From Bacteroidota bacterium (lineage in GTDB: Bacteria; Bacteroidota; Rhodothermia; Rhodothermales; UBA10348), in NCBI GenBank assembly GCA_029262855.1, contig JAJCYP010000052.1, positions 1 through 60,362 on the forward strand: a DNA stretch of 60,362 nt. Reading direction: 5' to 3'. The number at the start of each line of letters is the position of its first letter. Within the stretch, counting starts at the first letter, position 1. The position numbers were made by a program, and so were the translations under genes. Below the pieces are notes generated by a model. The model was not told the origin of the DNA. It made no database searches and worked only from the letters and a program-made list of their open reading frames with translations. Shown here one piece after another: positions 1 through 60,362 of this stretch.

Positions 1-150
1 GTACCAGTATCAGACCAGTAGCGGAGTTGCCAGCCGGTTGATCCAAGTGGTTGGATGAGTTAGACTTAAGGACAACCCAGTGGTAGATCTGCGGCTGTTG
101 AAGTGGTCGGGGAGTGCCGCTGGACGGCCCGGAGCCACTCGAGGTCGCTC

Positions 151-1029
151 ATGTTAAGACGATCATTTGACGCCGCGTGGAGGACAGTTGTTGGCGGACT
201 CGTGTTCGCAACCGGGCTGGTCGCGAGCAGGCTCGCATTTCAGTTGGCAGGCGTGAGCGTGCCTCGAATGCCCGCTCAGGCTCCGGAGGCTATCGCCGGG
301 TGGTATCTCTTGGCCGGAAGCATTGTTGTGGCTGCGGGCATGCTGTTGTCTTCTCGAGGCACTCGAGGGTCGCTGCCGGTTCGATGGCTTGTTCTCTCAA
401 CATTCTTGTTCATCGGGTTTGGTGTGAGCAGCACCATTGAGACGTCGATCTACACCGGCACTGACGGCGTACTCTGGATAATTCCTGTCCTCGTCCTGCC
501 GTGCCTGCTGCTCGCGGGCACCGAAGCGGCCCTGCTCAAGTCGCCACTCGCGCAGCTAACTCCTCCACAGCGTGTTGGAGTCGTTTTTCACGGCCGAACC
601 TGGGTCCAGTGGGCCTTGCGGAGCTTGGCCGCGATTGCGGCGTTCCCGCTCGTCTATTTCATATTCGGACTGATCGTGTCTCCTCTGGTTTCCAACTACT
701 ACGAGCTAGGGGTTTCCGGATTGGTTCTACCCGAACCGGGGGTCATTGTCTCAACCCAGTTCTTCCGCGGAGGTCTCCATCTTCTGGCGGTGATTCCGCT
801 GATGTCCATTTGGAGCGGCTCCAGAGGGCAACTCGTCTTGTCCCTGGGCCTGGCCTTTTTCGTGTTTGTTGCGGCTCATGACTTCGTATTGGCTTACGAG
901 GTTCCGGCTGTGCTTGTCGTGATTCATGGAATCGAGGTTCTAGCGAGCTCACTCGTGTACGCCTGGATCCTCGTGACAATCTTGACGCGTGAAGGGCAGG
1001 CAAGCGTTGGTGAGGCCGTCAAATCATAG
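151..1029 (+). CDS. Polytopic membrane protein of unknown function
   Basis: I do not recognise a family. The 292-residue product is strongly hydrophobic, with about seven or eight probable transmembrane stretches separated by short loops. Examples are the stretch before the TETAALL-like loop near one third of the length, and the long hydrophobic run ending in ILVTILTREG. It is therefore an inner-membrane protein. I prefer the ATG at 151 over the upstream GTG at 103 because GAGG at 141-144 sits at ribosome-binding distance and the extra 16 residues are polar. It converges on the recombinase remnant, with the two reading frames overlapping by about 11 bases at their 3' ends. It lies at the window edge in the accessory patch. 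Confidence 0.65.
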   Translation: MLRRSFDAAWRTVVGGLVFATGLVASRLAFQLAGVSVPRMPAQAPEAIAGWYLLAGSIVVAAGMLLSSRGTRGSLPVRWLVLSTFLFIGFGVSSTIETSIYTGTDGVLWIIPVLVLPCLLLAGTEAALLKSPLAQLTPPQRVGVVFHGRTWVQWALRSLAAIAAFPLVYFIFGLIVSPLVSNYYELGVSGLVLPEPGVIVSTQFFRGGLHLLAVIPLMSIWSGSRGQLVLSLGLAFFVFVAAHDFVLAYEVPAVLVVIHGIEVLASSLVYAWILVTILTREGQASVGEAVKS

Positions 1030-1505
1030 GGCCTCGAGCCATTTGAGCAGGTCGGGATCGCGCTGCCAAGAGGCCCTCCCTGCGCGAGTAGTTCTGTAGC
1101 TGACCGCGGGCGTCGTCGCCCCCACGCCCTACAGGCCCTCCCCGCGCGAGTAGTTCTGTAGCCTCCAGGGCGCGGCGCTTCATGTCGAGATCGATGCGTG
1201 CGTAGTGGTCCGTGGTCACCACGCTGATGTGGCCGAGCCAGCTCCGTATTACAGGCAATGCATTTGCCGCCCGCAACAGATGAAGGGCCGCACTACAACG
1301 AAAAGTACGGGCACCAACGCGATTGGACGCCAGAGAGGGCAGGGTGGCGGCGGCGGATCGCGCGCGACGCTGTACAACGCGCAGGATGCCGTGGCGCGTG
1401 AGGGGGGTGACCGGTTACGCTCACGAGCAGCGGCCCATCCTGCCCATCGGCCAAGCCCTGCTCTCCCCGGTACTGGCGCACGTTCCGGGGCAGGCAGTCT
1501 GGACC
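1019..1505 (-). pseudogene. Decayed tyrosine recombinase (integrase) C-terminal remnant
   Basis: Read on the minus strand, one frame gives HLLRAANALPVIRSWLGH followed by TTDHYARIDLDMKRRALE. This is the classic C-terminal box II of phage/transposon tyrosine recombinases, with the Gly-His and the nucleophilic Tyr retained. Upstream the match continues as LTRHGILRVV and LPSLASNRVGARTFR. The preceding GPLLVSVTGHP lies in another frame, and the switch falls on a run of six G (1402-1407, plus strand). The HxxR box reads RTFR, so its His is also missing. The N-terminal and first catalytic Arg regions are not recognisable. It is probably inactive, though the homopolymer could hide a sequencing error. 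It marks a former mobile element. Confidence 0.72.
1071..1162. repeat. 30-bp direct repeat at the 3' end of the recombinase remnant
   Basis: AGGCCCTCCC followed by t or c and GCGCGAGTAGTTCTGTAGC occurs at 1071-1100 and 1133-1162, with one difference, 62 bases apart. One copy lies within the remnant's C-terminal coding frame and the other just beyond it in a different frame. Its position at the 3' end of an integrase suggests a core-site or recombination-scar duplication, but this is inference. Confidence 0.8.
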
Positions 1506-2042
1506 TCGAGAACCGGCGCTTCCGGCGAACCGCAACTGGTCCGCTACAGACCGAAGGACGTTTAGTTTGGTGCAGAAGATCCAACACCGGCAATTGGCGG
1601 GCGCAGTATTGATGGAGGCGGTAGCCAGTCTGGTTCGGCACGGCCTCGGATGACCGGAGCCATGAACGAGGAGCGCGGCCCAGCCAGGAGGCGATGCGCC
1701 TCGTGCAGGTGGGCGCATACGCGTCGGAGTGGACGTTCGCAACCCCCAAAAGAGAGCTGTCCATCAGGTCAACTTCCGTACACAATCCGAGGCCACAACG
1801 TTGAACATCGTCGTGCCATTGAACACATCATCATCTGCCACGTGGCAATCGCCACGGGCGAGTCCCAGATCAAGATCCTGGGTACCGACATGAATCTCTG
1901 GATCCGTAGTGGTGGTGGGCCGGATGAGCAATCTCGGAACCAGACCTCCCACTACCGAAGGCGTGGCATGAAGTCACCGAGCCGAGTGGCGACAAACAGG
2001 CAGAGACGTTCAACGGATGCCGATGTCCCGAGAGTATACCCG
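1506..2042. other. Non-coding or degraded stretch
   Basis: About 540 bases without a convincing gene. Open frames exist on both strands but give compositionally odd Arg/Ser/His-rich peptides with no recognisable motif and no ribosome-binding site. Given the adjacent recombinase remnant, it is most simply eroded mobile-element DNA. Confidence 0.45.
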
Positions 2043-3098
2043 CTAATGTACTGAGGCTTGTTGGGCATTTTCAGGTGTCTGGAACAAGGTCGATTTCAAT
2101 TCGCCAATAGCATCATTTGATCTCTCCGGTTGATCCTTAAGATCCAGGTACGTCTGTATCGCGCTTGCGAACACGACGCCCTCGTGCCGCACGGAATCCC
2201 AGAACACCCCTTCGTCGTTGGGCTCTGCGAGCCAGACATTCGCTCCCTTGTGCTCTGGAATGAAGCCTAAGTCTTCGATCTCGTTCGGGGTCAGGGGCGC
2301 TCGTGTGTACAGGGAGGCTAGACGAAAATTTGCGAATGGGGCGTAATGCCAGGCCGCAGCTAGTCCGGTGAACGCATACTCTACACCGAGTCGTGAGAGC
2401 CTGTGTGCAAGATCCTTTACTCGCTTCGGCCCTTCGCCATTGGAGTAGACGTGGCCTCTGGTAACTCTGTGATCTGCGAATGAGTAGCGTTGTTGCCACT
2501 CGTCGAGTAAAAGCCCGGGATCGAGCACTCGAATCCCCTTGCCGGTACGTCGTTCTAGGAAACCCTCCTGGATGAGCGTGCTCACAACTTGACTGACGAG
2601 GGCCTTTGATACTCTTGCCCGCGCCACGAGCTCGCTTTGATGGAGCGACTCGTGAGGGCAGGATAGCAGAACCCTAACGATCCTGGAGCTCTTGATGGAG
2701 AATGGGTTCCTGGGGCGCCCGGGGCGCTTGTACTTGTTCTGCTTCCCCTCAATCGATATGACGATCTGTTCGTGCCGAATAGACGCGTTTCCCGAAAGGT
2801 CAAGCCATGACATACTCGCACTCATACACTGCTGCTTTCCCGATTCGATCATAAACGGGACGACCAGCAAGTGGATGCTGTTCGTGTCGGTAGAGGTTCT
2901 CTTCAGTTGCTCGATTCCACGCTGGATTGCTGCCCTCGTTGATGTCTCTTTGAACTCGACGATGAACTTGTAGGGCGGCAGTTCGACTACGGTATCCACA
3001 TCGCTTTGGAGGAGACGGATCTCAGAAGTCGACGCAAAGATGTCCTCGAGGAGTTCTCGTATTCGTTGTAGCGCCGTGGTTTCAGAGAGTCGTGCCAT
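2043..3098 (-). CDS. AbiEi-type antitoxin-like protein with nuclease-like N-terminus and winged helix
   Basis: This 351-residue protein matches the architecture annotated as type IV toxin-antitoxin AbiEi-family antitoxin. Residues 1-110 form a nuclease-like alpha/beta domain with a D-x-D near 33-35 and E48-x-K50 (FIVEFK). Around 128-200 is a winged helix (KSSRIVRVLLS ... SKALVSQVVSTLIQEGFLERR). The C-terminal nucleotidyltransferase-like part contains FTGLAAAWHYAPF and ends with VFASAIQTYLDL. Proteins of this family repress their own promoter and neutralise a nucleotidyltransferase toxin. No AbiEii toxin is seen here; the upstream neighbour in the same orientation is an AAA/DUF4143 ATPase 140 bases away. 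The start ATG at 3098 lies just after a cluster of inverted repeats. GC looks lower than in the housekeeping genes, consistent with transfer. Function is inferred from family resemblance. Confidence 0.75.
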   Translation of the reverse strand: MARLSETTALQRIRELLEDIFASTSEIRLLQSDVDTVVELPPYKFIVEFKETSTRAAIQRGIEQLKRTSTDTNSIHLLVVPFMIESGKQQCMSASMSWLDLSGNASIRHEQIVISIEGKQNKYKRPGRPRNPFSIKSSRIVRVLLSCPHESLHQSELVARARVSKALVSQVVSTLIQEGFLERRTGKGIRVLDPGLLLDEWQQRYSFADHRVTRGHVYSNGEGPKRVKDLAHRLSRLGVEYAFTGLAAAWHYAPFANFRLASLYTRAPLTPNEIEDLGFIPEHKGANVWLAEPNDEGVFWDSVRHEGVVFASAIQTYLDLKDQPERSNDAIGELKSTLFQTPENAQQASVH

Positions 3099-3115
3099 GT
3101 TCGTTTAATGAGCCG

Positions 3116-3199
3116 GTTTACACATGTGGTAAACTAATGCATTTGGCGAACGATGCAAAGGGAGTTCGCCAAATCGTCCAGTTTACATCTTGTGTGAAC
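3116..3199 (-). promoter_or_regulatory. Operator cluster before the AbiEi-like gene
   Basis: Two related 19-bp imperfect palindromes lie at 3116-3134 (GTTTACACATGTGGTAAAC) and 3181-3199 (GTTTACATCTTGTGTGAAC), sharing 13 of 19 positions. Between them is a perfect 11-bp inverted repeat, ATTTGGCGAAC/GTTCGCCAAAT at 3141-3151 and 3164-3174, with a 12-base loop. They fill the 140 bases between the two genes, immediately upstream of the ATG at 3098. This suits autoregulation by the winged-helix protein. Confidence 0.6.
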
Positions 3200-3238
3200 C
3201 AGTCTTCCGCGCGCATATCGCGTTCCTGGTCAGGTCCC

Positions 3239-4405
3239 TCAGCCACAGGCCTCCGGCAGATCCCGCCAGCCAACGTGGCGAACTCCCGCACGCGTAAACG
3301 ACTCGTCGCCGCCGTACACGACCATTCCCGTTCCGGCCGAGTCGCCAGCCAAATCTGTCCACCAACGGATCGCTCGCCTCGCGTCGGACGGAATCGTGAC
3401 CCCGGATTTGACCTCGATAGGCACCAGTGCCTCGTCTGGTCCGATCAGTAGATCAATTTCGCGCCCACTACGATCCCGCCAGAAGTGTAGATCGCTCTCC
3501 AGACCCCGGTGAACGCGTGCCTTCAGCAGTTCCGAGGCCACCCACGTCTGGAAAAGCGCGCCCCTAAGTGGATGGGTATCCAGTTGGGAGGGCGTCTCGA
3601 TCCGAAGGAGGCGACACGCCAGGCCGGCATCGAGGAAGTACAACACCGGCGTCTTGACAAGCCGTTTGTTGAAATTGCGGTGGTGGGGACGGACCAGATG
3701 AATGAGGTATCCGGCCTCAAGAACCGAGATCCAGCCTCTCGCGGTTGTGTGACTTACACCGGCATCGCCCGCCAACGCAGAGAGGTTGAGAAGCTGGCCG
3801 GTCCTGCCGGCGCAGAGAGCGACGAAGCGCTGAAAGCTTCCAAGATTTCGGATGTTGATCAGTTCACGGACATCGCGCTCCACGTAGGTTCGGATGTAGT
3901 TGCCGTACCACGTGGACGCTTCCAGAGCGCGATCGTGAACGGGTGGATACAGCCCGCGCAGCAGCAGCTCGTTGAGGTTGTCCGGAGCCAGATTGGCACT
4001 GTCCAATTCTCGCAGCGAAAAGGGAAGCAGGGAAACCGTGGCTACCCGCCCGGCAAGGCTCTGTGATATACCCGTCAGGAGACCGAAGCGATGGGATGCG
4101 GTGAGCACGTACAGTCCCATCCGCCCGTCCCGGTCCACCCGGGTCTGCAGATAGGAGAACAAGCCGGGTGCCCGCTGAACCTCGTCGAACACGGCGCCAT
4201 CTGGAAAGCGGTCGAGGAAGCCTCTGGGGTCCTCATCCGCAAATGCCCGTTCGTCGAGATCCTCGAGCGAGACGTACGGGCGATCCGGAAAGGTCTCCCG
4301 CACCAGTGTGGTCTTTCCCGACTGTCGGGGTCCGGTGACGGCCAGGACGGGGTACTGGGTCACCAGCTGCCGGACCGTATTGATTAGCGTCCTTGTAACC
4401 CGCAT
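3239..4405 (-). CDS. AAA (AAA_14) ATPase with C-terminal DUF4143 domain
   Basis: 388 residues from the ATG at 4405. The Walker A motif GPRQSGKTT is at residues 25-33, and a Walker B-like AVFDEVQRAP near 67-76. Next come a sensor-like YVLTASHRFGLL segment and the SLAGRVATVSLLPFSL strand typical of AAA_14. After an HTH-like linker the DUF4143 domain ends with the nuclease-like signature REIDLLI ... PIEVKSG. Family members are common in bacteria and mobile islands, sometimes beside toxin-antitoxin genes, but their biochemical role is poorly known. I chose ATG 4405 over the start ten codons upstream because the family normally begins with a short basic helix and because the upstream codons overlap a perfect inverted repeat that looks like an operator. 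It is probably expressed ahead of the AbiEi-like gene. Confidence 0.8.
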   Translation of the reverse strand: MRVTRTLINTVRQLVTQYPVLAVTGPRQSGKTTLVRETFPDRPYVSLEDLDERAFADEDPRGFLDRFPDGAVFDEVQRAPGLFSYLQTRVDRDGRMGLYVLTASHRFGLLTGISQSLAGRVATVSLLPFSLRELDSANLAPDNLNELLLRGLYPPVHDRALEASTWYGNYIRTYVERDVRELINIRNLGSFQRFVALCAGRTGQLLNLSALAGDAGVSHTTARGWISVLEAGYLIHLVRPHHRNFNKRLVKTPVLYFLDAGLACRLLRIETPSQLDTHPLRGALFQTWVASELLKARVHRGLESDLHFWRDRSGREIDLLIGPDEALVPIEVKSGVTIPSDARRAIRWWTDLAGDSAGTGMVVYGGDESFTRAGVRHVGWRDLPEACG

Positions 4406-4417
4406 GGTCGCTGGGCT

Positions 4418-4448
4418 CGCTGATTGAAAGTACAATCTTCAATCAGCG
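4418..4448 (-). promoter_or_regulatory. Perfect 11-bp inverted repeat upstream of the ATPase start
   Basis: CGCTGATTGAA at 4418-4428 and TTCAATCAGCG at 4438-4448 are perfect complements separated by nine bases. The repeat sits 12 bases upstream of the preferred ATG. A binding site for a repressor, or a leader hairpin limiting translation, would both fit. Confidence 0.5.
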
Positions 4449-4521
4449 GGTCGGAGAACGGTTCCGAAGGGAAGAAGACTGCTCCGGCACCGGCTTCGAC
4501 AATCATTCGTGCAGTCCGCCG

Positions 4522-4567
4522 AGTGGACTAGGTGTAAAGTAGAAAGTGGACCAGATGTAAAGTAGAA
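4522..4567. repeat. Tandem 23-bp repeat (two copies)
   Basis: Copies at 4522-4544 and 4545-4567 read AGTGGAC(T/C)AG(G/A)TGTAAAGTAGAA and differ at two positions. Adjacent multiple copies of a TGTAAAGTAGAA-type motif resemble the transposase-binding repeats at the ends of some insertion sequences, for example the IS21 family. No transposase gene is present, so this may be a solo end or scar. They could also be operators for the ATPase gene. Confidence 0.65.
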
Positions 4568-4654
4568 GGCGTACTACCTGTGGTGCCCGCCGCGCTGTTG
4601 GGGCCGTAGGTACCGGTCTGCGCCGGGACACGCCCGACCTCCCCCCAACAAGAA

Positions 4655-4685
4655 GGGGCCCGACACCAACACGGCCTCGGACCCC
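4655..4685 (-). terminator. Probable intrinsic terminator after the BNR/T9SS gene
   Basis: On the minus strand GGGGTCCGA and TCGGGCCCC form a nine-pair stem with one G-U pair around a 13-base loop, followed by TTCTTGTT. It begins about 25 bases past the stop codon of the large exported protein. Confidence 0.6.
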
Positions 4686-4709
4686 TCCCATAGATCGAAC
4701 CCAGACCCC

Positions 4710-7700
4710 CTACTTCAGCAGCACAAAGCTCCCCACATTCATCTCGTACCCACGTACGCCAGACACCTGCACCTGGTACAGATAGGTCCCCGTCGGCAAA
4801 CTGCTGGCATCCACCTGGATCCGTCGCGCGGCACCGGCCGAGAAGCTCTCCGCGGATGTAGCCAGCACTGTCCTTCCCAGCATGTCCCGAACAATCACCC
4901 GCGCCTCACCGGCCTCCGGCAGGTCAAACACAATCGAAGTCACGGGATTGAACGGATTGGGATAGTTGCCCTGCAGCTTGAACTCGGCGGGCAGCTCATC
5001 TGACTCGATGGCCACGCCGGACACGTTGTTCCAGAACGAAGCGTCGAGTGTCTGATCGCCACTGAACTGGAAGACGCGATTGTCTGTGCCCCCTGGGCCG
5101 ACGGAACCCTCCCAGAAGAGGTCGCCCGTTCCCGGGTCCTCAAACACGAATTTGTACTCTACACTCGTGCTCGCGGTCTGCGTAAACGTGAAGCTTCCCG
5201 TGTAGATGCCATCGCCATCTGAGTCGCTCAGCGGCTGTGTGGTGTTCCAGTCCAGGGGAGCGACACTCCCTCGGATGCCCACTACGTCGGTGGTAAGCAG
5301 GTTTCCGAGGGCAAGTTCACGCGACATGTCCACGGAAAACACGACCGCGCCGGTGATGGTGGTTACCACCTGGACGGCCTGGATGGTGAAGGACTGCGAG
5401 GCCGATACATTGACGCCCCCGTTGGCGGTTCCGCCATCGTCACGGAGAAGAACCGAAACGTTGGTCGTTCCGTCAGCGCCGGCAGCCGGAGCGAACGTCA
5501 GCGTTCCGTCGGACGAGACCGCGGGCAGAACCGAAAACAGCGCAGCGTTGTCCGCTGTGACCTCGAATGAGACAGTCTGACCCGACTCGTTGGCTGGGCC
5601 TGCGCTGATACTCCCGGCCCAGCCGGTAATACTCACGGCGGTGTCCAGAGTCACCTGATTGGCTCCAACCGTGAAGGAAGGCGCATCGTTCACTGCGGCC
5701 ACCGTGACGGTCACCGTCGCGGAGTTCGATGAGGCAGACCCGTCACTGGCCGTGAAGGTAAAGGTGTCTGTTCCGTTGAAGTCCGCGGTGGGCGTATAGG
5801 TCACAACGCCGCCCGATTCCGCGGCGGTGCCGTTGGCTGGAGTGCCGACGGTGTAGGTGAGGTTATCACCATTTGCGTCGCTGGCAGACAGGTTGATTGT
5901 GGTGGCCGCGTCCTCGTTGGTGCTTCCTGTGCCGTCGCTGGCTACGGGTGCCGAGTTGGTGACACCGGCCATGGGAGTTCCTACAAAAATGCCTCGACCA
6001 TGCGTTGCCACAGCGACCCTGCCGTCGGAAGGCCGATAGTCCAGCCACGACACTGGAGCCATTCCCATTGTGCCACTTCCAACCTGGGCCCAAACCGTCT
6101 GGGGCCCGTTGAGGGATGAGGTCATGTAGAGTCCGGTACTGGTCCCGGCCAGGTAGGCTTTCTCGCCCTGGAACGTGGCAATGACGGCACTCCTCACGGA
6201 GGGCCCGTCTTCGATGCCGGACAGGTTGCCCTCAACTGCGGTGTAGTTTTGCCCGCCATCCGTGGAGTGGAACAGGCTCTCGACCCCAAAATTGGAAATC
6301 GAGACCATGATCTCGTCCGCATCCACCGGGTTTACGGCGATGTGAAGCACGTAGGATCCAGCAGAGGCCGCCGCAATCGACCGGTCCTGCGGGGCAGCGG
6401 TCGAGGTCTCTGCGTCCGCCAGGCGGAAGACCTTCGGTGCTCCGGTCTCTGAGTATCCACCCACGTAGAGGACGCCTCGTGGGCTGGCGGACACGGACAG
6501 CGCGCTATATCCGTAGCCCGCAGGCATGGTCATCGCATTGAGCTGGGTCCATGTACCATTGGTCGAGCGGTGCAAATCAGCGCCGGCCGGGTAGAAAAGC
6601 GTTGCCTCGTCGTTTGGCTCCATGGTCACCGGATTGACAAAGAGCGCCCCGCAGTTTGTACAGGGAACGAGATCCAGGCTGTTGAACCAGTCAGGCGTGC
6701 CAGTCGGCCCGATCTCCTCAATCAACAATGCCCCGTTTTGGGCCGAGGCGTACACGGCCGCACTCCCCAGATATCCCCAGCCGCCGTCACCGGTAGAGAG
6801 GTCTTTTGACGCCGTGGCGGTCGTACCGTCCCATCGGAAGTAGGGACTCCCGTTGTCCTGGGTTCCTCCCAGGAACCGGTCGTCGCCCGCCGCTCTTGCG
6901 ATACTGACCGTGAAGAACTGGGTCACATTGAAGCCATTGTTCAGCTTGCCCCAGCCGATAGGCCCGTTCGGTGTCACATCCTGAGCAACGCTCAAGCCGC
7001 CGTCATGACCATTGTACAGGCGATTCGCATTGTGCGGATCAAAAAAGAGGTCGTGATGATCCGGGTGGCTGTTGGTGTACTGGCTGTTGTCGTCTGCCGT
7101 GGAGTAGCCGCCAATCCAGCCGTCTTCCTTATCCGCAATTGCGGAGGCAAACCCATCCCGGCTGCGGTAGAGTACTGTCCCGCCTATGAACACATGATTC
7201 TCGTCATTCGGGTGGACGGCAATGGTCATGTTGTATGCCTGCTGGGTGTCCAACTGGCCGTTGTTCACAGCTCCAGTGCCGTCCGGAAACAGAGGCATGT
7301 TGTCGGAGCGGTCCTCGTAGGTACCGGTCGAGAGCGTAACCTTGTGGAACCGGATGTCATCCACGTCTCCGGCCGAAGTGGTCTTTTTCTCGTCCATGTA
7401 CGTGTACAGGTAGGCCACGTCCGGATTGGATGGGGCGATGGCCAGGACGACGCGACCGAAATAGTCGTCGAAGGGCGCGGGAGCGGAGCCGACCGCCTGC
7501 CAGCTCGCTCCGTCGTCCGTGGATCGCCAGATTCCCGTCGTGGCATCCTGGGCATCTCCGGACAGCGCAGCCAAGAGCGTACCCTGGGCATCAACCGCGA
7601 TGTCTGACCAGGCGTGGGCCTGATCTGTCCCCTGAGACGCGGCAAACGTTGATCCACCATCGGTGGACCGGAAGATTCCCAGATCATGATCAGCCAGAAA

Positions 7701-8435
7701 GACTGAACCTGTTGTGGGACTGACAACCAGACGCCCTGTAAAGTCAAACAGCGTGTCGTATGCGGTCCGATTTCCGGCAGTCTGGACTCGCGTCCACGAA
7801 TTCCCGTTGTCGGTCGATTTGTAGAGGCCGGTACCATTCAGCGATGCTCCCGACGAGCCGTTGTCGCTGAAAGAACCTCTGCGCTCTCCCGTCGAGGCGT
7901 ACCAGGTGCCAGTTTGACCAGCGCGCGGATCCTGGGCAATAGCCGTCACCGTCAGGTGGTTTTCAGAAACCAGCGACCACGTAGTTCCGGCGTTGGTCGA
8001 CTTCCAGATGCCTCCCGAAGCACCGCCCGCAATCAACGTACTGGCGTCGGCCACGTCCACGCGGATAGCTCTGGAGCGACCGCCGACATCTGTGGGGCCT
8101 GCCTCCTTCCAGTCATATTCGAAAGCCGCTGTCTTCCCTGCGATGGACTCGAAGGTGGGCCGGAGACGTGCAGCAGCCAGTGTGCGGGCATGAATGGTGG
8201 CTGGGACGGCATTCAGAGCCGGGTCGCGGTACAGGTCGAACAGGTAGGACTCACGCTCCACCTGTCGGCGAAGGGACTCGGGCCTCTGGCCATCCGAATC
8301 GACCGTGTTGCCTCGTTGCGCCGCAGTATCAATGCCGAAATTGGCCGGAAGGACCAACAAAATGGACACAAAGAGAACCACCAGTGCTGCCAGAATACTG
8401 GCATTGGTCTTCAGGGACCGGGGTGCTTTCGACAT
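4710..8435 (-). CDS. Large exported BNR/sortilin-like propeller protein with T9SS sorting domain
   Basis: 1241 residues. A hydrophobic N-terminal segment at about 13-32 follows a basic start and serves as signal or anchor. Residues 110-820 carry repeated Asp-box/BNR motifs (S-x-D-x-G-x-T/S-W; for example starting at 146, 207, 257 and 305), as in VPS10/sialidase-type beta-propellers. Around 827-918 is a cadherin/Ig-like domain (NEDAATTINLSASDANGD ... VAAVND). Residues 1030-1145 resemble a starch-binding-like beta sandwich. The last 90 residues are the type IX secretion sorting domain, with NYPNPFNPVTS at 1157 and GTYLYQVQ near the end. It should be secreted or anchored on the cell surface by T9SS. 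No catalytic residues are assigned, so an adhesin or glycan/peptide-binding role is as likely as an enzyme. It follows the small lipoprotein gene by 36 bases, so the two may be co-transcribed. Confidence 0.85.
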   Translation of the reverse strand: MSKAPRSLKTNASILAALVVLFVSILLVLPANFGIDTAAQRGNTVDSDGQRPESLRRQVERESYLFDLYRDPALNAVPATIHARTLAAARLRPTFESIAGKTAAFEYDWKEAGPTDVGGRSRAIRVDVADASTLIAGGASGGIWKSTNAGTTWSLVSENHLTVTAIAQDPRAGQTGTWYASTGERRGSFSDNGSSGASLNGTGLYKSTDNGNSWTRVQTAGNRTAYDTLFDFTGRLVVSPTTGSVFLADHDLGIFRSTDGGSTFAASQGTDQAHAWSDIAVDAQGTLLAALSGDAQDATTGIWRSTDDGASWQAVGSAPAPFDDYFGRVVLAIAPSNPDVAYLYTYMDEKKTTSAGDVDDIRFHKVTLSTGTYEDRSDNMPLFPDGTGAVNNGQLDTQQAYNMTIAVHPNDENHVFIGGTVLYRSRDGFASAIADKEDGWIGGYSTADDNSQYTNSHPDHHDLFFDPHNANRLYNGHDGGLSVAQDVTPNGPIGWGKLNNGFNVTQFFTVSIARAAGDDRFLGGTQDNGSPYFRWDGTTATASKDLSTGDGGWGYLGSAAVYASAQNGALLIEEIGPTGTPDWFNSLDLVPCTNCGALFVNPVTMEPNDEATLFYPAGADLHRSTNGTWTQLNAMTMPAGYGYSALSVSASPRGVLYVGGYSETGAPKVFRLADAETSTAAPQDRSIAAASAGSYVLHIAVNPVDADEIMVSISNFGVESLFHSTDGGQNYTAVEGNLSGIEDGPSVRSAVIATFQGEKAYLAGTSTGLYMTSSLNGPQTVWAQVGSGTMGMAPVSWLDYRPSDGRVAVATHGRGIFVGTPMAGVTNSAPVASDGTGSTNEDAATTINLSASDANGDNLTYTVGTPANGTAAESGGVVTYTPTADFNGTDTFTFTASDGSASSNSATVTVTVAAVNDAPSFTVGANQVTLDTAVSITGWAGSISAGPANESGQTVSFEVTADNAALFSVLPAVSSDGTLTFAPAAGADGTTNVSVLLRDDGGTANGGVNVSASQSFTIQAVQVVTTITGAVVFSVDMSRELALGNLLTTDVVGIRGSVAPLDWNTTQPLSDSDGDGIYTGSFTFTQTASTSVEYKFVFEDPGTGDLFWEGSVGPGGTDNRVFQFSGDQTLDASFWNNVSGVAIESDELPAEFKLQGNYPNPFNPVTSIVFDLPEAGEARVIVRDMLGRTVLATSAESFSAGAARRIQVDASSLPTGTYLYQVQVSGVRGYEMNVGSFVLLK

Positions 8436-8471
8436 CTGTGAGACTACTTATCGCTGTAAATGAACCAGGCC

Positions 8472-8918
8472 TCAGGCGTCTGGCGTTGCAATGGTCATGA
8501 GTTGCCAGGAACGGGGACTGCCGGGAGTTCCGGAGGCGACCACGAGCATGTGATAGACTCCGATGCGAGGAGCGCCGGAGTCATCTGCGATTTCGGCCGG
8601 GACCCTGGACAGGTTGCGTATTTCAATGGCAATCTCAGTCCCAGGAGGCAGCTGTGGGGTGGCTGACCCATAGGCCATGACGTTTTGTACAGACACCCGG
8701 CAGGATACCTGGTCAGATAAGGCGTCACAGCCCAAGACTTCCCCAAGAATCGAGGCGCTGCCGGGGGCTGGCGCCGCCGGCGGGATGGGTTTGGTCTGGT
8801 CTCCGCCGTCCTGGGTGGACGTCCCGGCGCCGCAAGCGGCCAGCAGAAAGACAGGGAGCACCACGACGAGCAGCGAGCGGGCAGTGGAGGGGCGTCGGTT
8901 TGTAAGTAGGGCTTCCAT
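8472..8918 (-). CDS. Small lipoprotein of unknown function
   Basis: 148 residues from the ATG at 8918; the in-frame upstream start at 9005 would bury the signal peptide. The N-terminus RSLLVVVLPVFLLAACG is a lipoprotein signal with lipobox LAAC, so the mature protein starts at Cys and is lipid-anchored. The mature part begins with a low-complexity Gly/Pro/Ala linker. It then has a compact region with a Cys pair (GCDALSDQVSC) and a beta-rich tail. AGAGGCAGGA lies just upstream of the ATG as a plausible ribosome-binding site. It precedes the BNR/T9SS gene in the same direction by 36 bases. I do not recognise a family. Confidence 0.7.
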   Translation of the reverse strand: MEALLTNRRPSTARSLLVVVLPVFLLAACGAGTSTQDGGDQTKPIPPAAPAPGSASILGEVLGCDALSDQVSCRVSVQNVMAYGSATPQLPPGTEIAIEIRNLSRVPAEIADDSGAPRIGVYHMLVVASGTPGSPRSWQLMTIATPDA

Positions 8919-9133
8919 GAATCCTGCCTCTGTCAGATGAGACGGTGCTGACGGCCGCCCAAATACCCAGCCGTTCACGTGAGGCTCAACGTACGACCAA
9001 GGCAAGTCGCAAGCGCGGTCTGGCAGCCGGATCCGTCGGAGTGTGAGATTGAATACCGCAACGCTTGGCGGTTCGGAGTACGCTGCCGTGTAGTACTGAT
9101 CTCAGCCCCGCAACCGCCGTATTTGCACCCTTC

Positions 9134-9550
9134 GTGTCCCACCCCTCCTTTCGCCTGCTTTCACTCAGCCTACTCCTTCTCGCAGGCTGCAGTTCAACGA
9201 AATCACTGACCAGCGGTCTGGCCACCGTGCGCCGGGCCATCATGACCGGCCTTGAGATATGGGTGGACCCATCGGGCGGAAAGAAGGAATCGATCGGGAT
9301 CAGGAGGTGGTGGCCGGGCAGGCGGCGGCGGACGCGGAGGGCGCGGCGGAGGTCGAGCGGGACAGGGCGGTCGAGGCGCCGGAGGCCCCGGTGGCGGCCA
9401 GCAGCCGGATCCACTGAATCTGTGGGTGAAGCTCTCACTGGCCCGGTAGCCCCAGAGCCGCCATCGAACATTAAGGGCGGTCTGGGCGTCTTCAGCGCCT
9501 TCGCCGGTCAGGAAGCCCGGTTTCAGGTTGTTGCCACAGAGGGATCTTGA
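9134..9550 (+). CDS. Possible Arg-rich lipoprotein ORF upstream of the glucanase
   Basis: A GTG at 9134 opens a frame whose start, FRLLSLSLLLLAGCSS, looks like a lipoprotein signal with lipobox LAGC. The middle turns into a run of Arg-rich low complexity and the end has no known motif. Its TGA stop overlaps the TTG start of the GH81 gene as TTGA, an arrangement seen in translationally coupled genes. The +1 frame through the same low-complexity region is Gly-rich, so a frameshift or a chance reading frame is quite possible. I treat this as a weak call. Confidence 0.3.
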   Translation: MSHPSFRLLSLSLLLLAGCSSTKSLTSGLATVRRAIMTGLEIWVDPSGGKKESIGIRRWWPGRRRRTRRARRRSSGTGRSRRRRPRWRPAAGSTESVGEALTGPVAPEPPSNIKGGLGVFSAFAGQEARFQVVATEGS

Positions 9551-12500
9551 CAATCAGCGTTCGACCGCCATGGCGGTCCATGTGGACAGGGTTCGCCCTC
9601 TGGGTTCTCCTTCAGCCATCAGCAGTGATGGCCCAATCGGTGACCGTCGGGCAAGGCAGCTACAGCACTTCGCTACCGCCTGGTGCCGTTGGACCGAAGG
9701 ATTTCTCCGGGGCAAGCGTGGCGCCCAAGGTCTCGGGTGCCTTCGCCCTTCCGGCACAGACGAATGACTTCTGGAGCAGCCTGATCTTCCCGTTCTTTCG
9801 GGATCCGCACTCCAATGTCATGTACGCCCATCCCGTGAATGCCCGGGCGAGGGACAGCGGCCTGCAAATCGGCTACACCACCGAGCACGTATTTGCGGCC
9901 CAGGATTATCTCTACCCCTTTGCCCACCAGCTCACGGTTGGGATCACCGGGTTGACGGCTGCACAAACCGTAACGGATGCGTATGGCGATTGGACCGTCT
10001 CGGCCCTCTGGGAGCAGGGAGACAAATCGCTGAGGGCCACGTTGGGGCACGGGCTCCCGTTTGTGTTTTTCGAAGCCGAGGGCGGTGATGCGCTCGTGAC
10101 CCTCGCGGCCACCCCCAACATCTGGTATGACCAGGATGGCGTGGTGGGCCTGACCGTTCAGGGCAGGCACTTCGGCCTGTTCGCTCCGTCAGGATCCACG
10201 TGGTCGTACGATGGCCGCCTGCAATCATCCCTGGACGGGAAGGACTACTTCTCGGTCGCACTCCTGCCCGACGCCAGCCCGTCGACGCTGGAGCTCTTTC
10301 GCTCGCACGCGTACGCCTTCGTGACGGACAGCGTGGTGGACTGGACGTACGACGAGTCAAACGCCACGCTCACCAGTGCATTCCGGTACGAGACGACCCT
10401 CAAGGAGGGAACCGTCAACGAGACCCTCACGGCGCTCTATCGGCACCAGTGGTTGAACACGCCCGACGTTACCACGGGCCTGACATACGAGTCCCCCAGG
10501 GGCGAGATGAGGCTGCTTGAGGGCAACGTCTTCACGACCGATCTGGCCTTTTCGGGTATTGTCCCGGCGCTACCAGATCGGGGAGACTACAACCCGGAAA
10601 CCCTGCTGGGCTTCGTTCGGGACGCTGCCTCCGAGACGCTTGACGCAGGCCCCACCTACGAAAACGGAAAGGCGATGGGCCGGTTTGCCCAACTGGTTCA
10701 CATAGCCGACCAGATTGGGGCGACCGCGGAGAGAGACTACTTCCTCGCGCAAATCAAAGTACGCCTGGAGGAGTGGTTCACGGTGGGCGGCGATTCGGAG
10801 TATTCGTACAACGACTCCTGGGATGTGCTCACGGGGTACCCGTCGGGCTTTGGCGCTGACGATCAGATCAACGATCACCACTTTCACGCCAGCTATGCGG
10901 TGATGAGTGCCGCCACCGTCGCACAGTACGACCCCACGTGGGCCGCTCAGGAGAACTGGGGTGGGATGGTCAACCTGTTGATCAGGGATGCCAACAACTG
11001 GGACCGATCCGACCCGCAGTTCCCCTTCCTGCGTTCTCACGACGCCTATGCCGGCCATTCTTGGGCCGCGGGCCACGGGGACTTTGGCGACGGCAACAAT
11101 CAGGAGTCGAGTTCGGAGTCATTGAACTTCGCCACGGCCGCATTCCTGTGGGGCGCAGTGACCGGGCAGCGGGAGATCCGGGATCTGGGCATCTTCCTGC
11201 ACACAACAGAGACTTCAGCGGTTGAGCAGTACTGGTTTGATGTCGACAACGCCGTCTTTCCGGAGACGTATCCACACGTCGCCATCGGGATGGTGTGGGG
11301 CGGAAAAGGGGTGCATTCGACCTGGTTTGGTGCCGATCCGGAGTTCATTCACGGCATCAACATTCTGCCTGTCACCAGCGGTTCGCTGTATCTGGGACGG
11401 CACCCGGAACACGTGACGGCCAACTACGACGAGATTGTGTCAGAGCGTAGTGGGCAACCGATAATCTGGCAGGATGTGCTCTGGCAGTACCTGGCAACGG
11501 CCGACCCTGCTCGCGCGCTGTCACACTACTACGCCGATGTGAACTACGCCCCTTTCGATGGCGAGTCCCGAGCCCACACGCTCCACTGGCTCTACAATCT
11601 CAAGAAGATGGGCCGGATGGACACGAGCATCCAGGCGGATATTCCCAGCTATACGGTCTTCACGACCTCGGCGGGCGAGAAGACCTACGTGGCTTACAAT
11701 CCGGAGACGGAATCGCGGGTGGTCGCATTCACGGACGGGTACTCGATGACCGTTGCGCCCGGCGCCATGGCTTCCGAGACTACGTCGCAGGAGAATCCGG
11801 ATGCGCCCGTGGCGCTACTCATCGCGGACAGGACCTCGGGCAAGTCGCCACTGACCGTGGCCTTTCTGGGAGGCAACAGTTTCGATCGAAACGGGGAGCA
11901 GCTCGTGTTCGCGTGGGACTTCGGGGGACTGGGATCCAGCTCCGCCAGCGACACGACCTACACCTTCACGGAAATCGGCGCGCACCAGGTCACGCTGACG
12001 GTCACGAACGAGCGGCAACTCGTGGCGAGGGACAGTGTCATCGTCACGGTGCTGGGCAACGGAACACCCTTTTCGGGCAGTCCGAAGATGGTGCCGGGAA
12101 GGATCGAGGCCGAGAACTTCGACATCGGAGGAGAAGGGGTTGCGTATCACGATACCGAGGCCGGCAACATCGGCCTGGCCTATCGGCCGAGTGAAGGCGT
12201 GGACATCGAGGGCGCGAGCGACGGCGGATTCGATGTCTACTGGATCACGGCCGGCGAGTGGATCGAGTACACCTTCGAGGTGGCGGAGTCCGGCACCTAC
12301 GAATTCACGCCCTACGTCAGCACGGTCCCCGGCTTCGGCAACTTCCGGATGCTCATCGACAACGTGGATGTCAGCGGGAAACGGGCCGTGACCGGTACCG
12401 GCGGCTGGCAGAACTGGAGAGGGCTGCCGGTGCGGGATGTGGTGCTTGAGGCGGGCGTTCACATTCTGCGATTCGACTTCGATTCGGACTCCGACAAGCA

Positions 12501-12843
12501 GGGCTGGTTGTTCAGCCTGAACTACATCCGTGTGTCGAGGACCAGTTCGGTGGGCACCGAAGGCGAAGACCCCGTGCCGTCCGAGTTCGCGCTGTCGGAG
12601 AACTACCCGAACCCGTTCAACCCGACCACGCAGATCGAGTACTCGCTCCCTGCTGAAGGGCTCGTTTCGCTGACGGTCTACAACGTTCTGGGCCAGGAGG
12701 TGCAGTCGCTGGTTCGGGGGCGCCAGTCGGCGGGTCTGCACTCGGTGCGTCTGGACGCGTCTGATCTTCCCGGCGGGGTGTATTTCTATCGCGCTGAGTT
12801 TGGCGGGTTGGTCGAAACGAAGAGCATGATCCTGTTGAAGTAG
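9547..12843 (+). CDS. GH81 endo-beta-1,3-glucanase with PKD, CBM6 and T9SS sorting domains
   Basis: 1098 residues. Residues 1-29 form a signal peptide (RPPWRSMWTGFALW ... VMA|QS), which argues for the TTG start at 9547: the next ATG at 9580 would lose the basic n-region, and GAGGG lies just upstream. The GH81 catalytic module (about 30-700) contains NDHHFHASYAV with Asp443, AGHSWAAGHG, and NNQESSSE with Glu520 and Glu524. These are the acidic residues conserved in inverting endo-1,3-beta-glucanases. A PKD domain (about 752-840, FAWDFGGLGS) and a CBM6-type beta-sandwich (about 850-996, GRIEAENFD ... FSLNYIRV) follow. The C-terminal T9SS sorting domain has ENYPNPFNPTT at 1018-1028. The enzyme should be secreted by T9SS and cleave laminarin or other beta-1,3-glucan, with CBM6 holding the substrate. 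Confidence 0.92.
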   Translation: MTISVRPPWRSMWTGFALWVLLQPSAVMAQSVTVGQGSYSTSLPPGAVGPKDFSGASVAPKVSGAFALPAQTNDFWSSLIFPFFRDPHSNVMYAHPVNARARDSGLQIGYTTEHVFAAQDYLYPFAHQLTVGITGLTAAQTVTDAYGDWTVSALWEQGDKSLRATLGHGLPFVFFEAEGGDALVTLAATPNIWYDQDGVVGLTVQGRHFGLFAPSGSTWSYDGRLQSSLDGKDYFSVALLPDASPSTLELFRSHAYAFVTDSVVDWTYDESNATLTSAFRYETTLKEGTVNETLTALYRHQWLNTPDVTTGLTYESPRGEMRLLEGNVFTTDLAFSGIVPALPDRGDYNPETLLGFVRDAASETLDAGPTYENGKAMGRFAQLVHIADQIGATAERDYFLAQIKVRLEEWFTVGGDSEYSYNDSWDVLTGYPSGFGADDQINDHHFHASYAVMSAATVAQYDPTWAAQENWGGMVNLLIRDANNWDRSDPQFPFLRSHDAYAGHSWAAGHGDFGDGNNQESSSESLNFATAAFLWGAVTGQREIRDLGIFLHTTETSAVEQYWFDVDNAVFPETYPHVAIGMVWGGKGVHSTWFGADPEFIHGINILPVTSGSLYLGRHPEHVTANYDEIVSERSGQPIIWQDVLWQYLATADPARALSHYYADVNYAPFDGESRAHTLHWLYNLKKMGRMDTSIQADIPSYTVFTTSAGEKTYVAYNPETESRVVAFTDGYSMTVAPGAMASETTSQENPDAPVALLIADRTSGKSPLTVAFLGGNSFDRNGEQLVFAWDFGGLGSSSASDTTYTFTEIGAHQVTLTVTNERQLVARDSVIVTVLGNGTPFSGSPKMVPGRIEAENFDIGGEGVAYHDTEAGNIGLAYRPSEGVDIEGASDGGFDVYWITAGEWIEYTFEVAESGTYEFTPYVSTVPGFGNFRMLIDNVDVSGKRAVTGTGGWQNWRGLPVRDVVLEAGVHILRFDFDSDSDKQGWLFSLNYIRVSRTSSVGTEGEDPVPSEFALSENYPNPFNPTTQIEYSLPAEGLVSLTVYNVLGQEVQSLVRGRQSAGLHSVRLDASDLPGGVYFYRAEFGGLVETKSMILLK

Positions 12844-12909
12844 GCGGGTGCGCGCGGGGTTGCACGCCGGGCTGCAGCCGGGGCGAAACCAGCGCCGGTT
12901 CACCATGGC

Positions 12910-13536
12910 TCAGTTGGCATTGGCCGGCGTGATCATGATGTGCGCGCCTGCCGTCCCGGGAAACATCAGCCAGGGCTGGACGCTGCCGTCCGGCGTGGTG
13001 GTCAGTCCCGTCGACTCGGCCGTGGCGTAGGGCGAGTACAGGACGTAGCGCAGGAATGCGTTCTGCACTTCGCCCGATGCGGCGTCAAACCCGTCTCCGG
13101 TCAGGACATAGAGCGCGGCCGGCTTGTCCGGCATGGCCAGCGTCCCATCGTCCGCGGCCTGAAACCGCCGATTCCGGATTTCAGTCGCATCTGTCACCCC
13201 CTGCATGCGAAGATCGCGGCCCATGGCCATGTACGGATCCAGTGAGGCGTGATAGCAGGCGACGCTCCAGTCATCCCGGGACGGGTTATCGGCAAGACAC
13301 ACCATCTCGTTCGTGCCTGGCCTGATTTCCACCATGGAGCCGTCGGACGCGAATCCGAGAACCCTGGCGCCCTCTCTGAAGGACTCGGGAGCCGCTTGGA
13401 CGGCCTCCGCGATCTGCGCACCCTCGTTCGAAACCTGGGCGTTGGTGGCCGGCGGAGCGCAGTGAATCGCGGTCACGAGAAGTGCGGCGAGGAGCGCCGT
13501 GCGAGGAGCGTTGCCTCGCCATGGGAAAGCGAGCAT
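12910..13536 (-). CDS. Exported protein of unknown function
   Basis: 208 residues from the ATG at 13536. A longer reading frame to 13635 would overlap the smc 3' end and place the signal peptide internally. The N-terminus MLAFPWRGNAPRTALLAALL ends in a probable signal peptide cleaved near TNAQ. The mature protein is soluble, with CLADNPSRDDWSVACYHASL in the centre and a C-terminal VQPWLMFPGTAGAHIMI segment. I do not recognise a family or catalytic motif. It lies 52 bases downstream of smc in the same direction, so it could be read through from it. It converges on the GH81 gene 66 bases away. Confidence 0.68.
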   Translation of the reverse strand: MLAFPWRGNAPRTALLAALLVTAIHCAPPATNAQVSNEGAQIAEAVQAAPESFREGARVLGFASDGSMVEIRPGTNEMVCLADNPSRDDWSVACYHASLDPYMAMGRDLRMQGVTDATEIRNRRFQAADDGTLAMPDKPAALYVLTGDGFDAASGEVQNAFLRYVLYSPYATAESTGLTTTPDGSVQPWLMFPGTAGAHIMITPANAN

Positions 13537-13588
13537 GAGACCTGCGGGTTTAGTGCCACATGGAGGGCAAATATAGTCGGTCCGACCC

Positions 13589-16500
13589 CTAAGCCACCAA
13601 CTGCATGTCCACGTCCACTTCCGGGTTGAACTCAACCCCCACCAGGCTCGAAACGCCCTGCTGCTGCATGGTAATCCCGTACATCCGATCCGCCGCCTCC
13701 ATGGTCCGCTTGTTGTGCGTCACGAGCACGAACTGCGTGGACTCGGAGAATGACCGGATCAGGTCCATGAAACGGTCCACGTTCGCGTCATCGAGCGGTG
13801 CATCGACCTCGTCCAGGATACAGAACGGGCTGGGCTTGACCAGGTAAATGGCGAAGAGCAGGGCGATGGCCGTCAGCGTCTTCTCGCCGCCCGAAAGCTG
13901 CGCGAGCACGCTCGGTTTCTTGCCGCTGGGTTTGGCGAAGACCTCGATGTCGGACTCCAGTGGGTCATTCTCATCCTGCAGCACGACCCGGGCATGGGCA
14001 TCCTCGCCGAAGAGGTCGCTGAACAGGCGGGAGAAGTTGGCCTGGATGGCGGAGAAGGTCTTGTCGAAGCGGTCGGAGGCGGTCGTGTTGATTTCCGAGA
14101 TGGTCTCCATCAGGGTCGATTCGGCGCTCTCCAGATCCTGGAGCTGTGTCGTGAGGAATTCGAACCGTTCCTTCTCTTCCTCAAACGTCTCCAGAGCGAG
14201 TTCATTCACCGGTCCGAGGCCGCGGATCTTGGCTCGGATCTCCTGGACCCTGGCGGGAGCCGATTCGGCGTCGAAGTCCTCGGGCGCCTCAATTCGGGTG
14301 GTCTCCAGGTCGATCTCGTACTCCTCCGCGGTCGACGTAACCAGATTCTCGGTCCGGGTCTGCACTTCGGCCAGTCGAACGGCCAGCGCGTTCTCTTCCT
14401 GCACACGCTGGTCGCGGTTTCGCCGGAGCACGCGAACCTCAGCCTCGATCTCCGAGATCTCAACCTTGACCAGGCTCAGCGTATCCTTCGCCGTAATCAC
14501 GTCGCGCTCGACACTGGTCTTGGCCACGTGCAGGTCGGCGATTGTGGTCTCCAAGAGGGCGATGCGCTCGCCTGCCTTGACGCGCTGGTCTTCGAGTTCG
14601 GCCAGCCGCTCGGTGCGGTTGACGCGCTCCTGCTCCAGTCGGACGATTTCCTGCTGAACCCGCGACAGGTCGCGGTTCAGGTTATCCAGGTGGTTGCGCG
14701 CCTGGACCGCGGTGATGTTGGCCTCGCTGTATCGACTGATGGCCGCCCGCCCGTCCACCTCCAGGGTCTGGAGAGTCTCTTCGTGACGCGCGCGTTCCCC
14801 CTCCCACTCGGTCACACGTTCCTGTGCTTCCTGGACCGCTTCTGATCGGGACGCGATGTCTTCGCGGAACGTCTCGAGAGACCGGGACAACTCCTGGCGC
14901 CGCTTGGCCAGTTCGGTGTCGCGGCGGGCGAGGTTGTCGCGCTCAAGGACCGCCCGGGCGTGGGTGGACCGGGCGGTGGACTGCTCGGACATGCACTCAC
15001 GGTGCCGGCGTTCGACCTCGGGTAGAAGCACTTCTGAAAGCGCCTGCTGGGCGAGGTTCACGCGCTCGCGCAAGGCACGGGCCTCGGCCTGCGCCTCCGC
15101 CAACGCACGTTGGGCGGTGTCCAATTGCTCGCGGCGGCCAAGACGGCCTCCGCCAGAGCGCGACCCGCTACCGGCCGACCCCGCATGGACCACGCCGCCG
15201 TCCTGCACCCACTCGCCGGCTTCGGTAAAGCAGCGGATACCCGGGCCGGACGCACGCAATGCGGCCTCAAGATCATCCACGACCACCGCGTCATGCAGCA
15301 GGAGTTGAACCAGGGCCTCGTAGCCGGTCTCGAAACGCACTTCGTCGATCAGGGCTCGGGCGCCCACAGGAACGGGCGCCTTCGCTCCCGGACTCGGAAG
15401 CCGATCCAGAATCACGAACGTGGTTCGACCCTTCTCGGACTCCTTCAGTTTGGAGATGGCCCGCCGGGCTTCGGCCTGGGTTTGGACCACCAGGCACGAC
15501 GCAAAGTCGCCGAGTGCGGCCTCGACCGCCGGTTTGACGGTCGGATCGCAGCCGACAATGTCAGCCACGGTGATGAGCTCATTCTCGGTCCAGTCCGAAT
15601 CGCCTACCAAAAACTGCACCGACTCGGAAAAATCATCGAAGCTCGCCAGAAGGCTTTCGAGCAGGCCCACCTCGGCCGCCACGGCATCCATCCGGCGCTG
15701 GGCCACAGCGAGCTCCTCCTTCAGGTCGGCAAGCTCCTGGCCGCGCGCCTGCCTGCGCTCGACGGCCTCTTCGACGGCCTCGGCAGCGCCGACGACGGCC
15801 GTCTCGGCCAAATCGACGGCTTCCAGTTTCGCCTCCAGGTTTCGCTCCGCCAGATCGAGCTGGTCCTTCACCTGGGACTCCCGCTCGTCCAGCCCGGTCA
15901 GTTCCTCCTGCATCATCTCGACGCGGCTCGAGGAACGATCCAGGGTTCGACGAAGCTGCGCCAGGGACTCGGTAGCCTTCCGTTCTTCGTTCCGGGCAGT
16001 CTGCACGCGAGCCCGCTGCGTGTCCACGGCCTTGACCGCCGCGTCCCGGGCCTGGCGGGCCTTGTCCAGGGCCAACTCGGCCTCTTCGGAGGCCGGCCTG
16101 GCGCCGGCGACGGTAACCTGGAGGGTCTCCAGTGATTCGCCGAGGACGCTCGACTGGATGGCGGCAGCCTCACGCTCCTGGCCCAGTCGAAGAATGTCGC
16201 GTTCGGTCACAGCAAGGCGCTCATGAACCAGACGCTCGTCGGACTCGGCCGCCCGCAGTTTTTCGAGATGGGCACTCAGGTGGGTCTGGATGGCAACCAG
16301 CGCTTGCTCACGCTCTACATGTCGTGTGCGAAGGGCCTCGTGGGCGGCTTCGGCCTTGGCGAGGGCGGCGCCGTCCTGCTCCAGGAGATCCTTCAGTTCG
16401 CCCCGTTTGCCGCTTGATTCCTCTTGCTCGGACGCAAGCTGATCGTAGCGAAGCTGGGCCAGCGCCAATTCGAGCTCCCGCAGGCGGGCGCGATGCTTCT

Positions 16501-17146
16501 TAAACCGTGCCGCCTTCTTGGCCTGACGCTCCAGCGACCGAACCCGCCGATCCAGTTCCTCGGTCAGGTCCCGGACCCGCGTAAGGTCAACCTGTGTGGA
16601 CTGGAGCTTCCTAAGCGTCTGCGTCCGCCGAATCTTGTACTTGGTGATACCGGCCGCCTCTTCAAACAGGCGGCGGCGGTCCTGCGCATTATCCGAGAGC
16701 AACTCCTCGATCATCTTCAGCTCGATCACCGAGTAGGCACCCGCGCCCATCCCGGTATCCATGAAGAGGTCGGTGATGTCTTTGAGCCGGCACTGGGTTC
16801 CGTTCAGCAGGTACTCGGACTCACCGGATCGGTAGAGGCGCCTGCCAATGGTCACCTCATCGTACTCGGTCGGAAGCACGCCTCGATTGTTCTCAATCGT
16901 CAGCATGACCTCAGCCACACCCAGCGCTTTTCGGTGTCCGGCGCCATTGAAAATGACGTTCTCCATCTTCTCGGAGCGCAGGATGCGAGCCCGCTGCTCG
17001 CCAATCACCCACCGGACCGCGTCGACGACGTTGGATTTGCCACAGCCATTCGGCCCCACCACGACGGTGACGCCGGGCGCGAAGTTCACGACCGTTCTGT
17101 CAGCAAAGCTTTTGAAGCCGTGCAGCTCCAGCTTACTCAGATACAT
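13589..17146 (-). CDS. smc: Chromosome segregation protein Smc
   Basis: 1185 residues, the usual length for bacterial Smc. The N-terminal head has MYLSKLELHGFKSFADRT and Walker A GPNGCGKSN at 31-39. Two long coiled coils (about 170-510 and 650-1000) flank a hinge at roughly 525-640. The C-terminal head carries the ABC signature LSGGEKTL at 1084-1091 and Walker B FCILDEVDAPLDDANV from 1108. The protein dimerises, binds ScpA and ScpB, and organises and segregates the nucleoid by ATP-driven loop extrusion. ScpA and ScpB are not in this window. The start has a promoter-like pair upstream and diverges from the ECF sigma gene across 305 bases. The frame is intact and the composition matches the housekeeping genes. 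Confidence 0.97.
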   Translation of the reverse strand: MYLSKLELHGFKSFADRTVVNFAPGVTVVVGPNGCGKSNVVDAVRWVIGEQRARILRSEKMENVIFNGAGHRKALGVAEVMLTIENNRGVLPTEYDEVTIGRRLYRSGESEYLLNGTQCRLKDITDLFMDTGMGAGAYSVIELKMIEELLSDNAQDRRRLFEEAAGITKYKIRRTQTLRKLQSTQVDLTRVRDLTEELDRRVRSLERQAKKAARFKKHRARLRELELALAQLRYDQLASEQEESSGKRGELKDLLEQDGAALAKAEAAHEALRTRHVEREQALVAIQTHLSAHLEKLRAAESDERLVHERLAVTERDILRLGQEREAAAIQSSVLGESLETLQVTVAGARPASEEAELALDKARQARDAAVKAVDTQRARVQTARNEERKATESLAQLRRTLDRSSSRVEMMQEELTGLDERESQVKDQLDLAERNLEAKLEAVDLAETAVVGAAEAVEEAVERRQARGQELADLKEELAVAQRRMDAVAAEVGLLESLLASFDDFSESVQFLVGDSDWTENELITVADIVGCDPTVKPAVEAALGDFASCLVVQTQAEARRAISKLKESEKGRTTFVILDRLPSPGAKAPVPVGARALIDEVRFETGYEALVQLLLHDAVVVDDLEAALRASGPGIRCFTEAGEWVQDGGVVHAGSAGSGSRSGGGRLGRREQLDTAQRALAEAQAEARALRERVNLAQQALSEVLLPEVERRHRECMSEQSTARSTHARAVLERDNLARRDTELAKRRQELSRSLETFREDIASRSEAVQEAQERVTEWEGERARHEETLQTLEVDGRAAISRYSEANITAVQARNHLDNLNRDLSRVQQEIVRLEQERVNRTERLAELEDQRVKAGERIALLETTIADLHVAKTSVERDVITAKDTLSLVKVEISEIEAEVRVLRRNRDQRVQEENALAVRLAEVQTRTENLVTSTAEEYEIDLETTRIEAPEDFDAESAPARVQEIRAKIRGLGPVNELALETFEEEKERFEFLTTQLQDLESAESTLMETISEINTTASDRFDKTFSAIQANFSRLFSDLFGEDAHARVVLQDENDPLESDIEVFAKPSGKKPSVLAQLSGGEKTLTAIALLFAIYLVKPSPFCILDEVDAPLDDANVDRFMDLIRSFSESTQFVLVTHNKRTMEAADRMYGITMQQQGVSSLVGVEFNPEVDVDMQLVA

Positions 17147-17182
17147 GGCGGGGGACTATTCCGATTCAGGTTCAACCAACCA

Positions 17183-17211
17183 AGTAAACGGTGTCTAAAG
17201 CCGTTTTGCAA
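17183..17211 (-). promoter_or_regulatory. Candidate promoter for smc
   Basis: On the minus strand TTGCAA (17211-17206), a 17-base spacer and TTTACT (17188-17183) resemble a sigma70-type pair. Four of six bases match in each box, and the -10 lies 37 bases before the ATG. No footprint or other support is visible. Confidence 0.35.
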
Positions 17212-17394
17212 GGCGGTGTTTTCCACATCGCTGCCGGGAGGGTGTGCGGTGATAACCACAGGTTTTACAGCCACCTGGGGCCAATTCGTTCCGCGGTGCG
17301 AAAACTGAGGGCCGTTATTGTGAATAATAATGCAACGAAGCCGCACTGCAACTGGAGGTACGGACCACTCCAGAAGAATGGTGTCTAGCTGCGA

Positions 17395-17423
17395 TTGAAT
17401 AACCACCTTTCAGTACGTATACA
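17395..17423 (+). promoter_or_regulatory. Candidate promoter of the ECF sigma/kinase operon
   Basis: TTGAAT at 17395-17400, a 17-base spacer and TATACA at 17418-17423 resemble a sigma70-type promoter. The GTG start at 17452 would give a leader of roughly 20 bases. An autoregulated ECF promoter is also possible but cannot be told from one site. Confidence 0.42.
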
Positions 17424-17451
17424 TAATTGACTGAGCCTCTCCCCCAGCACG

Positions 17452-18024
17452 GTGCCCCTGCAAAACGACGTAACCCAACTCCTCGTGAGCCATCGCCAAG
17501 GCGAGGAAGGTGCGTCTGCGCAGTTGTTCACCCTGGTCTATGACGAGCTCCGGGCGATGGCGCACCGGCAACTGCGCTTCAGGAGTCCCGGGGAGACCAT
17601 CAACACCACCGGGCTGGTCCACGAAGCCTACCTGAAACTGTTCAACCGGGCCGACGCCGAATGGACGGACCGTGTTCATTTTTTCGCCGTTACGGCCAAA
17701 GCCATGCGGCAGATTCTGGTGGACTATGCCCGCGCGAGCCGCGCCGAAAAGCGGGGCGGCGAAGCGCACCGCACGGAACTGGTTTCGGGCATCCTGTACG
17801 AGGATGCGCGGTCCCTGGACCTCCTCGATCTCGAGGATGCTCTGACTCGACTCAACGAACTGAACCCCAGACTGGCTCAGATCGTAGAAATGCGGTTCTA
17901 CGGAGGAATGTCGGTGGAAGAAATCGGAACTGCCTTGGACCTGTCGGGACGAACCGTCGACCGGGATTGGTTCAAGGCGAAGAGCTTTCTCTACCTGGCG
18001 CTTAAAGGAACGGACGGCGTTTGA
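17452..18024 (+). CDS. ECF-type RNA polymerase sigma factor (Sig-70_X6/TIGR02999-like)
   Basis: 190 residues from a GTG. Region 2 spans the stretch with FTLVYDELRAMAHRQLR, TTGLVHEAYLKLF and VHFFAVTAKAMRQILVDYAR, the signature of the subfamily common in Rhodothermales, Planctomycetes, Acidobacteria and Gemmatimonadetes. Region 4 has LNPRLAQIVEMRFYGGMSVEEI and the helix-turn-helix LDLSGRTVDRDW. No anti-sigma gene is adjacent. Instead the Ser/Thr kinase starts one base after the stop, an arrangement in which sigma activity may be tied to kinase signalling. It replaces the housekeeping sigma on RNA polymerase to direct a regulon that cannot be deduced here. Confidence 0.9.
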   Translation: MPLQNDVTQLLVSHRQGEEGASAQLFTLVYDELRAMAHRQLRFRSPGETINTTGLVHEAYLKLFNRADAEWTDRVHFFAVTAKAMRQILVDYARASRAEKRGGEAHRTELVSGILYEDARSLDLLDLEDALTRLNELNPRLAQIVEMRFYGGMSVEEIGTALDLSGRTVDRDWFKAKSFLYLALKGTDGV

Positions 18025-18025
18025 T

Positions 18026-20488
18026 ATGAAGGATGTCCCCACCGGCCAATGGAAGCGGATAGACGCCATCATGGATGGCGCGCTGGATCTCGAACCGGAA
18101 TTGCGGGACGAGTACGTCCACAAGGAATGCGGCGATGACCGGGCACTGCTGAAGCAGGTTCAGGCCATGTTGGGCGCCGGCGAGGTTGCCGGTACCTTCC
18201 TCGAGAACGAAGGGCCCGAGATGCTCGGCGAAATGAGGGACGCAGTGCGCAAGGCCGTGGACCACAAGGAAGACGCGTTCGCCGATACACACGTCGGCCC
18301 CTACCGTCTCATCCGCCCCATCGGTCACGGAGGCATGGGCCAGGTGTACCTGGCGATGCGCGATGACGCGTCGTATACCCGATACGTCGCCGTCAAGGTG
18401 ATCCGTCGGGGGATGGATACGGACGAAATCCTGAAGCGCTTCAAGATGGAGCGCCGGATTCTGGCGAGTCTTGCGCATCCGAACATCGCGAGGCTCCTGG
18501 ACGGTGGTGCCACCGAAGACGGGTTGTCCTACTTCGTCATGGAGTACATCGAGGGACAGCCAATCGGCGAGTACTGCGATGCGCACAAGCTGCCGGTGCG
18601 CCAGCGCCTGGAGCTTTTCCGGAAGGTCTGCGATGCCGTGCAGTTTGCGCACAGGAATCTGATCGTCCATCGGGACCTGAAGCCGTCCAACATCCTGGTG
18701 ACGGCAGACGGCACCCCGAAGCTGTTGGACTTCGGCATCGCCAAGGTGCTCAATCCGAACCTGGCGGGGTACACGATGCCCATGACCAACCTGGATGTTC
18801 GGGTCATGACACCGGAGTACGCGAGTCCCGAGCAGATGAGGGGCGATGCGGTCACGACGGCCAGCGACGTATACCAGCTGGGCATCCTCCTCTACGAACT
18901 GCTGACCGGTGGGCGTCCCCACAAGACGCAGGGGCGCAGCCGAAAGGAGATCGAAGAGCTGGTGCTCTCGGCGGAGCCGGAGAAGCCGAGTACGGCCATC
19001 AGCGGGATTACCGGCGAGGAAGCCAGCAAGCGAACCCACCGGGATGCCACCGGAGGGACCGCTGTCGAGCTGCTCCGGAAGACGCTTTCCGGAGACCTGG
19101 ACCGCATCGTGCTCATGGCGCTGCGGAAGGAGCCGGATCGGCGATACGCCTCGGCCGACCTGTTTCAGGAGGACATCAGGCGCTTCCTGGAGGGCATGCC
19201 GGTCTCCGCTCAGGCCGATACCGTGTCGTATCGGGCGCGGAAGTTCATCCAGCGGCACAGGGTCGGCGTGGCTGCTTCGTCGGTCCTGGTGATCCTGCTG
19301 ATTGCCGTGACCGTGCTGGCGGTGCGGTTTGCACTGGTCACGAGCGAGCAGTCCGAACGAATTGCGTTGGCGGCCGCCAAGACCGAGCAGGTCAGCCGCT
19401 TCCTGGTAAGCACCTTCCAATGGGCGAATCCTGAGTATTCGCTTGGCGAGACCGTCACGGTGCCCCAACTCATGGATCGCGCCGTGGTCCAGATTGATCA
19501 GGAGTTGGCCGGTCAGCCCGAAGTGCAGGCCCACATGCTGATGGAACTCGGCATTGCCTACAGGGAAATGGGGGATTTCGATGCCTCCGAACGACTCTTG
19601 ACCCGTGCGCTCGCCATGCGGAGGGCAGATGCCGATGTCCCGAGGCTGGATCTGGCCGCCAGCATCTTTCAACTCGGCGTCCTGCGGGACTGGACAGGAG
19701 AATGGGAAGAGGCCGAAGGACTGCTGGTTGAATCACTCACGTTGAGGGAGCAGGAGGTGGGCCGAAACGATCCCCTGATTTCCGCCAACCTGAACTCACT
19801 TGCCTCGATCTACGCGTATTCCGGTCGCAGGGAAGACGCGCAGGCGATGTTTCAGGAAGCCCTGGAAATCGAACGTGCCACGGCGGGAGACGGTACGCTG
19901 ACCTTTGCCGAGATCCTCGCCAATCTGGGGTGGGCCTTTCATGACATTGGTCTGGAGAACGAGGACGATGCGTTGCTCGATAGGGCCGAAGAGGCGTACC
20001 GAACCTCGCTTGATCTCCAGGTAGGGCTGCTTGGCGATGGCCATCCCAACGTGGCCTCCATGTACAACAATCTGGGGTCGCTGCTACAGGATCGCGGCCG
20101 GTATGCAGAGGCCGAGGAAATGCATCGCGAGACGCTGGCCATGCGCCGCGTCATCTACGGCGAGGAGCACTCCCGAATCGGCAACTCAATCAGTCAGGTC
20201 GCCCGCGCGGTTTATGCACAGGGCAACGTGGAAGAGGCCGAAACGCTATTCCGTCAGGCCCTGAATCATCATCTGACGAGTCTGCCCCCGGGTCACCCCT
20301 TCACTGGCCGCGATCGGGCACTGCTGGGCACCCTCTTGGTTGACAAGCATGAGTACGCCGAGGCGGAGCAGCTGCTCTCCGAGGCCTTGGTCATCTACGA
20401 GGCCAACCTGGACGACGAGCATCCCTGGATCGCCCAGGCTCGCGGCATGATGGAGGTCATCTTGCGCGAAACCGGCCGGAGCGGCTAG
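18026..20488 (+). CDS. Membrane-anchored Ser/Thr protein kinase with TPR sensor domain
   Basis: 820 residues. The cytoplasmic PknB-type kinase domain has the Gly loop GHGGMGQVY at 100-108, the ATP Lys at 124 (VAVKVI), the catalytic loop HRDLKPSN at 215-222 with Asp217, DFGIAK from 235, and the TPEYASPEQ activation segment. One transmembrane helix lies at about 415-437 (SVLVILLIAVTVLAV). The C-terminal 380 residues are a run of tetratricopeptide repeats (AEGLLVESLTLREQEVG, AEEMHRETLAMRRV and so on), expected on the other side of the membrane as a protein-binding sensor. It is one base downstream of the sigma factor, so co-translated. Substrates are unknown; the sigma factor is an obvious candidate. 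Its stop codon overlaps that of clpB. Confidence 0.92.
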   Translation: MKDVPTGQWKRIDAIMDGALDLEPELRDEYVHKECGDDRALLKQVQAMLGAGEVAGTFLENEGPEMLGEMRDAVRKAVDHKEDAFADTHVGPYRLIRPIGHGGMGQVYLAMRDDASYTRYVAVKVIRRGMDTDEILKRFKMERRILASLAHPNIARLLDGGATEDGLSYFVMEYIEGQPIGEYCDAHKLPVRQRLELFRKVCDAVQFAHRNLIVHRDLKPSNILVTADGTPKLLDFGIAKVLNPNLAGYTMPMTNLDVRVMTPEYASPEQMRGDAVTTASDVYQLGILLYELLTGGRPHKTQGRSRKEIEELVLSAEPEKPSTAISGITGEEASKRTHRDATGGTAVELLRKTLSGDLDRIVLMALRKEPDRRYASADLFQEDIRRFLEGMPVSAQADTVSYRARKFIQRHRVGVAASSVLVILLIAVTVLAVRFALVTSEQSERIALAAAKTEQVSRFLVSTFQWANPEYSLGETVTVPQLMDRAVVQIDQELAGQPEVQAHMLMELGIAYREMGDFDASERLLTRALAMRRADADVPRLDLAASIFQLGVLRDWTGEWEEAEGLLVESLTLREQEVGRNDPLISANLNSLASIYAYSGRREDAQAMFQEALEIERATAGDGTLTFAEILANLGWAFHDIGLENEDDALLDRAEEAYRTSLDLQVGLLGDGHPNVASMYNNLGSLLQDRGRYAEAEEMHRETLAMRRVIYGEEHSRIGNSISQVARAVYAQGNVEEAETLFRQALNHHLTSLPPGHPFTGRDRALLGTLLVDKHEYAEAEQLLSEALVIYEANLDDEHPWIAQARGMMEVILRETGRSG

Positions 20489-23130
20489 CTCTCCGACACC
20501 TCCGGCTCGGCCACGACTTCCGTGGGTAGCGTCTCGAAGGTGAGGCCGGATCCGTCTTCGGACAGGTCCACGCGGATGGTCTCGCCCTTCTCGATCCAGC
20601 CGGACAACAGCTCCTCGGCCAGTTTGTTGGTGACCTCTCGCTGAATGACCCGCTTGAGAGGTCTGGCGCCGAACACCGGGTCGAATCCCTGGTCTCCCAG
20701 CCAGACGCGGGCGTCCGGCGTAATCTCAAGCGTAACTCCGGCGCTGTTGGACGCCAGCTTCTGGACATGCGCAATCTGGAGATCCACGATCTGGCCGATG
20801 GCCCCACGACCAAGCGGATGGAACACTACAGTTTCGTCAATACGATTGAGAAACTCGGGGCGCAGCCGCTTCTTGAGCAGGTTCATCACCTCGTCCTTGA
20901 GGCTCTCCTCTGCGCGCTCGGTCAGCTCACCGTCCAGGGCATCGAGTCGATCGCGGATGACCTCTGAACCCAGATTCGAGGTCATGATCACAATCGTGTT
21001 CTTGAAATCGACGGTCCGTCCCTGGTTGTCAGTCAGGCGACCGTCGTCGAGCACCTGGAGGAGGATGTTGAAGACCTCGGGATGTGCTTTCTCGATTTCG
21101 TCCAGCAGCACCACAGCGTAGGGTCGACGCCGGACCTTCTCGGTGAGCTGCCCGCCCTCCTCGTAGCCGACGTAGCCGGGAGGCGCGCCCACGAGTCGAC
21201 TCACGGTGTGCCGCTCCTGGTACTCACTCATGTCGATTCGAATGAGCGCCTGTTCGTCATTGAACAGGAACTCGGCGAGCGCCTTGGCAAGCTCCGTCTT
21301 GCCGACGCCGGTGGTCCCCAGGAAGATGAATGAACCGATGGGGCGACTCTCTTCCTGAAGTCCCGCGCGGCCGCGGCGGACGGCGTGCGACACAGCCGCG
21401 ACCGCCTCGCGCTGACCGATCACCCGGTGCTCCAGCTCATCTTCCATTCGGAGAAGCTTGGCACGCTCACTCTCCAGCATCCTGGAGACCGGGACGCCGG
21501 TCCAGCGCGACACGATGTTGGCGATGTCTTCCGCGTCGATTTCCTCCTTGAGGAGCGCACCGTTCCGCTGGATGACCATGAGCCGCTCCTTCGTGTCGGT
21601 GACGGTCTGCTCCAGTTGCGGAATCCGCCCGTACCGGATTTCGGCCACATCGCCGTACTTGCCCTGACGCTCCAGCGTCTCGGCTTCCAATCGGGCTTCC
21701 TCAATCTGCTCCTTGCTCTGGCGGAGCTCCTGGATGAGTTCTTTTTCCTGATTCCAGCGGGCACGCAAGGCTGTCCGCTTTTCCTCCAGGTCGGCCAGGG
21801 TCTCGCCGATACTCATGAGCTTGGTCTCGTCCCGCTCCCGCTTGACGGCCTCGCGCTCGATCTCCAACTGGCGGATCTGGCGCTCCAGTTGATCGAGTTC
21901 CTCCGGCATCGAGTCGATCTCGATACGCAAGCGGGACGCCGCCTCGTCGATCAGGTCAATCGCCTTGTCGGGAAGAAACCGCTCGGTGATATAGCGGCTC
22001 GAGAGCTGCGCGGCGGCTACCAGGGCGCCGTCCGTTATCCGGACGCCGTGATGGACTTCGTAGCGTTCCTTGATGCCCCGGAGAATGGAAATCGTGTCTT
22101 CCTGGCTTGGCTCGGCCACCACCACTGATTGGAATCGGCGTTCGAGTGCCTTGTCCTTTTCGAGGTACTTCCTGAACTCGTCCAGCGTCGTGGCGCCGAT
22201 GGCTCTGAGTTCGCCGCGCGCCAGGGCGGGCTTCAGAATATTGGCGGCGTCCATCTGGCCTTCCGAGGCTCCCGCTCCCACCAGCGTGTGGATCTCGTCG
22301 ATGAAAAGGATGATCTGTCCGGCGGCCTCGGTGACCTCCTTGATGACGGCCTTCAGGCGATCCTCGAACTCACCCCGGTACTTGGCTCCGGCAATCAGCG
22401 ACCCCATGTCCAGGGCCAGGATGCGGCGGTCCTTGAGGCCTTCCGGCACGTCGCCCTGGACGATGCGAATGGCCAGGCCTTCGGCGATGGCGGTCTTGCC
22501 CACGCCGGGCTCACCGATCAGGACGGGGTTGTTCTTGGTGCGCCGCGCCAGAATCTGGAGTACCCGGCGGATCTCGTCATCCCGACCGATGACCGGGTCA
22601 ATCTTGCCTTTGCGCGCCAGTTCGTTCAGGTCGCGGGTGTAGCGTTCGAGCGACTGGTACCTGCTCTCGGCGTGCTGATCGGTCACCCGCTGGCTCCCGC
22701 GGACCTCCTTCAGCACCGCGAGGATGCGCTCCTTGGTGATGTCCTGCCCCTTGAACGCCTCGGTCAAGGTATCGGCAGCGGAGAGGGCGATGAGCACGTG
22801 CTCGCTGGCCACGAAGTCGTCCTTGAGCAGTTCGGCCTCGGCCAACGCGCGGTCAAACACCTTCTTCGCGCCCTTTCCGAGATACTGTCCCGAGACGCTC
22901 GAGCCCGTGACTACGGGCAACCGGTCCATCTCCTGCTGCGTCCGGTTGCGCAGCAACTCCAGGTTGGCACCCAGTTTCTCCAGGATGGACGGGACCACTC
23001 CGCCCTCGTCCTGAAGGAAGGCAAACAGGAGGTGCGGTGGCTCCAGACCCTGATGGTTCTTGGACTGAGCCAACTCCACAGCGGTCTGGATGACCTCCTG
23101 GGCCTTAGTCGTAAACTTCTGCAGGTTCAT
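20485..23130 (-). CDS. clpB: ATP-dependent disaggregase ClpB
   Basis: 881 residues from ATG 23130; [12 protein letters not shown] is the canonical family start, and the upstream TTG at 23157 adds nine atypical residues. The N-domain (1-150) is followed by AAA-1 with Walker [10 protein letters not shown] from 206 and the coiled-coil middle domain with [21 protein letters not shown]-2 has GTTGVGKTE from 605, [15 protein letters not shown], and the C-terminal [12 protein letters not shown]. ClpB extracts polypeptides from aggregates together with DnaK. The middle domain distinguishes it from ClpA/ClpC. No CIRCE-type element is visible upstream. The gene converges on the kinase gene and shares CTAG with it at the two stops. 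The DUF2231 gene ends 141 bases upstream in the same direction. Confidence 0.96.
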
Positions 23131-23271
23131 AAGGCGCTCGAAAAAGCGATAGGTCAATATGGCAGACGATCCACGCGGGATTCGCCTATGTGACTACGGT
23201 CCAACGCCGTGCCAAACCGGCTGCCTCTGACGAGGTGTCAGGCCTGCCGCGCTTGCCCGCGCGGGCGGAAC

Positions 23272-24471
23272 CTAGTGGTCCTGCGCTTCCGTGCCCGCCT
23301 CGTGTTCGTGATCCGCGGCCTCGGTCGCGGCCTCGGTCGCGGCGTTCTCGAGCGAGGCCTCGGCTGCGGCCTCGTCGGTCGTAACCTCCTCATCACCCAT
23401 CTCCATGGCCCCGCCCGCGGCCGTGGCAAGGTCCACTGCCTGCATGCTGGCGAGCCTCACCGTACCGGTACCGTTCAGCCTCAGGCCAACCTGTCCCGGT
23501 TCGAAGGCCGTGCCGTGACCGTGGATGGCCAGGCGCGTATTGACATAGCTGCGGTAATGAGCCCCATCGACCACCACGCGGACGTCCTGCCAACCGGTCT
23601 CCGATATGGCCTCGGTCGCCTGAACCAGCAGGTCCGAGTTCTCGGTTTTGCCGAGCCTGATCTGACCGTTGCCAACCGACGTGAATCCATAGGCGCCGCC
23701 CTCCTGTACGTGGTGGGCTACGAGCGCCGTGCCTTCAAAGTCAGAAAGATCAATGGACAGATCCACCTGCAGTCGGTCAATCGACCCCGGCATGACAAAC
23801 AGCGTGGGTTCGGTCACTTCGAACTGAAAAACGTCGCCGCGTTCGCCGGCGTCCACGAGGCTGGACTGGAGCGATTCGGCCGATCCCTCGACCCAGATGA
23901 CGGAGTTTTTCCAGGCGCCTGCACGGGCAGGCGTCCACATCCATCCCACGGCTGATCTGGCGATCCCGTCGTCTCCCGCCTCCGCGGTGATCAGCGGCTC
24001 GGAAGGCCGAGTCTCAACCGCTTCCACGCCGACGCCATACCGGTACACCAGTTCGGCTCCGTGCGTGGCCGTGACCGAGATGAGGACGAGCCCTCCCAGG
24101 CCAATAACCAACAGTCCGAGTCGCGGAACGAGGCCTGCGGCAAACTTGGTTGCGCTCAGGCCCGTCCGGATGACGCCGTATCCTCCAAAGAACCAGGCGG
24201 TCCAGAGTCCGAGGTCGGCATGCTCGGTCAGCAGCGCGTTGGCCTCGGTGGGAAGGAAGACCGAATCGGCAGCGAGCGTGCCCGTATACCACGTTGCGAC
24301 AGCAGAGACGGCGCCAACGGCGTAGAGCCAGTTGGCAGATTTTCTCCAGCTCCCACGGTCGCCAGAGGCAATGCCGACGGCATCAAGCGCGGCCGCCACA
24401 AAAAGCAGCGCGATCGGAAAATGCAGCACCAGTGGGTGCAGGTTCGGGGCCCATTCTGGAAGGAGTGACAT
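23272..24471 (-). CDS. DUF2231-type membrane protein fused to a beta-sandwich-like C-terminal domain
   Basis: 399 residues. The N-terminal half is a four-helix membrane domain beginning HPLVLHFPIALL with His12 and His17. A further His lies in LLTEHADLGLWTAW, as expected for DUF2231 proteins, often linked to haem or redox functions of the inner membrane. The second half (about 175-350) looks like a concanavalin/3-keto-disaccharide-hydrolase-type beta sandwich (DUF1080-like), with FQFEVTEPTLFV, GWQDVRVVVDG and LRLNGTGTVRLAS. The last 45 residues are an acidic Ala/Glu tail (ENAATEAATEAADHEHE) built partly from a duplicated 12-base unit. This domain pairing is unusual and I know of no assigned function. 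It diverges from the DUF493 gene. Confidence 0.7.
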   Translation of the reverse strand: MSLLPEWAPNLHPLVLHFPIALLFVAAALDAVGIASGDRGSWRKSANWLYAVGAVSAVATWYTGTLAADSVFLPTEANALLTEHADLGLWTAWFFGGYGVIRTGLSATKFAAGLVPRLGLLVIGLGGLVLISVTATHGAELVYRYGVGVEAVETRPSEPLITAEAGDDGIARSAVGWMWTPARAGAWKNSVIWVEGSAESLQSSLVDAGERGDVFQFEVTEPTLFVMPGSIDRLQVDLSIDLSDFEGTALVAHHVQEGGAYGFTSVGNGQIRLGKTENSDLLVQATEAISETGWQDVRVVVDGAHYRSYVNTRLAIHGHGTAFEPGQVGLRLNGTGTVRLASMQAVDLATAAGGAMEMGDEEVTTDEAAAEASLENAATEAATEAADHEHEAGTEAQDH

Positions 24472-24625
24472 CGAAGGAATCTGAAGGTGAGCTGGGAACG
24501 GGTTTTACCCGTCAATCGGGCGGAAGTTACCCCGGACACGAATTGAAACCCTGCCATGGATCCCGGGTTGGCCGGCCCGGTTTGAAGGATCGCACGGCTC
24601 ACTCGAGCCCAGATAAAACAGGCAG

Positions 24626-24907
24626 ATGGAAGGTGAGCGCACATCCAAAGATGACTGGTGGGACCGGTTTCAGAAGCTGCTCGACGATCAAAACGAGTGG
24701 CCCACCGACTATACGTTCAAGTTCATCGCACCGGCCGCCCGCGTGGACGAGCTGAAGGCAGTCTTCGGTCAGGTGGATCTGTCGGTCCGTGAATCACGGA
24801 AGGGGAAGTACCAGTCGGTCACGGCTGTGATGAACATGCATTCCAGCGACGAGGTGGTGGCGATGTACCACGCAGTCGGAAAAATCGACGGCGTTATAGC
24901 TCTCTGA
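24626..24907 (+). CDS. DUF493 (YbeD-like) small protein
   Basis: 93 residues, the typical length of the YbeD/DUF493 family. YPTDYTFKF-like beta strand (here WPTDYTFKFIA) is followed by a helix and SRKGKYQSVTAVMNMHSSDEVVAMYHAV, matching the ferredoxin-like fold whose loop S-x-G-K-Y-x-S is conserved. The last strand VDGVI-like IDGVIAL closes the fold. In enterobacteria ybeD lies beside lip genes, but its role is not settled and no lipoate gene is present here. It converges on the small charged protein with seven bases between the stops. ATG 24626 has a weak upstream AGGCAG. Confidence 0.82.
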   Translation: MEGERTSKDDWWDRFQKLLDDQNEWPTDYTFKFIAPAARVDELKAVFGQVDLSVRESRKGKYQSVTAVMNMHSSDEVVAMYHAVGKIDGVIAL

Positions 24908-24914
24908 GGCTCCC

Positions 24915-25220
24915 TCAGGAGTAGGTGTCCAGGTGGCCGCCCGACTTGGATGAGTCGGATTCGTAGGTGGACTTCTCTTTTGGGGGGGCTTCGGGCGCTC
25001 CCTTGATCTCGTCCCGCGTAATGGCGCCCATGCTGGTGTAGGCCCCGGACAGGAAGGGAGAGCGTTCGCCGACCTGACCGCGGGTCAGGTTCAGGATGTA
25101 GGCTTCTTCCTGGTTTTCCCGCTCAGAACGCTCTTCGTCCTTCCGCCGCTGATCGCGACGGCTCTGGCGGTCGACTGGTTCGACCCGACGTTCGGTGCTA
25201 TGTACAGGTTCGACTCGCAT
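24915..25220 (-). CDS. Small charged protein of unknown function
   Basis: 101 residues with no signal peptide or membrane helix. The first 45 residues are very rich in Arg, Glu and Gln (RRDQRRKDEERSERENQEEA), probably helical. Residues 45-75 contain a better-conserved-looking ILNLTRGQVGERSPFLSG segment. The tail is Ser/Pro/Lys-rich and probably disordered. It lies 77 bases downstream of the cysteine-desulfurase-like gene in the same orientation. I do not recognise a family. Confidence 0.55.
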   Translation of the reverse strand: MRVEPVHSTERRVEPVDRQSRRDQRRKDEERSERENQEEAYILNLTRGQVGERSPFLSGAYTSMGAITRDEIKGAPEAPPKEKSTYESDSSKSGGHLDTYS

Positions 25221-25297
25221 AGGAATCCCGGCCTCCCCATTTGAATCGACCGCAACAGCGACCTCTTAAGCAATTGGGGAGATTGCACGGGAAACAA

Positions 25298-26548
25298 TCA
25301 AAACGCGTGCCTGACGCCCGATTCGAGCACCATTTTCTGTAGAGTGTCGCACACCTGGTCGACTTCCTGGGCGGTGTTGTAGTGCGCCAGGCCGATGCGG
25401 ACCAGGCCCCCGCTGGGCGCGTGGCCCAGGGCGTCGATGACCTCCATGGCGTAGTAGTCTCCATCCCAAACAAAGATGTTGCGGGCTCCGAGATACTCCG
25501 CCACGGACCGCGCAGGAATGCCCTCGACGTCCAGAATCACCGTCGGTACGCGGTCGGTCATGTCTGCCTCGTCAGTCAGACCGTAGATGGTGATCTCCGG
25601 CAGTTCCTGAAGGCGGTTGATGAGCCGCAGGCAAAGATCCTGCTCGTACCGGGCGATGTGCTGCATGGCATGCACCAGGCGTGCGCGGCGAGAGGCGCCT
25701 TCGCCCAGCGACTCCAGGTACTCCACGACTCCCAGCGTTCCTGCCATCCCCTCGTGCGAAAGGGTGCCTGTCTCGTGACGGATGGGCAGGGCGTCATCGG
25801 CGGGGCGCACCTTGTAGGGCGGCAGGCCGGCCAGCAGCTCCTCGCGTCCCCATAGGACTCCCTGATGCGGGCCGAAGAACTTGTAGGGGGAGCAGACCAG
25901 GAAGTCACAACCGAGCGCCTGTACGTCGGTGACACCGTGAGGTACGTACTGGACGGCGTCCACGTACGATAGCGCCCCTACCTCGTGCGCCATGGCCGAC
26001 ATCCGGGCGACCGGGTTGATGGTGCCCAGCGCATTCGAAGCGTAGTTGAGCGCGACAAGGGCCGTCTTTTCGGAGAGCAGACTCCCATAGACATCCAGAT
26101 CATACCGAAACGTCCCGGTATCAAAGGGCAGCCACCGGATGGTCATGTCAAGATCCCGGGCCAGCAGGAGCCAGGGCGAGATATTCGCGTCGTGGTCCAT
26201 CCGGGTAACCACGATTTCCTGCCCCGCCTCAAACTGCTGTCCGAGCGTCCTGGACATGTGGAAGGTCAAGGTGGTCATGTTCTGGCCGAACACGATCTCA
26301 TCCGGAGACCGGGCGCCCAGGAGATCAGCCATCGCCGCGTGCGCCTCGTCCAGCAGCGCGTCCGACTCCCGACTCGTCCGAAAAGCGCCGCCACCGTTGG
26401 CGTTTGTCCGCGTGAGGTAGGAGACGGTGCGGTCAATGACCCGCTGCGCCACCTGGGTACCGCCGGGGTTGTCCAGGTAGAGTCGGGGTTGCCCCGCATC
26501 GGTCAATGCCAGTGCGGGAAAATGCGAGCGGATCTGGTCTGGGTTCAT
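25298..26548 (-). CDS. Cysteine-desulfurase-like PLP enzyme (class V aminotransferase, VC1184 type)
   Basis: 416 residues. YLDNPGGTQVA near the start and FGQNMTTLTFHMSR are typical of the 'cysteine desulfurase-like protein' subgroup (TIGR01976) of fold-type-I PLP enzymes. The cofactor strand VGALSYVDAVQYVPHG supplies the Asp, and the Schiff-base Lys is K223 in CSPYKFFGPHQG. The C-terminal domain ends with GGLVRIGLAHYNTAQEVDQV. The mobile active-site Cys loop of true SufS/IscS is not evident, and no suf or isc partners are nearby. Generic desulfurase, selenocysteine lyase or kynureninase-like activity therefore cannot be separated. It diverges from the amidohydrolase across 155 bases. Confidence 0.85.
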   Translation of the reverse strand: MNPDQIRSHFPALALTDAGQPRLYLDNPGGTQVAQRVIDRTVSYLTRTNANGGGAFRTSRESDALLDEAHAAMADLLGARSPDEIVFGQNMTTLTFHMSRTLGQQFEAGQEIVVTRMDHDANISPWLLLARDLDMTIRWLPFDTGTFRYDLDVYGSLLSEKTALVALNYASNALGTINPVARMSAMAHEVGALSYVDAVQYVPHGVTDVQALGCDFLVCSPYKFFGPHQGVLWGREELLAGLPPYKVRPADDALPIRHETGTLSHEGMAGTLGVVEYLESLGEGASRRARLVHAMQHIARYEQDLCLRLINRLQELPEITIYGLTDEADMTDRVPTVILDVEGIPARSVAEYLGARNIFVWDGDYYAMEVIDALGHAPSGGLVRIGLAHYNTAQEVDQVCDTLQKMVLESGVRHAF

Positions 26549-26559
26549 GCTTGGGCTTG

Positions 26560-26622
26560 TGCGTTCGTTGGCGCGGGCTGGGCGTCTGTCGACGCAGGCA
26601 ATGCGTTCGTTGGCAGCGCCAA
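26560..26622. promoter_or_regulatory. Repeats in the divergent promoter region
   Basis: TGCGTTCGTTGGC occurs at 26560-26572 and 26602-26614 as exact direct repeats 42 bases (about four helical turns) apart. The second copy overlaps a short inverted repeat TTGGC-AGC-GCCAA at 26610-26622. The block sits between the divergent PLP-enzyme and amidohydrolase genes, where a shared regulator could bind. Confidence 0.4.
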
Positions 26623-26703
26623 TCTACGGCGGCGGAATCGTGTTCTGGTTGCCGGTGCGGAGCGTGCCACCTATCCTCGGAGACCACGACCACTCCCGAT
26701 GCA

Positions 26704-27963
26704 ATGCGTTCTCTATTCAGCCTGGTTTTCGCTTTCCTTTTTCTAGCTCCCGCTACGGCCCGTCAAGCGGTGGTGATTGACGCAGCCCGCGCATTCGATG
26801 GCACCGAAATGCGGGCAAACTGGCGCGTGGTCGTGGAAGACGGCCGCATCACCGCCTCGGGGGCCCAAGATGCTACGCCCGCGCCGGCAGGGGCCCGCCA
26901 CGTGGACCTCGGTAACCGAACGCTTCTGCCGGGTCTGATCGAGGGCCATTCGCATGTCCTCCTGCACCCGTACAGCGAGACTGGCTGGAATGATCAGGTG
27001 TTGAAGGAGTCCCGCGCCGAACGGGTGGCGCGCGCGGTGGTGCATGTGGACCGGTCGCTGCAGGCCGGTTTCACGACGCTGCGGGACCTGGGATCAGAGG
27101 GTGCCGAGTACGCCGATGTCGGTGTGAGAACGGCGATTCGGAAGGGTGTCATCCCCGGATCGGATCTGATTGTGGCGGGCCGCGCGATTGTGGCTACAGG
27201 CAGCTACGGGCCGAAGGGCTTTCACCCGGAAGTCCGCGTTCCGCTGGGCGCCGAACCGGCGGACGGTCCCGACCTGATCCGCGTGACCCGGGACCAGATC
27301 GGGAAGGGAGCCGACTTCATCAAGATCTATGCGGACTACCGCTGGGGAGCCAGCGGACAGGCTGCCCCGACCTTTTCGGTCGAAGAGATCAAGTCCATCG
27401 TCGAGACGGCTGCCAGTAGCGGTCGTCCGGTCGTGGCCCACGCCTCGACCGAAGAAGGGATGATGCGCGCCATCCATGGCGGCGTCGAGACCATCGAGCA
27501 CGGCGACAGCGGAACGCCTGAAATCTTTGCGCTCATGGCCCGCGAGGGCGTGGTCTGGTACCCGACGCTGGCCGCGGTCGAGTCGATTCTGTCCTACGGC
27601 GGCTGGCAGAAGGGTGTGGATCCAGAGCCGGCGCGAATCGCCCGAAAGAAGGCCGCGTTCCAGGCTGCGCTCGCTGCCGGGACTGAGATCGGGATGGGCG
27701 GCGATGTGGGCGTGTACCATCACGGAGAAAATGCCCTCGAAATGGAACTCATGGTGGAGTACGGCATGGAGCCGACGGCGGTGCTGAGGGCCACCACATC
27801 CCTCAACGCCGACACCTTCCACCTCGCGGACCGCGGTCGCCTGGCTGCGGGACTGCGGGCGGATATTATCGCAGTTGACGGGGATCCATCCCGGGATATC
27901 GCTGCCATATGGGACGTGGTCTGGGTCATGAAGGCCGGGGATGTGGTCCGCGACGATCAGTAA
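26704..27963 (+). CDS. Exported metal-dependent amidohydrolase
   Basis: 419 residues from ATG 26704, which gives the signal peptide MRSLFSLVFAFLFLAPATAR; the frame extends upstream to 26506 without signal character. The metal ligands of the amidohydrolase superfamily are present in order: HxH at 82/84 (EGHSHV), a probable carboxylated Lys207 (FIKIYAD), His246 (VVAHAS), His266 (IEHGD) and Asp334 (GGDVG). The overall pattern is closest to the imidazolonepropionase-like or Xaa-Pro dipeptidase ('prolidase') group found exported in Bacteroidota. The substrate may be a dipeptide or small cyclic amide. It is followed 25 bases later by the Wzi-like gene in the same direction, so probably one operon. 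Confidence 0.85.
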   Translation: MRSLFSLVFAFLFLAPATARQAVVIDAARAFDGTEMRANWRVVVEDGRITASGAQDATPAPAGARHVDLGNRTLLPGLIEGHSHVLLHPYSETGWNDQVLKESRAERVARAVVHVDRSLQAGFTTLRDLGSEGAEYADVGVRTAIRKGVIPGSDLIVAGRAIVATGSYGPKGFHPEVRVPLGAEPADGPDLIRVTRDQIGKGADFIKIYADYRWGASGQAAPTFSVEEIKSIVETAASSGRPVVAHASTEEGMMRAIHGGVETIEHGDSGTPEIFALMAREGVVWYPTLAAVESILSYGGWQKGVDPEPARIARKKAAFQAALAAGTEIGMGGDVGVYHHGENALEMELMVEYGMEPTAVLRATTSLNADTFHLADRGRLAAGLRADIIAVDGDPSRDIAAIWDVVWVMKAGDVVRDDQ

Positions 27964-27976
27964 CATTTTCAGACTT

Positions 27977-27991
27977 CGGAGAAACGCATTG
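27977..27991 (+). promoter_or_regulatory. Ribosome-binding site deciding a TTG start
   Basis: CGGAGA at 27977-27982 lies six bases before TTG 27989-27991. This supports the TTG over the upstream ATG at 27941, which overlaps the amidohydrolase stop. The TTG start also gives a clean signal peptide. Confidence 0.65.
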
Positions 27992-29674
27992 AGGCGACTG
28001 ACATTGAGGGGGCTCGGCTTGAGGGGGCTCGCCGCCATCCTCTTCCTGCTCCTGTCCGTGCCTGTCGCGGCGCAGGTGGATGGTGTGCTCCAGATTGATG
28101 ATGGACTGCACCGGTTTCTGATTCGGCAGCAGCTTGCCGGACGACTCGATTGGGCCCACCTGACACACCAGCCGCTGTCGGCCGGCGACTCGCAGGCGTA
28201 TCTGGATTCGCTGGATCAGTATCGAGCCGATCTGAGCCGAACTGACCAGAGGCTACTCGAGCGGTATCGCCGGGAAGTCCCGGGACCCGGAGCCGAGTGG
28301 GTGGCCGATCGCGTTCCGAGGGTGTTTCGGAACGGCCACGACCTGATCGGGGCGTCGTCGGACGACTGGTCGGTGTCCGTGAACCCGATCTTTGTCGGTG
28401 CCATGGGGGTCGGGAAGCGGACCGCCGGCGAGGGTGTGGACGCCTCGCCGCGGGTCAGCCAGAACACGAGGGGGACGCACATTGCCGGGGCGATTGGGCC
28501 GTATTTCTTCTTCGAGGGGCGGTTTACCGAGAACTCGCAGCGTGTGGTGGATCCGGTGTCCCGAGACGGTTCCGTTCCGCGTCGGGGCTCCGCCAAGGTC
28601 TCGGGGAACGTCTACAACTGGATGGAGGCCACCGGCGTCGTGGGTCTGCGCACTAAGTACCTCGAAGCGCGATTTGGACGTGACCGGTACCGTTGGGGTC
28701 ACGCCCTCGGGAGTCCGTATCTGTCTAACTATGCGCCGCCAATCGATCACGTCCTGCTGAAGGCTCGGTTCTGGCGCCTCGAATACGTGAGTCTGTTTTC
28801 CGCATACACCTCCAGCCGGGCACCGGGGGCCGGGCGGGGCGATTCGGTCCGTCGCCGGAAGTATGGCTCCAGCCACCGTCTGGCGGTCCACCTGCCCGGC
28901 CGGCTGGAAGTCAGCATTTTCGAGACGGTGGTCTTTGCCACGGACTCGCTTGAGGTGCGGGAGCGATTCGACCTGTCCTATGCCAACCCCGTCATCTTTC
29001 TCCGCGCGGTGGAGCGCGATCGCGGGAGTCCAGACAATGTGCTCCTGGGGGCCAGCGCGGCGTGGCGGCCGGTGAACGGCCTGCGCGTATTCGTGGAGCT
29101 GATGCTGGACGAGTTCAAGTCCGACTTCGTGGGAAAGGAGTGGTGGGCCAACAAGTGGATCTGGAACTACGGGCTGCAAATGGCCGACTTCCCCGTGTCA
29201 GGAGTCACGGCCCGCTTTGAGGCCGCGCGCATCCGGCCCTTCATGTACAGCCACGATGACGAGATCGACGCCTACGTCCATTTCGGTGATCTCCTGGGTC
29301 ATCCCGCCGGCCCCAACGCCTGGGACTACACGCTCGCGCTGGACTATCAGGCCACCGACCGGCTCCGCTTCTCGGCCAACACGGCCGTGACCCGGCGCGG
29401 CCGAAACGATGGCGCCATCAACTATGGCAGCGATCCGCTGATCGACTACGCCGCAGGACGTCAGGGCGAATTCGGTCACGCGCTCCTGCAGGGAATCCGG
29501 CAGACCCAGATTCTGAGCGAGGCCTTCGCGAGCTACGAGGTGTTGCCGACCCTGTTTGTGGACGCGGCCGTCCGCTATGAATCGCTGGATGACGCGGAGC
29601 TCGGGCTCGACCGTTGGGCCACGCCGTTCGTGCAGCTTCGTTGGGGCGTGCCGTTTCCTTCGGCGCGCTGGTAG
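27989..29674 (+). CDS. Wzi-like capsule-assembly family outer-membrane protein
   Basis: 561 residues. The TTG start yields a signal peptide with basic n-region and a core ending VPVAAQ. The mature protein begins with a helical stretch of about 100 residues. It then becomes a series of alternating amphipathic strands with many aromatic girdle residues, expected for an outer-membrane beta-barrel. FGRDRYRWGHALGSPYLSNY and VSLFSAYTSSR match the Caps_assemb_Wzi pattern. In Escherichia coli Wzi is a surface lectin that helps anchor group 1 capsule; in Bacteroidota the family is broader, so polysaccharide binding is inferred. The n-region is built from three 15-base units. The gene converges on the rhodanese gene with 100 bases between them. 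Confidence 0.8.
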   Translation: MRRLTLRGLGLRGLAAILFLLLSVPVAAQVDGVLQIDDGLHRFLIRQQLAGRLDWAHLTHQPLSAGDSQAYLDSLDQYRADLSRTDQRLLERYRREVPGPGAEWVADRVPRVFRNGHDLIGASSDDWSVSVNPIFVGAMGVGKRTAGEGVDASPRVSQNTRGTHIAGAIGPYFFFEGRFTENSQRVVDPVSRDGSVPRRGSAKVSGNVYNWMEATGVVGLRTKYLEARFGRDRYRWGHALGSPYLSNYAPPIDHVLLKARFWRLEYVSLFSAYTSSRAPGAGRGDSVRRRKYGSSHRLAVHLPGRLEVSIFETVVFATDSLEVRERFDLSYANPVIFLRAVERDRGSPDNVLLGASAAWRPVNGLRVFVELMLDEFKSDFVGKEWWANKWIWNYGLQMADFPVSGVTARFEAARIRPFMYSHDDEIDAYVHFGDLLGHPAGPNAWDYTLALDYQATDRLRFSANTAVTRRGRNDGAINYGSDPLIDYAAGRQGEFGHALLQGIRQTQILSEAFASYEVLPTLFVDAAVRYESLDDAELGLDRWATPFVQLRWGVPFPSARW

Positions 29675-29689
29675 GAGGGCGATGGCCAG

Positions 29690-29770
29690 CCTGCGCGGCC
29701 CGCCCGTGGGGCGCGGGCGCCGCCGCAGCGCGGGCGCGGTTCGTTGGCGACCAGCGTGGCGGGCGCCGTC
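29690..29770. terminator. Very GC-rich convergent intergenic hairpin region
   Basis: Between the Wzi-like and rhodanese stops, GCCCGCCC-GTG-GGGCGCGGGC (about 29699-29720) can form a strong hairpin with a two-base bulge, followed by further GC-rich inverted sequence. There is no T run, so it could terminate transcription from both sides only with a factor's help. Confidence 0.3.
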
Positions 29771-29774
29771 GCCG

Positions 29775-30182
29775 CTACAGCCCTGTCCGCAGCTCTTCCT
29801 TCAGCAATCTGCTCCACGTCTTGTCGAAGGCGTGGACCTTGGTGGCCGGGCCGTTCGCGTCCTCGAGGGGGCGACCCTCGTTGGCCCACTGGAAGATGGA
29901 CCCTTCAAGGTTGACCACATTGAAGCCCGCATCTTGCAGCCGGTCCGCGAGCGCCGAGGAGCGATAGCCCACCGAGCAGTAGGCCACGATCGTGGCGTCC
30001 TGCGGGATGTCGCCAAACTCCGTCTCGTCCGGGTCGATGTTTGAGGCGCCGGGCAAATGGCTCACCCGGAACTCATCTTCGGTGCGTACATCGAGCAGGT
30101 AAACATCCTGGCCTGCGGCCAGGATGTTTGCCAGCGAGTCGGTCGAAATCTGCTCGACATCGGGGAACGCCGTGCGGACCAT
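29775..30182 (-). CDS. Rhodanese-domain sulfurtransferase, 5' context cut at the dyad
   Basis: 135 residues counted from the ATG that overlaps the symmetry centre. The single rhodanese domain has VYLLDVRTEDEFRVSHLPGA, then the active-site loop AYCSVGYRSS with catalytic Cys69, and ends FQWANEGRPLE. This loop accepts sulfur from thiosulfate or a persulfide donor. No signal peptide is seen. The family's domain usually starts only a few residues before ISTDSL, so this Met may be the true start. However, everything upstream is mirror sequence, and a longer natural N-terminus (exported or fused) cannot be excluded. The extra 19 residues obtained by reading on across the centre are artefactual. Confidence 0.8.
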   Translation of the reverse strand: MVRTAFPDVEQISTDSLANILAAGQDVYLLDVRTEDEFRVSHLPGASNIDPDETEFGDIPQDATIVAYCSVGYRSSALADRLQDAGFNVVNLEGSIFQWANEGRPLEDANGPATKVHAFDKTWSRLLKEELRTGL

Positions 30183-30187
30183 GGTCC
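30176..30187. other. Dyad junction of the palindrome
   Basis: The centre reads GGACCATGGTCC, with the symmetry axis between 30181 and 30182. The two rhodanese copies point away from each other from this point, and their in-frame ATG codons (30181-30183 on plus, 30182-30180 on minus) overlap by two bases. The junction falls at or just before the first codon of the recognisable rhodanese domain. The true upstream sequence of that gene is therefore missing from the window. Confidence 0.97.
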
Positions 30188-30588
30188 GCACGGCGTTCCC
30201 CGATGTCGAGCAGATTTCGACCGACTCGCTGGCAAACATCCTGGCCGCAGGCCAGGATGTTTACCTGCTCGATGTACGCACCGAAGATGAGTTCCGGGTG
30301 AGCCATTTGCCCGGCGCCTCAAACATCGACCCGGACGAGACGGAGTTTGGCGACATCCCGCAGGACGCCACGATCGTGGCCTACTGCTCGGTGGGCTATC
30401 GCTCCTCGGCGCTCGCGGACCGGCTGCAAGATGCGGGCTTCAATGTGGTCAACCTTGAAGGGTCCATCTTCCAGTGGGCCAACGAGGGTCGCCCCCTCGA
30501 GGACGCGAACGGCCCGGCCACCAAGGTCCACGCCTTCGACAAGACGTGGAGCAGATTGCTGAAGGAAGAGCTGCGGACAGGGCTGTAG
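30181..30588 (+). CDS. Rhodanese-domain sulfurtransferase (mirror copy)
   Basis: Identical mirror of 29775-30182. Cys69 is encoded at 30385-30387 within YCSVGYRS. The upstream region is the reversed copy of the same gene, so no promoter or ribosome-binding site can be read. Confidence 0.8.
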   Translation: MVRTAFPDVEQISTDSLANILAAGQDVYLLDVRTEDEFRVSHLPGASNIDPDETEFGDIPQDATIVAYCSVGYRSSALADRLQDAGFNVVNLEGSIFQWANEGRPLEDANGPATKVHAFDKTWSRLLKEELRTGL

Positions 30589-30688
30589 CGGCGACGGCGC
30601 CCGCCACGCTGGTCGCCAACGAACCGCGCCCGCGCTGCGGCGGCGCCCGCGCCCCACGGGCGGGCCGCGCAGGCTGGCCATCGCCCTC

Positions 30689-32374
30689 CTACCAGCGCGC
30701 CGAAGGAAACGGCACGCCCCAACGAAGCTGCACGAACGGCGTGGCCCAACGGTCGAGCCCGAGCTCCGCGTCATCCAGCGATTCATAGCGGACGGCCGCG
30801 TCCACAAACAGGGTCGGCAACACCTCGTAGCTCGCGAAGGCCTCGCTCAGAATCTGGGTCTGCCGGATTCCCTGCAGGAGCGCGTGACCGAATTCGCCCT
30901 GACGTCCTGCGGCGTAGTCGATCAGCGGATCGCTGCCATAGTTGATGGCGCCATCGTTTCGGCCGCGCCGGGTCACGGCCGTGTTGGCCGAGAAGCGGAG
31001 CCGGTCGGTGGCCTGATAGTCCAGCGCGAGCGTGTAGTCCCAGGCGTTGGGGCCGGCGGGATGACCCAGGAGATCACCGAAATGGACGTAGGCGTCGATC
31101 TCGTCATCGTGGCTGTACATGAAGGGCCGGATGCGCGCGGCCTCAAAGCGGGCCGTGACTCCTGACACGGGGAAGTCGGCCATTTGCAGCCCGTAGTTCC
31201 AGATCCACTTGTTGGCCCACCACTCCTTTCCCACGAAGTCGGACTTGAACTCGTCCAGCATCAGCTCCACGAATACGCGCAGGCCGTTCACCGGCCGCCA
31301 CGCCGCGCTGGCCCCCAGGAGCACATTGTCTGGACTCCCGCGATCGCGCTCCACCGCGCGGAGAAAGATGACGGGGTTGGCATAGGACAGGTCGAATCGC
31401 TCCCGCACCTCAAGCGAGTCCGTGGCAAAGACCACCGTCTCGAAAATGCTGACTTCCAGCCGGCCGGGCAGGTGGACCGCCAGACGGTGGCTGGAGCCAT
31501 ACTTCCGGCGACGGACCGAATCGCCCCGCCCGGCCCCCGGTGCCCGGCTGGAGGTGTATGCGGAAAACAGACTCACGTATTCGAGGCGCCAGAACCGAGC
31601 CTTCAGCAGGACGTGATCGATTGGCGGCGCATAGTTAGACAGATACGGACTCCCGAGGGCGTGACCCCAACGGTACCGGTCACGTCCAAATCGCGCTTCG
31701 AGGTACTTAGTGCGCAGACCCACGACGCCGGTGGCCTCCATCCAGTTGTAGACGTTCCCCGAGACCTTGGCGGAGCCCCGACGCGGAACGGAACCGTCTC
31801 GGGACACCGGATCCACCACACGCTGCGAGTTCTCGGTAAACCGCCCCTCGAAGAAGAAATACGGCCCAATCGCCCCGGCAATGTGCGTCCCCCTCGTGTT
31901 CTGGCTGACCCGCGGCGAGGCGTCCACACCCTCGCCGGCGGTCCGCTTCCCGACCCCCATGGCACCGACAAAGATCGGGTTCACGGACACCGACCAGTCG
32001 TCCGACGACGCCCCGATCAGGTCGTGGCCGTTCCGAAACACCCTCGGAACGCGATCGGCCACCCACTCGGCTCCGGGTCCCGGGACTTCCCGGCGATACC
32101 GCTCGAGTAGCCTCTGGTCAGTTCGGCTCAGATCGGCTCGATACTGATCCAGCGAATCCAGATACGCCTGCGAGTCGCCGGCCGACAGCGGCTGGTGTGT
32201 CAGGTGGGCCCAATCGAGTCGTCCGGCAAGCTGCTGCCGAATCAGAAACCGGTGCAGTCCATCATCAATCTGGAGCACACCATCCACCTGCGCCGCGACA
32301 GGCACGGACAGGAGCAGGAAGAGGATGGCGGCGAGCCCCCTCAAGCCGAGCCCCCTCAATGTCAGTCGCCTCAA
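30689..32374 (-). CDS. Wzi-like outer-membrane protein (mirror copy)
   Basis: Mirror of 27989-29674: TTG start at 32374, signal peptide, Wzi-type beta-barrel protein of 561 residues, identical in sequence. Confidence 0.8.
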   Translation of the reverse strand: MRRLTLRGLGLRGLAAILFLLLSVPVAAQVDGVLQIDDGLHRFLIRQQLAGRLDWAHLTHQPLSAGDSQAYLDSLDQYRADLSRTDQRLLERYRREVPGPGAEWVADRVPRVFRNGHDLIGASSDDWSVSVNPIFVGAMGVGKRTAGEGVDASPRVSQNTRGTHIAGAIGPYFFFEGRFTENSQRVVDPVSRDGSVPRRGSAKVSGNVYNWMEATGVVGLRTKYLEARFGRDRYRWGHALGSPYLSNYAPPIDHVLLKARFWRLEYVSLFSAYTSSRAPGAGRGDSVRRRKYGSSHRLAVHLPGRLEVSIFETVVFATDSLEVRERFDLSYANPVIFLRAVERDRGSPDNVLLGASAAWRPVNGLRVFVELMLDEFKSDFVGKEWWANKWIWNYGLQMADFPVSGVTARFEAARIRPFMYSHDDEIDAYVHFGDLLGHPAGPNAWDYTLALDYQATDRLRFSANTAVTRRGRNDGAINYGSDPLIDYAAGRQGEFGHALLQGIRQTQILSEAFASYEVLPTLFVDAAVRYESLDDAELGLDRWATPFVQLRWGVPFPSARW

Positions 32375-32399
32375 TGCGTTTCTCCGAAGTCTGAAAATG

Positions 32400-33659
32400 T
32401 TACTGATCGTCGCGGACCACATCCCCGGCCTTCATGACCCAGACCACGTCCCATATGGCAGCGATATCCCGGGATGGATCCCCGTCAACTGCGATAATAT
32501 CCGCCCGCAGTCCCGCAGCCAGGCGACCGCGGTCCGCGAGGTGGAAGGTGTCGGCGTTGAGGGATGTGGTGGCCCTCAGCACCGCCGTCGGCTCCATGCC
32601 GTACTCCACCATGAGTTCCATTTCGAGGGCATTTTCTCCGTGATGGTACACGCCCACATCGCCGCCCATCCCGATCTCAGTCCCGGCAGCGAGCGCAGCC
32701 TGGAACGCGGCCTTCTTTCGGGCGATTCGCGCCGGCTCTGGATCCACACCCTTCTGCCAGCCGCCGTAGGACAGAATCGACTCGACCGCGGCCAGCGTCG
32801 GGTACCAGACCACGCCCTCGCGGGCCATGAGCGCAAAGATTTCAGGCGTTCCGCTGTCGCCGTGCTCGATGGTCTCGACGCCGCCATGGATGGCGCGCAT
32901 CATCCCTTCTTCGGTCGAGGCGTGGGCCACGACCGGACGACCGCTACTGGCAGCCGTCTCGACGATGGACTTGATCTCTTCGACCGAAAAGGTCGGGGCA
33001 GCCTGTCCGCTGGCTCCCCAGCGGTAGTCCGCATAGATCTTGATGAAGTCGGCTCCCTTCCCGATCTGGTCCCGGGTCACGCGGATCAGGTCGGGACCGT
33101 CCGCCGGTTCGGCGCCCAGCGGAACGCGGACTTCCGGGTGAAAGCCCTTCGGCCCGTAGCTGCCTGTAGCCACAATCGCGCGGCCCGCCACAATCAGATC
33201 CGATCCGGGGATGACACCCTTCCGAATCGCCGTTCTCACACCGACATCGGCGTACTCGGCACCCTCTGATCCCAGGTCCCGCAGCGTCGTGAAACCGGCC
33301 TGCAGCGACCGGTCCACATGCACCACCGCGCGCGCCACCCGTTCGGCGCGGGACTCCTTCAACACCTGATCATTCCAGCCAGTCTCGCTGTACGGGTGCA
33401 GGAGGACATGCGAATGGCCCTCGATCAGACCCGGCAGAAGCGTTCGGTTACCGAGGTCCACGTGGCGGGCCCCTGCCGGCGCGGGCGTAGCATCTTGGGC
33501 CCCCGAGGCGGTGATGCGGCCGTCTTCCACGACCACGCGCCAGTTTGCCCGCATTTCGGTGCCATCGAATGCGCGGGCTGCGTCAATCACCACCGCTTGA
33601 CGGGCCGTAGCGGGAGCTAGAAAAAGGAAAGCGAAAACCAGGCTGAATAGAGAACGCAT
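32400..33659 (-). CDS. Exported metal-dependent amidohydrolase (mirror copy)
   Basis: Mirror of 26704-27963, with the same HxH, Lys, His, His and Asp ligand set; upstream of the Wzi-like mirror copy by 25 bases. Confidence 0.85.
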   Translation of the reverse strand: MRSLFSLVFAFLFLAPATARQAVVIDAARAFDGTEMRANWRVVVEDGRITASGAQDATPAPAGARHVDLGNRTLLPGLIEGHSHVLLHPYSETGWNDQVLKESRAERVARAVVHVDRSLQAGFTTLRDLGSEGAEYADVGVRTAIRKGVIPGSDLIVAGRAIVATGSYGPKGFHPEVRVPLGAEPADGPDLIRVTRDQIGKGADFIKIYADYRWGASGQAAPTFSVEEIKSIVETAASSGRPVVAHASTEEGMMRAIHGGVETIEHGDSGTPEIFALMAREGVVWYPTLAAVESILSYGGWQKGVDPEPARIARKKAAFQAALAAGTEIGMGGDVGVYHHGENALEMELMVEYGMEPTAVLRATTSLNADTFHLADRGRLAAGLRADIIAVDGDPSRDIAAIWDVVWVMKAGDVVRDDQ

Positions 33660-33740
33660 TGCATCGGGAGTGGTCGTGGTCTCCGAGGATAGGTGGCACG
33701 CTCCGCACCGGCAACCAGAACACGATTCCGCCGCCGTAGA

Positions 33741-33803
33741 TTGGCGCTGCCAACGAACGCATTGCCTGCGTCGACAGACGCCCAGCCCGCGCCAACGAAC
33801 GCA
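33741..33803. promoter_or_regulatory. Repeats in the divergent promoter region (mirror copy)
   Basis: Mirror of 26560-26622: two exact 13-bp direct repeats and the overlapping TTGGC/GCCAA inverted repeat. Confidence 0.4.
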
Positions 33804-33814
33804 CAAGCCCAAGC

Positions 33815-35065
33815 ATGAACCCAGACCAGATCCGCTCGCATTTTCCCGCACTGGCATTGACCGATGCGGGGCAACCCCGACTCTACCTGGACAACCCCGG
33901 CGGTACCCAGGTGGCGCAGCGGGTCATTGACCGCACCGTCTCCTACCTCACGCGGACAAACGCCAACGGTGGCGGCGCTTTTCGGACGAGTCGGGAGTCG
34001 GACGCGCTGCTGGACGAGGCGCACGCGGCGATGGCTGATCTCCTGGGCGCCCGGTCTCCGGATGAGATCGTGTTCGGCCAGAACATGACCACCTTGACCT
34101 TCCACATGTCCAGGACGCTCGGACAGCAGTTTGAGGCGGGGCAGGAAATCGTGGTTACCCGGATGGACCACGACGCGAATATCTCGCCCTGGCTCCTGCT
34201 GGCCCGGGATCTTGACATGACCATCCGGTGGCTGCCCTTTGATACCGGGACGTTTCGGTATGATCTGGATGTCTATGGGAGTCTGCTCTCCGAAAAGACG
34301 GCCCTTGTCGCGCTCAACTACGCTTCGAATGCGCTGGGCACCATCAACCCGGTCGCCCGGATGTCGGCCATGGCGCACGAGGTAGGGGCGCTATCGTACG
34401 TGGACGCCGTCCAGTACGTACCTCACGGTGTCACCGACGTACAGGCGCTCGGTTGTGACTTCCTGGTCTGCTCCCCCTACAAGTTCTTCGGCCCGCATCA
34501 GGGAGTCCTATGGGGACGCGAGGAGCTGCTGGCCGGCCTGCCGCCCTACAAGGTGCGCCCCGCCGATGACGCCCTGCCCATCCGTCACGAGACAGGCACC
34601 CTTTCGCACGAGGGGATGGCAGGAACGCTGGGAGTCGTGGAGTACCTGGAGTCGCTGGGCGAAGGCGCCTCTCGCCGCGCACGCCTGGTGCATGCCATGC
34701 AGCACATCGCCCGGTACGAGCAGGATCTTTGCCTGCGGCTCATCAACCGCCTTCAGGAACTGCCGGAGATCACCATCTACGGTCTGACTGACGAGGCAGA
34801 CATGACCGACCGCGTACCGACGGTGATTCTGGACGTCGAGGGCATTCCTGCGCGGTCCGTGGCGGAGTATCTCGGAGCCCGCAACATCTTTGTTTGGGAT
34901 GGAGACTACTACGCCATGGAGGTCATCGACGCCCTGGGCCACGCGCCCAGCGGGGGCCTGGTCCGCATCGGCCTGGCGCACTACAACACCGCCCAGGAAG
35001 TCGACCAGGTGTGCGACACTCTACAGAAAATGGTGCTCGAATCGGGCGTCAGGCACGCGTTTTGA
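33815..35065 (+). CDS. Cysteine-desulfurase-like PLP enzyme (mirror copy)
   Basis: Mirror of 25298-26548. The PLP Lys223 codon is at 34481-34483 in CSPYKFFGP. Confidence 0.85.
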   Translation: MNPDQIRSHFPALALTDAGQPRLYLDNPGGTQVAQRVIDRTVSYLTRTNANGGGAFRTSRESDALLDEAHAAMADLLGARSPDEIVFGQNMTTLTFHMSRTLGQQFEAGQEIVVTRMDHDANISPWLLLARDLDMTIRWLPFDTGTFRYDLDVYGSLLSEKTALVALNYASNALGTINPVARMSAMAHEVGALSYVDAVQYVPHGVTDVQALGCDFLVCSPYKFFGPHQGVLWGREELLAGLPPYKVRPADDALPIRHETGTLSHEGMAGTLGVVEYLESLGEGASRRARLVHAMQHIARYEQDLCLRLINRLQELPEITIYGLTDEADMTDRVPTVILDVEGIPARSVAEYLGARNIFVWDGDYYAMEVIDALGHAPSGGLVRIGLAHYNTAQEVDQVCDTLQKMVLESGVRHAF

Positions 35066-35142
35066 TTGTTTCCCGTGCAATCTCCCCAATTGCTTAAGAG
35101 GTCGCTGTTGCGGTCGATTCAAATGGGGAGGCCGGGATTCCT

Positions 35143-35448
35143 ATGCGAGTCGAACCTGTACATAGCACCGAACGTCGGGTCGAACCAGTCGACCGCCAGA
35201 GCCGTCGCGATCAGCGGCGGAAGGACGAAGAGCGTTCTGAGCGGGAAAACCAGGAAGAAGCCTACATCCTGAACCTGACCCGCGGTCAGGTCGGCGAACG
35301 CTCTCCCTTCCTGTCCGGGGCCTACACCAGCATGGGCGCCATTACGCGGGACGAGATCAAGGGAGCGCCCGAAGCCCCCCCAAAAGAGAAGTCCACCTAC
35401 GAATCCGACTCATCCAAGTCGGGCGGCCACCTGGACACCTACTCCTGA
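35143..35448 (+). CDS. Small charged protein of unknown function (mirror copy)
   Basis: Mirror of 24915-25220. The coding sequence contains an 8-bp inverted repeat ACCTGACC-CGC-GGTCAGGT at 35273-35291, with no evident role. Confidence 0.55.
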   Translation: MRVEPVHSTERRVEPVDRQSRRDQRRKDEERSERENQEEAYILNLTRGQVGERSPFLSGAYTSMGAITRDEIKGAPEAPPKEKSTYESDSSKSGGHLDTYS

Positions 35449-35455
35449 GGGAGCC

Positions 35456-35737
35456 TCAGAGAGCTATAACGCCGTCGATTTTTCCGACTGCGTGGTACAT
35501 CGCCACCACCTCGTCGCTGGAATGCATGTTCATCACAGCCGTGACCGACTGGTACTTCCCCTTCCGTGATTCACGGACCGACAGATCCACCTGACCGAAG
35601 ACTGCCTTCAGCTCGTCCACGCGGGCGGCCGGTGCGATGAACTTGAACGTATAGTCGGTGGGCCACTCGTTTTGATCGTCGAGCAGCTTCTGAAACCGGT
35701 CCCACCAGTCATCTTTGGATGTGCGCTCACCTTCCAT
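35456..35737 (-). CDS. DUF493 (YbeD-like) small protein (mirror copy)
   Basis: Mirror of 24626-24907; identical 93-residue product, converging on the small charged protein. Confidence 0.82.
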   Translation of the reverse strand: MEGERTSKDDWWDRFQKLLDDQNEWPTDYTFKFIAPAARVDELKAVFGQVDLSVRESRKGKYQSVTAVMNMHSSDEVVAMYHAVGKIDGVIAL

Positions 35738-35891
35738 CTGCCTGTTTTATCTGGGCTCGAGTGAGCCGTGCGATCCTTCAAACCGGGCCGGCCAACCCGG
35801 GATCCATGGCAGGGTTTCAATTCGTGTCCGGGGTAACTTCCGCCCGATTGACGGGTAAAACCCGTTCCCAGCTCACCTTCAGATTCCTTCG

Positions 35892-37091
35892 ATGTCACTC
35901 CTTCCAGAATGGGCCCCGAACCTGCACCCACTGGTGCTGCATTTTCCGATCGCGCTGCTTTTTGTGGCGGCCGCGCTTGATGCCGTCGGCATTGCCTCTG
36001 GCGACCGTGGGAGCTGGAGAAAATCTGCCAACTGGCTCTACGCCGTTGGCGCCGTCTCTGCTGTCGCAACGTGGTATACGGGCACGCTCGCTGCCGATTC
36101 GGTCTTCCTTCCCACCGAGGCCAACGCGCTGCTGACCGAGCATGCCGACCTCGGACTCTGGACCGCCTGGTTCTTTGGAGGATACGGCGTCATCCGGACG
36201 GGCCTGAGCGCAACCAAGTTTGCCGCAGGCCTCGTTCCGCGACTCGGACTGTTGGTTATTGGCCTGGGAGGGCTCGTCCTCATCTCGGTCACGGCCACGC
36301 ACGGAGCCGAACTGGTGTACCGGTATGGCGTCGGCGTGGAAGCGGTTGAGACTCGGCCTTCCGAGCCGCTGATCACCGCGGAGGCGGGAGACGACGGGAT
36401 CGCCAGATCAGCCGTGGGATGGATGTGGACGCCTGCCCGTGCAGGCGCCTGGAAAAACTCCGTCATCTGGGTCGAGGGATCGGCCGAATCGCTCCAGTCC
36501 AGCCTCGTGGACGCCGGCGAACGCGGCGACGTTTTTCAGTTCGAAGTGACCGAACCCACGCTGTTTGTCATGCCGGGGTCGATTGACCGACTGCAGGTGG
36601 ATCTGTCCATTGATCTTTCTGACTTTGAAGGCACGGCGCTCGTAGCCCACCACGTACAGGAGGGCGGCGCCTATGGATTCACGTCGGTTGGCAACGGTCA
36701 GATCAGGCTCGGCAAAACCGAGAACTCGGACCTGCTGGTTCAGGCGACCGAGGCCATATCGGAGACCGGTTGGCAGGACGTCCGCGTGGTGGTCGATGGG
36801 GCTCATTACCGCAGCTATGTCAATACGCGCCTGGCCATCCACGGTCACGGCACGGCCTTCGAACCGGGACAGGTTGGCCTGAGGCTGAACGGTACCGGTA
36901 CGGTGAGGCTCGCCAGCATGCAGGCAGTGGACCTTGCCACGGCCGCGGGCGGGGCCATGGAGATGGGTGATGAGGAGGTTACGACCGACGAGGCCGCAGC
37001 CGAGGCCTCGCTCGAGAACGCCGCGACCGAGGCCGCGACCGAGGCCGCGGATCACGAACACGAGGCGGGCACGGAAGCGCAGGACCACTAG
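35892..37091 (+). CDS. DUF2231-type membrane protein with beta-sandwich-like C-terminus (mirror copy)
   Basis: Mirror of 23272-24471. The duplicated GACCGAGGCCGC unit of the acidic tail can be read directly at about 37024-37047. Confidence 0.7.
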   Translation: MSLLPEWAPNLHPLVLHFPIALLFVAAALDAVGIASGDRGSWRKSANWLYAVGAVSAVATWYTGTLAADSVFLPTEANALLTEHADLGLWTAWFFGGYGVIRTGLSATKFAAGLVPRLGLLVIGLGGLVLISVTATHGAELVYRYGVGVEAVETRPSEPLITAEAGDDGIARSAVGWMWTPARAGAWKNSVIWVEGSAESLQSSLVDAGERGDVFQFEVTEPTLFVMPGSIDRLQVDLSIDLSDFEGTALVAHHVQEGGAYGFTSVGNGQIRLGKTENSDLLVQATEAISETGWQDVRVVVDGAHYRSYVNTRLAIHGHGTAFEPGQVGLRLNGTGTVRLASMQAVDLATAAGGAMEMGDEEVTTDEAAAEASLENAATEAATEAADHEHEAGTEAQDH

Positions 37092-37232
37092 GTTCCGCCC
37101 GCGCGGGCAAGCGCGGCAGGCCTGACACCTCGTCAGAGGCAGCCGGTTTGGCACGGCGTTGGACCGTAGTCACATAGGCGAATCCCGCGTGGATCGTCTG
37201 CCATATTGACCTATCGCTTTTTCGAGCGCCTT

Positions 37233-39878
37233 ATGAACCTGCAGAAGTTTACGACTAAGGCCCAGGAGGTCATCCAGACCGCTGTGGAGTTGGCTCAGTC
37301 CAAGAACCATCAGGGTCTGGAGCCACCGCACCTCCTGTTTGCCTTCCTTCAGGACGAGGGCGGAGTGGTCCCGTCCATCCTGGAGAAACTGGGTGCCAAC
37401 CTGGAGTTGCTGCGCAACCGGACGCAGCAGGAGATGGACCGGTTGCCCGTAGTCACGGGCTCGAGCGTCTCGGGACAGTATCTCGGAAAGGGCGCGAAGA
37501 AGGTGTTTGACCGCGCGTTGGCCGAGGCCGAACTGCTCAAGGACGACTTCGTGGCCAGCGAGCACGTGCTCATCGCCCTCTCCGCTGCCGATACCTTGAC
37601 CGAGGCGTTCAAGGGGCAGGACATCACCAAGGAGCGCATCCTCGCGGTGCTGAAGGAGGTCCGCGGGAGCCAGCGGGTGACCGATCAGCACGCCGAGAGC
37701 AGGTACCAGTCGCTCGAACGCTACACCCGCGACCTGAACGAACTGGCGCGCAAAGGCAAGATTGACCCGGTCATCGGTCGGGATGACGAGATCCGCCGGG
37801 TACTCCAGATTCTGGCGCGGCGCACCAAGAACAACCCCGTCCTGATCGGTGAGCCCGGCGTGGGCAAGACCGCCATCGCCGAAGGCCTGGCCATTCGCAT
37901 CGTCCAGGGCGACGTGCCGGAAGGCCTCAAGGACCGCCGCATCCTGGCCCTGGACATGGGGTCGCTGATTGCCGGAGCCAAGTACCGGGGTGAGTTCGAG
38001 GATCGCCTGAAGGCCGTCATCAAGGAGGTCACCGAGGCCGCCGGACAGATCATCCTTTTCATCGACGAGATCCACACGCTGGTGGGAGCGGGAGCCTCGG
38101 AAGGCCAGATGGACGCCGCCAATATTCTGAAGCCCGCCCTGGCGCGCGGCGAACTCAGAGCCATCGGCGCCACGACGCTGGACGAGTTCAGGAAGTACCT
38201 CGAAAAGGACAAGGCACTCGAACGCCGATTCCAATCAGTGGTGGTGGCCGAGCCAAGCCAGGAAGACACGATTTCCATTCTCCGGGGCATCAAGGAACGC
38301 TACGAAGTCCATCACGGCGTCCGGATAACGGACGGCGCCCTGGTAGCCGCCGCGCAGCTCTCGAGCCGCTATATCACCGAGCGGTTTCTTCCCGACAAGG
38401 CGATTGACCTGATCGACGAGGCGGCGTCCCGCTTGCGTATCGAGATCGACTCGATGCCGGAGGAACTCGATCAACTGGAGCGCCAGATCCGCCAGTTGGA
38501 GATCGAGCGCGAGGCCGTCAAGCGGGAGCGGGACGAGACCAAGCTCATGAGTATCGGCGAGACCCTGGCCGACCTGGAGGAAAAGCGGACAGCCTTGCGT
38601 GCCCGCTGGAATCAGGAAAAAGAACTCATCCAGGAGCTCCGCCAGAGCAAGGAGCAGATTGAGGAAGCCCGATTGGAAGCCGAGACGCTGGAGCGTCAGG
38701 GCAAGTACGGCGATGTGGCCGAAATCCGGTACGGGCGGATTCCGCAACTGGAGCAGACCGTCACCGACACGAAGGAGCGGCTCATGGTCATCCAGCGGAA
38801 CGGTGCGCTCCTCAAGGAGGAAATCGACGCGGAAGACATCGCCAACATCGTGTCGCGCTGGACCGGCGTCCCGGTCTCCAGGATGCTGGAGAGTGAGCGT
38901 GCCAAGCTTCTCCGAATGGAAGATGAGCTGGAGCACCGGGTGATCGGTCAGCGCGAGGCGGTCGCGGCTGTGTCGCACGCCGTCCGCCGCGGCCGCGCGG
39001 GACTTCAGGAAGAGAGTCGCCCCATCGGTTCATTCATCTTCCTGGGGACCACCGGCGTCGGCAAGACGGAGCTTGCCAAGGCGCTCGCCGAGTTCCTGTT
39101 CAATGACGAACAGGCGCTCATTCGAATCGACATGAGTGAGTACCAGGAGCGGCACACCGTGAGTCGACTCGTGGGCGCGCCTCCCGGCTACGTCGGCTAC
39201 GAGGAGGGCGGGCAGCTCACCGAGAAGGTCCGGCGTCGACCCTACGCTGTGGTGCTGCTGGACGAAATCGAGAAAGCACATCCCGAGGTCTTCAACATCC
39301 TCCTCCAGGTGCTCGACGACGGTCGCCTGACTGACAACCAGGGACGGACCGTCGATTTCAAGAACACGATTGTGATCATGACCTCGAATCTGGGTTCAGA
39401 GGTCATCCGCGATCGACTCGATGCCCTGGACGGTGAGCTGACCGAGCGCGCAGAGGAGAGCCTCAAGGACGAGGTGATGAACCTGCTCAAGAAGCGGCTG
39501 CGCCCCGAGTTTCTCAATCGTATTGACGAAACTGTAGTGTTCCATCCGCTTGGTCGTGGGGCCATCGGCCAGATCGTGGATCTCCAGATTGCGCATGTCC
39601 AGAAGCTGGCGTCCAACAGCGCCGGAGTTACGCTTGAGATTACGCCGGACGCCCGCGTCTGGCTGGGAGACCAGGGATTCGACCCGGTGTTCGGCGCCAG
39701 ACCTCTCAAGCGGGTCATTCAGCGAGAGGTCACCAACAAACTGGCCGAGGAGCTGTTGTCCGGCTGGATCGAGAAGGGCGAGACCATCCGCGTGGACCTG
39801 TCCGAAGACGGATCCGGCCTCACCTTCGAGACGCTACCCACGGAAGTCGTGGCCGAGCCGGAGGTGTCGGAGAGCTAG
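37233..39878 (+). CDS. clpB: ATP-dependent disaggregase ClpB (mirror copy)
   Basis: Mirror of 20485-23130; the two Walker A motifs are encoded from 37848 and 39045. Confidence 0.96.
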
Positions 39879-42337
39879 CCGCTCCGGCCGGTTTCGCGCA
39901 AGATGACCTCCATCATGCCGCGAGCCTGGGCGATCCAGGGATGCTCGTCGTCCAGGTTGGCCTCGTAGATGACCAAGGCCTCGGAGAGCAGCTGCTCCGC
40001 CTCGGCGTACTCATGCTTGTCAACCAAGAGGGTGCCCAGCAGTGCCCGATCGCGGCCAGTGAAGGGGTGACCCGGGGGCAGACTCGTCAGATGATGATTC
40101 AGGGCCTGACGGAATAGCGTTTCGGCCTCTTCCACGTTGCCCTGTGCATAAACCGCGCGGGCGACCTGACTGATTGAGTTGCCGATTCGGGAGTGCTCCT
40201 CGCCGTAGATGACGCGGCGCATGGCCAGCGTCTCGCGATGCATTTCCTCGGCCTCTGCATACCGGCCGCGATCCTGTAGCAGCGACCCCAGATTGTTGTA
40301 CATGGAGGCCACGTTGGGATGGCCATCGCCAAGCAGCCCTACCTGGAGATCAAGCGAGGTTCGGTACGCCTCTTCGGCCCTATCGAGCAACGCATCGTCC
40401 TCGTTCTCCAGACCAATGTCATGAAAGGCCCACCCCAGATTGGCGAGGATCTCGGCAAAGGTCAGCGTACCGTCTCCCGCCGTGGCACGTTCGATTTCCA
40501 GGGCTTCCTGAAACATCGCCTGCGCGTCTTCCCTGCGACCGGAATACGCGTAGATCGAGGCAAGTGAGTTCAGGTTGGCGGAAATCAGGGGATCGTTTCG
40601 GCCCACCTCCTGCTCCCTCAACGTGAGTGATTCAACCAGCAGTCCTTCGGCCTCTTCCCATTCTCCTGTCCAGTCCCGCAGGACGCCGAGTTGAAAGATG
40701 CTGGCGGCCAGATCCAGCCTCGGGACATCGGCATCTGCCCTCCGCATGGCGAGCGCACGGGTCAAGAGTCGTTCGGAGGCATCGAAATCCCCCATTTCCC
40801 TGTAGGCAATGCCGAGTTCCATCAGCATGTGGGCCTGCACTTCGGGCTGACCGGCCAACTCCTGATCAATCTGGACCACGGCGCGATCCATGAGTTGGGG
40901 CACCGTGACGGTCTCGCCAAGCGAATACTCAGGATTCGCCCATTGGAAGGTGCTTACCAGGAAGCGGCTGACCTGCTCGGTCTTGGCGGCCGCCAACGCA
41001 ATTCGTTCGGACTGCTCGCTCGTGACCAGTGCAAACCGCACCGCCAGCACGGTCACGGCAATCAGCAGGATCACCAGGACCGACGAAGCAGCCACGCCGA
41101 CCCTGTGCCGCTGGATGAACTTCCGCGCCCGATACGACACGGTATCGGCCTGAGCGGAGACCGGCATGCCCTCCAGGAAGCGCCTGATGTCCTCCTGAAA
41201 CAGGTCGGCCGAGGCGTATCGCCGATCCGGCTCCTTCCGCAGCGCCATGAGCACGATGCGGTCCAGGTCTCCGGAAAGCGTCTTCCGGAGCAGCTCGACA
41301 GCGGTCCCTCCGGTGGCATCCCGGTGGGTTCGCTTGCTGGCTTCCTCGCCGGTAATCCCGCTGATGGCCGTACTCGGCTTCTCCGGCTCCGCCGAGAGCA
41401 CCAGCTCTTCGATCTCCTTTCGGCTGCGCCCCTGCGTCTTGTGGGGACGCCCACCGGTCAGCAGTTCGTAGAGGAGGATGCCCAGCTGGTATACGTCGCT
41501 GGCCGTCGTGACCGCATCGCCCCTCATCTGCTCGGGACTCGCGTACTCCGGTGTCATGACCCGAACATCCAGGTTGGTCATGGGCATCGTGTACCCCGCC
41601 AGGTTCGGATTGAGCACCTTGGCGATGCCGAAGTCCAACAGCTTCGGGGTGCCGTCTGCCGTCACCAGGATGTTGGACGGCTTCAGGTCCCGATGGACGA
41701 TCAGATTCCTGTGCGCAAACTGCACGGCATCGCAGACCTTCCGGAAAAGCTCCAGGCGCTGGCGCACCGGCAGCTTGTGCGCATCGCAGTACTCGCCGAT
41801 TGGCTGTCCCTCGATGTACTCCATGACGAAGTAGGACAACCCGTCTTCGGTGGCACCACCGTCCAGGAGCCTCGCGATGTTCGGATGCGCAAGACTCGCC
41901 AGAATCCGGCGCTCCATCTTGAAGCGCTTCAGGATTTCGTCCGTATCCATCCCCCGACGGATCACCTTGACGGCGACGTATCGGGTATACGACGCGTCAT
42001 CGCGCATCGCCAGGTACACCTGGCCCATGCCTCCGTGACCGATGGGGCGGATGAGACGGTAGGGGCCGACGTGTGTATCGGCGAACGCGTCTTCCTTGTG
42101 GTCCACGGCCTTGCGCACTGCGTCCCTCATTTCGCCGAGCATCTCGGGCCCTTCGTTCTCGAGGAAGGTACCGGCAACCTCGCCGGCGCCCAACATGGCC
42201 TGAACCTGCTTCAGCAGTGCCCGGTCATCGCCGCATTCCTTGTGGACGTACTCGTCCCGCAATTCCGGTTCGAGATCCAGCGCGCCATCCATGATGGCGT
42301 CTATCCGCTTCCATTGGCCGGTGGGGACATCCTTCAT
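39875..42337 (-). CDS. Membrane-anchored Ser/Thr protein kinase with TPRs (mirror copy)
   Basis: Mirror of 18026-20488; identical kinase, transmembrane helix and TPR array. Confidence 0.92.
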   Translation of the reverse strand: MKDVPTGQWKRIDAIMDGALDLEPELRDEYVHKECGDDRALLKQVQAMLGAGEVAGTFLENEGPEMLGEMRDAVRKAVDHKEDAFADTHVGPYRLIRPIGHGGMGQVYLAMRDDASYTRYVAVKVIRRGMDTDEILKRFKMERRILASLAHPNIARLLDGGATEDGLSYFVMEYIEGQPIGEYCDAHKLPVRQRLELFRKVCDAVQFAHRNLIVHRDLKPSNILVTADGTPKLLDFGIAKVLNPNLAGYTMPMTNLDVRVMTPEYASPEQMRGDAVTTASDVYQLGILLYELLTGGRPHKTQGRSRKEIEELVLSAEPEKPSTAISGITGEEASKRTHRDATGGTAVELLRKTLSGDLDRIVLMALRKEPDRRYASADLFQEDIRRFLEGMPVSAQADTVSYRARKFIQRHRVGVAASSVLVILLIAVTVLAVRFALVTSEQSERIALAAAKTEQVSRFLVSTFQWANPEYSLGETVTVPQLMDRAVVQIDQELAGQPEVQAHMLMELGIAYREMGDFDASERLLTRALAMRRADADVPRLDLAASIFQLGVLRDWTGEWEEAEGLLVESLTLREQEVGRNDPLISANLNSLASIYAYSGRREDAQAMFQEALEIERATAGDGTLTFAEILANLGWAFHDIGLENEDDALLDRAEEAYRTSLDLQVGLLGDGHPNVASMYNNLGSLLQDRGRYAEAEEMHRETLAMRRVIYGEEHSRIGNSISQVARAVYAQGNVEEAETLFRQALNHHLTSLPPGHPFTGRDRALLGTLLVDKHEYAEAEQLLSEALVIYEANLDDEHPWIAQARGMMEVILRETGRSG

Positions 42338-42338
42338 A

Positions 42339-42911
42339 TCAAACGCCGTCCGTTCCTTTAAGCGCCAGGTAGAGAAAGCTCTTCGCCTTGAACCAATCCC
42401 GGTCGACGGTTCGTCCCGACAGGTCCAAGGCAGTTCCGATTTCTTCCACCGACATTCCTCCGTAGAACCGCATTTCTACGATCTGAGCCAGTCTGGGGTT
42501 CAGTTCGTTGAGTCGAGTCAGAGCATCCTCGAGATCGAGGAGGTCCAGGGACCGCGCATCCTCGTACAGGATGCCCGAAACCAGTTCCGTGCGGTGCGCT
42601 TCGCCGCCCCGCTTTTCGGCGCGGCTCGCGCGGGCATAGTCCACCAGAATCTGCCGCATGGCTTTGGCCGTAACGGCGAAAAAATGAACACGGTCCGTCC
42701 ATTCGGCGTCGGCCCGGTTGAACAGTTTCAGGTAGGCTTCGTGGACCAGCCCGGTGGTGTTGATGGTCTCCCCGGGACTCCTGAAGCGCAGTTGCCGGTG
42801 CGCCATCGCCCGGAGCTCGTCATAGACCAGGGTGAACAACTGCGCAGACGCACCTTCCTCGCCTTGGCGATGGCTCACGAGGAGTTGGGTTACGTCGTTT
42901 TGCAGGGGCAC
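42339..42911 (-). CDS. ECF-type sigma factor (mirror copy)
   Basis: Mirror of 17452-18024, GTG start at 42911, one base upstream of the kinase mirror copy. Confidence 0.9.
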   Translation of the reverse strand: MPLQNDVTQLLVSHRQGEEGASAQLFTLVYDELRAMAHRQLRFRSPGETINTTGLVHEAYLKLFNRADAEWTDRVHFFAVTAKAMRQILVDYARASRAEKRGGEAHRTELVSGILYEDARSLDLLDLEDALTRLNELNPRLAQIVEMRFYGGMSVEEIGTALDLSGRTVDRDWFKAKSFLYLALKGTDGV

Positions 42912-42939
42912 CGTGCTGGGGGAGAGGCTCAGTCAATTA

Positions 42940-42968
42940 TGTATACGTACTGAAAGGTGGTTATTCAA
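42940..42968 (-). promoter_or_regulatory. Candidate promoter of sigma/kinase operon (mirror copy)
   Basis: Mirror of 17395-17423: TTGAAT, 17 bases, TATACA on the minus strand. Confidence 0.42.
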
Positions 42969-43151
42969 TCGCAGCTAGACACCATTCTTCTGGAGTGGTC
43001 CGTACCTCCAGTTGCAGTGCGGCTTCGTTGCATTATTATTCACAATAACGGCCCTCAGTTTTCGCACCGCGGAACGAATTGGCCCCAGGTGGCTGTAAAA
43101 CCTGTGGTTATCACCGCACACCCTCCCGGCAGCGATGTGGAAAACACCGCC

Positions 43152-43180
43152 TTGCAAAACGGCTTTAGACACCGTTTACT
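43152..43180 (+). promoter_or_regulatory. Candidate promoter for smc (mirror copy)
   Basis: TTGCAA at 43152-43157, 17-base spacer, TTTACT at 43175-43180, with ATG at 43217. Confidence 0.35.
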
Positions 43181-43216
43181 TGGTTGGTTGAACCTGAATC
43201 GGAATAGTCCCCCGCC

Positions 43217-46200
43217 ATGTATCTGAGTAAGCTGGAGCTGCACGGCTTCAAAAGCTTTGCTGACAGAACGGTCGTGAACTTCGCGCCCGGCGTCACCGTC
43301 GTGGTGGGGCCGAATGGCTGTGGCAAATCCAACGTCGTCGACGCGGTCCGGTGGGTGATTGGCGAGCAGCGGGCTCGCATCCTGCGCTCCGAGAAGATGG
43401 AGAACGTCATTTTCAATGGCGCCGGACACCGAAAAGCGCTGGGTGTGGCTGAGGTCATGCTGACGATTGAGAACAATCGAGGCGTGCTTCCGACCGAGTA
43501 CGATGAGGTGACCATTGGCAGGCGCCTCTACCGATCCGGTGAGTCCGAGTACCTGCTGAACGGAACCCAGTGCCGGCTCAAAGACATCACCGACCTCTTC
43601 ATGGATACCGGGATGGGCGCGGGTGCCTACTCGGTGATCGAGCTGAAGATGATCGAGGAGTTGCTCTCGGATAATGCGCAGGACCGCCGCCGCCTGTTTG
43701 AAGAGGCGGCCGGTATCACCAAGTACAAGATTCGGCGGACGCAGACGCTTAGGAAGCTCCAGTCCACACAGGTTGACCTTACGCGGGTCCGGGACCTGAC
43801 CGAGGAACTGGATCGGCGGGTTCGGTCGCTGGAGCGTCAGGCCAAGAAGGCGGCACGGTTTAAGAAGCATCGCGCCCGCCTGCGGGAGCTCGAATTGGCG
43901 CTGGCCCAGCTTCGCTACGATCAGCTTGCGTCCGAGCAAGAGGAATCAAGCGGCAAACGGGGCGAACTGAAGGATCTCCTGGAGCAGGACGGCGCCGCCC
44001 TCGCCAAGGCCGAAGCCGCCCACGAGGCCCTTCGCACACGACATGTAGAGCGTGAGCAAGCGCTGGTTGCCATCCAGACCCACCTGAGTGCCCATCTCGA
44101 AAAACTGCGGGCGGCCGAGTCCGACGAGCGTCTGGTTCATGAGCGCCTTGCTGTGACCGAACGCGACATTCTTCGACTGGGCCAGGAGCGTGAGGCTGCC
44201 GCCATCCAGTCGAGCGTCCTCGGCGAATCACTGGAGACCCTCCAGGTTACCGTCGCCGGCGCCAGGCCGGCCTCCGAAGAGGCCGAGTTGGCCCTGGACA
44301 AGGCCCGCCAGGCCCGGGACGCGGCGGTCAAGGCCGTGGACACGCAGCGGGCTCGCGTGCAGACTGCCCGGAACGAAGAACGGAAGGCTACCGAGTCCCT
44401 GGCGCAGCTTCGTCGAACCCTGGATCGTTCCTCGAGCCGCGTCGAGATGATGCAGGAGGAACTGACCGGGCTGGACGAGCGGGAGTCCCAGGTGAAGGAC
44501 CAGCTCGATCTGGCGGAGCGAAACCTGGAGGCGAAACTGGAAGCCGTCGATTTGGCCGAGACGGCCGTCGTCGGCGCTGCCGAGGCCGTCGAAGAGGCCG
44601 TCGAGCGCAGGCAGGCGCGCGGCCAGGAGCTTGCCGACCTGAAGGAGGAGCTCGCTGTGGCCCAGCGCCGGATGGATGCCGTGGCGGCCGAGGTGGGCCT
44701 GCTCGAAAGCCTTCTGGCGAGCTTCGATGATTTTTCCGAGTCGGTGCAGTTTTTGGTAGGCGATTCGGACTGGACCGAGAATGAGCTCATCACCGTGGCT
44801 GACATTGTCGGCTGCGATCCGACCGTCAAACCGGCGGTCGAGGCCGCACTCGGCGACTTTGCGTCGTGCCTGGTGGTCCAAACCCAGGCCGAAGCCCGGC
44901 GGGCCATCTCCAAACTGAAGGAGTCCGAGAAGGGTCGAACCACGTTCGTGATTCTGGATCGGCTTCCGAGTCCGGGAGCGAAGGCGCCCGTTCCTGTGGG
45001 CGCCCGAGCCCTGATCGACGAAGTGCGTTTCGAGACCGGCTACGAGGCCCTGGTTCAACTCCTGCTGCATGACGCGGTGGTCGTGGATGATCTTGAGGCC
45101 GCATTGCGTGCGTCCGGCCCGGGTATCCGCTGCTTTACCGAAGCCGGCGAGTGGGTGCAGGACGGCGGCGTGGTCCATGCGGGGTCGGCCGGTAGCGGGT
45201 CGCGCTCTGGCGGAGGCCGTCTTGGCCGCCGCGAGCAATTGGACACCGCCCAACGTGCGTTGGCGGAGGCGCAGGCCGAGGCCCGTGCCTTGCGCGAGCG
45301 CGTGAACCTCGCCCAGCAGGCGCTTTCAGAAGTGCTTCTACCCGAGGTCGAACGCCGGCACCGTGAGTGCATGTCCGAGCAGTCCACCGCCCGGTCCACC
45401 CACGCCCGGGCGGTCCTTGAGCGCGACAACCTCGCCCGCCGCGACACCGAACTGGCCAAGCGGCGCCAGGAGTTGTCCCGGTCTCTCGAGACGTTCCGCG
45501 AAGACATCGCGTCCCGATCAGAAGCGGTCCAGGAAGCACAGGAACGTGTGACCGAGTGGGAGGGGGAACGCGCGCGTCACGAAGAGACTCTCCAGACCCT
45601 GGAGGTGGACGGGCGGGCGGCCATCAGTCGATACAGCGAGGCCAACATCACCGCGGTCCAGGCGCGCAACCACCTGGATAACCTGAACCGCGACCTGTCG
45701 CGGGTTCAGCAGGAAATCGTCCGACTGGAGCAGGAGCGCGTCAACCGCACCGAGCGGCTGGCCGAACTCGAAGACCAGCGCGTCAAGGCAGGCGAGCGCA
45801 TCGCCCTCTTGGAGACCACAATCGCCGACCTGCACGTGGCCAAGACCAGTGTCGAGCGCGACGTGATTACGGCGAAGGATACGCTGAGCCTGGTCAAGGT
45901 TGAGATCTCGGAGATCGAGGCTGAGGTTCGCGTGCTCCGGCGAAACCGCGACCAGCGTGTGCAGGAAGAGAACGCGCTGGCCGTTCGACTGGCCGAAGTG
46001 CAGACCCGGACCGAGAATCTGGTTACGTCGACCGCGGAGGAGTACGAGATCGACCTGGAGACCACCCGAATTGAGGCGCCCGAGGACTTCGACGCCGAAT
46101 CGGCTCCCGCCAGGGTCCAGGAGATCCGAGCCAAGATCCGCGGCCTCGGACCGGTGAATGAACTCGCTCTGGAGACGTTTGAGGAAGAGAAGGAACGGTT

Positions 46201-46774
46201 CGAATTCCTCACGACACAGCTCCAGGATCTGGAGAGCGCCGAATCGACCCTGATGGAGACCATCTCGGAAATCAACACGACCGCCTCCGACCGCTTCGAC
46301 AAGACCTTCTCCGCCATCCAGGCCAACTTCTCCCGCCTGTTCAGCGACCTCTTCGGCGAGGATGCCCATGCCCGGGTCGTGCTGCAGGATGAGAATGACC
46401 CACTGGAGTCCGACATCGAGGTCTTCGCCAAACCCAGCGGCAAGAAACCGAGCGTGCTCGCGCAGCTTTCGGGCGGCGAGAAGACGCTGACGGCCATCGC
46501 CCTGCTCTTCGCCATTTACCTGGTCAAGCCCAGCCCGTTCTGTATCCTGGACGAGGTCGATGCACCGCTCGATGACGCGAACGTGGACCGTTTCATGGAC
46601 CTGATCCGGTCATTCTCCGAGTCCACGCAGTTCGTGCTCGTGACGCACAACAAGCGGACCATGGAGGCGGCGGATCGGATGTACGGGATTACCATGCAGC
46701 AGCAGGGCGTTTCGAGCCTGGTGGGGGTTGAGTTCAACCCGGAAGTGGACGTGGACATGCAGTTGGTGGCTTAG
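43217..46774 (+). CDS. smc: Chromosome segregation protein Smc (mirror copy)
   Basis: Mirror of 13589-17146; LSGGEK is encoded from 46466 and the Walker B block from 46538. Confidence 0.97.
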   Translation: MYLSKLELHGFKSFADRTVVNFAPGVTVVVGPNGCGKSNVVDAVRWVIGEQRARILRSEKMENVIFNGAGHRKALGVAEVMLTIENNRGVLPTEYDEVTIGRRLYRSGESEYLLNGTQCRLKDITDLFMDTGMGAGAYSVIELKMIEELLSDNAQDRRRLFEEAAGITKYKIRRTQTLRKLQSTQVDLTRVRDLTEELDRRVRSLERQAKKAARFKKHRARLRELELALAQLRYDQLASEQEESSGKRGELKDLLEQDGAALAKAEAAHEALRTRHVEREQALVAIQTHLSAHLEKLRAAESDERLVHERLAVTERDILRLGQEREAAAIQSSVLGESLETLQVTVAGARPASEEAELALDKARQARDAAVKAVDTQRARVQTARNEERKATESLAQLRRTLDRSSSRVEMMQEELTGLDERESQVKDQLDLAERNLEAKLEAVDLAETAVVGAAEAVEEAVERRQARGQELADLKEELAVAQRRMDAVAAEVGLLESLLASFDDFSESVQFLVGDSDWTENELITVADIVGCDPTVKPAVEAALGDFASCLVVQTQAEARRAISKLKESEKGRTTFVILDRLPSPGAKAPVPVGARALIDEVRFETGYEALVQLLLHDAVVVDDLEAALRASGPGIRCFTEAGEWVQDGGVVHAGSAGSGSRSGGGRLGRREQLDTAQRALAEAQAEARALRERVNLAQQALSEVLLPEVERRHRECMSEQSTARSTHARAVLERDNLARRDTELAKRRQELSRSLETFREDIASRSEAVQEAQERVTEWEGERARHEETLQTLEVDGRAAISRYSEANITAVQARNHLDNLNRDLSRVQQEIVRLEQERVNRTERLAELEDQRVKAGERIALLETTIADLHVAKTSVERDVITAKDTLSLVKVEISEIEAEVRVLRRNRDQRVQEENALAVRLAEVQTRTENLVTSTAEEYEIDLETTRIEAPEDFDAESAPARVQEIRAKIRGLGPVNELALETFEEEKERFEFLTTQLQDLESAESTLMETISEINTTASDRFDKTFSAIQANFSRLFSDLFGEDAHARVVLQDENDPLESDIEVFAKPSGKKPSVLAQLSGGEKTLTAIALLFAIYLVKPSPFCILDEVDAPLDDANVDRFMDLIRSFSESTQFVLVTHNKRTMEAADRMYGITMQQQGVSSLVGVEFNPEVDVDMQLVA

Positions 46775-46826
46775 GGGTCGGACCGACTATATTTGCCCTC
46801 CATGTGGCACTAAACCCGCAGGTCTC

Positions 46827-47453
46827 ATGCTCGCTTTCCCATGGCGAGGCAACGCTCCTCGCACGGCGCTCCTCGCCGCACTTCTCGTGACCGCGATTCA
46901 CTGCGCTCCGCCGGCCACCAACGCCCAGGTTTCGAACGAGGGTGCGCAGATCGCGGAGGCCGTCCAAGCGGCTCCCGAGTCCTTCAGAGAGGGCGCCAGG
47001 GTTCTCGGATTCGCGTCCGACGGCTCCATGGTGGAAATCAGGCCAGGCACGAACGAGATGGTGTGTCTTGCCGATAACCCGTCCCGGGATGACTGGAGCG
47101 TCGCCTGCTATCACGCCTCACTGGATCCGTACATGGCCATGGGCCGCGATCTTCGCATGCAGGGGGTGACAGATGCGACTGAAATCCGGAATCGGCGGTT
47201 TCAGGCCGCGGACGATGGGACGCTGGCCATGCCGGACAAGCCGGCCGCGCTCTATGTCCTGACCGGAGACGGGTTTGACGCCGCATCGGGCGAAGTGCAG
47301 AACGCATTCCTGCGCTACGTCCTGTACTCGCCCTACGCCACGGCCGAGTCGACGGGACTGACCACCACGCCGGACGGCAGCGTCCAGCCCTGGCTGATGT
47401 TTCCCGGGACGGCAGGCGCGCACATCATGATCACGCCGGCCAATGCCAACTGA
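46827..47453 (+). CDS. Exported protein of unknown function (mirror copy)
   Basis: Mirror of 12910-13536; ATG at 46827 followed by a signal peptide. Confidence 0.68.
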   Translation: MLAFPWRGNAPRTALLAALLVTAIHCAPPATNAQVSNEGAQIAEAVQAAPESFREGARVLGFASDGSMVEIRPGTNEMVCLADNPSRDDWSVACYHASLDPYMAMGRDLRMQGVTDATEIRNRRFQAADDGTLAMPDKPAALYVLTGDGFDAASGEVQNAFLRYVLYSPYATAESTGLTTTPDGSVQPWLMFPGTAGAHIMITPANAN

Positions 47454-47519
47454 GCCATGGTGAACCGGCGCTGGTTTCGCCCCGGCTGCAGCCCGGCGTG
47501 CAACCCCGCGCGCACCCGC

Positions 47520-50500
47520 CTACTTCAACAGGATCATGCTCTTCGTTTCGACCAACCCGCCAAACTCAGCGCGATAGAAATACACCCCGCCGGGAAGATC
47601 AGACGCGTCCAGACGCACCGAGTGCAGACCCGCCGACTGGCGCCCCCGAACCAGCGACTGCACCTCCTGGCCCAGAACGTTGTAGACCGTCAGCGAAACG
47701 AGCCCTTCAGCAGGGAGCGAGTACTCGATCTGCGTGGTCGGGTTGAACGGGTTCGGGTAGTTCTCCGACAGCGCGAACTCGGACGGCACGGGGTCTTCGC
47801 CTTCGGTGCCCACCGAACTGGTCCTCGACACACGGATGTAGTTCAGGCTGAACAACCAGCCCTGCTTGTCGGAGTCCGAATCGAAGTCGAATCGCAGAAT
47901 GTGAACGCCCGCCTCAAGCACCACATCCCGCACCGGCAGCCCTCTCCAGTTCTGCCAGCCGCCGGTACCGGTCACGGCCCGTTTCCCGCTGACATCCACG
48001 TTGTCGATGAGCATCCGGAAGTTGCCGAAGCCGGGGACCGTGCTGACGTAGGGCGTGAATTCGTAGGTGCCGGACTCCGCCACCTCGAAGGTGTACTCGA
48101 TCCACTCGCCGGCCGTGATCCAGTAGACATCGAATCCGCCGTCGCTCGCGCCCTCGATGTCCACGCCTTCACTCGGCCGATAGGCCAGGCCGATGTTGCC
48201 GGCCTCGGTATCGTGATACGCAACCCCTTCTCCTCCGATGTCGAAGTTCTCGGCCTCGATCCTTCCCGGCACCATCTTCGGACTGCCCGAAAAGGGTGTT
48301 CCGTTGCCCAGCACCGTGACGATGACACTGTCCCTCGCCACGAGTTGCCGCTCGTTCGTGACCGTCAGCGTGACCTGGTGCGCGCCGATTTCCGTGAAGG
48401 TGTAGGTCGTGTCGCTGGCGGAGCTGGATCCCAGTCCCCCGAAGTCCCACGCGAACACGAGCTGCTCCCCGTTTCGATCGAAACTGTTGCCTCCCAGAAA
48501 GGCCACGGTCAGTGGCGACTTGCCCGAGGTCCTGTCCGCGATGAGTAGCGCCACGGGCGCATCCGGATTCTCCTGCGACGTAGTCTCGGAAGCCATGGCG
48601 CCGGGCGCAACGGTCATCGAGTACCCGTCCGTGAATGCGACCACCCGCGATTCCGTCTCCGGATTGTAAGCCACGTAGGTCTTCTCGCCCGCCGAGGTCG
48701 TGAAGACCGTATAGCTGGGAATATCCGCCTGGATGCTCGTGTCCATCCGGCCCATCTTCTTGAGATTGTAGAGCCAGTGGAGCGTGTGGGCTCGGGACTC
48801 GCCATCGAAAGGGGCGTAGTTCACATCGGCGTAGTAGTGTGACAGCGCGCGAGCAGGGTCGGCCGTTGCCAGGTACTGCCAGAGCACATCCTGCCAGATT
48901 ATCGGTTGCCCACTACGCTCTGACACAATCTCGTCGTAGTTGGCCGTCACGTGTTCCGGGTGCCGTCCCAGATACAGCGAACCGCTGGTGACAGGCAGAA
49001 TGTTGATGCCGTGAATGAACTCCGGATCGGCACCAAACCAGGTCGAATGCACCCCTTTTCCGCCCCACACCATCCCGATGGCGACGTGTGGATACGTCTC
49101 CGGAAAGACGGCGTTGTCGACATCAAACCAGTACTGCTCAACCGCTGAAGTCTCTGTTGTGTGCAGGAAGATGCCCAGATCCCGGATCTCCCGCTGCCCG
49201 GTCACTGCGCCCCACAGGAATGCGGCCGTGGCGAAGTTCAATGACTCCGAACTCGACTCCTGATTGTTGCCGTCGCCAAAGTCCCCGTGGCCCGCGGCCC
49301 AAGAATGGCCGGCATAGGCGTCGTGAGAACGCAGGAAGGGGAACTGCGGGTCGGATCGGTCCCAGTTGTTGGCATCCCTGATCAACAGGTTGACCATCCC
49401 ACCCCAGTTCTCCTGAGCGGCCCACGTGGGGTCGTACTGTGCGACGGTGGCGGCACTCATCACCGCATAGCTGGCGTGAAAGTGGTGATCGTTGATCTGA
49501 TCGTCAGCGCCAAAGCCCGACGGGTACCCCGTGAGCACATCCCAGGAGTCGTTGTACGAATACTCCGAATCGCCGCCCACCGTGAACCACTCCTCCAGGC
49601 GTACTTTGATTTGCGCGAGGAAGTAGTCTCTCTCCGCGGTCGCCCCAATCTGGTCGGCTATGTGAACCAGTTGGGCAAACCGGCCCATCGCCTTTCCGTT
49701 TTCGTAGGTGGGGCCTGCGTCAAGCGTCTCGGAGGCAGCGTCCCGAACGAAGCCCAGCAGGGTTTCCGGGTTGTAGTCTCCCCGATCTGGTAGCGCCGGG
49801 ACAATACCCGAAAAGGCCAGATCGGTCGTGAAGACGTTGCCCTCAAGCAGCCTCATCTCGCCCCTGGGGGACTCGTATGTCAGGCCCGTGGTAACGTCGG
49901 GCGTGTTCAACCACTGGTGCCGATAGAGCGCCGTGAGGGTCTCGTTGACGGTTCCCTCCTTGAGGGTCGTCTCGTACCGGAATGCACTGGTGAGCGTGGC
50001 GTTTGACTCGTCGTACGTCCAGTCCACCACGCTGTCCGTCACGAAGGCGTACGCGTGCGAGCGAAAGAGCTCCAGCGTCGACGGGCTGGCGTCGGGCAGG
50101 AGTGCGACCGAGAAGTAGTCCTTCCCGTCCAGGGATGATTGCAGGCGGCCATCGTACGACCACGTGGATCCTGACGGAGCGAACAGGCCGAAGTGCCTGC
50201 CCTGAACGGTCAGGCCCACCACGCCATCCTGGTCATACCAGATGTTGGGGGTGGCCGCGAGGGTCACGAGCGCATCACCGCCCTCGGCTTCGAAAAACAC
50301 AAACGGGAGCCCGTGCCCCAACGTGGCCCTCAGCGATTTGTCTCCCTGCTCCCAGAGGGCCGAGACGGTCCAATCGCCATACGCATCCGTTACGGTTTGT
50401 GCAGCCGTCAACCCGGTGATCCCAACCGTGAGCTGGTGGGCAAAGGGGTAGAGATAATCCTGGGCCGCAAATACGTGCTCGGTGGTGTAGCCGATTTGCA

Positions 50501-50816
50501 GGCCGCTGTCCCTCGCCCGGGCATTCACGGGATGGGCGTACATGACATTGGAGTGCGGATCCCGAAAGAACGGGAAGATCAGGCTGCTCCAGAAGTCATT
50601 CGTCTGTGCCGGAAGGGCGAAGGCACCCGAGACCTTGGGCGCCACGCTTGCCCCGGAGAAATCCTTCGGTCCAACGGCACCAGGCGGTAGCGAAGTGCTG
50701 TAGCTGCCTTGCCCGACGGTCACCGATTGGGCCATCACTGCTGATGGCTGAAGGAGAACCCAGAGGGCGAACCCTGTCCACATGGACCGCCATGGCGGTC
50801 GAACGCTGATTGTCAA
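47520..50816 (-). CDS. GH81 endo-beta-1,3-glucanase with PKD, CBM6 and T9SS domains (mirror copy)
   Basis: Mirror of 9547-12843, same catalytic Asp443, Glu520 and Glu524. Confidence 0.92.
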   Translation of the reverse strand: MTISVRPPWRSMWTGFALWVLLQPSAVMAQSVTVGQGSYSTSLPPGAVGPKDFSGASVAPKVSGAFALPAQTNDFWSSLIFPFFRDPHSNVMYAHPVNARARDSGLQIGYTTEHVFAAQDYLYPFAHQLTVGITGLTAAQTVTDAYGDWTVSALWEQGDKSLRATLGHGLPFVFFEAEGGDALVTLAATPNIWYDQDGVVGLTVQGRHFGLFAPSGSTWSYDGRLQSSLDGKDYFSVALLPDASPSTLELFRSHAYAFVTDSVVDWTYDESNATLTSAFRYETTLKEGTVNETLTALYRHQWLNTPDVTTGLTYESPRGEMRLLEGNVFTTDLAFSGIVPALPDRGDYNPETLLGFVRDAASETLDAGPTYENGKAMGRFAQLVHIADQIGATAERDYFLAQIKVRLEEWFTVGGDSEYSYNDSWDVLTGYPSGFGADDQINDHHFHASYAVMSAATVAQYDPTWAAQENWGGMVNLLIRDANNWDRSDPQFPFLRSHDAYAGHSWAAGHGDFGDGNNQESSSESLNFATAAFLWGAVTGQREIRDLGIFLHTTETSAVEQYWFDVDNAVFPETYPHVAIGMVWGGKGVHSTWFGADPEFIHGINILPVTSGSLYLGRHPEHVTANYDEIVSERSGQPIIWQDVLWQYLATADPARALSHYYADVNYAPFDGESRAHTLHWLYNLKKMGRMDTSIQADIPSYTVFTTSAGEKTYVAYNPETESRVVAFTDGYSMTVAPGAMASETTSQENPDAPVALLIADRTSGKSPLTVAFLGGNSFDRNGEQLVFAWDFGGLGSSSASDTTYTFTEIGAHQVTLTVTNERQLVARDSVIVTVLGNGTPFSGSPKMVPGRIEAENFDIGGEGVAYHDTEAGNIGLAYRPSEGVDIEGASDGGFDVYWITAGEWIEYTFEVAESGTYEFTPYVSTVPGFGNFRMLIDNVDVSGKRAVTGTGGWQNWRGLPVRDVVLEAGVHILRFDFDSDSDKQGWLFSLNYIRVSRTSSVGTEGEDPVPSEFALSENYPNPFNPTTQIEYSLPAEGLVSLTVYNVLGQEVQSLVRGRQSAGLHSVRLDASDLPGGVYFYRAEFGGLVETKSMILLK

Positions 50817-51229
50817 GATCCCTCTGTGGCAACAACCTGAAACCGGGCTTCCTGACCGGCGAAGGCGCTGAAGACGCCCAGACCGCCCTTAATGTTCGAT
50901 GGCGGCTCTGGGGCTACCGGGCCAGTGAGAGCTTCACCCACAGATTCAGTGGATCCGGCTGCTGGCCGCCACCGGGGCCTCCGGCGCCTCGACCGCCCTG
51001 TCCCGCTCGACCTCCGCCGCGCCCTCCGCGTCCGCCGCCGCCTGCCCGGCCACCACCTCCTGATCCCGATCGATTCCTTCTTTCCGCCCGATGGGTCCAC
51101 CCATATCTCAAGGCCGGTCATGATGGCCCGGCGCACGGTGGCCAGACCGCTGGTCAGTGATTTCGTTGAACTGCAGCCTGCGAGAAGGAGTAGGCTGAGT
51201 GAAAGCAGGCGAAAGGAGGGGTGGGACAC
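50813..51229 (-). CDS. Possible Arg-rich lipoprotein ORF (mirror copy)
   Basis: Mirror of 9134-9550; weak call, overlapping the glucanase start by four bases. Confidence 0.3.
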   Translation of the reverse strand: MSHPSFRLLSLSLLLLAGCSSTKSLTSGLATVRRAIMTGLEIWVDPSGGKKESIGIRRWWPGRRRRTRRARRRSSGTGRSRRRRPRWRPAAGSTESVGEALTGPVAPEPPSNIKGGLGVFSAFAGQEARFQVVATEGS

Positions 51230-51444
51230 GAAGGGTGCAAATACGGCGGTTGCGGGGCTGAGATCAGTACTACACGGCAGCGTACTCCGAACCGCCAAGC
51301 GTTGCGGTATTCAATCTCACACTCCGACGGATCCGGCTGCCAGACCGCGCTTGCGACTTGCCTTGGTCGTACGTTGAGCCTCACGTGAACGGCTGGGTAT
51401 TTGGGCGGCCGTCAGCACCGTCTCATCTGACAGAGGCAGGATTC

Positions 51445-51891
51445 ATGGAAGCCCTACTTACAAACCGACGCCCCTCCACTGCCCGCTCGCTGCTCGTCGT
51501 GGTGCTCCCTGTCTTTCTGCTGGCCGCTTGCGGCGCCGGGACGTCCACCCAGGACGGCGGAGACCAGACCAAACCCATCCCGCCGGCGGCGCCAGCCCCC
51601 GGCAGCGCCTCGATTCTTGGGGAAGTCTTGGGCTGTGACGCCTTATCTGACCAGGTATCCTGCCGGGTGTCTGTACAAAACGTCATGGCCTATGGGTCAG
51701 CCACCCCACAGCTGCCTCCTGGGACTGAGATTGCCATTGAAATACGCAACCTGTCCAGGGTCCCGGCCGAAATCGCAGATGACTCCGGCGCTCCTCGCAT
51801 CGGAGTCTATCACATGCTCGTGGTCGCCTCCGGAACTCCCGGCAGTCCCCGTTCCTGGCAACTCATGACCATTGCAACGCCAGACGCCTGA
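51445..51891 (+). CDS. Small lipoprotein of unknown function (mirror copy)
   Basis: Mirror of 8472-8918; ATG 51445 preceded by AGAGGCAGGA, lipobox LAAC. Confidence 0.7.
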   Translation: MEALLTNRRPSTARSLLVVVLPVFLLAACGAGTSTQDGGDQTKPIPPAAPAPGSASILGEVLGCDALSDQVSCRVSVQNVMAYGSATPQLPPGTEIAIEIRNLSRVPAEIADDSGAPRIGVYHMLVVASGTPGSPRSWQLMTIATPDA

Positions 51892-51927
51892 GGCCTGGTT
51901 CATTTACAGCGATAAGTAGTCTCACAG

Positions 51928-54900
51928 ATGTCGAAAGCACCCCGGTCCCTGAAGACCAATGCCAGTATTCTGGCAGCACTGGTGGTTCTCTTTGTGTCCA
52001 TTTTGTTGGTCCTTCCGGCCAATTTCGGCATTGATACTGCGGCGCAACGAGGCAACACGGTCGATTCGGATGGCCAGAGGCCCGAGTCCCTTCGCCGACA
52101 GGTGGAGCGTGAGTCCTACCTGTTCGACCTGTACCGCGACCCGGCTCTGAATGCCGTCCCAGCCACCATTCATGCCCGCACACTGGCTGCTGCACGTCTC
52201 CGGCCCACCTTCGAGTCCATCGCAGGGAAGACAGCGGCTTTCGAATATGACTGGAAGGAGGCAGGCCCCACAGATGTCGGCGGTCGCTCCAGAGCTATCC
52301 GCGTGGACGTGGCCGACGCCAGTACGTTGATTGCGGGCGGTGCTTCGGGAGGCATCTGGAAGTCGACCAACGCCGGAACTACGTGGTCGCTGGTTTCTGA
52401 AAACCACCTGACGGTGACGGCTATTGCCCAGGATCCGCGCGCTGGTCAAACTGGCACCTGGTACGCCTCGACGGGAGAGCGCAGAGGTTCTTTCAGCGAC
52501 AACGGCTCGTCGGGAGCATCGCTGAATGGTACCGGCCTCTACAAATCGACCGACAACGGGAATTCGTGGACGCGAGTCCAGACTGCCGGAAATCGGACCG
52601 CATACGACACGCTGTTTGACTTTACAGGGCGTCTGGTTGTCAGTCCCACAACAGGTTCAGTCTTTCTGGCTGATCATGATCTGGGAATCTTCCGGTCCAC
52701 CGATGGTGGATCAACGTTTGCCGCGTCTCAGGGGACAGATCAGGCCCACGCCTGGTCAGACATCGCGGTTGATGCCCAGGGTACGCTCTTGGCTGCGCTG
52801 TCCGGAGATGCCCAGGATGCCACGACGGGAATCTGGCGATCCACGGACGACGGAGCGAGCTGGCAGGCGGTCGGCTCCGCTCCCGCGCCCTTCGACGACT
52901 ATTTCGGTCGCGTCGTCCTGGCCATCGCCCCATCCAATCCGGACGTGGCCTACCTGTACACGTACATGGACGAGAAAAAGACCACTTCGGCCGGAGACGT
53001 GGATGACATCCGGTTCCACAAGGTTACGCTCTCGACCGGTACCTACGAGGACCGCTCCGACAACATGCCTCTGTTTCCGGACGGCACTGGAGCTGTGAAC
53101 AACGGCCAGTTGGACACCCAGCAGGCATACAACATGACCATTGCCGTCCACCCGAATGACGAGAATCATGTGTTCATAGGCGGGACAGTACTCTACCGCA
53201 GCCGGGATGGGTTTGCCTCCGCAATTGCGGATAAGGAAGACGGCTGGATTGGCGGCTACTCCACGGCAGACGACAACAGCCAGTACACCAACAGCCACCC
53301 GGATCATCACGACCTCTTTTTTGATCCGCACAATGCGAATCGCCTGTACAATGGTCATGACGGCGGCTTGAGCGTTGCTCAGGATGTGACACCGAACGGG
53401 CCTATCGGCTGGGGCAAGCTGAACAATGGCTTCAATGTGACCCAGTTCTTCACGGTCAGTATCGCAAGAGCGGCGGGCGACGACCGGTTCCTGGGAGGAA
53501 CCCAGGACAACGGGAGTCCCTACTTCCGATGGGACGGTACGACCGCCACGGCGTCAAAAGACCTCTCTACCGGTGACGGCGGCTGGGGATATCTGGGGAG
53601 TGCGGCCGTGTACGCCTCGGCCCAAAACGGGGCATTGTTGATTGAGGAGATCGGGCCGACTGGCACGCCTGACTGGTTCAACAGCCTGGATCTCGTTCCC
53701 TGTACAAACTGCGGGGCGCTCTTTGTCAATCCGGTGACCATGGAGCCAAACGACGAGGCAACGCTTTTCTACCCGGCCGGCGCTGATTTGCACCGCTCGA
53801 CCAATGGTACATGGACCCAGCTCAATGCGATGACCATGCCTGCGGGCTACGGATATAGCGCGCTGTCCGTGTCCGCCAGCCCACGAGGCGTCCTCTACGT
53901 GGGTGGATACTCAGAGACCGGAGCACCGAAGGTCTTCCGCCTGGCGGACGCAGAGACCTCGACCGCTGCCCCGCAGGACCGGTCGATTGCGGCGGCCTCT
54001 GCTGGATCCTACGTGCTTCACATCGCCGTAAACCCGGTGGATGCGGACGAGATCATGGTCTCGATTTCCAATTTTGGGGTCGAGAGCCTGTTCCACTCCA
54101 CGGATGGCGGGCAAAACTACACCGCAGTTGAGGGCAACCTGTCCGGCATCGAAGACGGGCCCTCCGTGAGGAGTGCCGTCATTGCCACGTTCCAGGGCGA
54201 GAAAGCCTACCTGGCCGGGACCAGTACCGGACTCTACATGACCTCATCCCTCAACGGGCCCCAGACGGTTTGGGCCCAGGTTGGAAGTGGCACAATGGGA
54301 ATGGCTCCAGTGTCGTGGCTGGACTATCGGCCTTCCGACGGCAGGGTCGCTGTGGCAACGCATGGTCGAGGCATTTTTGTAGGAACTCCCATGGCCGGTG
54401 TCACCAACTCGGCACCCGTAGCCAGCGACGGCACAGGAAGCACCAACGAGGACGCGGCCACCACAATCAACCTGTCTGCCAGCGACGCAAATGGTGATAA
54501 CCTCACCTACACCGTCGGCACTCCAGCCAACGGCACCGCCGCGGAATCGGGCGGCGTTGTGACCTATACGCCCACCGCGGACTTCAACGGAACAGACACC
54601 TTTACCTTCACGGCCAGTGACGGGTCTGCCTCATCGAACTCCGCGACGGTGACCGTCACGGTGGCCGCAGTGAACGATGCGCCTTCCTTCACGGTTGGAG
54701 CCAATCAGGTGACTCTGGACACCGCCGTGAGTATTACCGGCTGGGCCGGGAGTATCAGCGCAGGCCCAGCCAACGAGTCGGGTCAGACTGTCTCATTCGA
54801 GGTCACAGCGGACAACGCTGCGCTGTTTTCGGTTCTGCCCGCGGTCTCGTCCGACGGAACGCTGACGTTCGCTCCGGCTGCCGGCGCTGACGGAACGACC

Positions 54901-55653
54901 AACGTTTCGGTTCTTCTCCGTGACGATGGCGGAACCGCCAACGGGGGCGTCAATGTATCGGCCTCGCAGTCCTTCACCATCCAGGCCGTCCAGGTGGTAA
55001 CCACCATCACCGGCGCGGTCGTGTTTTCCGTGGACATGTCGCGTGAACTTGCCCTCGGAAACCTGCTTACCACCGACGTAGTGGGCATCCGAGGGAGTGT
55101 CGCTCCCCTGGACTGGAACACCACACAGCCGCTGAGCGACTCAGATGGCGATGGCATCTACACGGGAAGCTTCACGTTTACGCAGACCGCGAGCACGAGT
55201 GTAGAGTACAAATTCGTGTTTGAGGACCCGGGAACGGGCGACCTCTTCTGGGAGGGTTCCGTCGGCCCAGGGGGCACAGACAATCGCGTCTTCCAGTTCA
55301 GTGGCGATCAGACACTCGACGCTTCGTTCTGGAACAACGTGTCCGGCGTGGCCATCGAGTCAGATGAGCTGCCCGCCGAGTTCAAGCTGCAGGGCAACTA
55401 TCCCAATCCGTTCAATCCCGTGACTTCGATTGTGTTTGACCTGCCGGAGGCCGGTGAGGCGCGGGTGATTGTTCGGGACATGCTGGGAAGGACAGTGCTG
55501 GCTACATCCGCGGAGAGCTTCTCGGCCGGTGCCGCGCGACGGATCCAGGTGGATGCCAGCAGTTTGCCGACGGGGACCTATCTGTACCAGGTGCAGGTGT
55601 CTGGCGTACGTGGGTACGAGATGAATGTGGGGAGCTTTGTGCTGCTGAAGTAG
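51928..55653 (+). CDS. BNR/sortilin-like propeller protein with T9SS sorting domain (mirror copy)
   Basis: Mirror of 4710-8435; the NYPNPFNP motif of the sorting domain is encoded from 55396. Confidence 0.85.
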   Translation: MSKAPRSLKTNASILAALVVLFVSILLVLPANFGIDTAAQRGNTVDSDGQRPESLRRQVERESYLFDLYRDPALNAVPATIHARTLAAARLRPTFESIAGKTAAFEYDWKEAGPTDVGGRSRAIRVDVADASTLIAGGASGGIWKSTNAGTTWSLVSENHLTVTAIAQDPRAGQTGTWYASTGERRGSFSDNGSSGASLNGTGLYKSTDNGNSWTRVQTAGNRTAYDTLFDFTGRLVVSPTTGSVFLADHDLGIFRSTDGGSTFAASQGTDQAHAWSDIAVDAQGTLLAALSGDAQDATTGIWRSTDDGASWQAVGSAPAPFDDYFGRVVLAIAPSNPDVAYLYTYMDEKKTTSAGDVDDIRFHKVTLSTGTYEDRSDNMPLFPDGTGAVNNGQLDTQQAYNMTIAVHPNDENHVFIGGTVLYRSRDGFASAIADKEDGWIGGYSTADDNSQYTNSHPDHHDLFFDPHNANRLYNGHDGGLSVAQDVTPNGPIGWGKLNNGFNVTQFFTVSIARAAGDDRFLGGTQDNGSPYFRWDGTTATASKDLSTGDGGWGYLGSAAVYASAQNGALLIEEIGPTGTPDWFNSLDLVPCTNCGALFVNPVTMEPNDEATLFYPAGADLHRSTNGTWTQLNAMTMPAGYGYSALSVSASPRGVLYVGGYSETGAPKVFRLADAETSTAAPQDRSIAAASAGSYVLHIAVNPVDADEIMVSISNFGVESLFHSTDGGQNYTAVEGNLSGIEDGPSVRSAVIATFQGEKAYLAGTSTGLYMTSSLNGPQTVWAQVGSGTMGMAPVSWLDYRPSDGRVAVATHGRGIFVGTPMAGVTNSAPVASDGTGSTNEDAATTINLSASDANGDNLTYTVGTPANGTAAESGGVVTYTPTADFNGTDTFTFTASDGSASSNSATVTVTVAAVNDAPSFTVGANQVTLDTAVSITGWAGSISAGPANESGQTVSFEVTADNAALFSVLPAVSSDGTLTFAPAAGADGTTNVSVLLRDDGGTANGGVNVSASQSFTIQAVQVVTTITGAVVFSVDMSRELALGNLLTTDVVGIRGSVAPLDWNTTQPLSDSDGDGIYTGSFTFTQTASTSVEYKFVFEDPGTGDLFWEGSVGPGGTDNRVFQFSGDQTLDASFWNNVSGVAIESDELPAEFKLQGNYPNPFNPVTSIVFDLPEAGEARVIVRDMLGRTVLATSAESFSAGAARRIQVDASSLPTGTYLYQVQVSGVRGYEMNVGSFVLLK

Positions 55654-55677
55654 GGGGTCTGGGTTCGATCTATGGGA

Positions 55678-55708
55678 GGGGTCCGAGGCCGTGTTGGTGT
55701 CGGGCCCC
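55678..55708 (+). terminator. Probable intrinsic terminator (mirror copy)
   Basis: GGGGTCCGA at 55678-55686 pairs with TCGGGCCCC at 55700-55708, followed by TTCTTGTT. Confidence 0.6.
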
Positions 55709-55795
55709 TTCTTGTTGGGGGGAGGTCGGGCGTGTCCCGGCGCAGACCGGTACCTACGGCCCCAACAGCGCGGCGGGCACCACAGGTAGTACGCC

Positions 55796-55841
55796 TTCTA
55801 CTTTACATCTGGTCCACTTTCTACTTTACACCTAGTCCACT
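55796..55841. repeat. Tandem 23-bp repeat (mirror copy)
   Basis: Mirror of 4522-4567, reading TTCTACTTTACA followed by (T/C)CT(G/A)GTCCACT in each unit. Confidence 0.65.
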
Positions 55842-55914
55842 CGGCGGACTGCACGAATGATTGTCGAAGCCGGTGCCGGAGCAGTCTTCTTCCCTTCGGA
55901 ACCGTTCTCCGACC

Positions 55915-55945
55915 CGCTGATTGAAGATTGTACTTTCAATCAGCG
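55915..55945 (+). promoter_or_regulatory. 11-bp inverted repeat upstream of the ATPase (mirror copy)
   Basis: Mirror of 4418-4448, 12 bases before ATG 55958. Confidence 0.5.
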
Positions 55946-55957
55946 AGCCCAGCGACC

Positions 55958-57124
55958 ATGCGGGTTACAAGGACGCTAATCAATACGGTCCGGCAGCTGG
56001 TGACCCAGTACCCCGTCCTGGCCGTCACCGGACCCCGACAGTCGGGAAAGACCACACTGGTGCGGGAGACCTTTCCGGATCGCCCGTACGTCTCGCTCGA
56101 GGATCTCGACGAACGGGCATTTGCGGATGAGGACCCCAGAGGCTTCCTCGACCGCTTTCCAGATGGCGCCGTGTTCGACGAGGTTCAGCGGGCACCCGGC
56201 TTGTTCTCCTATCTGCAGACCCGGGTGGACCGGGACGGGCGGATGGGACTGTACGTGCTCACCGCATCCCATCGCTTCGGTCTCCTGACGGGTATATCAC
56301 AGAGCCTTGCCGGGCGGGTAGCCACGGTTTCCCTGCTTCCCTTTTCGCTGCGAGAATTGGACAGTGCCAATCTGGCTCCGGACAACCTCAACGAGCTGCT
56401 GCTGCGCGGGCTGTATCCACCCGTTCACGATCGCGCTCTGGAAGCGTCCACGTGGTACGGCAACTACATCCGAACCTACGTGGAGCGCGATGTCCGTGAA
56501 CTGATCAACATCCGAAATCTTGGAAGCTTTCAGCGCTTCGTCGCTCTCTGCGCCGGCAGGACCGGCCAGCTTCTCAACCTCTCTGCGTTGGCGGGCGATG
56601 CCGGTGTAAGTCACACAACCGCGAGAGGCTGGATCTCGGTTCTTGAGGCCGGATACCTCATTCATCTGGTCCGTCCCCACCACCGCAATTTCAACAAACG
56701 GCTTGTCAAGACGCCGGTGTTGTACTTCCTCGATGCCGGCCTGGCGTGTCGCCTCCTTCGGATCGAGACGCCCTCCCAACTGGATACCCATCCACTTAGG
56801 GGCGCGCTTTTCCAGACGTGGGTGGCCTCGGAACTGCTGAAGGCACGCGTTCACCGGGGTCTGGAGAGCGATCTACACTTCTGGCGGGATCGTAGTGGGC
56901 GCGAAATTGATCTACTGATCGGACCAGACGAGGCACTGGTGCCTATCGAGGTCAAATCCGGGGTCACGATTCCGTCCGACGCGAGGCGAGCGATCCGTTG
57001 GTGGACAGATTTGGCTGGCGACTCGGCCGGAACGGGAATGGTCGTGTACGGCGGCGACGAGTCGTTTACGCGTGCGGGAGTTCGCCACGTTGGCTGGCGG
57101 GATCTGCCGGAGGCCTGTGGCTGA
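55958..57124 (+). CDS. AAA (AAA_14) ATPase with DUF4143 domain (mirror copy)
   Basis: Mirror of 3239-4405; Walker A GPRQSGKTT encoded from about 56030. Confidence 0.8.
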   Translation: MRVTRTLINTVRQLVTQYPVLAVTGPRQSGKTTLVRETFPDRPYVSLEDLDERAFADEDPRGFLDRFPDGAVFDEVQRAPGLFSYLQTRVDRDGRMGLYVLTASHRFGLLTGISQSLAGRVATVSLLPFSLRELDSANLAPDNLNELLLRGLYPPVHDRALEASTWYGNYIRTYVERDVRELINIRNLGSFQRFVALCAGRTGQLLNLSALAGDAGVSHTTARGWISVLEAGYLIHLVRPHHRNFNKRLVKTPVLYFLDAGLACRLLRIETPSQLDTHPLRGALFQTWVASELLKARVHRGLESDLHFWRDRSGREIDLLIGPDEALVPIEVKSGVTIPSDARRAIRWWTDLAGDSAGTGMVVYGGDESFTRAGVRHVGWRDLPEACG

Positions 57125-57163
57125 GGGACCTGACCAGGAACGCGATATGCGCGCGGAAGACTG

Positions 57164-57247
57164 GTTCACACAAGATGTAAACTGGACGATTTGGCGAACT
57201 CCCTTTGCATCGTTCGCCAAATGCATTAGTTTACCACATGTGTAAAC
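57164..57247 (+). promoter_or_regulatory. Operator cluster before the AbiEi-like gene (mirror copy)
   Basis: Mirror of 3116-3199: 19-bp palindromes at 57164-57182 and 57229-57247 flank the 11-bp inverted repeat at 57189-57222. Confidence 0.6.
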
Positions 57248-57264
57248 CGGCTCATTAAACGAAC

Positions 57265-58320
57265 ATGGCACGACTCTCTGAAACCACGGCGCTACAACGA
57301 ATACGAGAACTCCTCGAGGACATCTTTGCGTCGACTTCTGAGATCCGTCTCCTCCAAAGCGATGTGGATACCGTAGTCGAACTGCCGCCCTACAAGTTCA
57401 TCGTCGAGTTCAAAGAGACATCAACGAGGGCAGCAATCCAGCGTGGAATCGAGCAACTGAAGAGAACCTCTACCGACACGAACAGCATCCACTTGCTGGT
57501 CGTCCCGTTTATGATCGAATCGGGAAAGCAGCAGTGTATGAGTGCGAGTATGTCATGGCTTGACCTTTCGGGAAACGCGTCTATTCGGCACGAACAGATC
57601 GTCATATCGATTGAGGGGAAGCAGAACAAGTACAAGCGCCCCGGGCGCCCCAGGAACCCATTCTCCATCAAGAGCTCCAGGATCGTTAGGGTTCTGCTAT
57701 CCTGCCCTCACGAGTCGCTCCATCAAAGCGAGCTCGTGGCGCGGGCAAGAGTATCAAAGGCCCTCGTCAGTCAAGTTGTGAGCACGCTCATCCAGGAGGG
57801 TTTCCTAGAACGACGTACCGGCAAGGGGATTCGAGTGCTCGATCCCGGGCTTTTACTCGACGAGTGGCAACAACGCTACTCATTCGCAGATCACAGAGTT
57901 ACCAGAGGCCACGTCTACTCCAATGGCGAAGGGCCGAAGCGAGTAAAGGATCTTGCACACAGGCTCTCACGACTCGGTGTAGAGTATGCGTTCACCGGAC
58001 TAGCTGCGGCCTGGCATTACGCCCCATTCGCAAATTTTCGTCTAGCCTCCCTGTACACACGAGCGCCCCTGACCCCGAACGAGATCGAAGACTTAGGCTT
58101 CATTCCAGAGCACAAGGGAGCGAATGTCTGGCTCGCAGAGCCCAACGACGAAGGGGTGTTCTGGGATTCCGTGCGGCACGAGGGCGTCGTGTTCGCAAGC
58201 GCGATACAGACGTACCTGGATCTTAAGGATCAACCGGAGAGATCAAATGATGCTATTGGCGAATTGAAATCGACCTTGTTCCAGACACCTGAAAATGCCC
58301 AACAAGCCTCAGTACATTAG
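57265..58320 (+). CDS. AbiEi-type antitoxin-like protein (mirror copy)
   Basis: Mirror of 2043-3098; ATG at 57265, 351 residues with nuclease-like, winged-helix and nucleotidyltransferase-like parts. Confidence 0.75.
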   Translation: MARLSETTALQRIRELLEDIFASTSEIRLLQSDVDTVVELPPYKFIVEFKETSTRAAIQRGIEQLKRTSTDTNSIHLLVVPFMIESGKQQCMSASMSWLDLSGNASIRHEQIVISIEGKQNKYKRPGRPRNPFSIKSSRIVRVLLSCPHESLHQSELVARARVSKALVSQVVSTLIQEGFLERRTGKGIRVLDPGLLLDEWQQRYSFADHRVTRGHVYSNGEGPKRVKDLAHRLSRLGVEYAFTGLAAAWHYAPFANFRLASLYTRAPLTPNEIEDLGFIPEHKGANVWLAEPNDEGVFWDSVRHEGVVFASAIQTYLDLKDQPERSNDAIGELKSTLFQTPENAQQASVH

Positions 58321-58857
58321 CGGGTATACTCTCGGGACATCGGCATCCGTTGAACGTCTCTGCCTGTTTGTCGCCACTCGGCTCGGTGACTTCATGCCAC
58401 GCCTTCGGTAGTGGGAGGTCTGGTTCCGAGATTGCTCATCCGGCCCACCACCACTACGGATCCAGAGATTCATGTCGGTACCCAGGATCTTGATCTGGGA
58501 CTCGCCCGTGGCGATTGCCACGTGGCAGATGATGATGTGTTCAATGGCACGACGATGTTCAACGTTGTGGCCTCGGATTGTGTACGGAAGTTGACCTGAT
58601 GGACAGCTCTCTTTTGGGGGTTGCGAACGTCCACTCCGACGCGTATGCGCCCACCTGCACGAGGCGCATCGCCTCCTGGCTGGGCCGCGCTCCTCGTTCA
58701 TGGCTCCGGTCATCCGAGGCCGTGCCGAACCAGACTGGCTACCGCCTCCATCAATACTGCGCCCGCCAATTGCCGGTGTTGGATCTTCTGCACCAAACTA
58801 AACGTCCTTCGGTCTGTAGCGGACCAGTTGCGGTTCGCCGGAAGCGCCGGTTCTCGA
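58321..58857. other. Non-coding or degraded stretch (mirror copy)
   Basis: Mirror of 1506-2042; no convincing gene seen on either strand. Confidence 0.45.
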
Positions 58858-59344
58858 GGTCCAGACTGCCTGCCCCGGAACGTGCGCCAGTACCGGGGAG
58901 AGCAGGGCTTGGCCGATGGGCAGGATGGGCCGCTGCTCGTGAGCGTAACCGGTCACCCCCCTCACGCGCCACGGCATCCTGCGCGTTGTACAGCGTCGCG
59001 CGCGATCCGCCGCCGCCACCCTGCCCTCTCTGGCGTCCAATCGCGTTGGTGCCCGTACTTTTCGTTGTAGTGCGGCCCTTCATCTGTTGCGGGCGGCAAA
59101 TGCATTGCCTGTAATACGGAGCTGGCTCGGCCACATCAGCGTGGTGACCACGGACCACTACGCACGCATCGATCTCGACATGAAGCGCCGCGCCCTGGAG
59201 GCTACAGAACTACTCGCGCGGGGAGGGCCTGTAGGGCGTGGGGGCGACGACGCCCGCGGTCAGCTACAGAACTACTCGCGCAGGGAGGGCCTCTTGGCAG
59301 CGCGATCCCGACCTGCTCAAATGGCTCGAGGCCCTATGATTTGA
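58858..59344 (+). pseudogene. Decayed tyrosine recombinase remnant (mirror copy)
   Basis: Mirror of 1019-1505. The frame switch falls in the C6 run at 58956-58961; the HLLRA box is encoded from about 59081 and the Tyr box follows. Confidence 0.72.
59201..59292. repeat. 30-bp direct repeat by the recombinase remnant (mirror copy)
   Basis: Mirror of 1071-1162: copies at 59201-59230 and 59263-59292 with one difference. Confidence 0.8.
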
Positions 59345-60212
59345 CGGCCTCACCAACGCTTGCCTGCCCTTCACGCGTCAAGATTGTCACGAGGATCCAG
59401 GCGTACACGAGTGAGCTCGCTAGAACCTCGATTCCATGAATCACGACAAGCACAGCCGGAACCTCGTAAGCCAATACGAAGTCATGAGCCGCAACAAACA
59501 CGAAAAAGGCCAGGCCCAGGGACAAGACGAGTTGCCCTCTGGAGCCGCTCCAAATGGACATCAGCGGAATCACCGCCAGAAGATGGAGACCTCCGCGGAA
59601 GAACTGGGTTGAGACAATGACCCCCGGTTCGGGTAGAACCAATCCGGAAACCCCTAGCTCGTAGTAGTTGGAAACCAGAGGAGACACGATCAGTCCGAAT
59701 ATGAAATAGACGAGCGGGAACGCCGCAATCGCGGCCAAGCTCCGCAAGGCCCACTGGACCCAGGTTCGGCCGTGAAAAACGACTCCAACACGCTGTGGAG
59801 GAGTTAGCTGCGCGAGTGGCGACTTGAGCAGGGCCGCTTCGGTGCCCGCGAGCAGCAGGCACGGCAGGACGAGGACAGGAATTATCCAGAGTACGCCGTC
59901 AGTGCCGGTGTAGATCGACGTCTCAATGGTGCTGCTCACACCAAACCCGATGAACAAGAATGTTGAGAGAACAAGCCATCGAACCGGCAGCGACCCTCGA
60001 GTGCCTCGAGAAGACAACAGCATGCCCGCAGCCACAACAATGCTTCCGGCCAAGAGATACCACCCGGCGATAGCCTCCGGAGCCTGAGCGGGCATTCGAG
60101 GCACGCTCACGCCTGCCAACTGAAATGCGAGCCTGCTCGCGACCAGCCCGGTTGCGAACACGAGTCCGCCAACAACTGTCCTCCACGCGGCGTCAAATGA
60201 TCGTCTTAACAT
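59334..60212 (-). CDS. Polytopic membrane protein of unknown function (mirror copy)
   Basis: Mirror of 151-1029; ATG at 60212, about seven or eight hydrophobic segments. Confidence 0.65.
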   Translation of the reverse strand: MLRRSFDAAWRTVVGGLVFATGLVASRLAFQLAGVSVPRMPAQAPEAIAGWYLLAGSIVVAAGMLLSSRGTRGSLPVRWLVLSTFLFIGFGVSSTIETSIYTGTDGVLWIIPVLVLPCLLLAGTEAALLKSPLAQLTPPQRVGVVFHGRTWVQWALRSLAAIAAFPLVYFIFGLIVSPLVSNYYELGVSGLVLPEPGVIVSTQFFRGGLHLLAVIPLMSIWSGSRGQLVLSLGLAFFVFVAAHDFVLAYEVPAVLVVIHGIEVLASSLVYAWILVTILTREGQASVGEAVKS

Positions 60213-60362
60213 GAGCGACCTCGAGTGGCTCCGGGCCGTCCAGCGGCACTCCCCGACCACTTCAACAGCCGCAGATCTACCACTGGGTTGTCCTTAAGTC
60301 TAACTCATCCAACCACTTGGATCAACCGGCTGGCAACTCCGCTACTGGTCTGATACTGGTAC

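Follow-up and report, generated by a model that had tools for sequence, protein, structure and literature searches.

The window analysed here, the whole of contig C52 (60,362 bp) from genome G000 (4,736,185 bases in 146 contigs, with ratings of 98.95% for completeness and 4.29% for contamination), is an exact palindrome, and the sequences of this contig, of a second contig (C138) and of related genomes indicate that the two contigs are almost certainly a reciprocal assembly artefact formed at a short native palindrome. Very probably, a native sequence of the form X-P-Y, where P is the short palindrome, was assembled as X-P-X′ and Y′-P-Y. The most likely reading of the data is that the C52 palindrome is not a real feature, and that the gene at its mirror point is one ordinary gene cut in two.

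From end to end, C52 is its own reverse complement, with two arms of 30,181 bp that meet without a spacer at 30181|30182 and contain 0 mismatches in 30,181 positions, a result with a chance probability of about 10^-17410 given the base composition. Full-length self-complementarity of this kind is one of the criteria for the palindromic-contig class of artefacts. The arm that we call Y carries the 3′ part of a rhodanese gene followed by genes for a Wzi-like protein, an amidohydrolase, a class-V aminotransferase, ClpB, a kinase with TPRs, SMC and others, and it is colinear with the related genome G001 over its first ~10.5 kb, the length covered by the G001 stretch. We also observed a 13-bp perfect inverted repeat with a 3-nt loop (AAACATCCTGGCC GCA GGCCAGGATGTTT) at 30234-30262, mirrored at 30101-30129, that lies within the coding sequence of the rhodanese, at a distance of 53-81 nt from the axis; a search of the genome itself found no copy of this repeat and its surrounding 819 bases beyond C52. 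The features of the window are collected in Table 1.

Table 1. Features of contig C52, with positions counted from the first base of the window.
Feature	Position	Strand	Basis or remark
C52, exact palindrome of two 30,181-bp arms	1..60362	.	self reverse-complement comparison
Arm Y, ordinary chromosomal genes	30182..60362	+	profile matches, colinearity with G001
Last 141 bp of C52, equal to G000:C23:1-141	60222..60362	+	exact terminal overlap of the outer end, resembling an assembly-graph overlap
28-bp palindrome P, CGCCGTGCGGACCATGGTCCGCACGGCG	30168..30195	.	common to the C138 axis; probably native to the gene and the place of the fold
Probable genuine 3′ portion of the rhodanese gene; its 30181 ATG encodes an internal Met	30181..30588	+	relatives, joint C138 and C52 frame
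Mirror copy of the rhodanese 3′ part, probable artefact duplicate	29775..30182	-	palindrome, ORF list
Initial 15 codons of the 154-residue ORF, apparently artificial, read across the fold	30124..30168	+	reverse-strand letters
Four AVRT codons of the chimeric ORF, coinciding with native residues	30169..30180	+	inside P

Part of what an earlier, sequence-only reading had reported about the axis was confirmed. The 12-base dyad that it placed at 30176-30187 (GGACCATGGTCC) is present there, and the palindrome extends from these 12 bp to the whole contig; the two overlapping, opposed ATGs that it saw in the central CCATGG lie at 30181-30183 on the plus strand and, as the mirror, at 30182-30180 on the minus strand; and its statement that reading frames crossing the axis are chimeric was borne out. 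Two 154-residue ORFs are present, at 30124-30588 (+) and 29775-30239 (-), each starting 19 codons upstream of the axis ATG, and the rhodanese domain PF00581 is recognized in the window ORF with an E-value of 6e-17 (62.4 bits against a cut-off of 22.2). Residues 1-15 of this ORF (MFASESVEICSTSGN) come from reverse-strand sequence, and nothing like them is present among the upstream residues shown for 29 relatives. The invented N-terminus of about 19 residues that had been proposed is accordingly artificial in these first 15 residues, while the last four (AVRT) equal native residues because they fall within the 28-bp palindrome native to the gene, as seen in the contexts WTAVRT|MVRT in G000 and WSAVRT|MVRT in G002. 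With AVRT both native and inside P, identity to homologues therefore begins upstream of the axis and not at it, and the extension encoded across the axis is natively present in homologues for the AVRT residues only. The comparison supports the view that the 154-residue ORF has a mostly artefactual N-terminus.

The claim that the dyad falls on the start codon of the rhodanese gene did not survive comparison with relatives. From 80 genomes searched, we compared the 29 best relatives with loci (L006-L034), leaving out the genome itself and placing the sequences ungapped, with the position of L032 shifted one codon back by hand. In all 29, the frame contains no stop in at least the 25 codons that precede the axis residue, and Met occupies that residue in 9. 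Both a Met and a hydrophobic stretch, which we defined as a 12-residue mean hydropathy above a threshold of our own choosing (1.6), occur within the 45 upstream codons in 27 of the 29 relatives; the exceptions are L016, which has no ATG in those 45 codons, and L025, which has no hydrophobic stretch. Directly ahead of the axis residue, a W/L-x-x-V/I motif is found in 28 of the relatives and is absent from L025. Judged from these sequences, the rhodanese family has a conserved segment upstream of the axis, mostly with a predicted hydrophobic leader; open upstream frames, leader and motif together thus indicate that the axis codon is internal, and the axis ATG was rejected as the gene start. Among the best 80 of 301 loci, the closest named relative was Rhodothermales bacterium SS_bin_36, at 66% identity.

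The 5′ part of the rhodanese gene that is missing from C52 is carried on the arm of C138. When we searched the genome with a 19-base axis pattern, allowing up to 2 mismatches, the only hits, on both strands in each case, were at the C52 axis and at C138:44216-44241, so at this tolerance the assembly contains no straight X-P-Y copy. The axis of C138 (44228|44229) divides the 88,456 bp of this contig exactly in half. The stretch of C138 that was read covers positions 30000-49900, with probing as far as position 58457; mirroring is perfect for 5,672 bp on each side of the axis, where the stretch read ends, and two 501-base probes have mirror partners at axis distances of ~5 kb and ~14 kb. From the centred axis, we infer that C138 is palindromic to its ends. 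The two contigs share the central 28-bp palindrome and diverge immediately outside it.

When the C138 arm is joined through P to the C52 arm, the frame stays unbroken and encodes a protein of 166 or 167 residues, starting at ATGs 93 and 96 nt upstream of the axis ATG, which makes the axis codon residue 32 of 166 (33 of 167). This start was picked by likeness to relatives, and other in-frame ATGs lead to 143 or 185 residues. The rejoined protein reads MNGLRRLAPGPVSLLLLCGCSPAMEWTAVRT|MVRTAFPDVEQ..., in which the leader MNGLRRLAPGPVSLLLLCGCSPAMEWTAVRT is encoded on C138 and looks like that of a lipoprotein, with a hydrophobic run ending in G-C; its PF00581 match scores 62.1 bits, leaving the domain score as before. 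The rejoined rhodanese gene is directly preceded by a gene encoding a TonB C-terminal domain.

Two relatives of the same genus as G000 back the straight order. In G001, assembled at this locus as one 2.09-Mb contig, the proteins of the C138 arm and the C52 arm lie in line and flank one intact rhodanese gene, and a short contig of G002 (5,035 bp) has the same in-line order of C138-arm genes, rhodanese and C52-arm genes. Two more distant genomes, L043 and L044, from other families, matched at the rhodanese only, with no match in their flanks. Within the 28 bp, G002 and G000 differ at one third-position base (GTT vs GTG), because of which the uninterrupted palindrome at the site is only 14 bp in G002, where the copy was assembled straight, compared with 28 bp in G000; it measures 8 bp in G001 and 0-4 bp at the other 27 loci. 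For a genome of this size with the composition of the window, perfect palindromes of at least 28 bp are expected ~0.04 times and those of at least 26 bp ~0.15 times. P is thus a little unusual in itself, yet it is one base from the G002 sequence within its 28 bp. These comparisons point to X-P-Y as the order in the source organism.

We propose that the chromosome would read X-P-Y, with P as a 28-bp perfect palindrome within the rhodanese-family gene, X holding the TonB-domain gene and the 5′ leader of the rhodanese-family gene, and Y holding the remainder of that gene, then the Wzi-like and amidohydrolase genes and others beyond them. Since P is identical to its reverse complement, a graph built from small words would confuse X-P-Y with X-P-X′ plus Y′-P-Y, and the assembler then very probably emitted both fold-backs as contigs, C138 and C52. 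Across the odd word sizes tested (k of 13 to 43), both folds contain only words of the straight sequence, and so are valid walks in its word graph, from 13, the lowest tested, to 27, and they fail from 29 to 43. A native 26-bp perfect palindrome (CCGTATCGAGGATATCCTCGATACGG; G000:C106:14685-14710, L229 14685-14710), second in length to P among the stretches read, was assembled straight. This palindrome on C106 is ambiguous up to k = 25 only, and two 20-bp palindromes are ambiguous up to 19; with 27 as the smallest word, the site that folded and the one that did not would be told apart, with one case of each kind. The assembly step was probably an iterative de Bruijn assembler, as suggested by the 141-bp overlaps of contig ends, and its first word size was possibly 27. 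Among the exact terminal overlaps of at least 20 bases at 170 readable contig ends, 26 of 30 were exactly 141 bp, the largest default word of MEGAHIT. These 141-bp end overlaps could link several contigs, for example C52 to C23. As a counterpoint to the artefact reading, larger words should resolve P, yet the fold persists in contigs that overlap by 141 bp.

The same pair of contigs could in principle be produced in other ways, and we considered and rejected a hairpin telomere, a single fold-back chimera and a real inverted duplication. Reciprocal mirrored contigs on one shared palindrome are the expected trace of hairpin telomeres, in which P would be converted by a protelomerase into a pair of covalently closed chromosome ends and reading round each hairpin would yield exactly X-P-X′ and Y′-P-Y. 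Protelomerase-made hairpin telomeres occur in phage N15 and Borrelia, where resolution at a palindromic site gives the same two fold-back sequences; here, however, P lies inside a conserved open-frame gene whose two parts are in frame without a stop, G001 and G002 are straight at the site, and no conserved palindromic resolution site was seen, the palindrome spanning 0-14 bp across the 29 relatives. A profile search of G000 for a telomere resolvase gene (ResT-TelK_cat, PF16684) gave no match, and the hairpin telomere was rejected on this result, for which the control is weak in that, of 14 control genomes, the profile was positive in Synechococcus elongatus alone. Resolution by a protelomerase has in our view only a very slight chance of being correct, and so has a linear genome whose hairpin ends are formed at P by an unknown telomere resolvase, with the rhodanese gene split between the ends.

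Strand-displacing amplification makes fold-back chimeras at short inverted repeats, and a chimeric molecule that arose by self-primed fold-back during library preparation or amplification could have entered the assembly. Such an event would, however, have to occur on both sides of one P and displace the straight form wholly, and among the 115 contigs examined (31 of 146 were left out or masked) C52 and C138 are the only palindromes, both sharing P. Although exactly mirrored contigs have been found in single amplified genomes, where they were called very likely assembly artifacts by the authors (PMC12755884), we regard a chimeric molecule as highly improbable here. For a real 60-kb palindrome, an inverted duplication in the chromosome, only the assembled sequence speaks, and it is opposed by the perfect identity across 30 kb, by the rest of the gene being folded likewise on C138, and by the two straight relatives. 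Long perfect palindromes are also unstable in bacteria, and of the explanations weighed this one appears the least credible of all. A reciprocal assembly artefact at P thus remains our preferred reading.

Besides C52 and C138, 120 of the 146 contigs were sampled up to 20 kb, of which 7 proved wholly masked, and 24 were left out; contigs C38, C57, C75, C79, C82, C93 and C94 (L165, L181, L199, L203, L206, L217 and L218) are small and consist entirely of N. No other whole-palindrome contig was found among the 113 readable contigs, and the longest perfect palindrome in the stretches read of them, up to 20 kb each, measured 26 bp. The centre was read for the 76 contigs of at most 40 kb and lay outside the stretch read for the 37 longer ones, 17 of which have an odd length and hence cannot be exact palindromes; the 20 of even length showed no mirror match to their own other end. 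The end-mirror test scored 40 of 62 candidates, and off-centre folds past the first 20 kb escape detection.

Whole-palindrome contigs are an already published class of artefact (PMC9455707, PMC12755884). In the first, 81 whole-palindrome contigs from SPAdes assemblies of Mycobacterium bovis were judged a likely assembly error and were noted to inflate accessory gene counts; as in C52, the whole contig is one palindrome with its genes duplicated as the reverse complement, but the available text states no cause or breakpoint, whereas C52 has a partner contig, a 28-bp palindrome at the fold and straight relatives (PMC9455707). The second concerns mirrored contigs in cyanobacterial single amplified genomes, which were called very likely assembly artifacts and removed, and it differs from our case in the type of genome and in that its available text describes no reciprocal pair (PMC12755884). 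A limited literature search, weak as grounds for a negative and confined to the available parts of the sources, found no published description of a reciprocal pair on one native palindrome.

The significance of the finding lies in quality control, as ~74 kb would be duplicated across two contigs (30,181 bp plus, provided that C138 is mirrored throughout, 44,228 bp) and one gene is apparently cut and given a false N-terminus in a genome whose completeness is rated at 98.95%. The pairing of the two contigs points to an easy check for any palindromic contig: seeking a partner contig that shares its central palindrome reveals, with no need for reads, where the break lies and which order is probably the true one.
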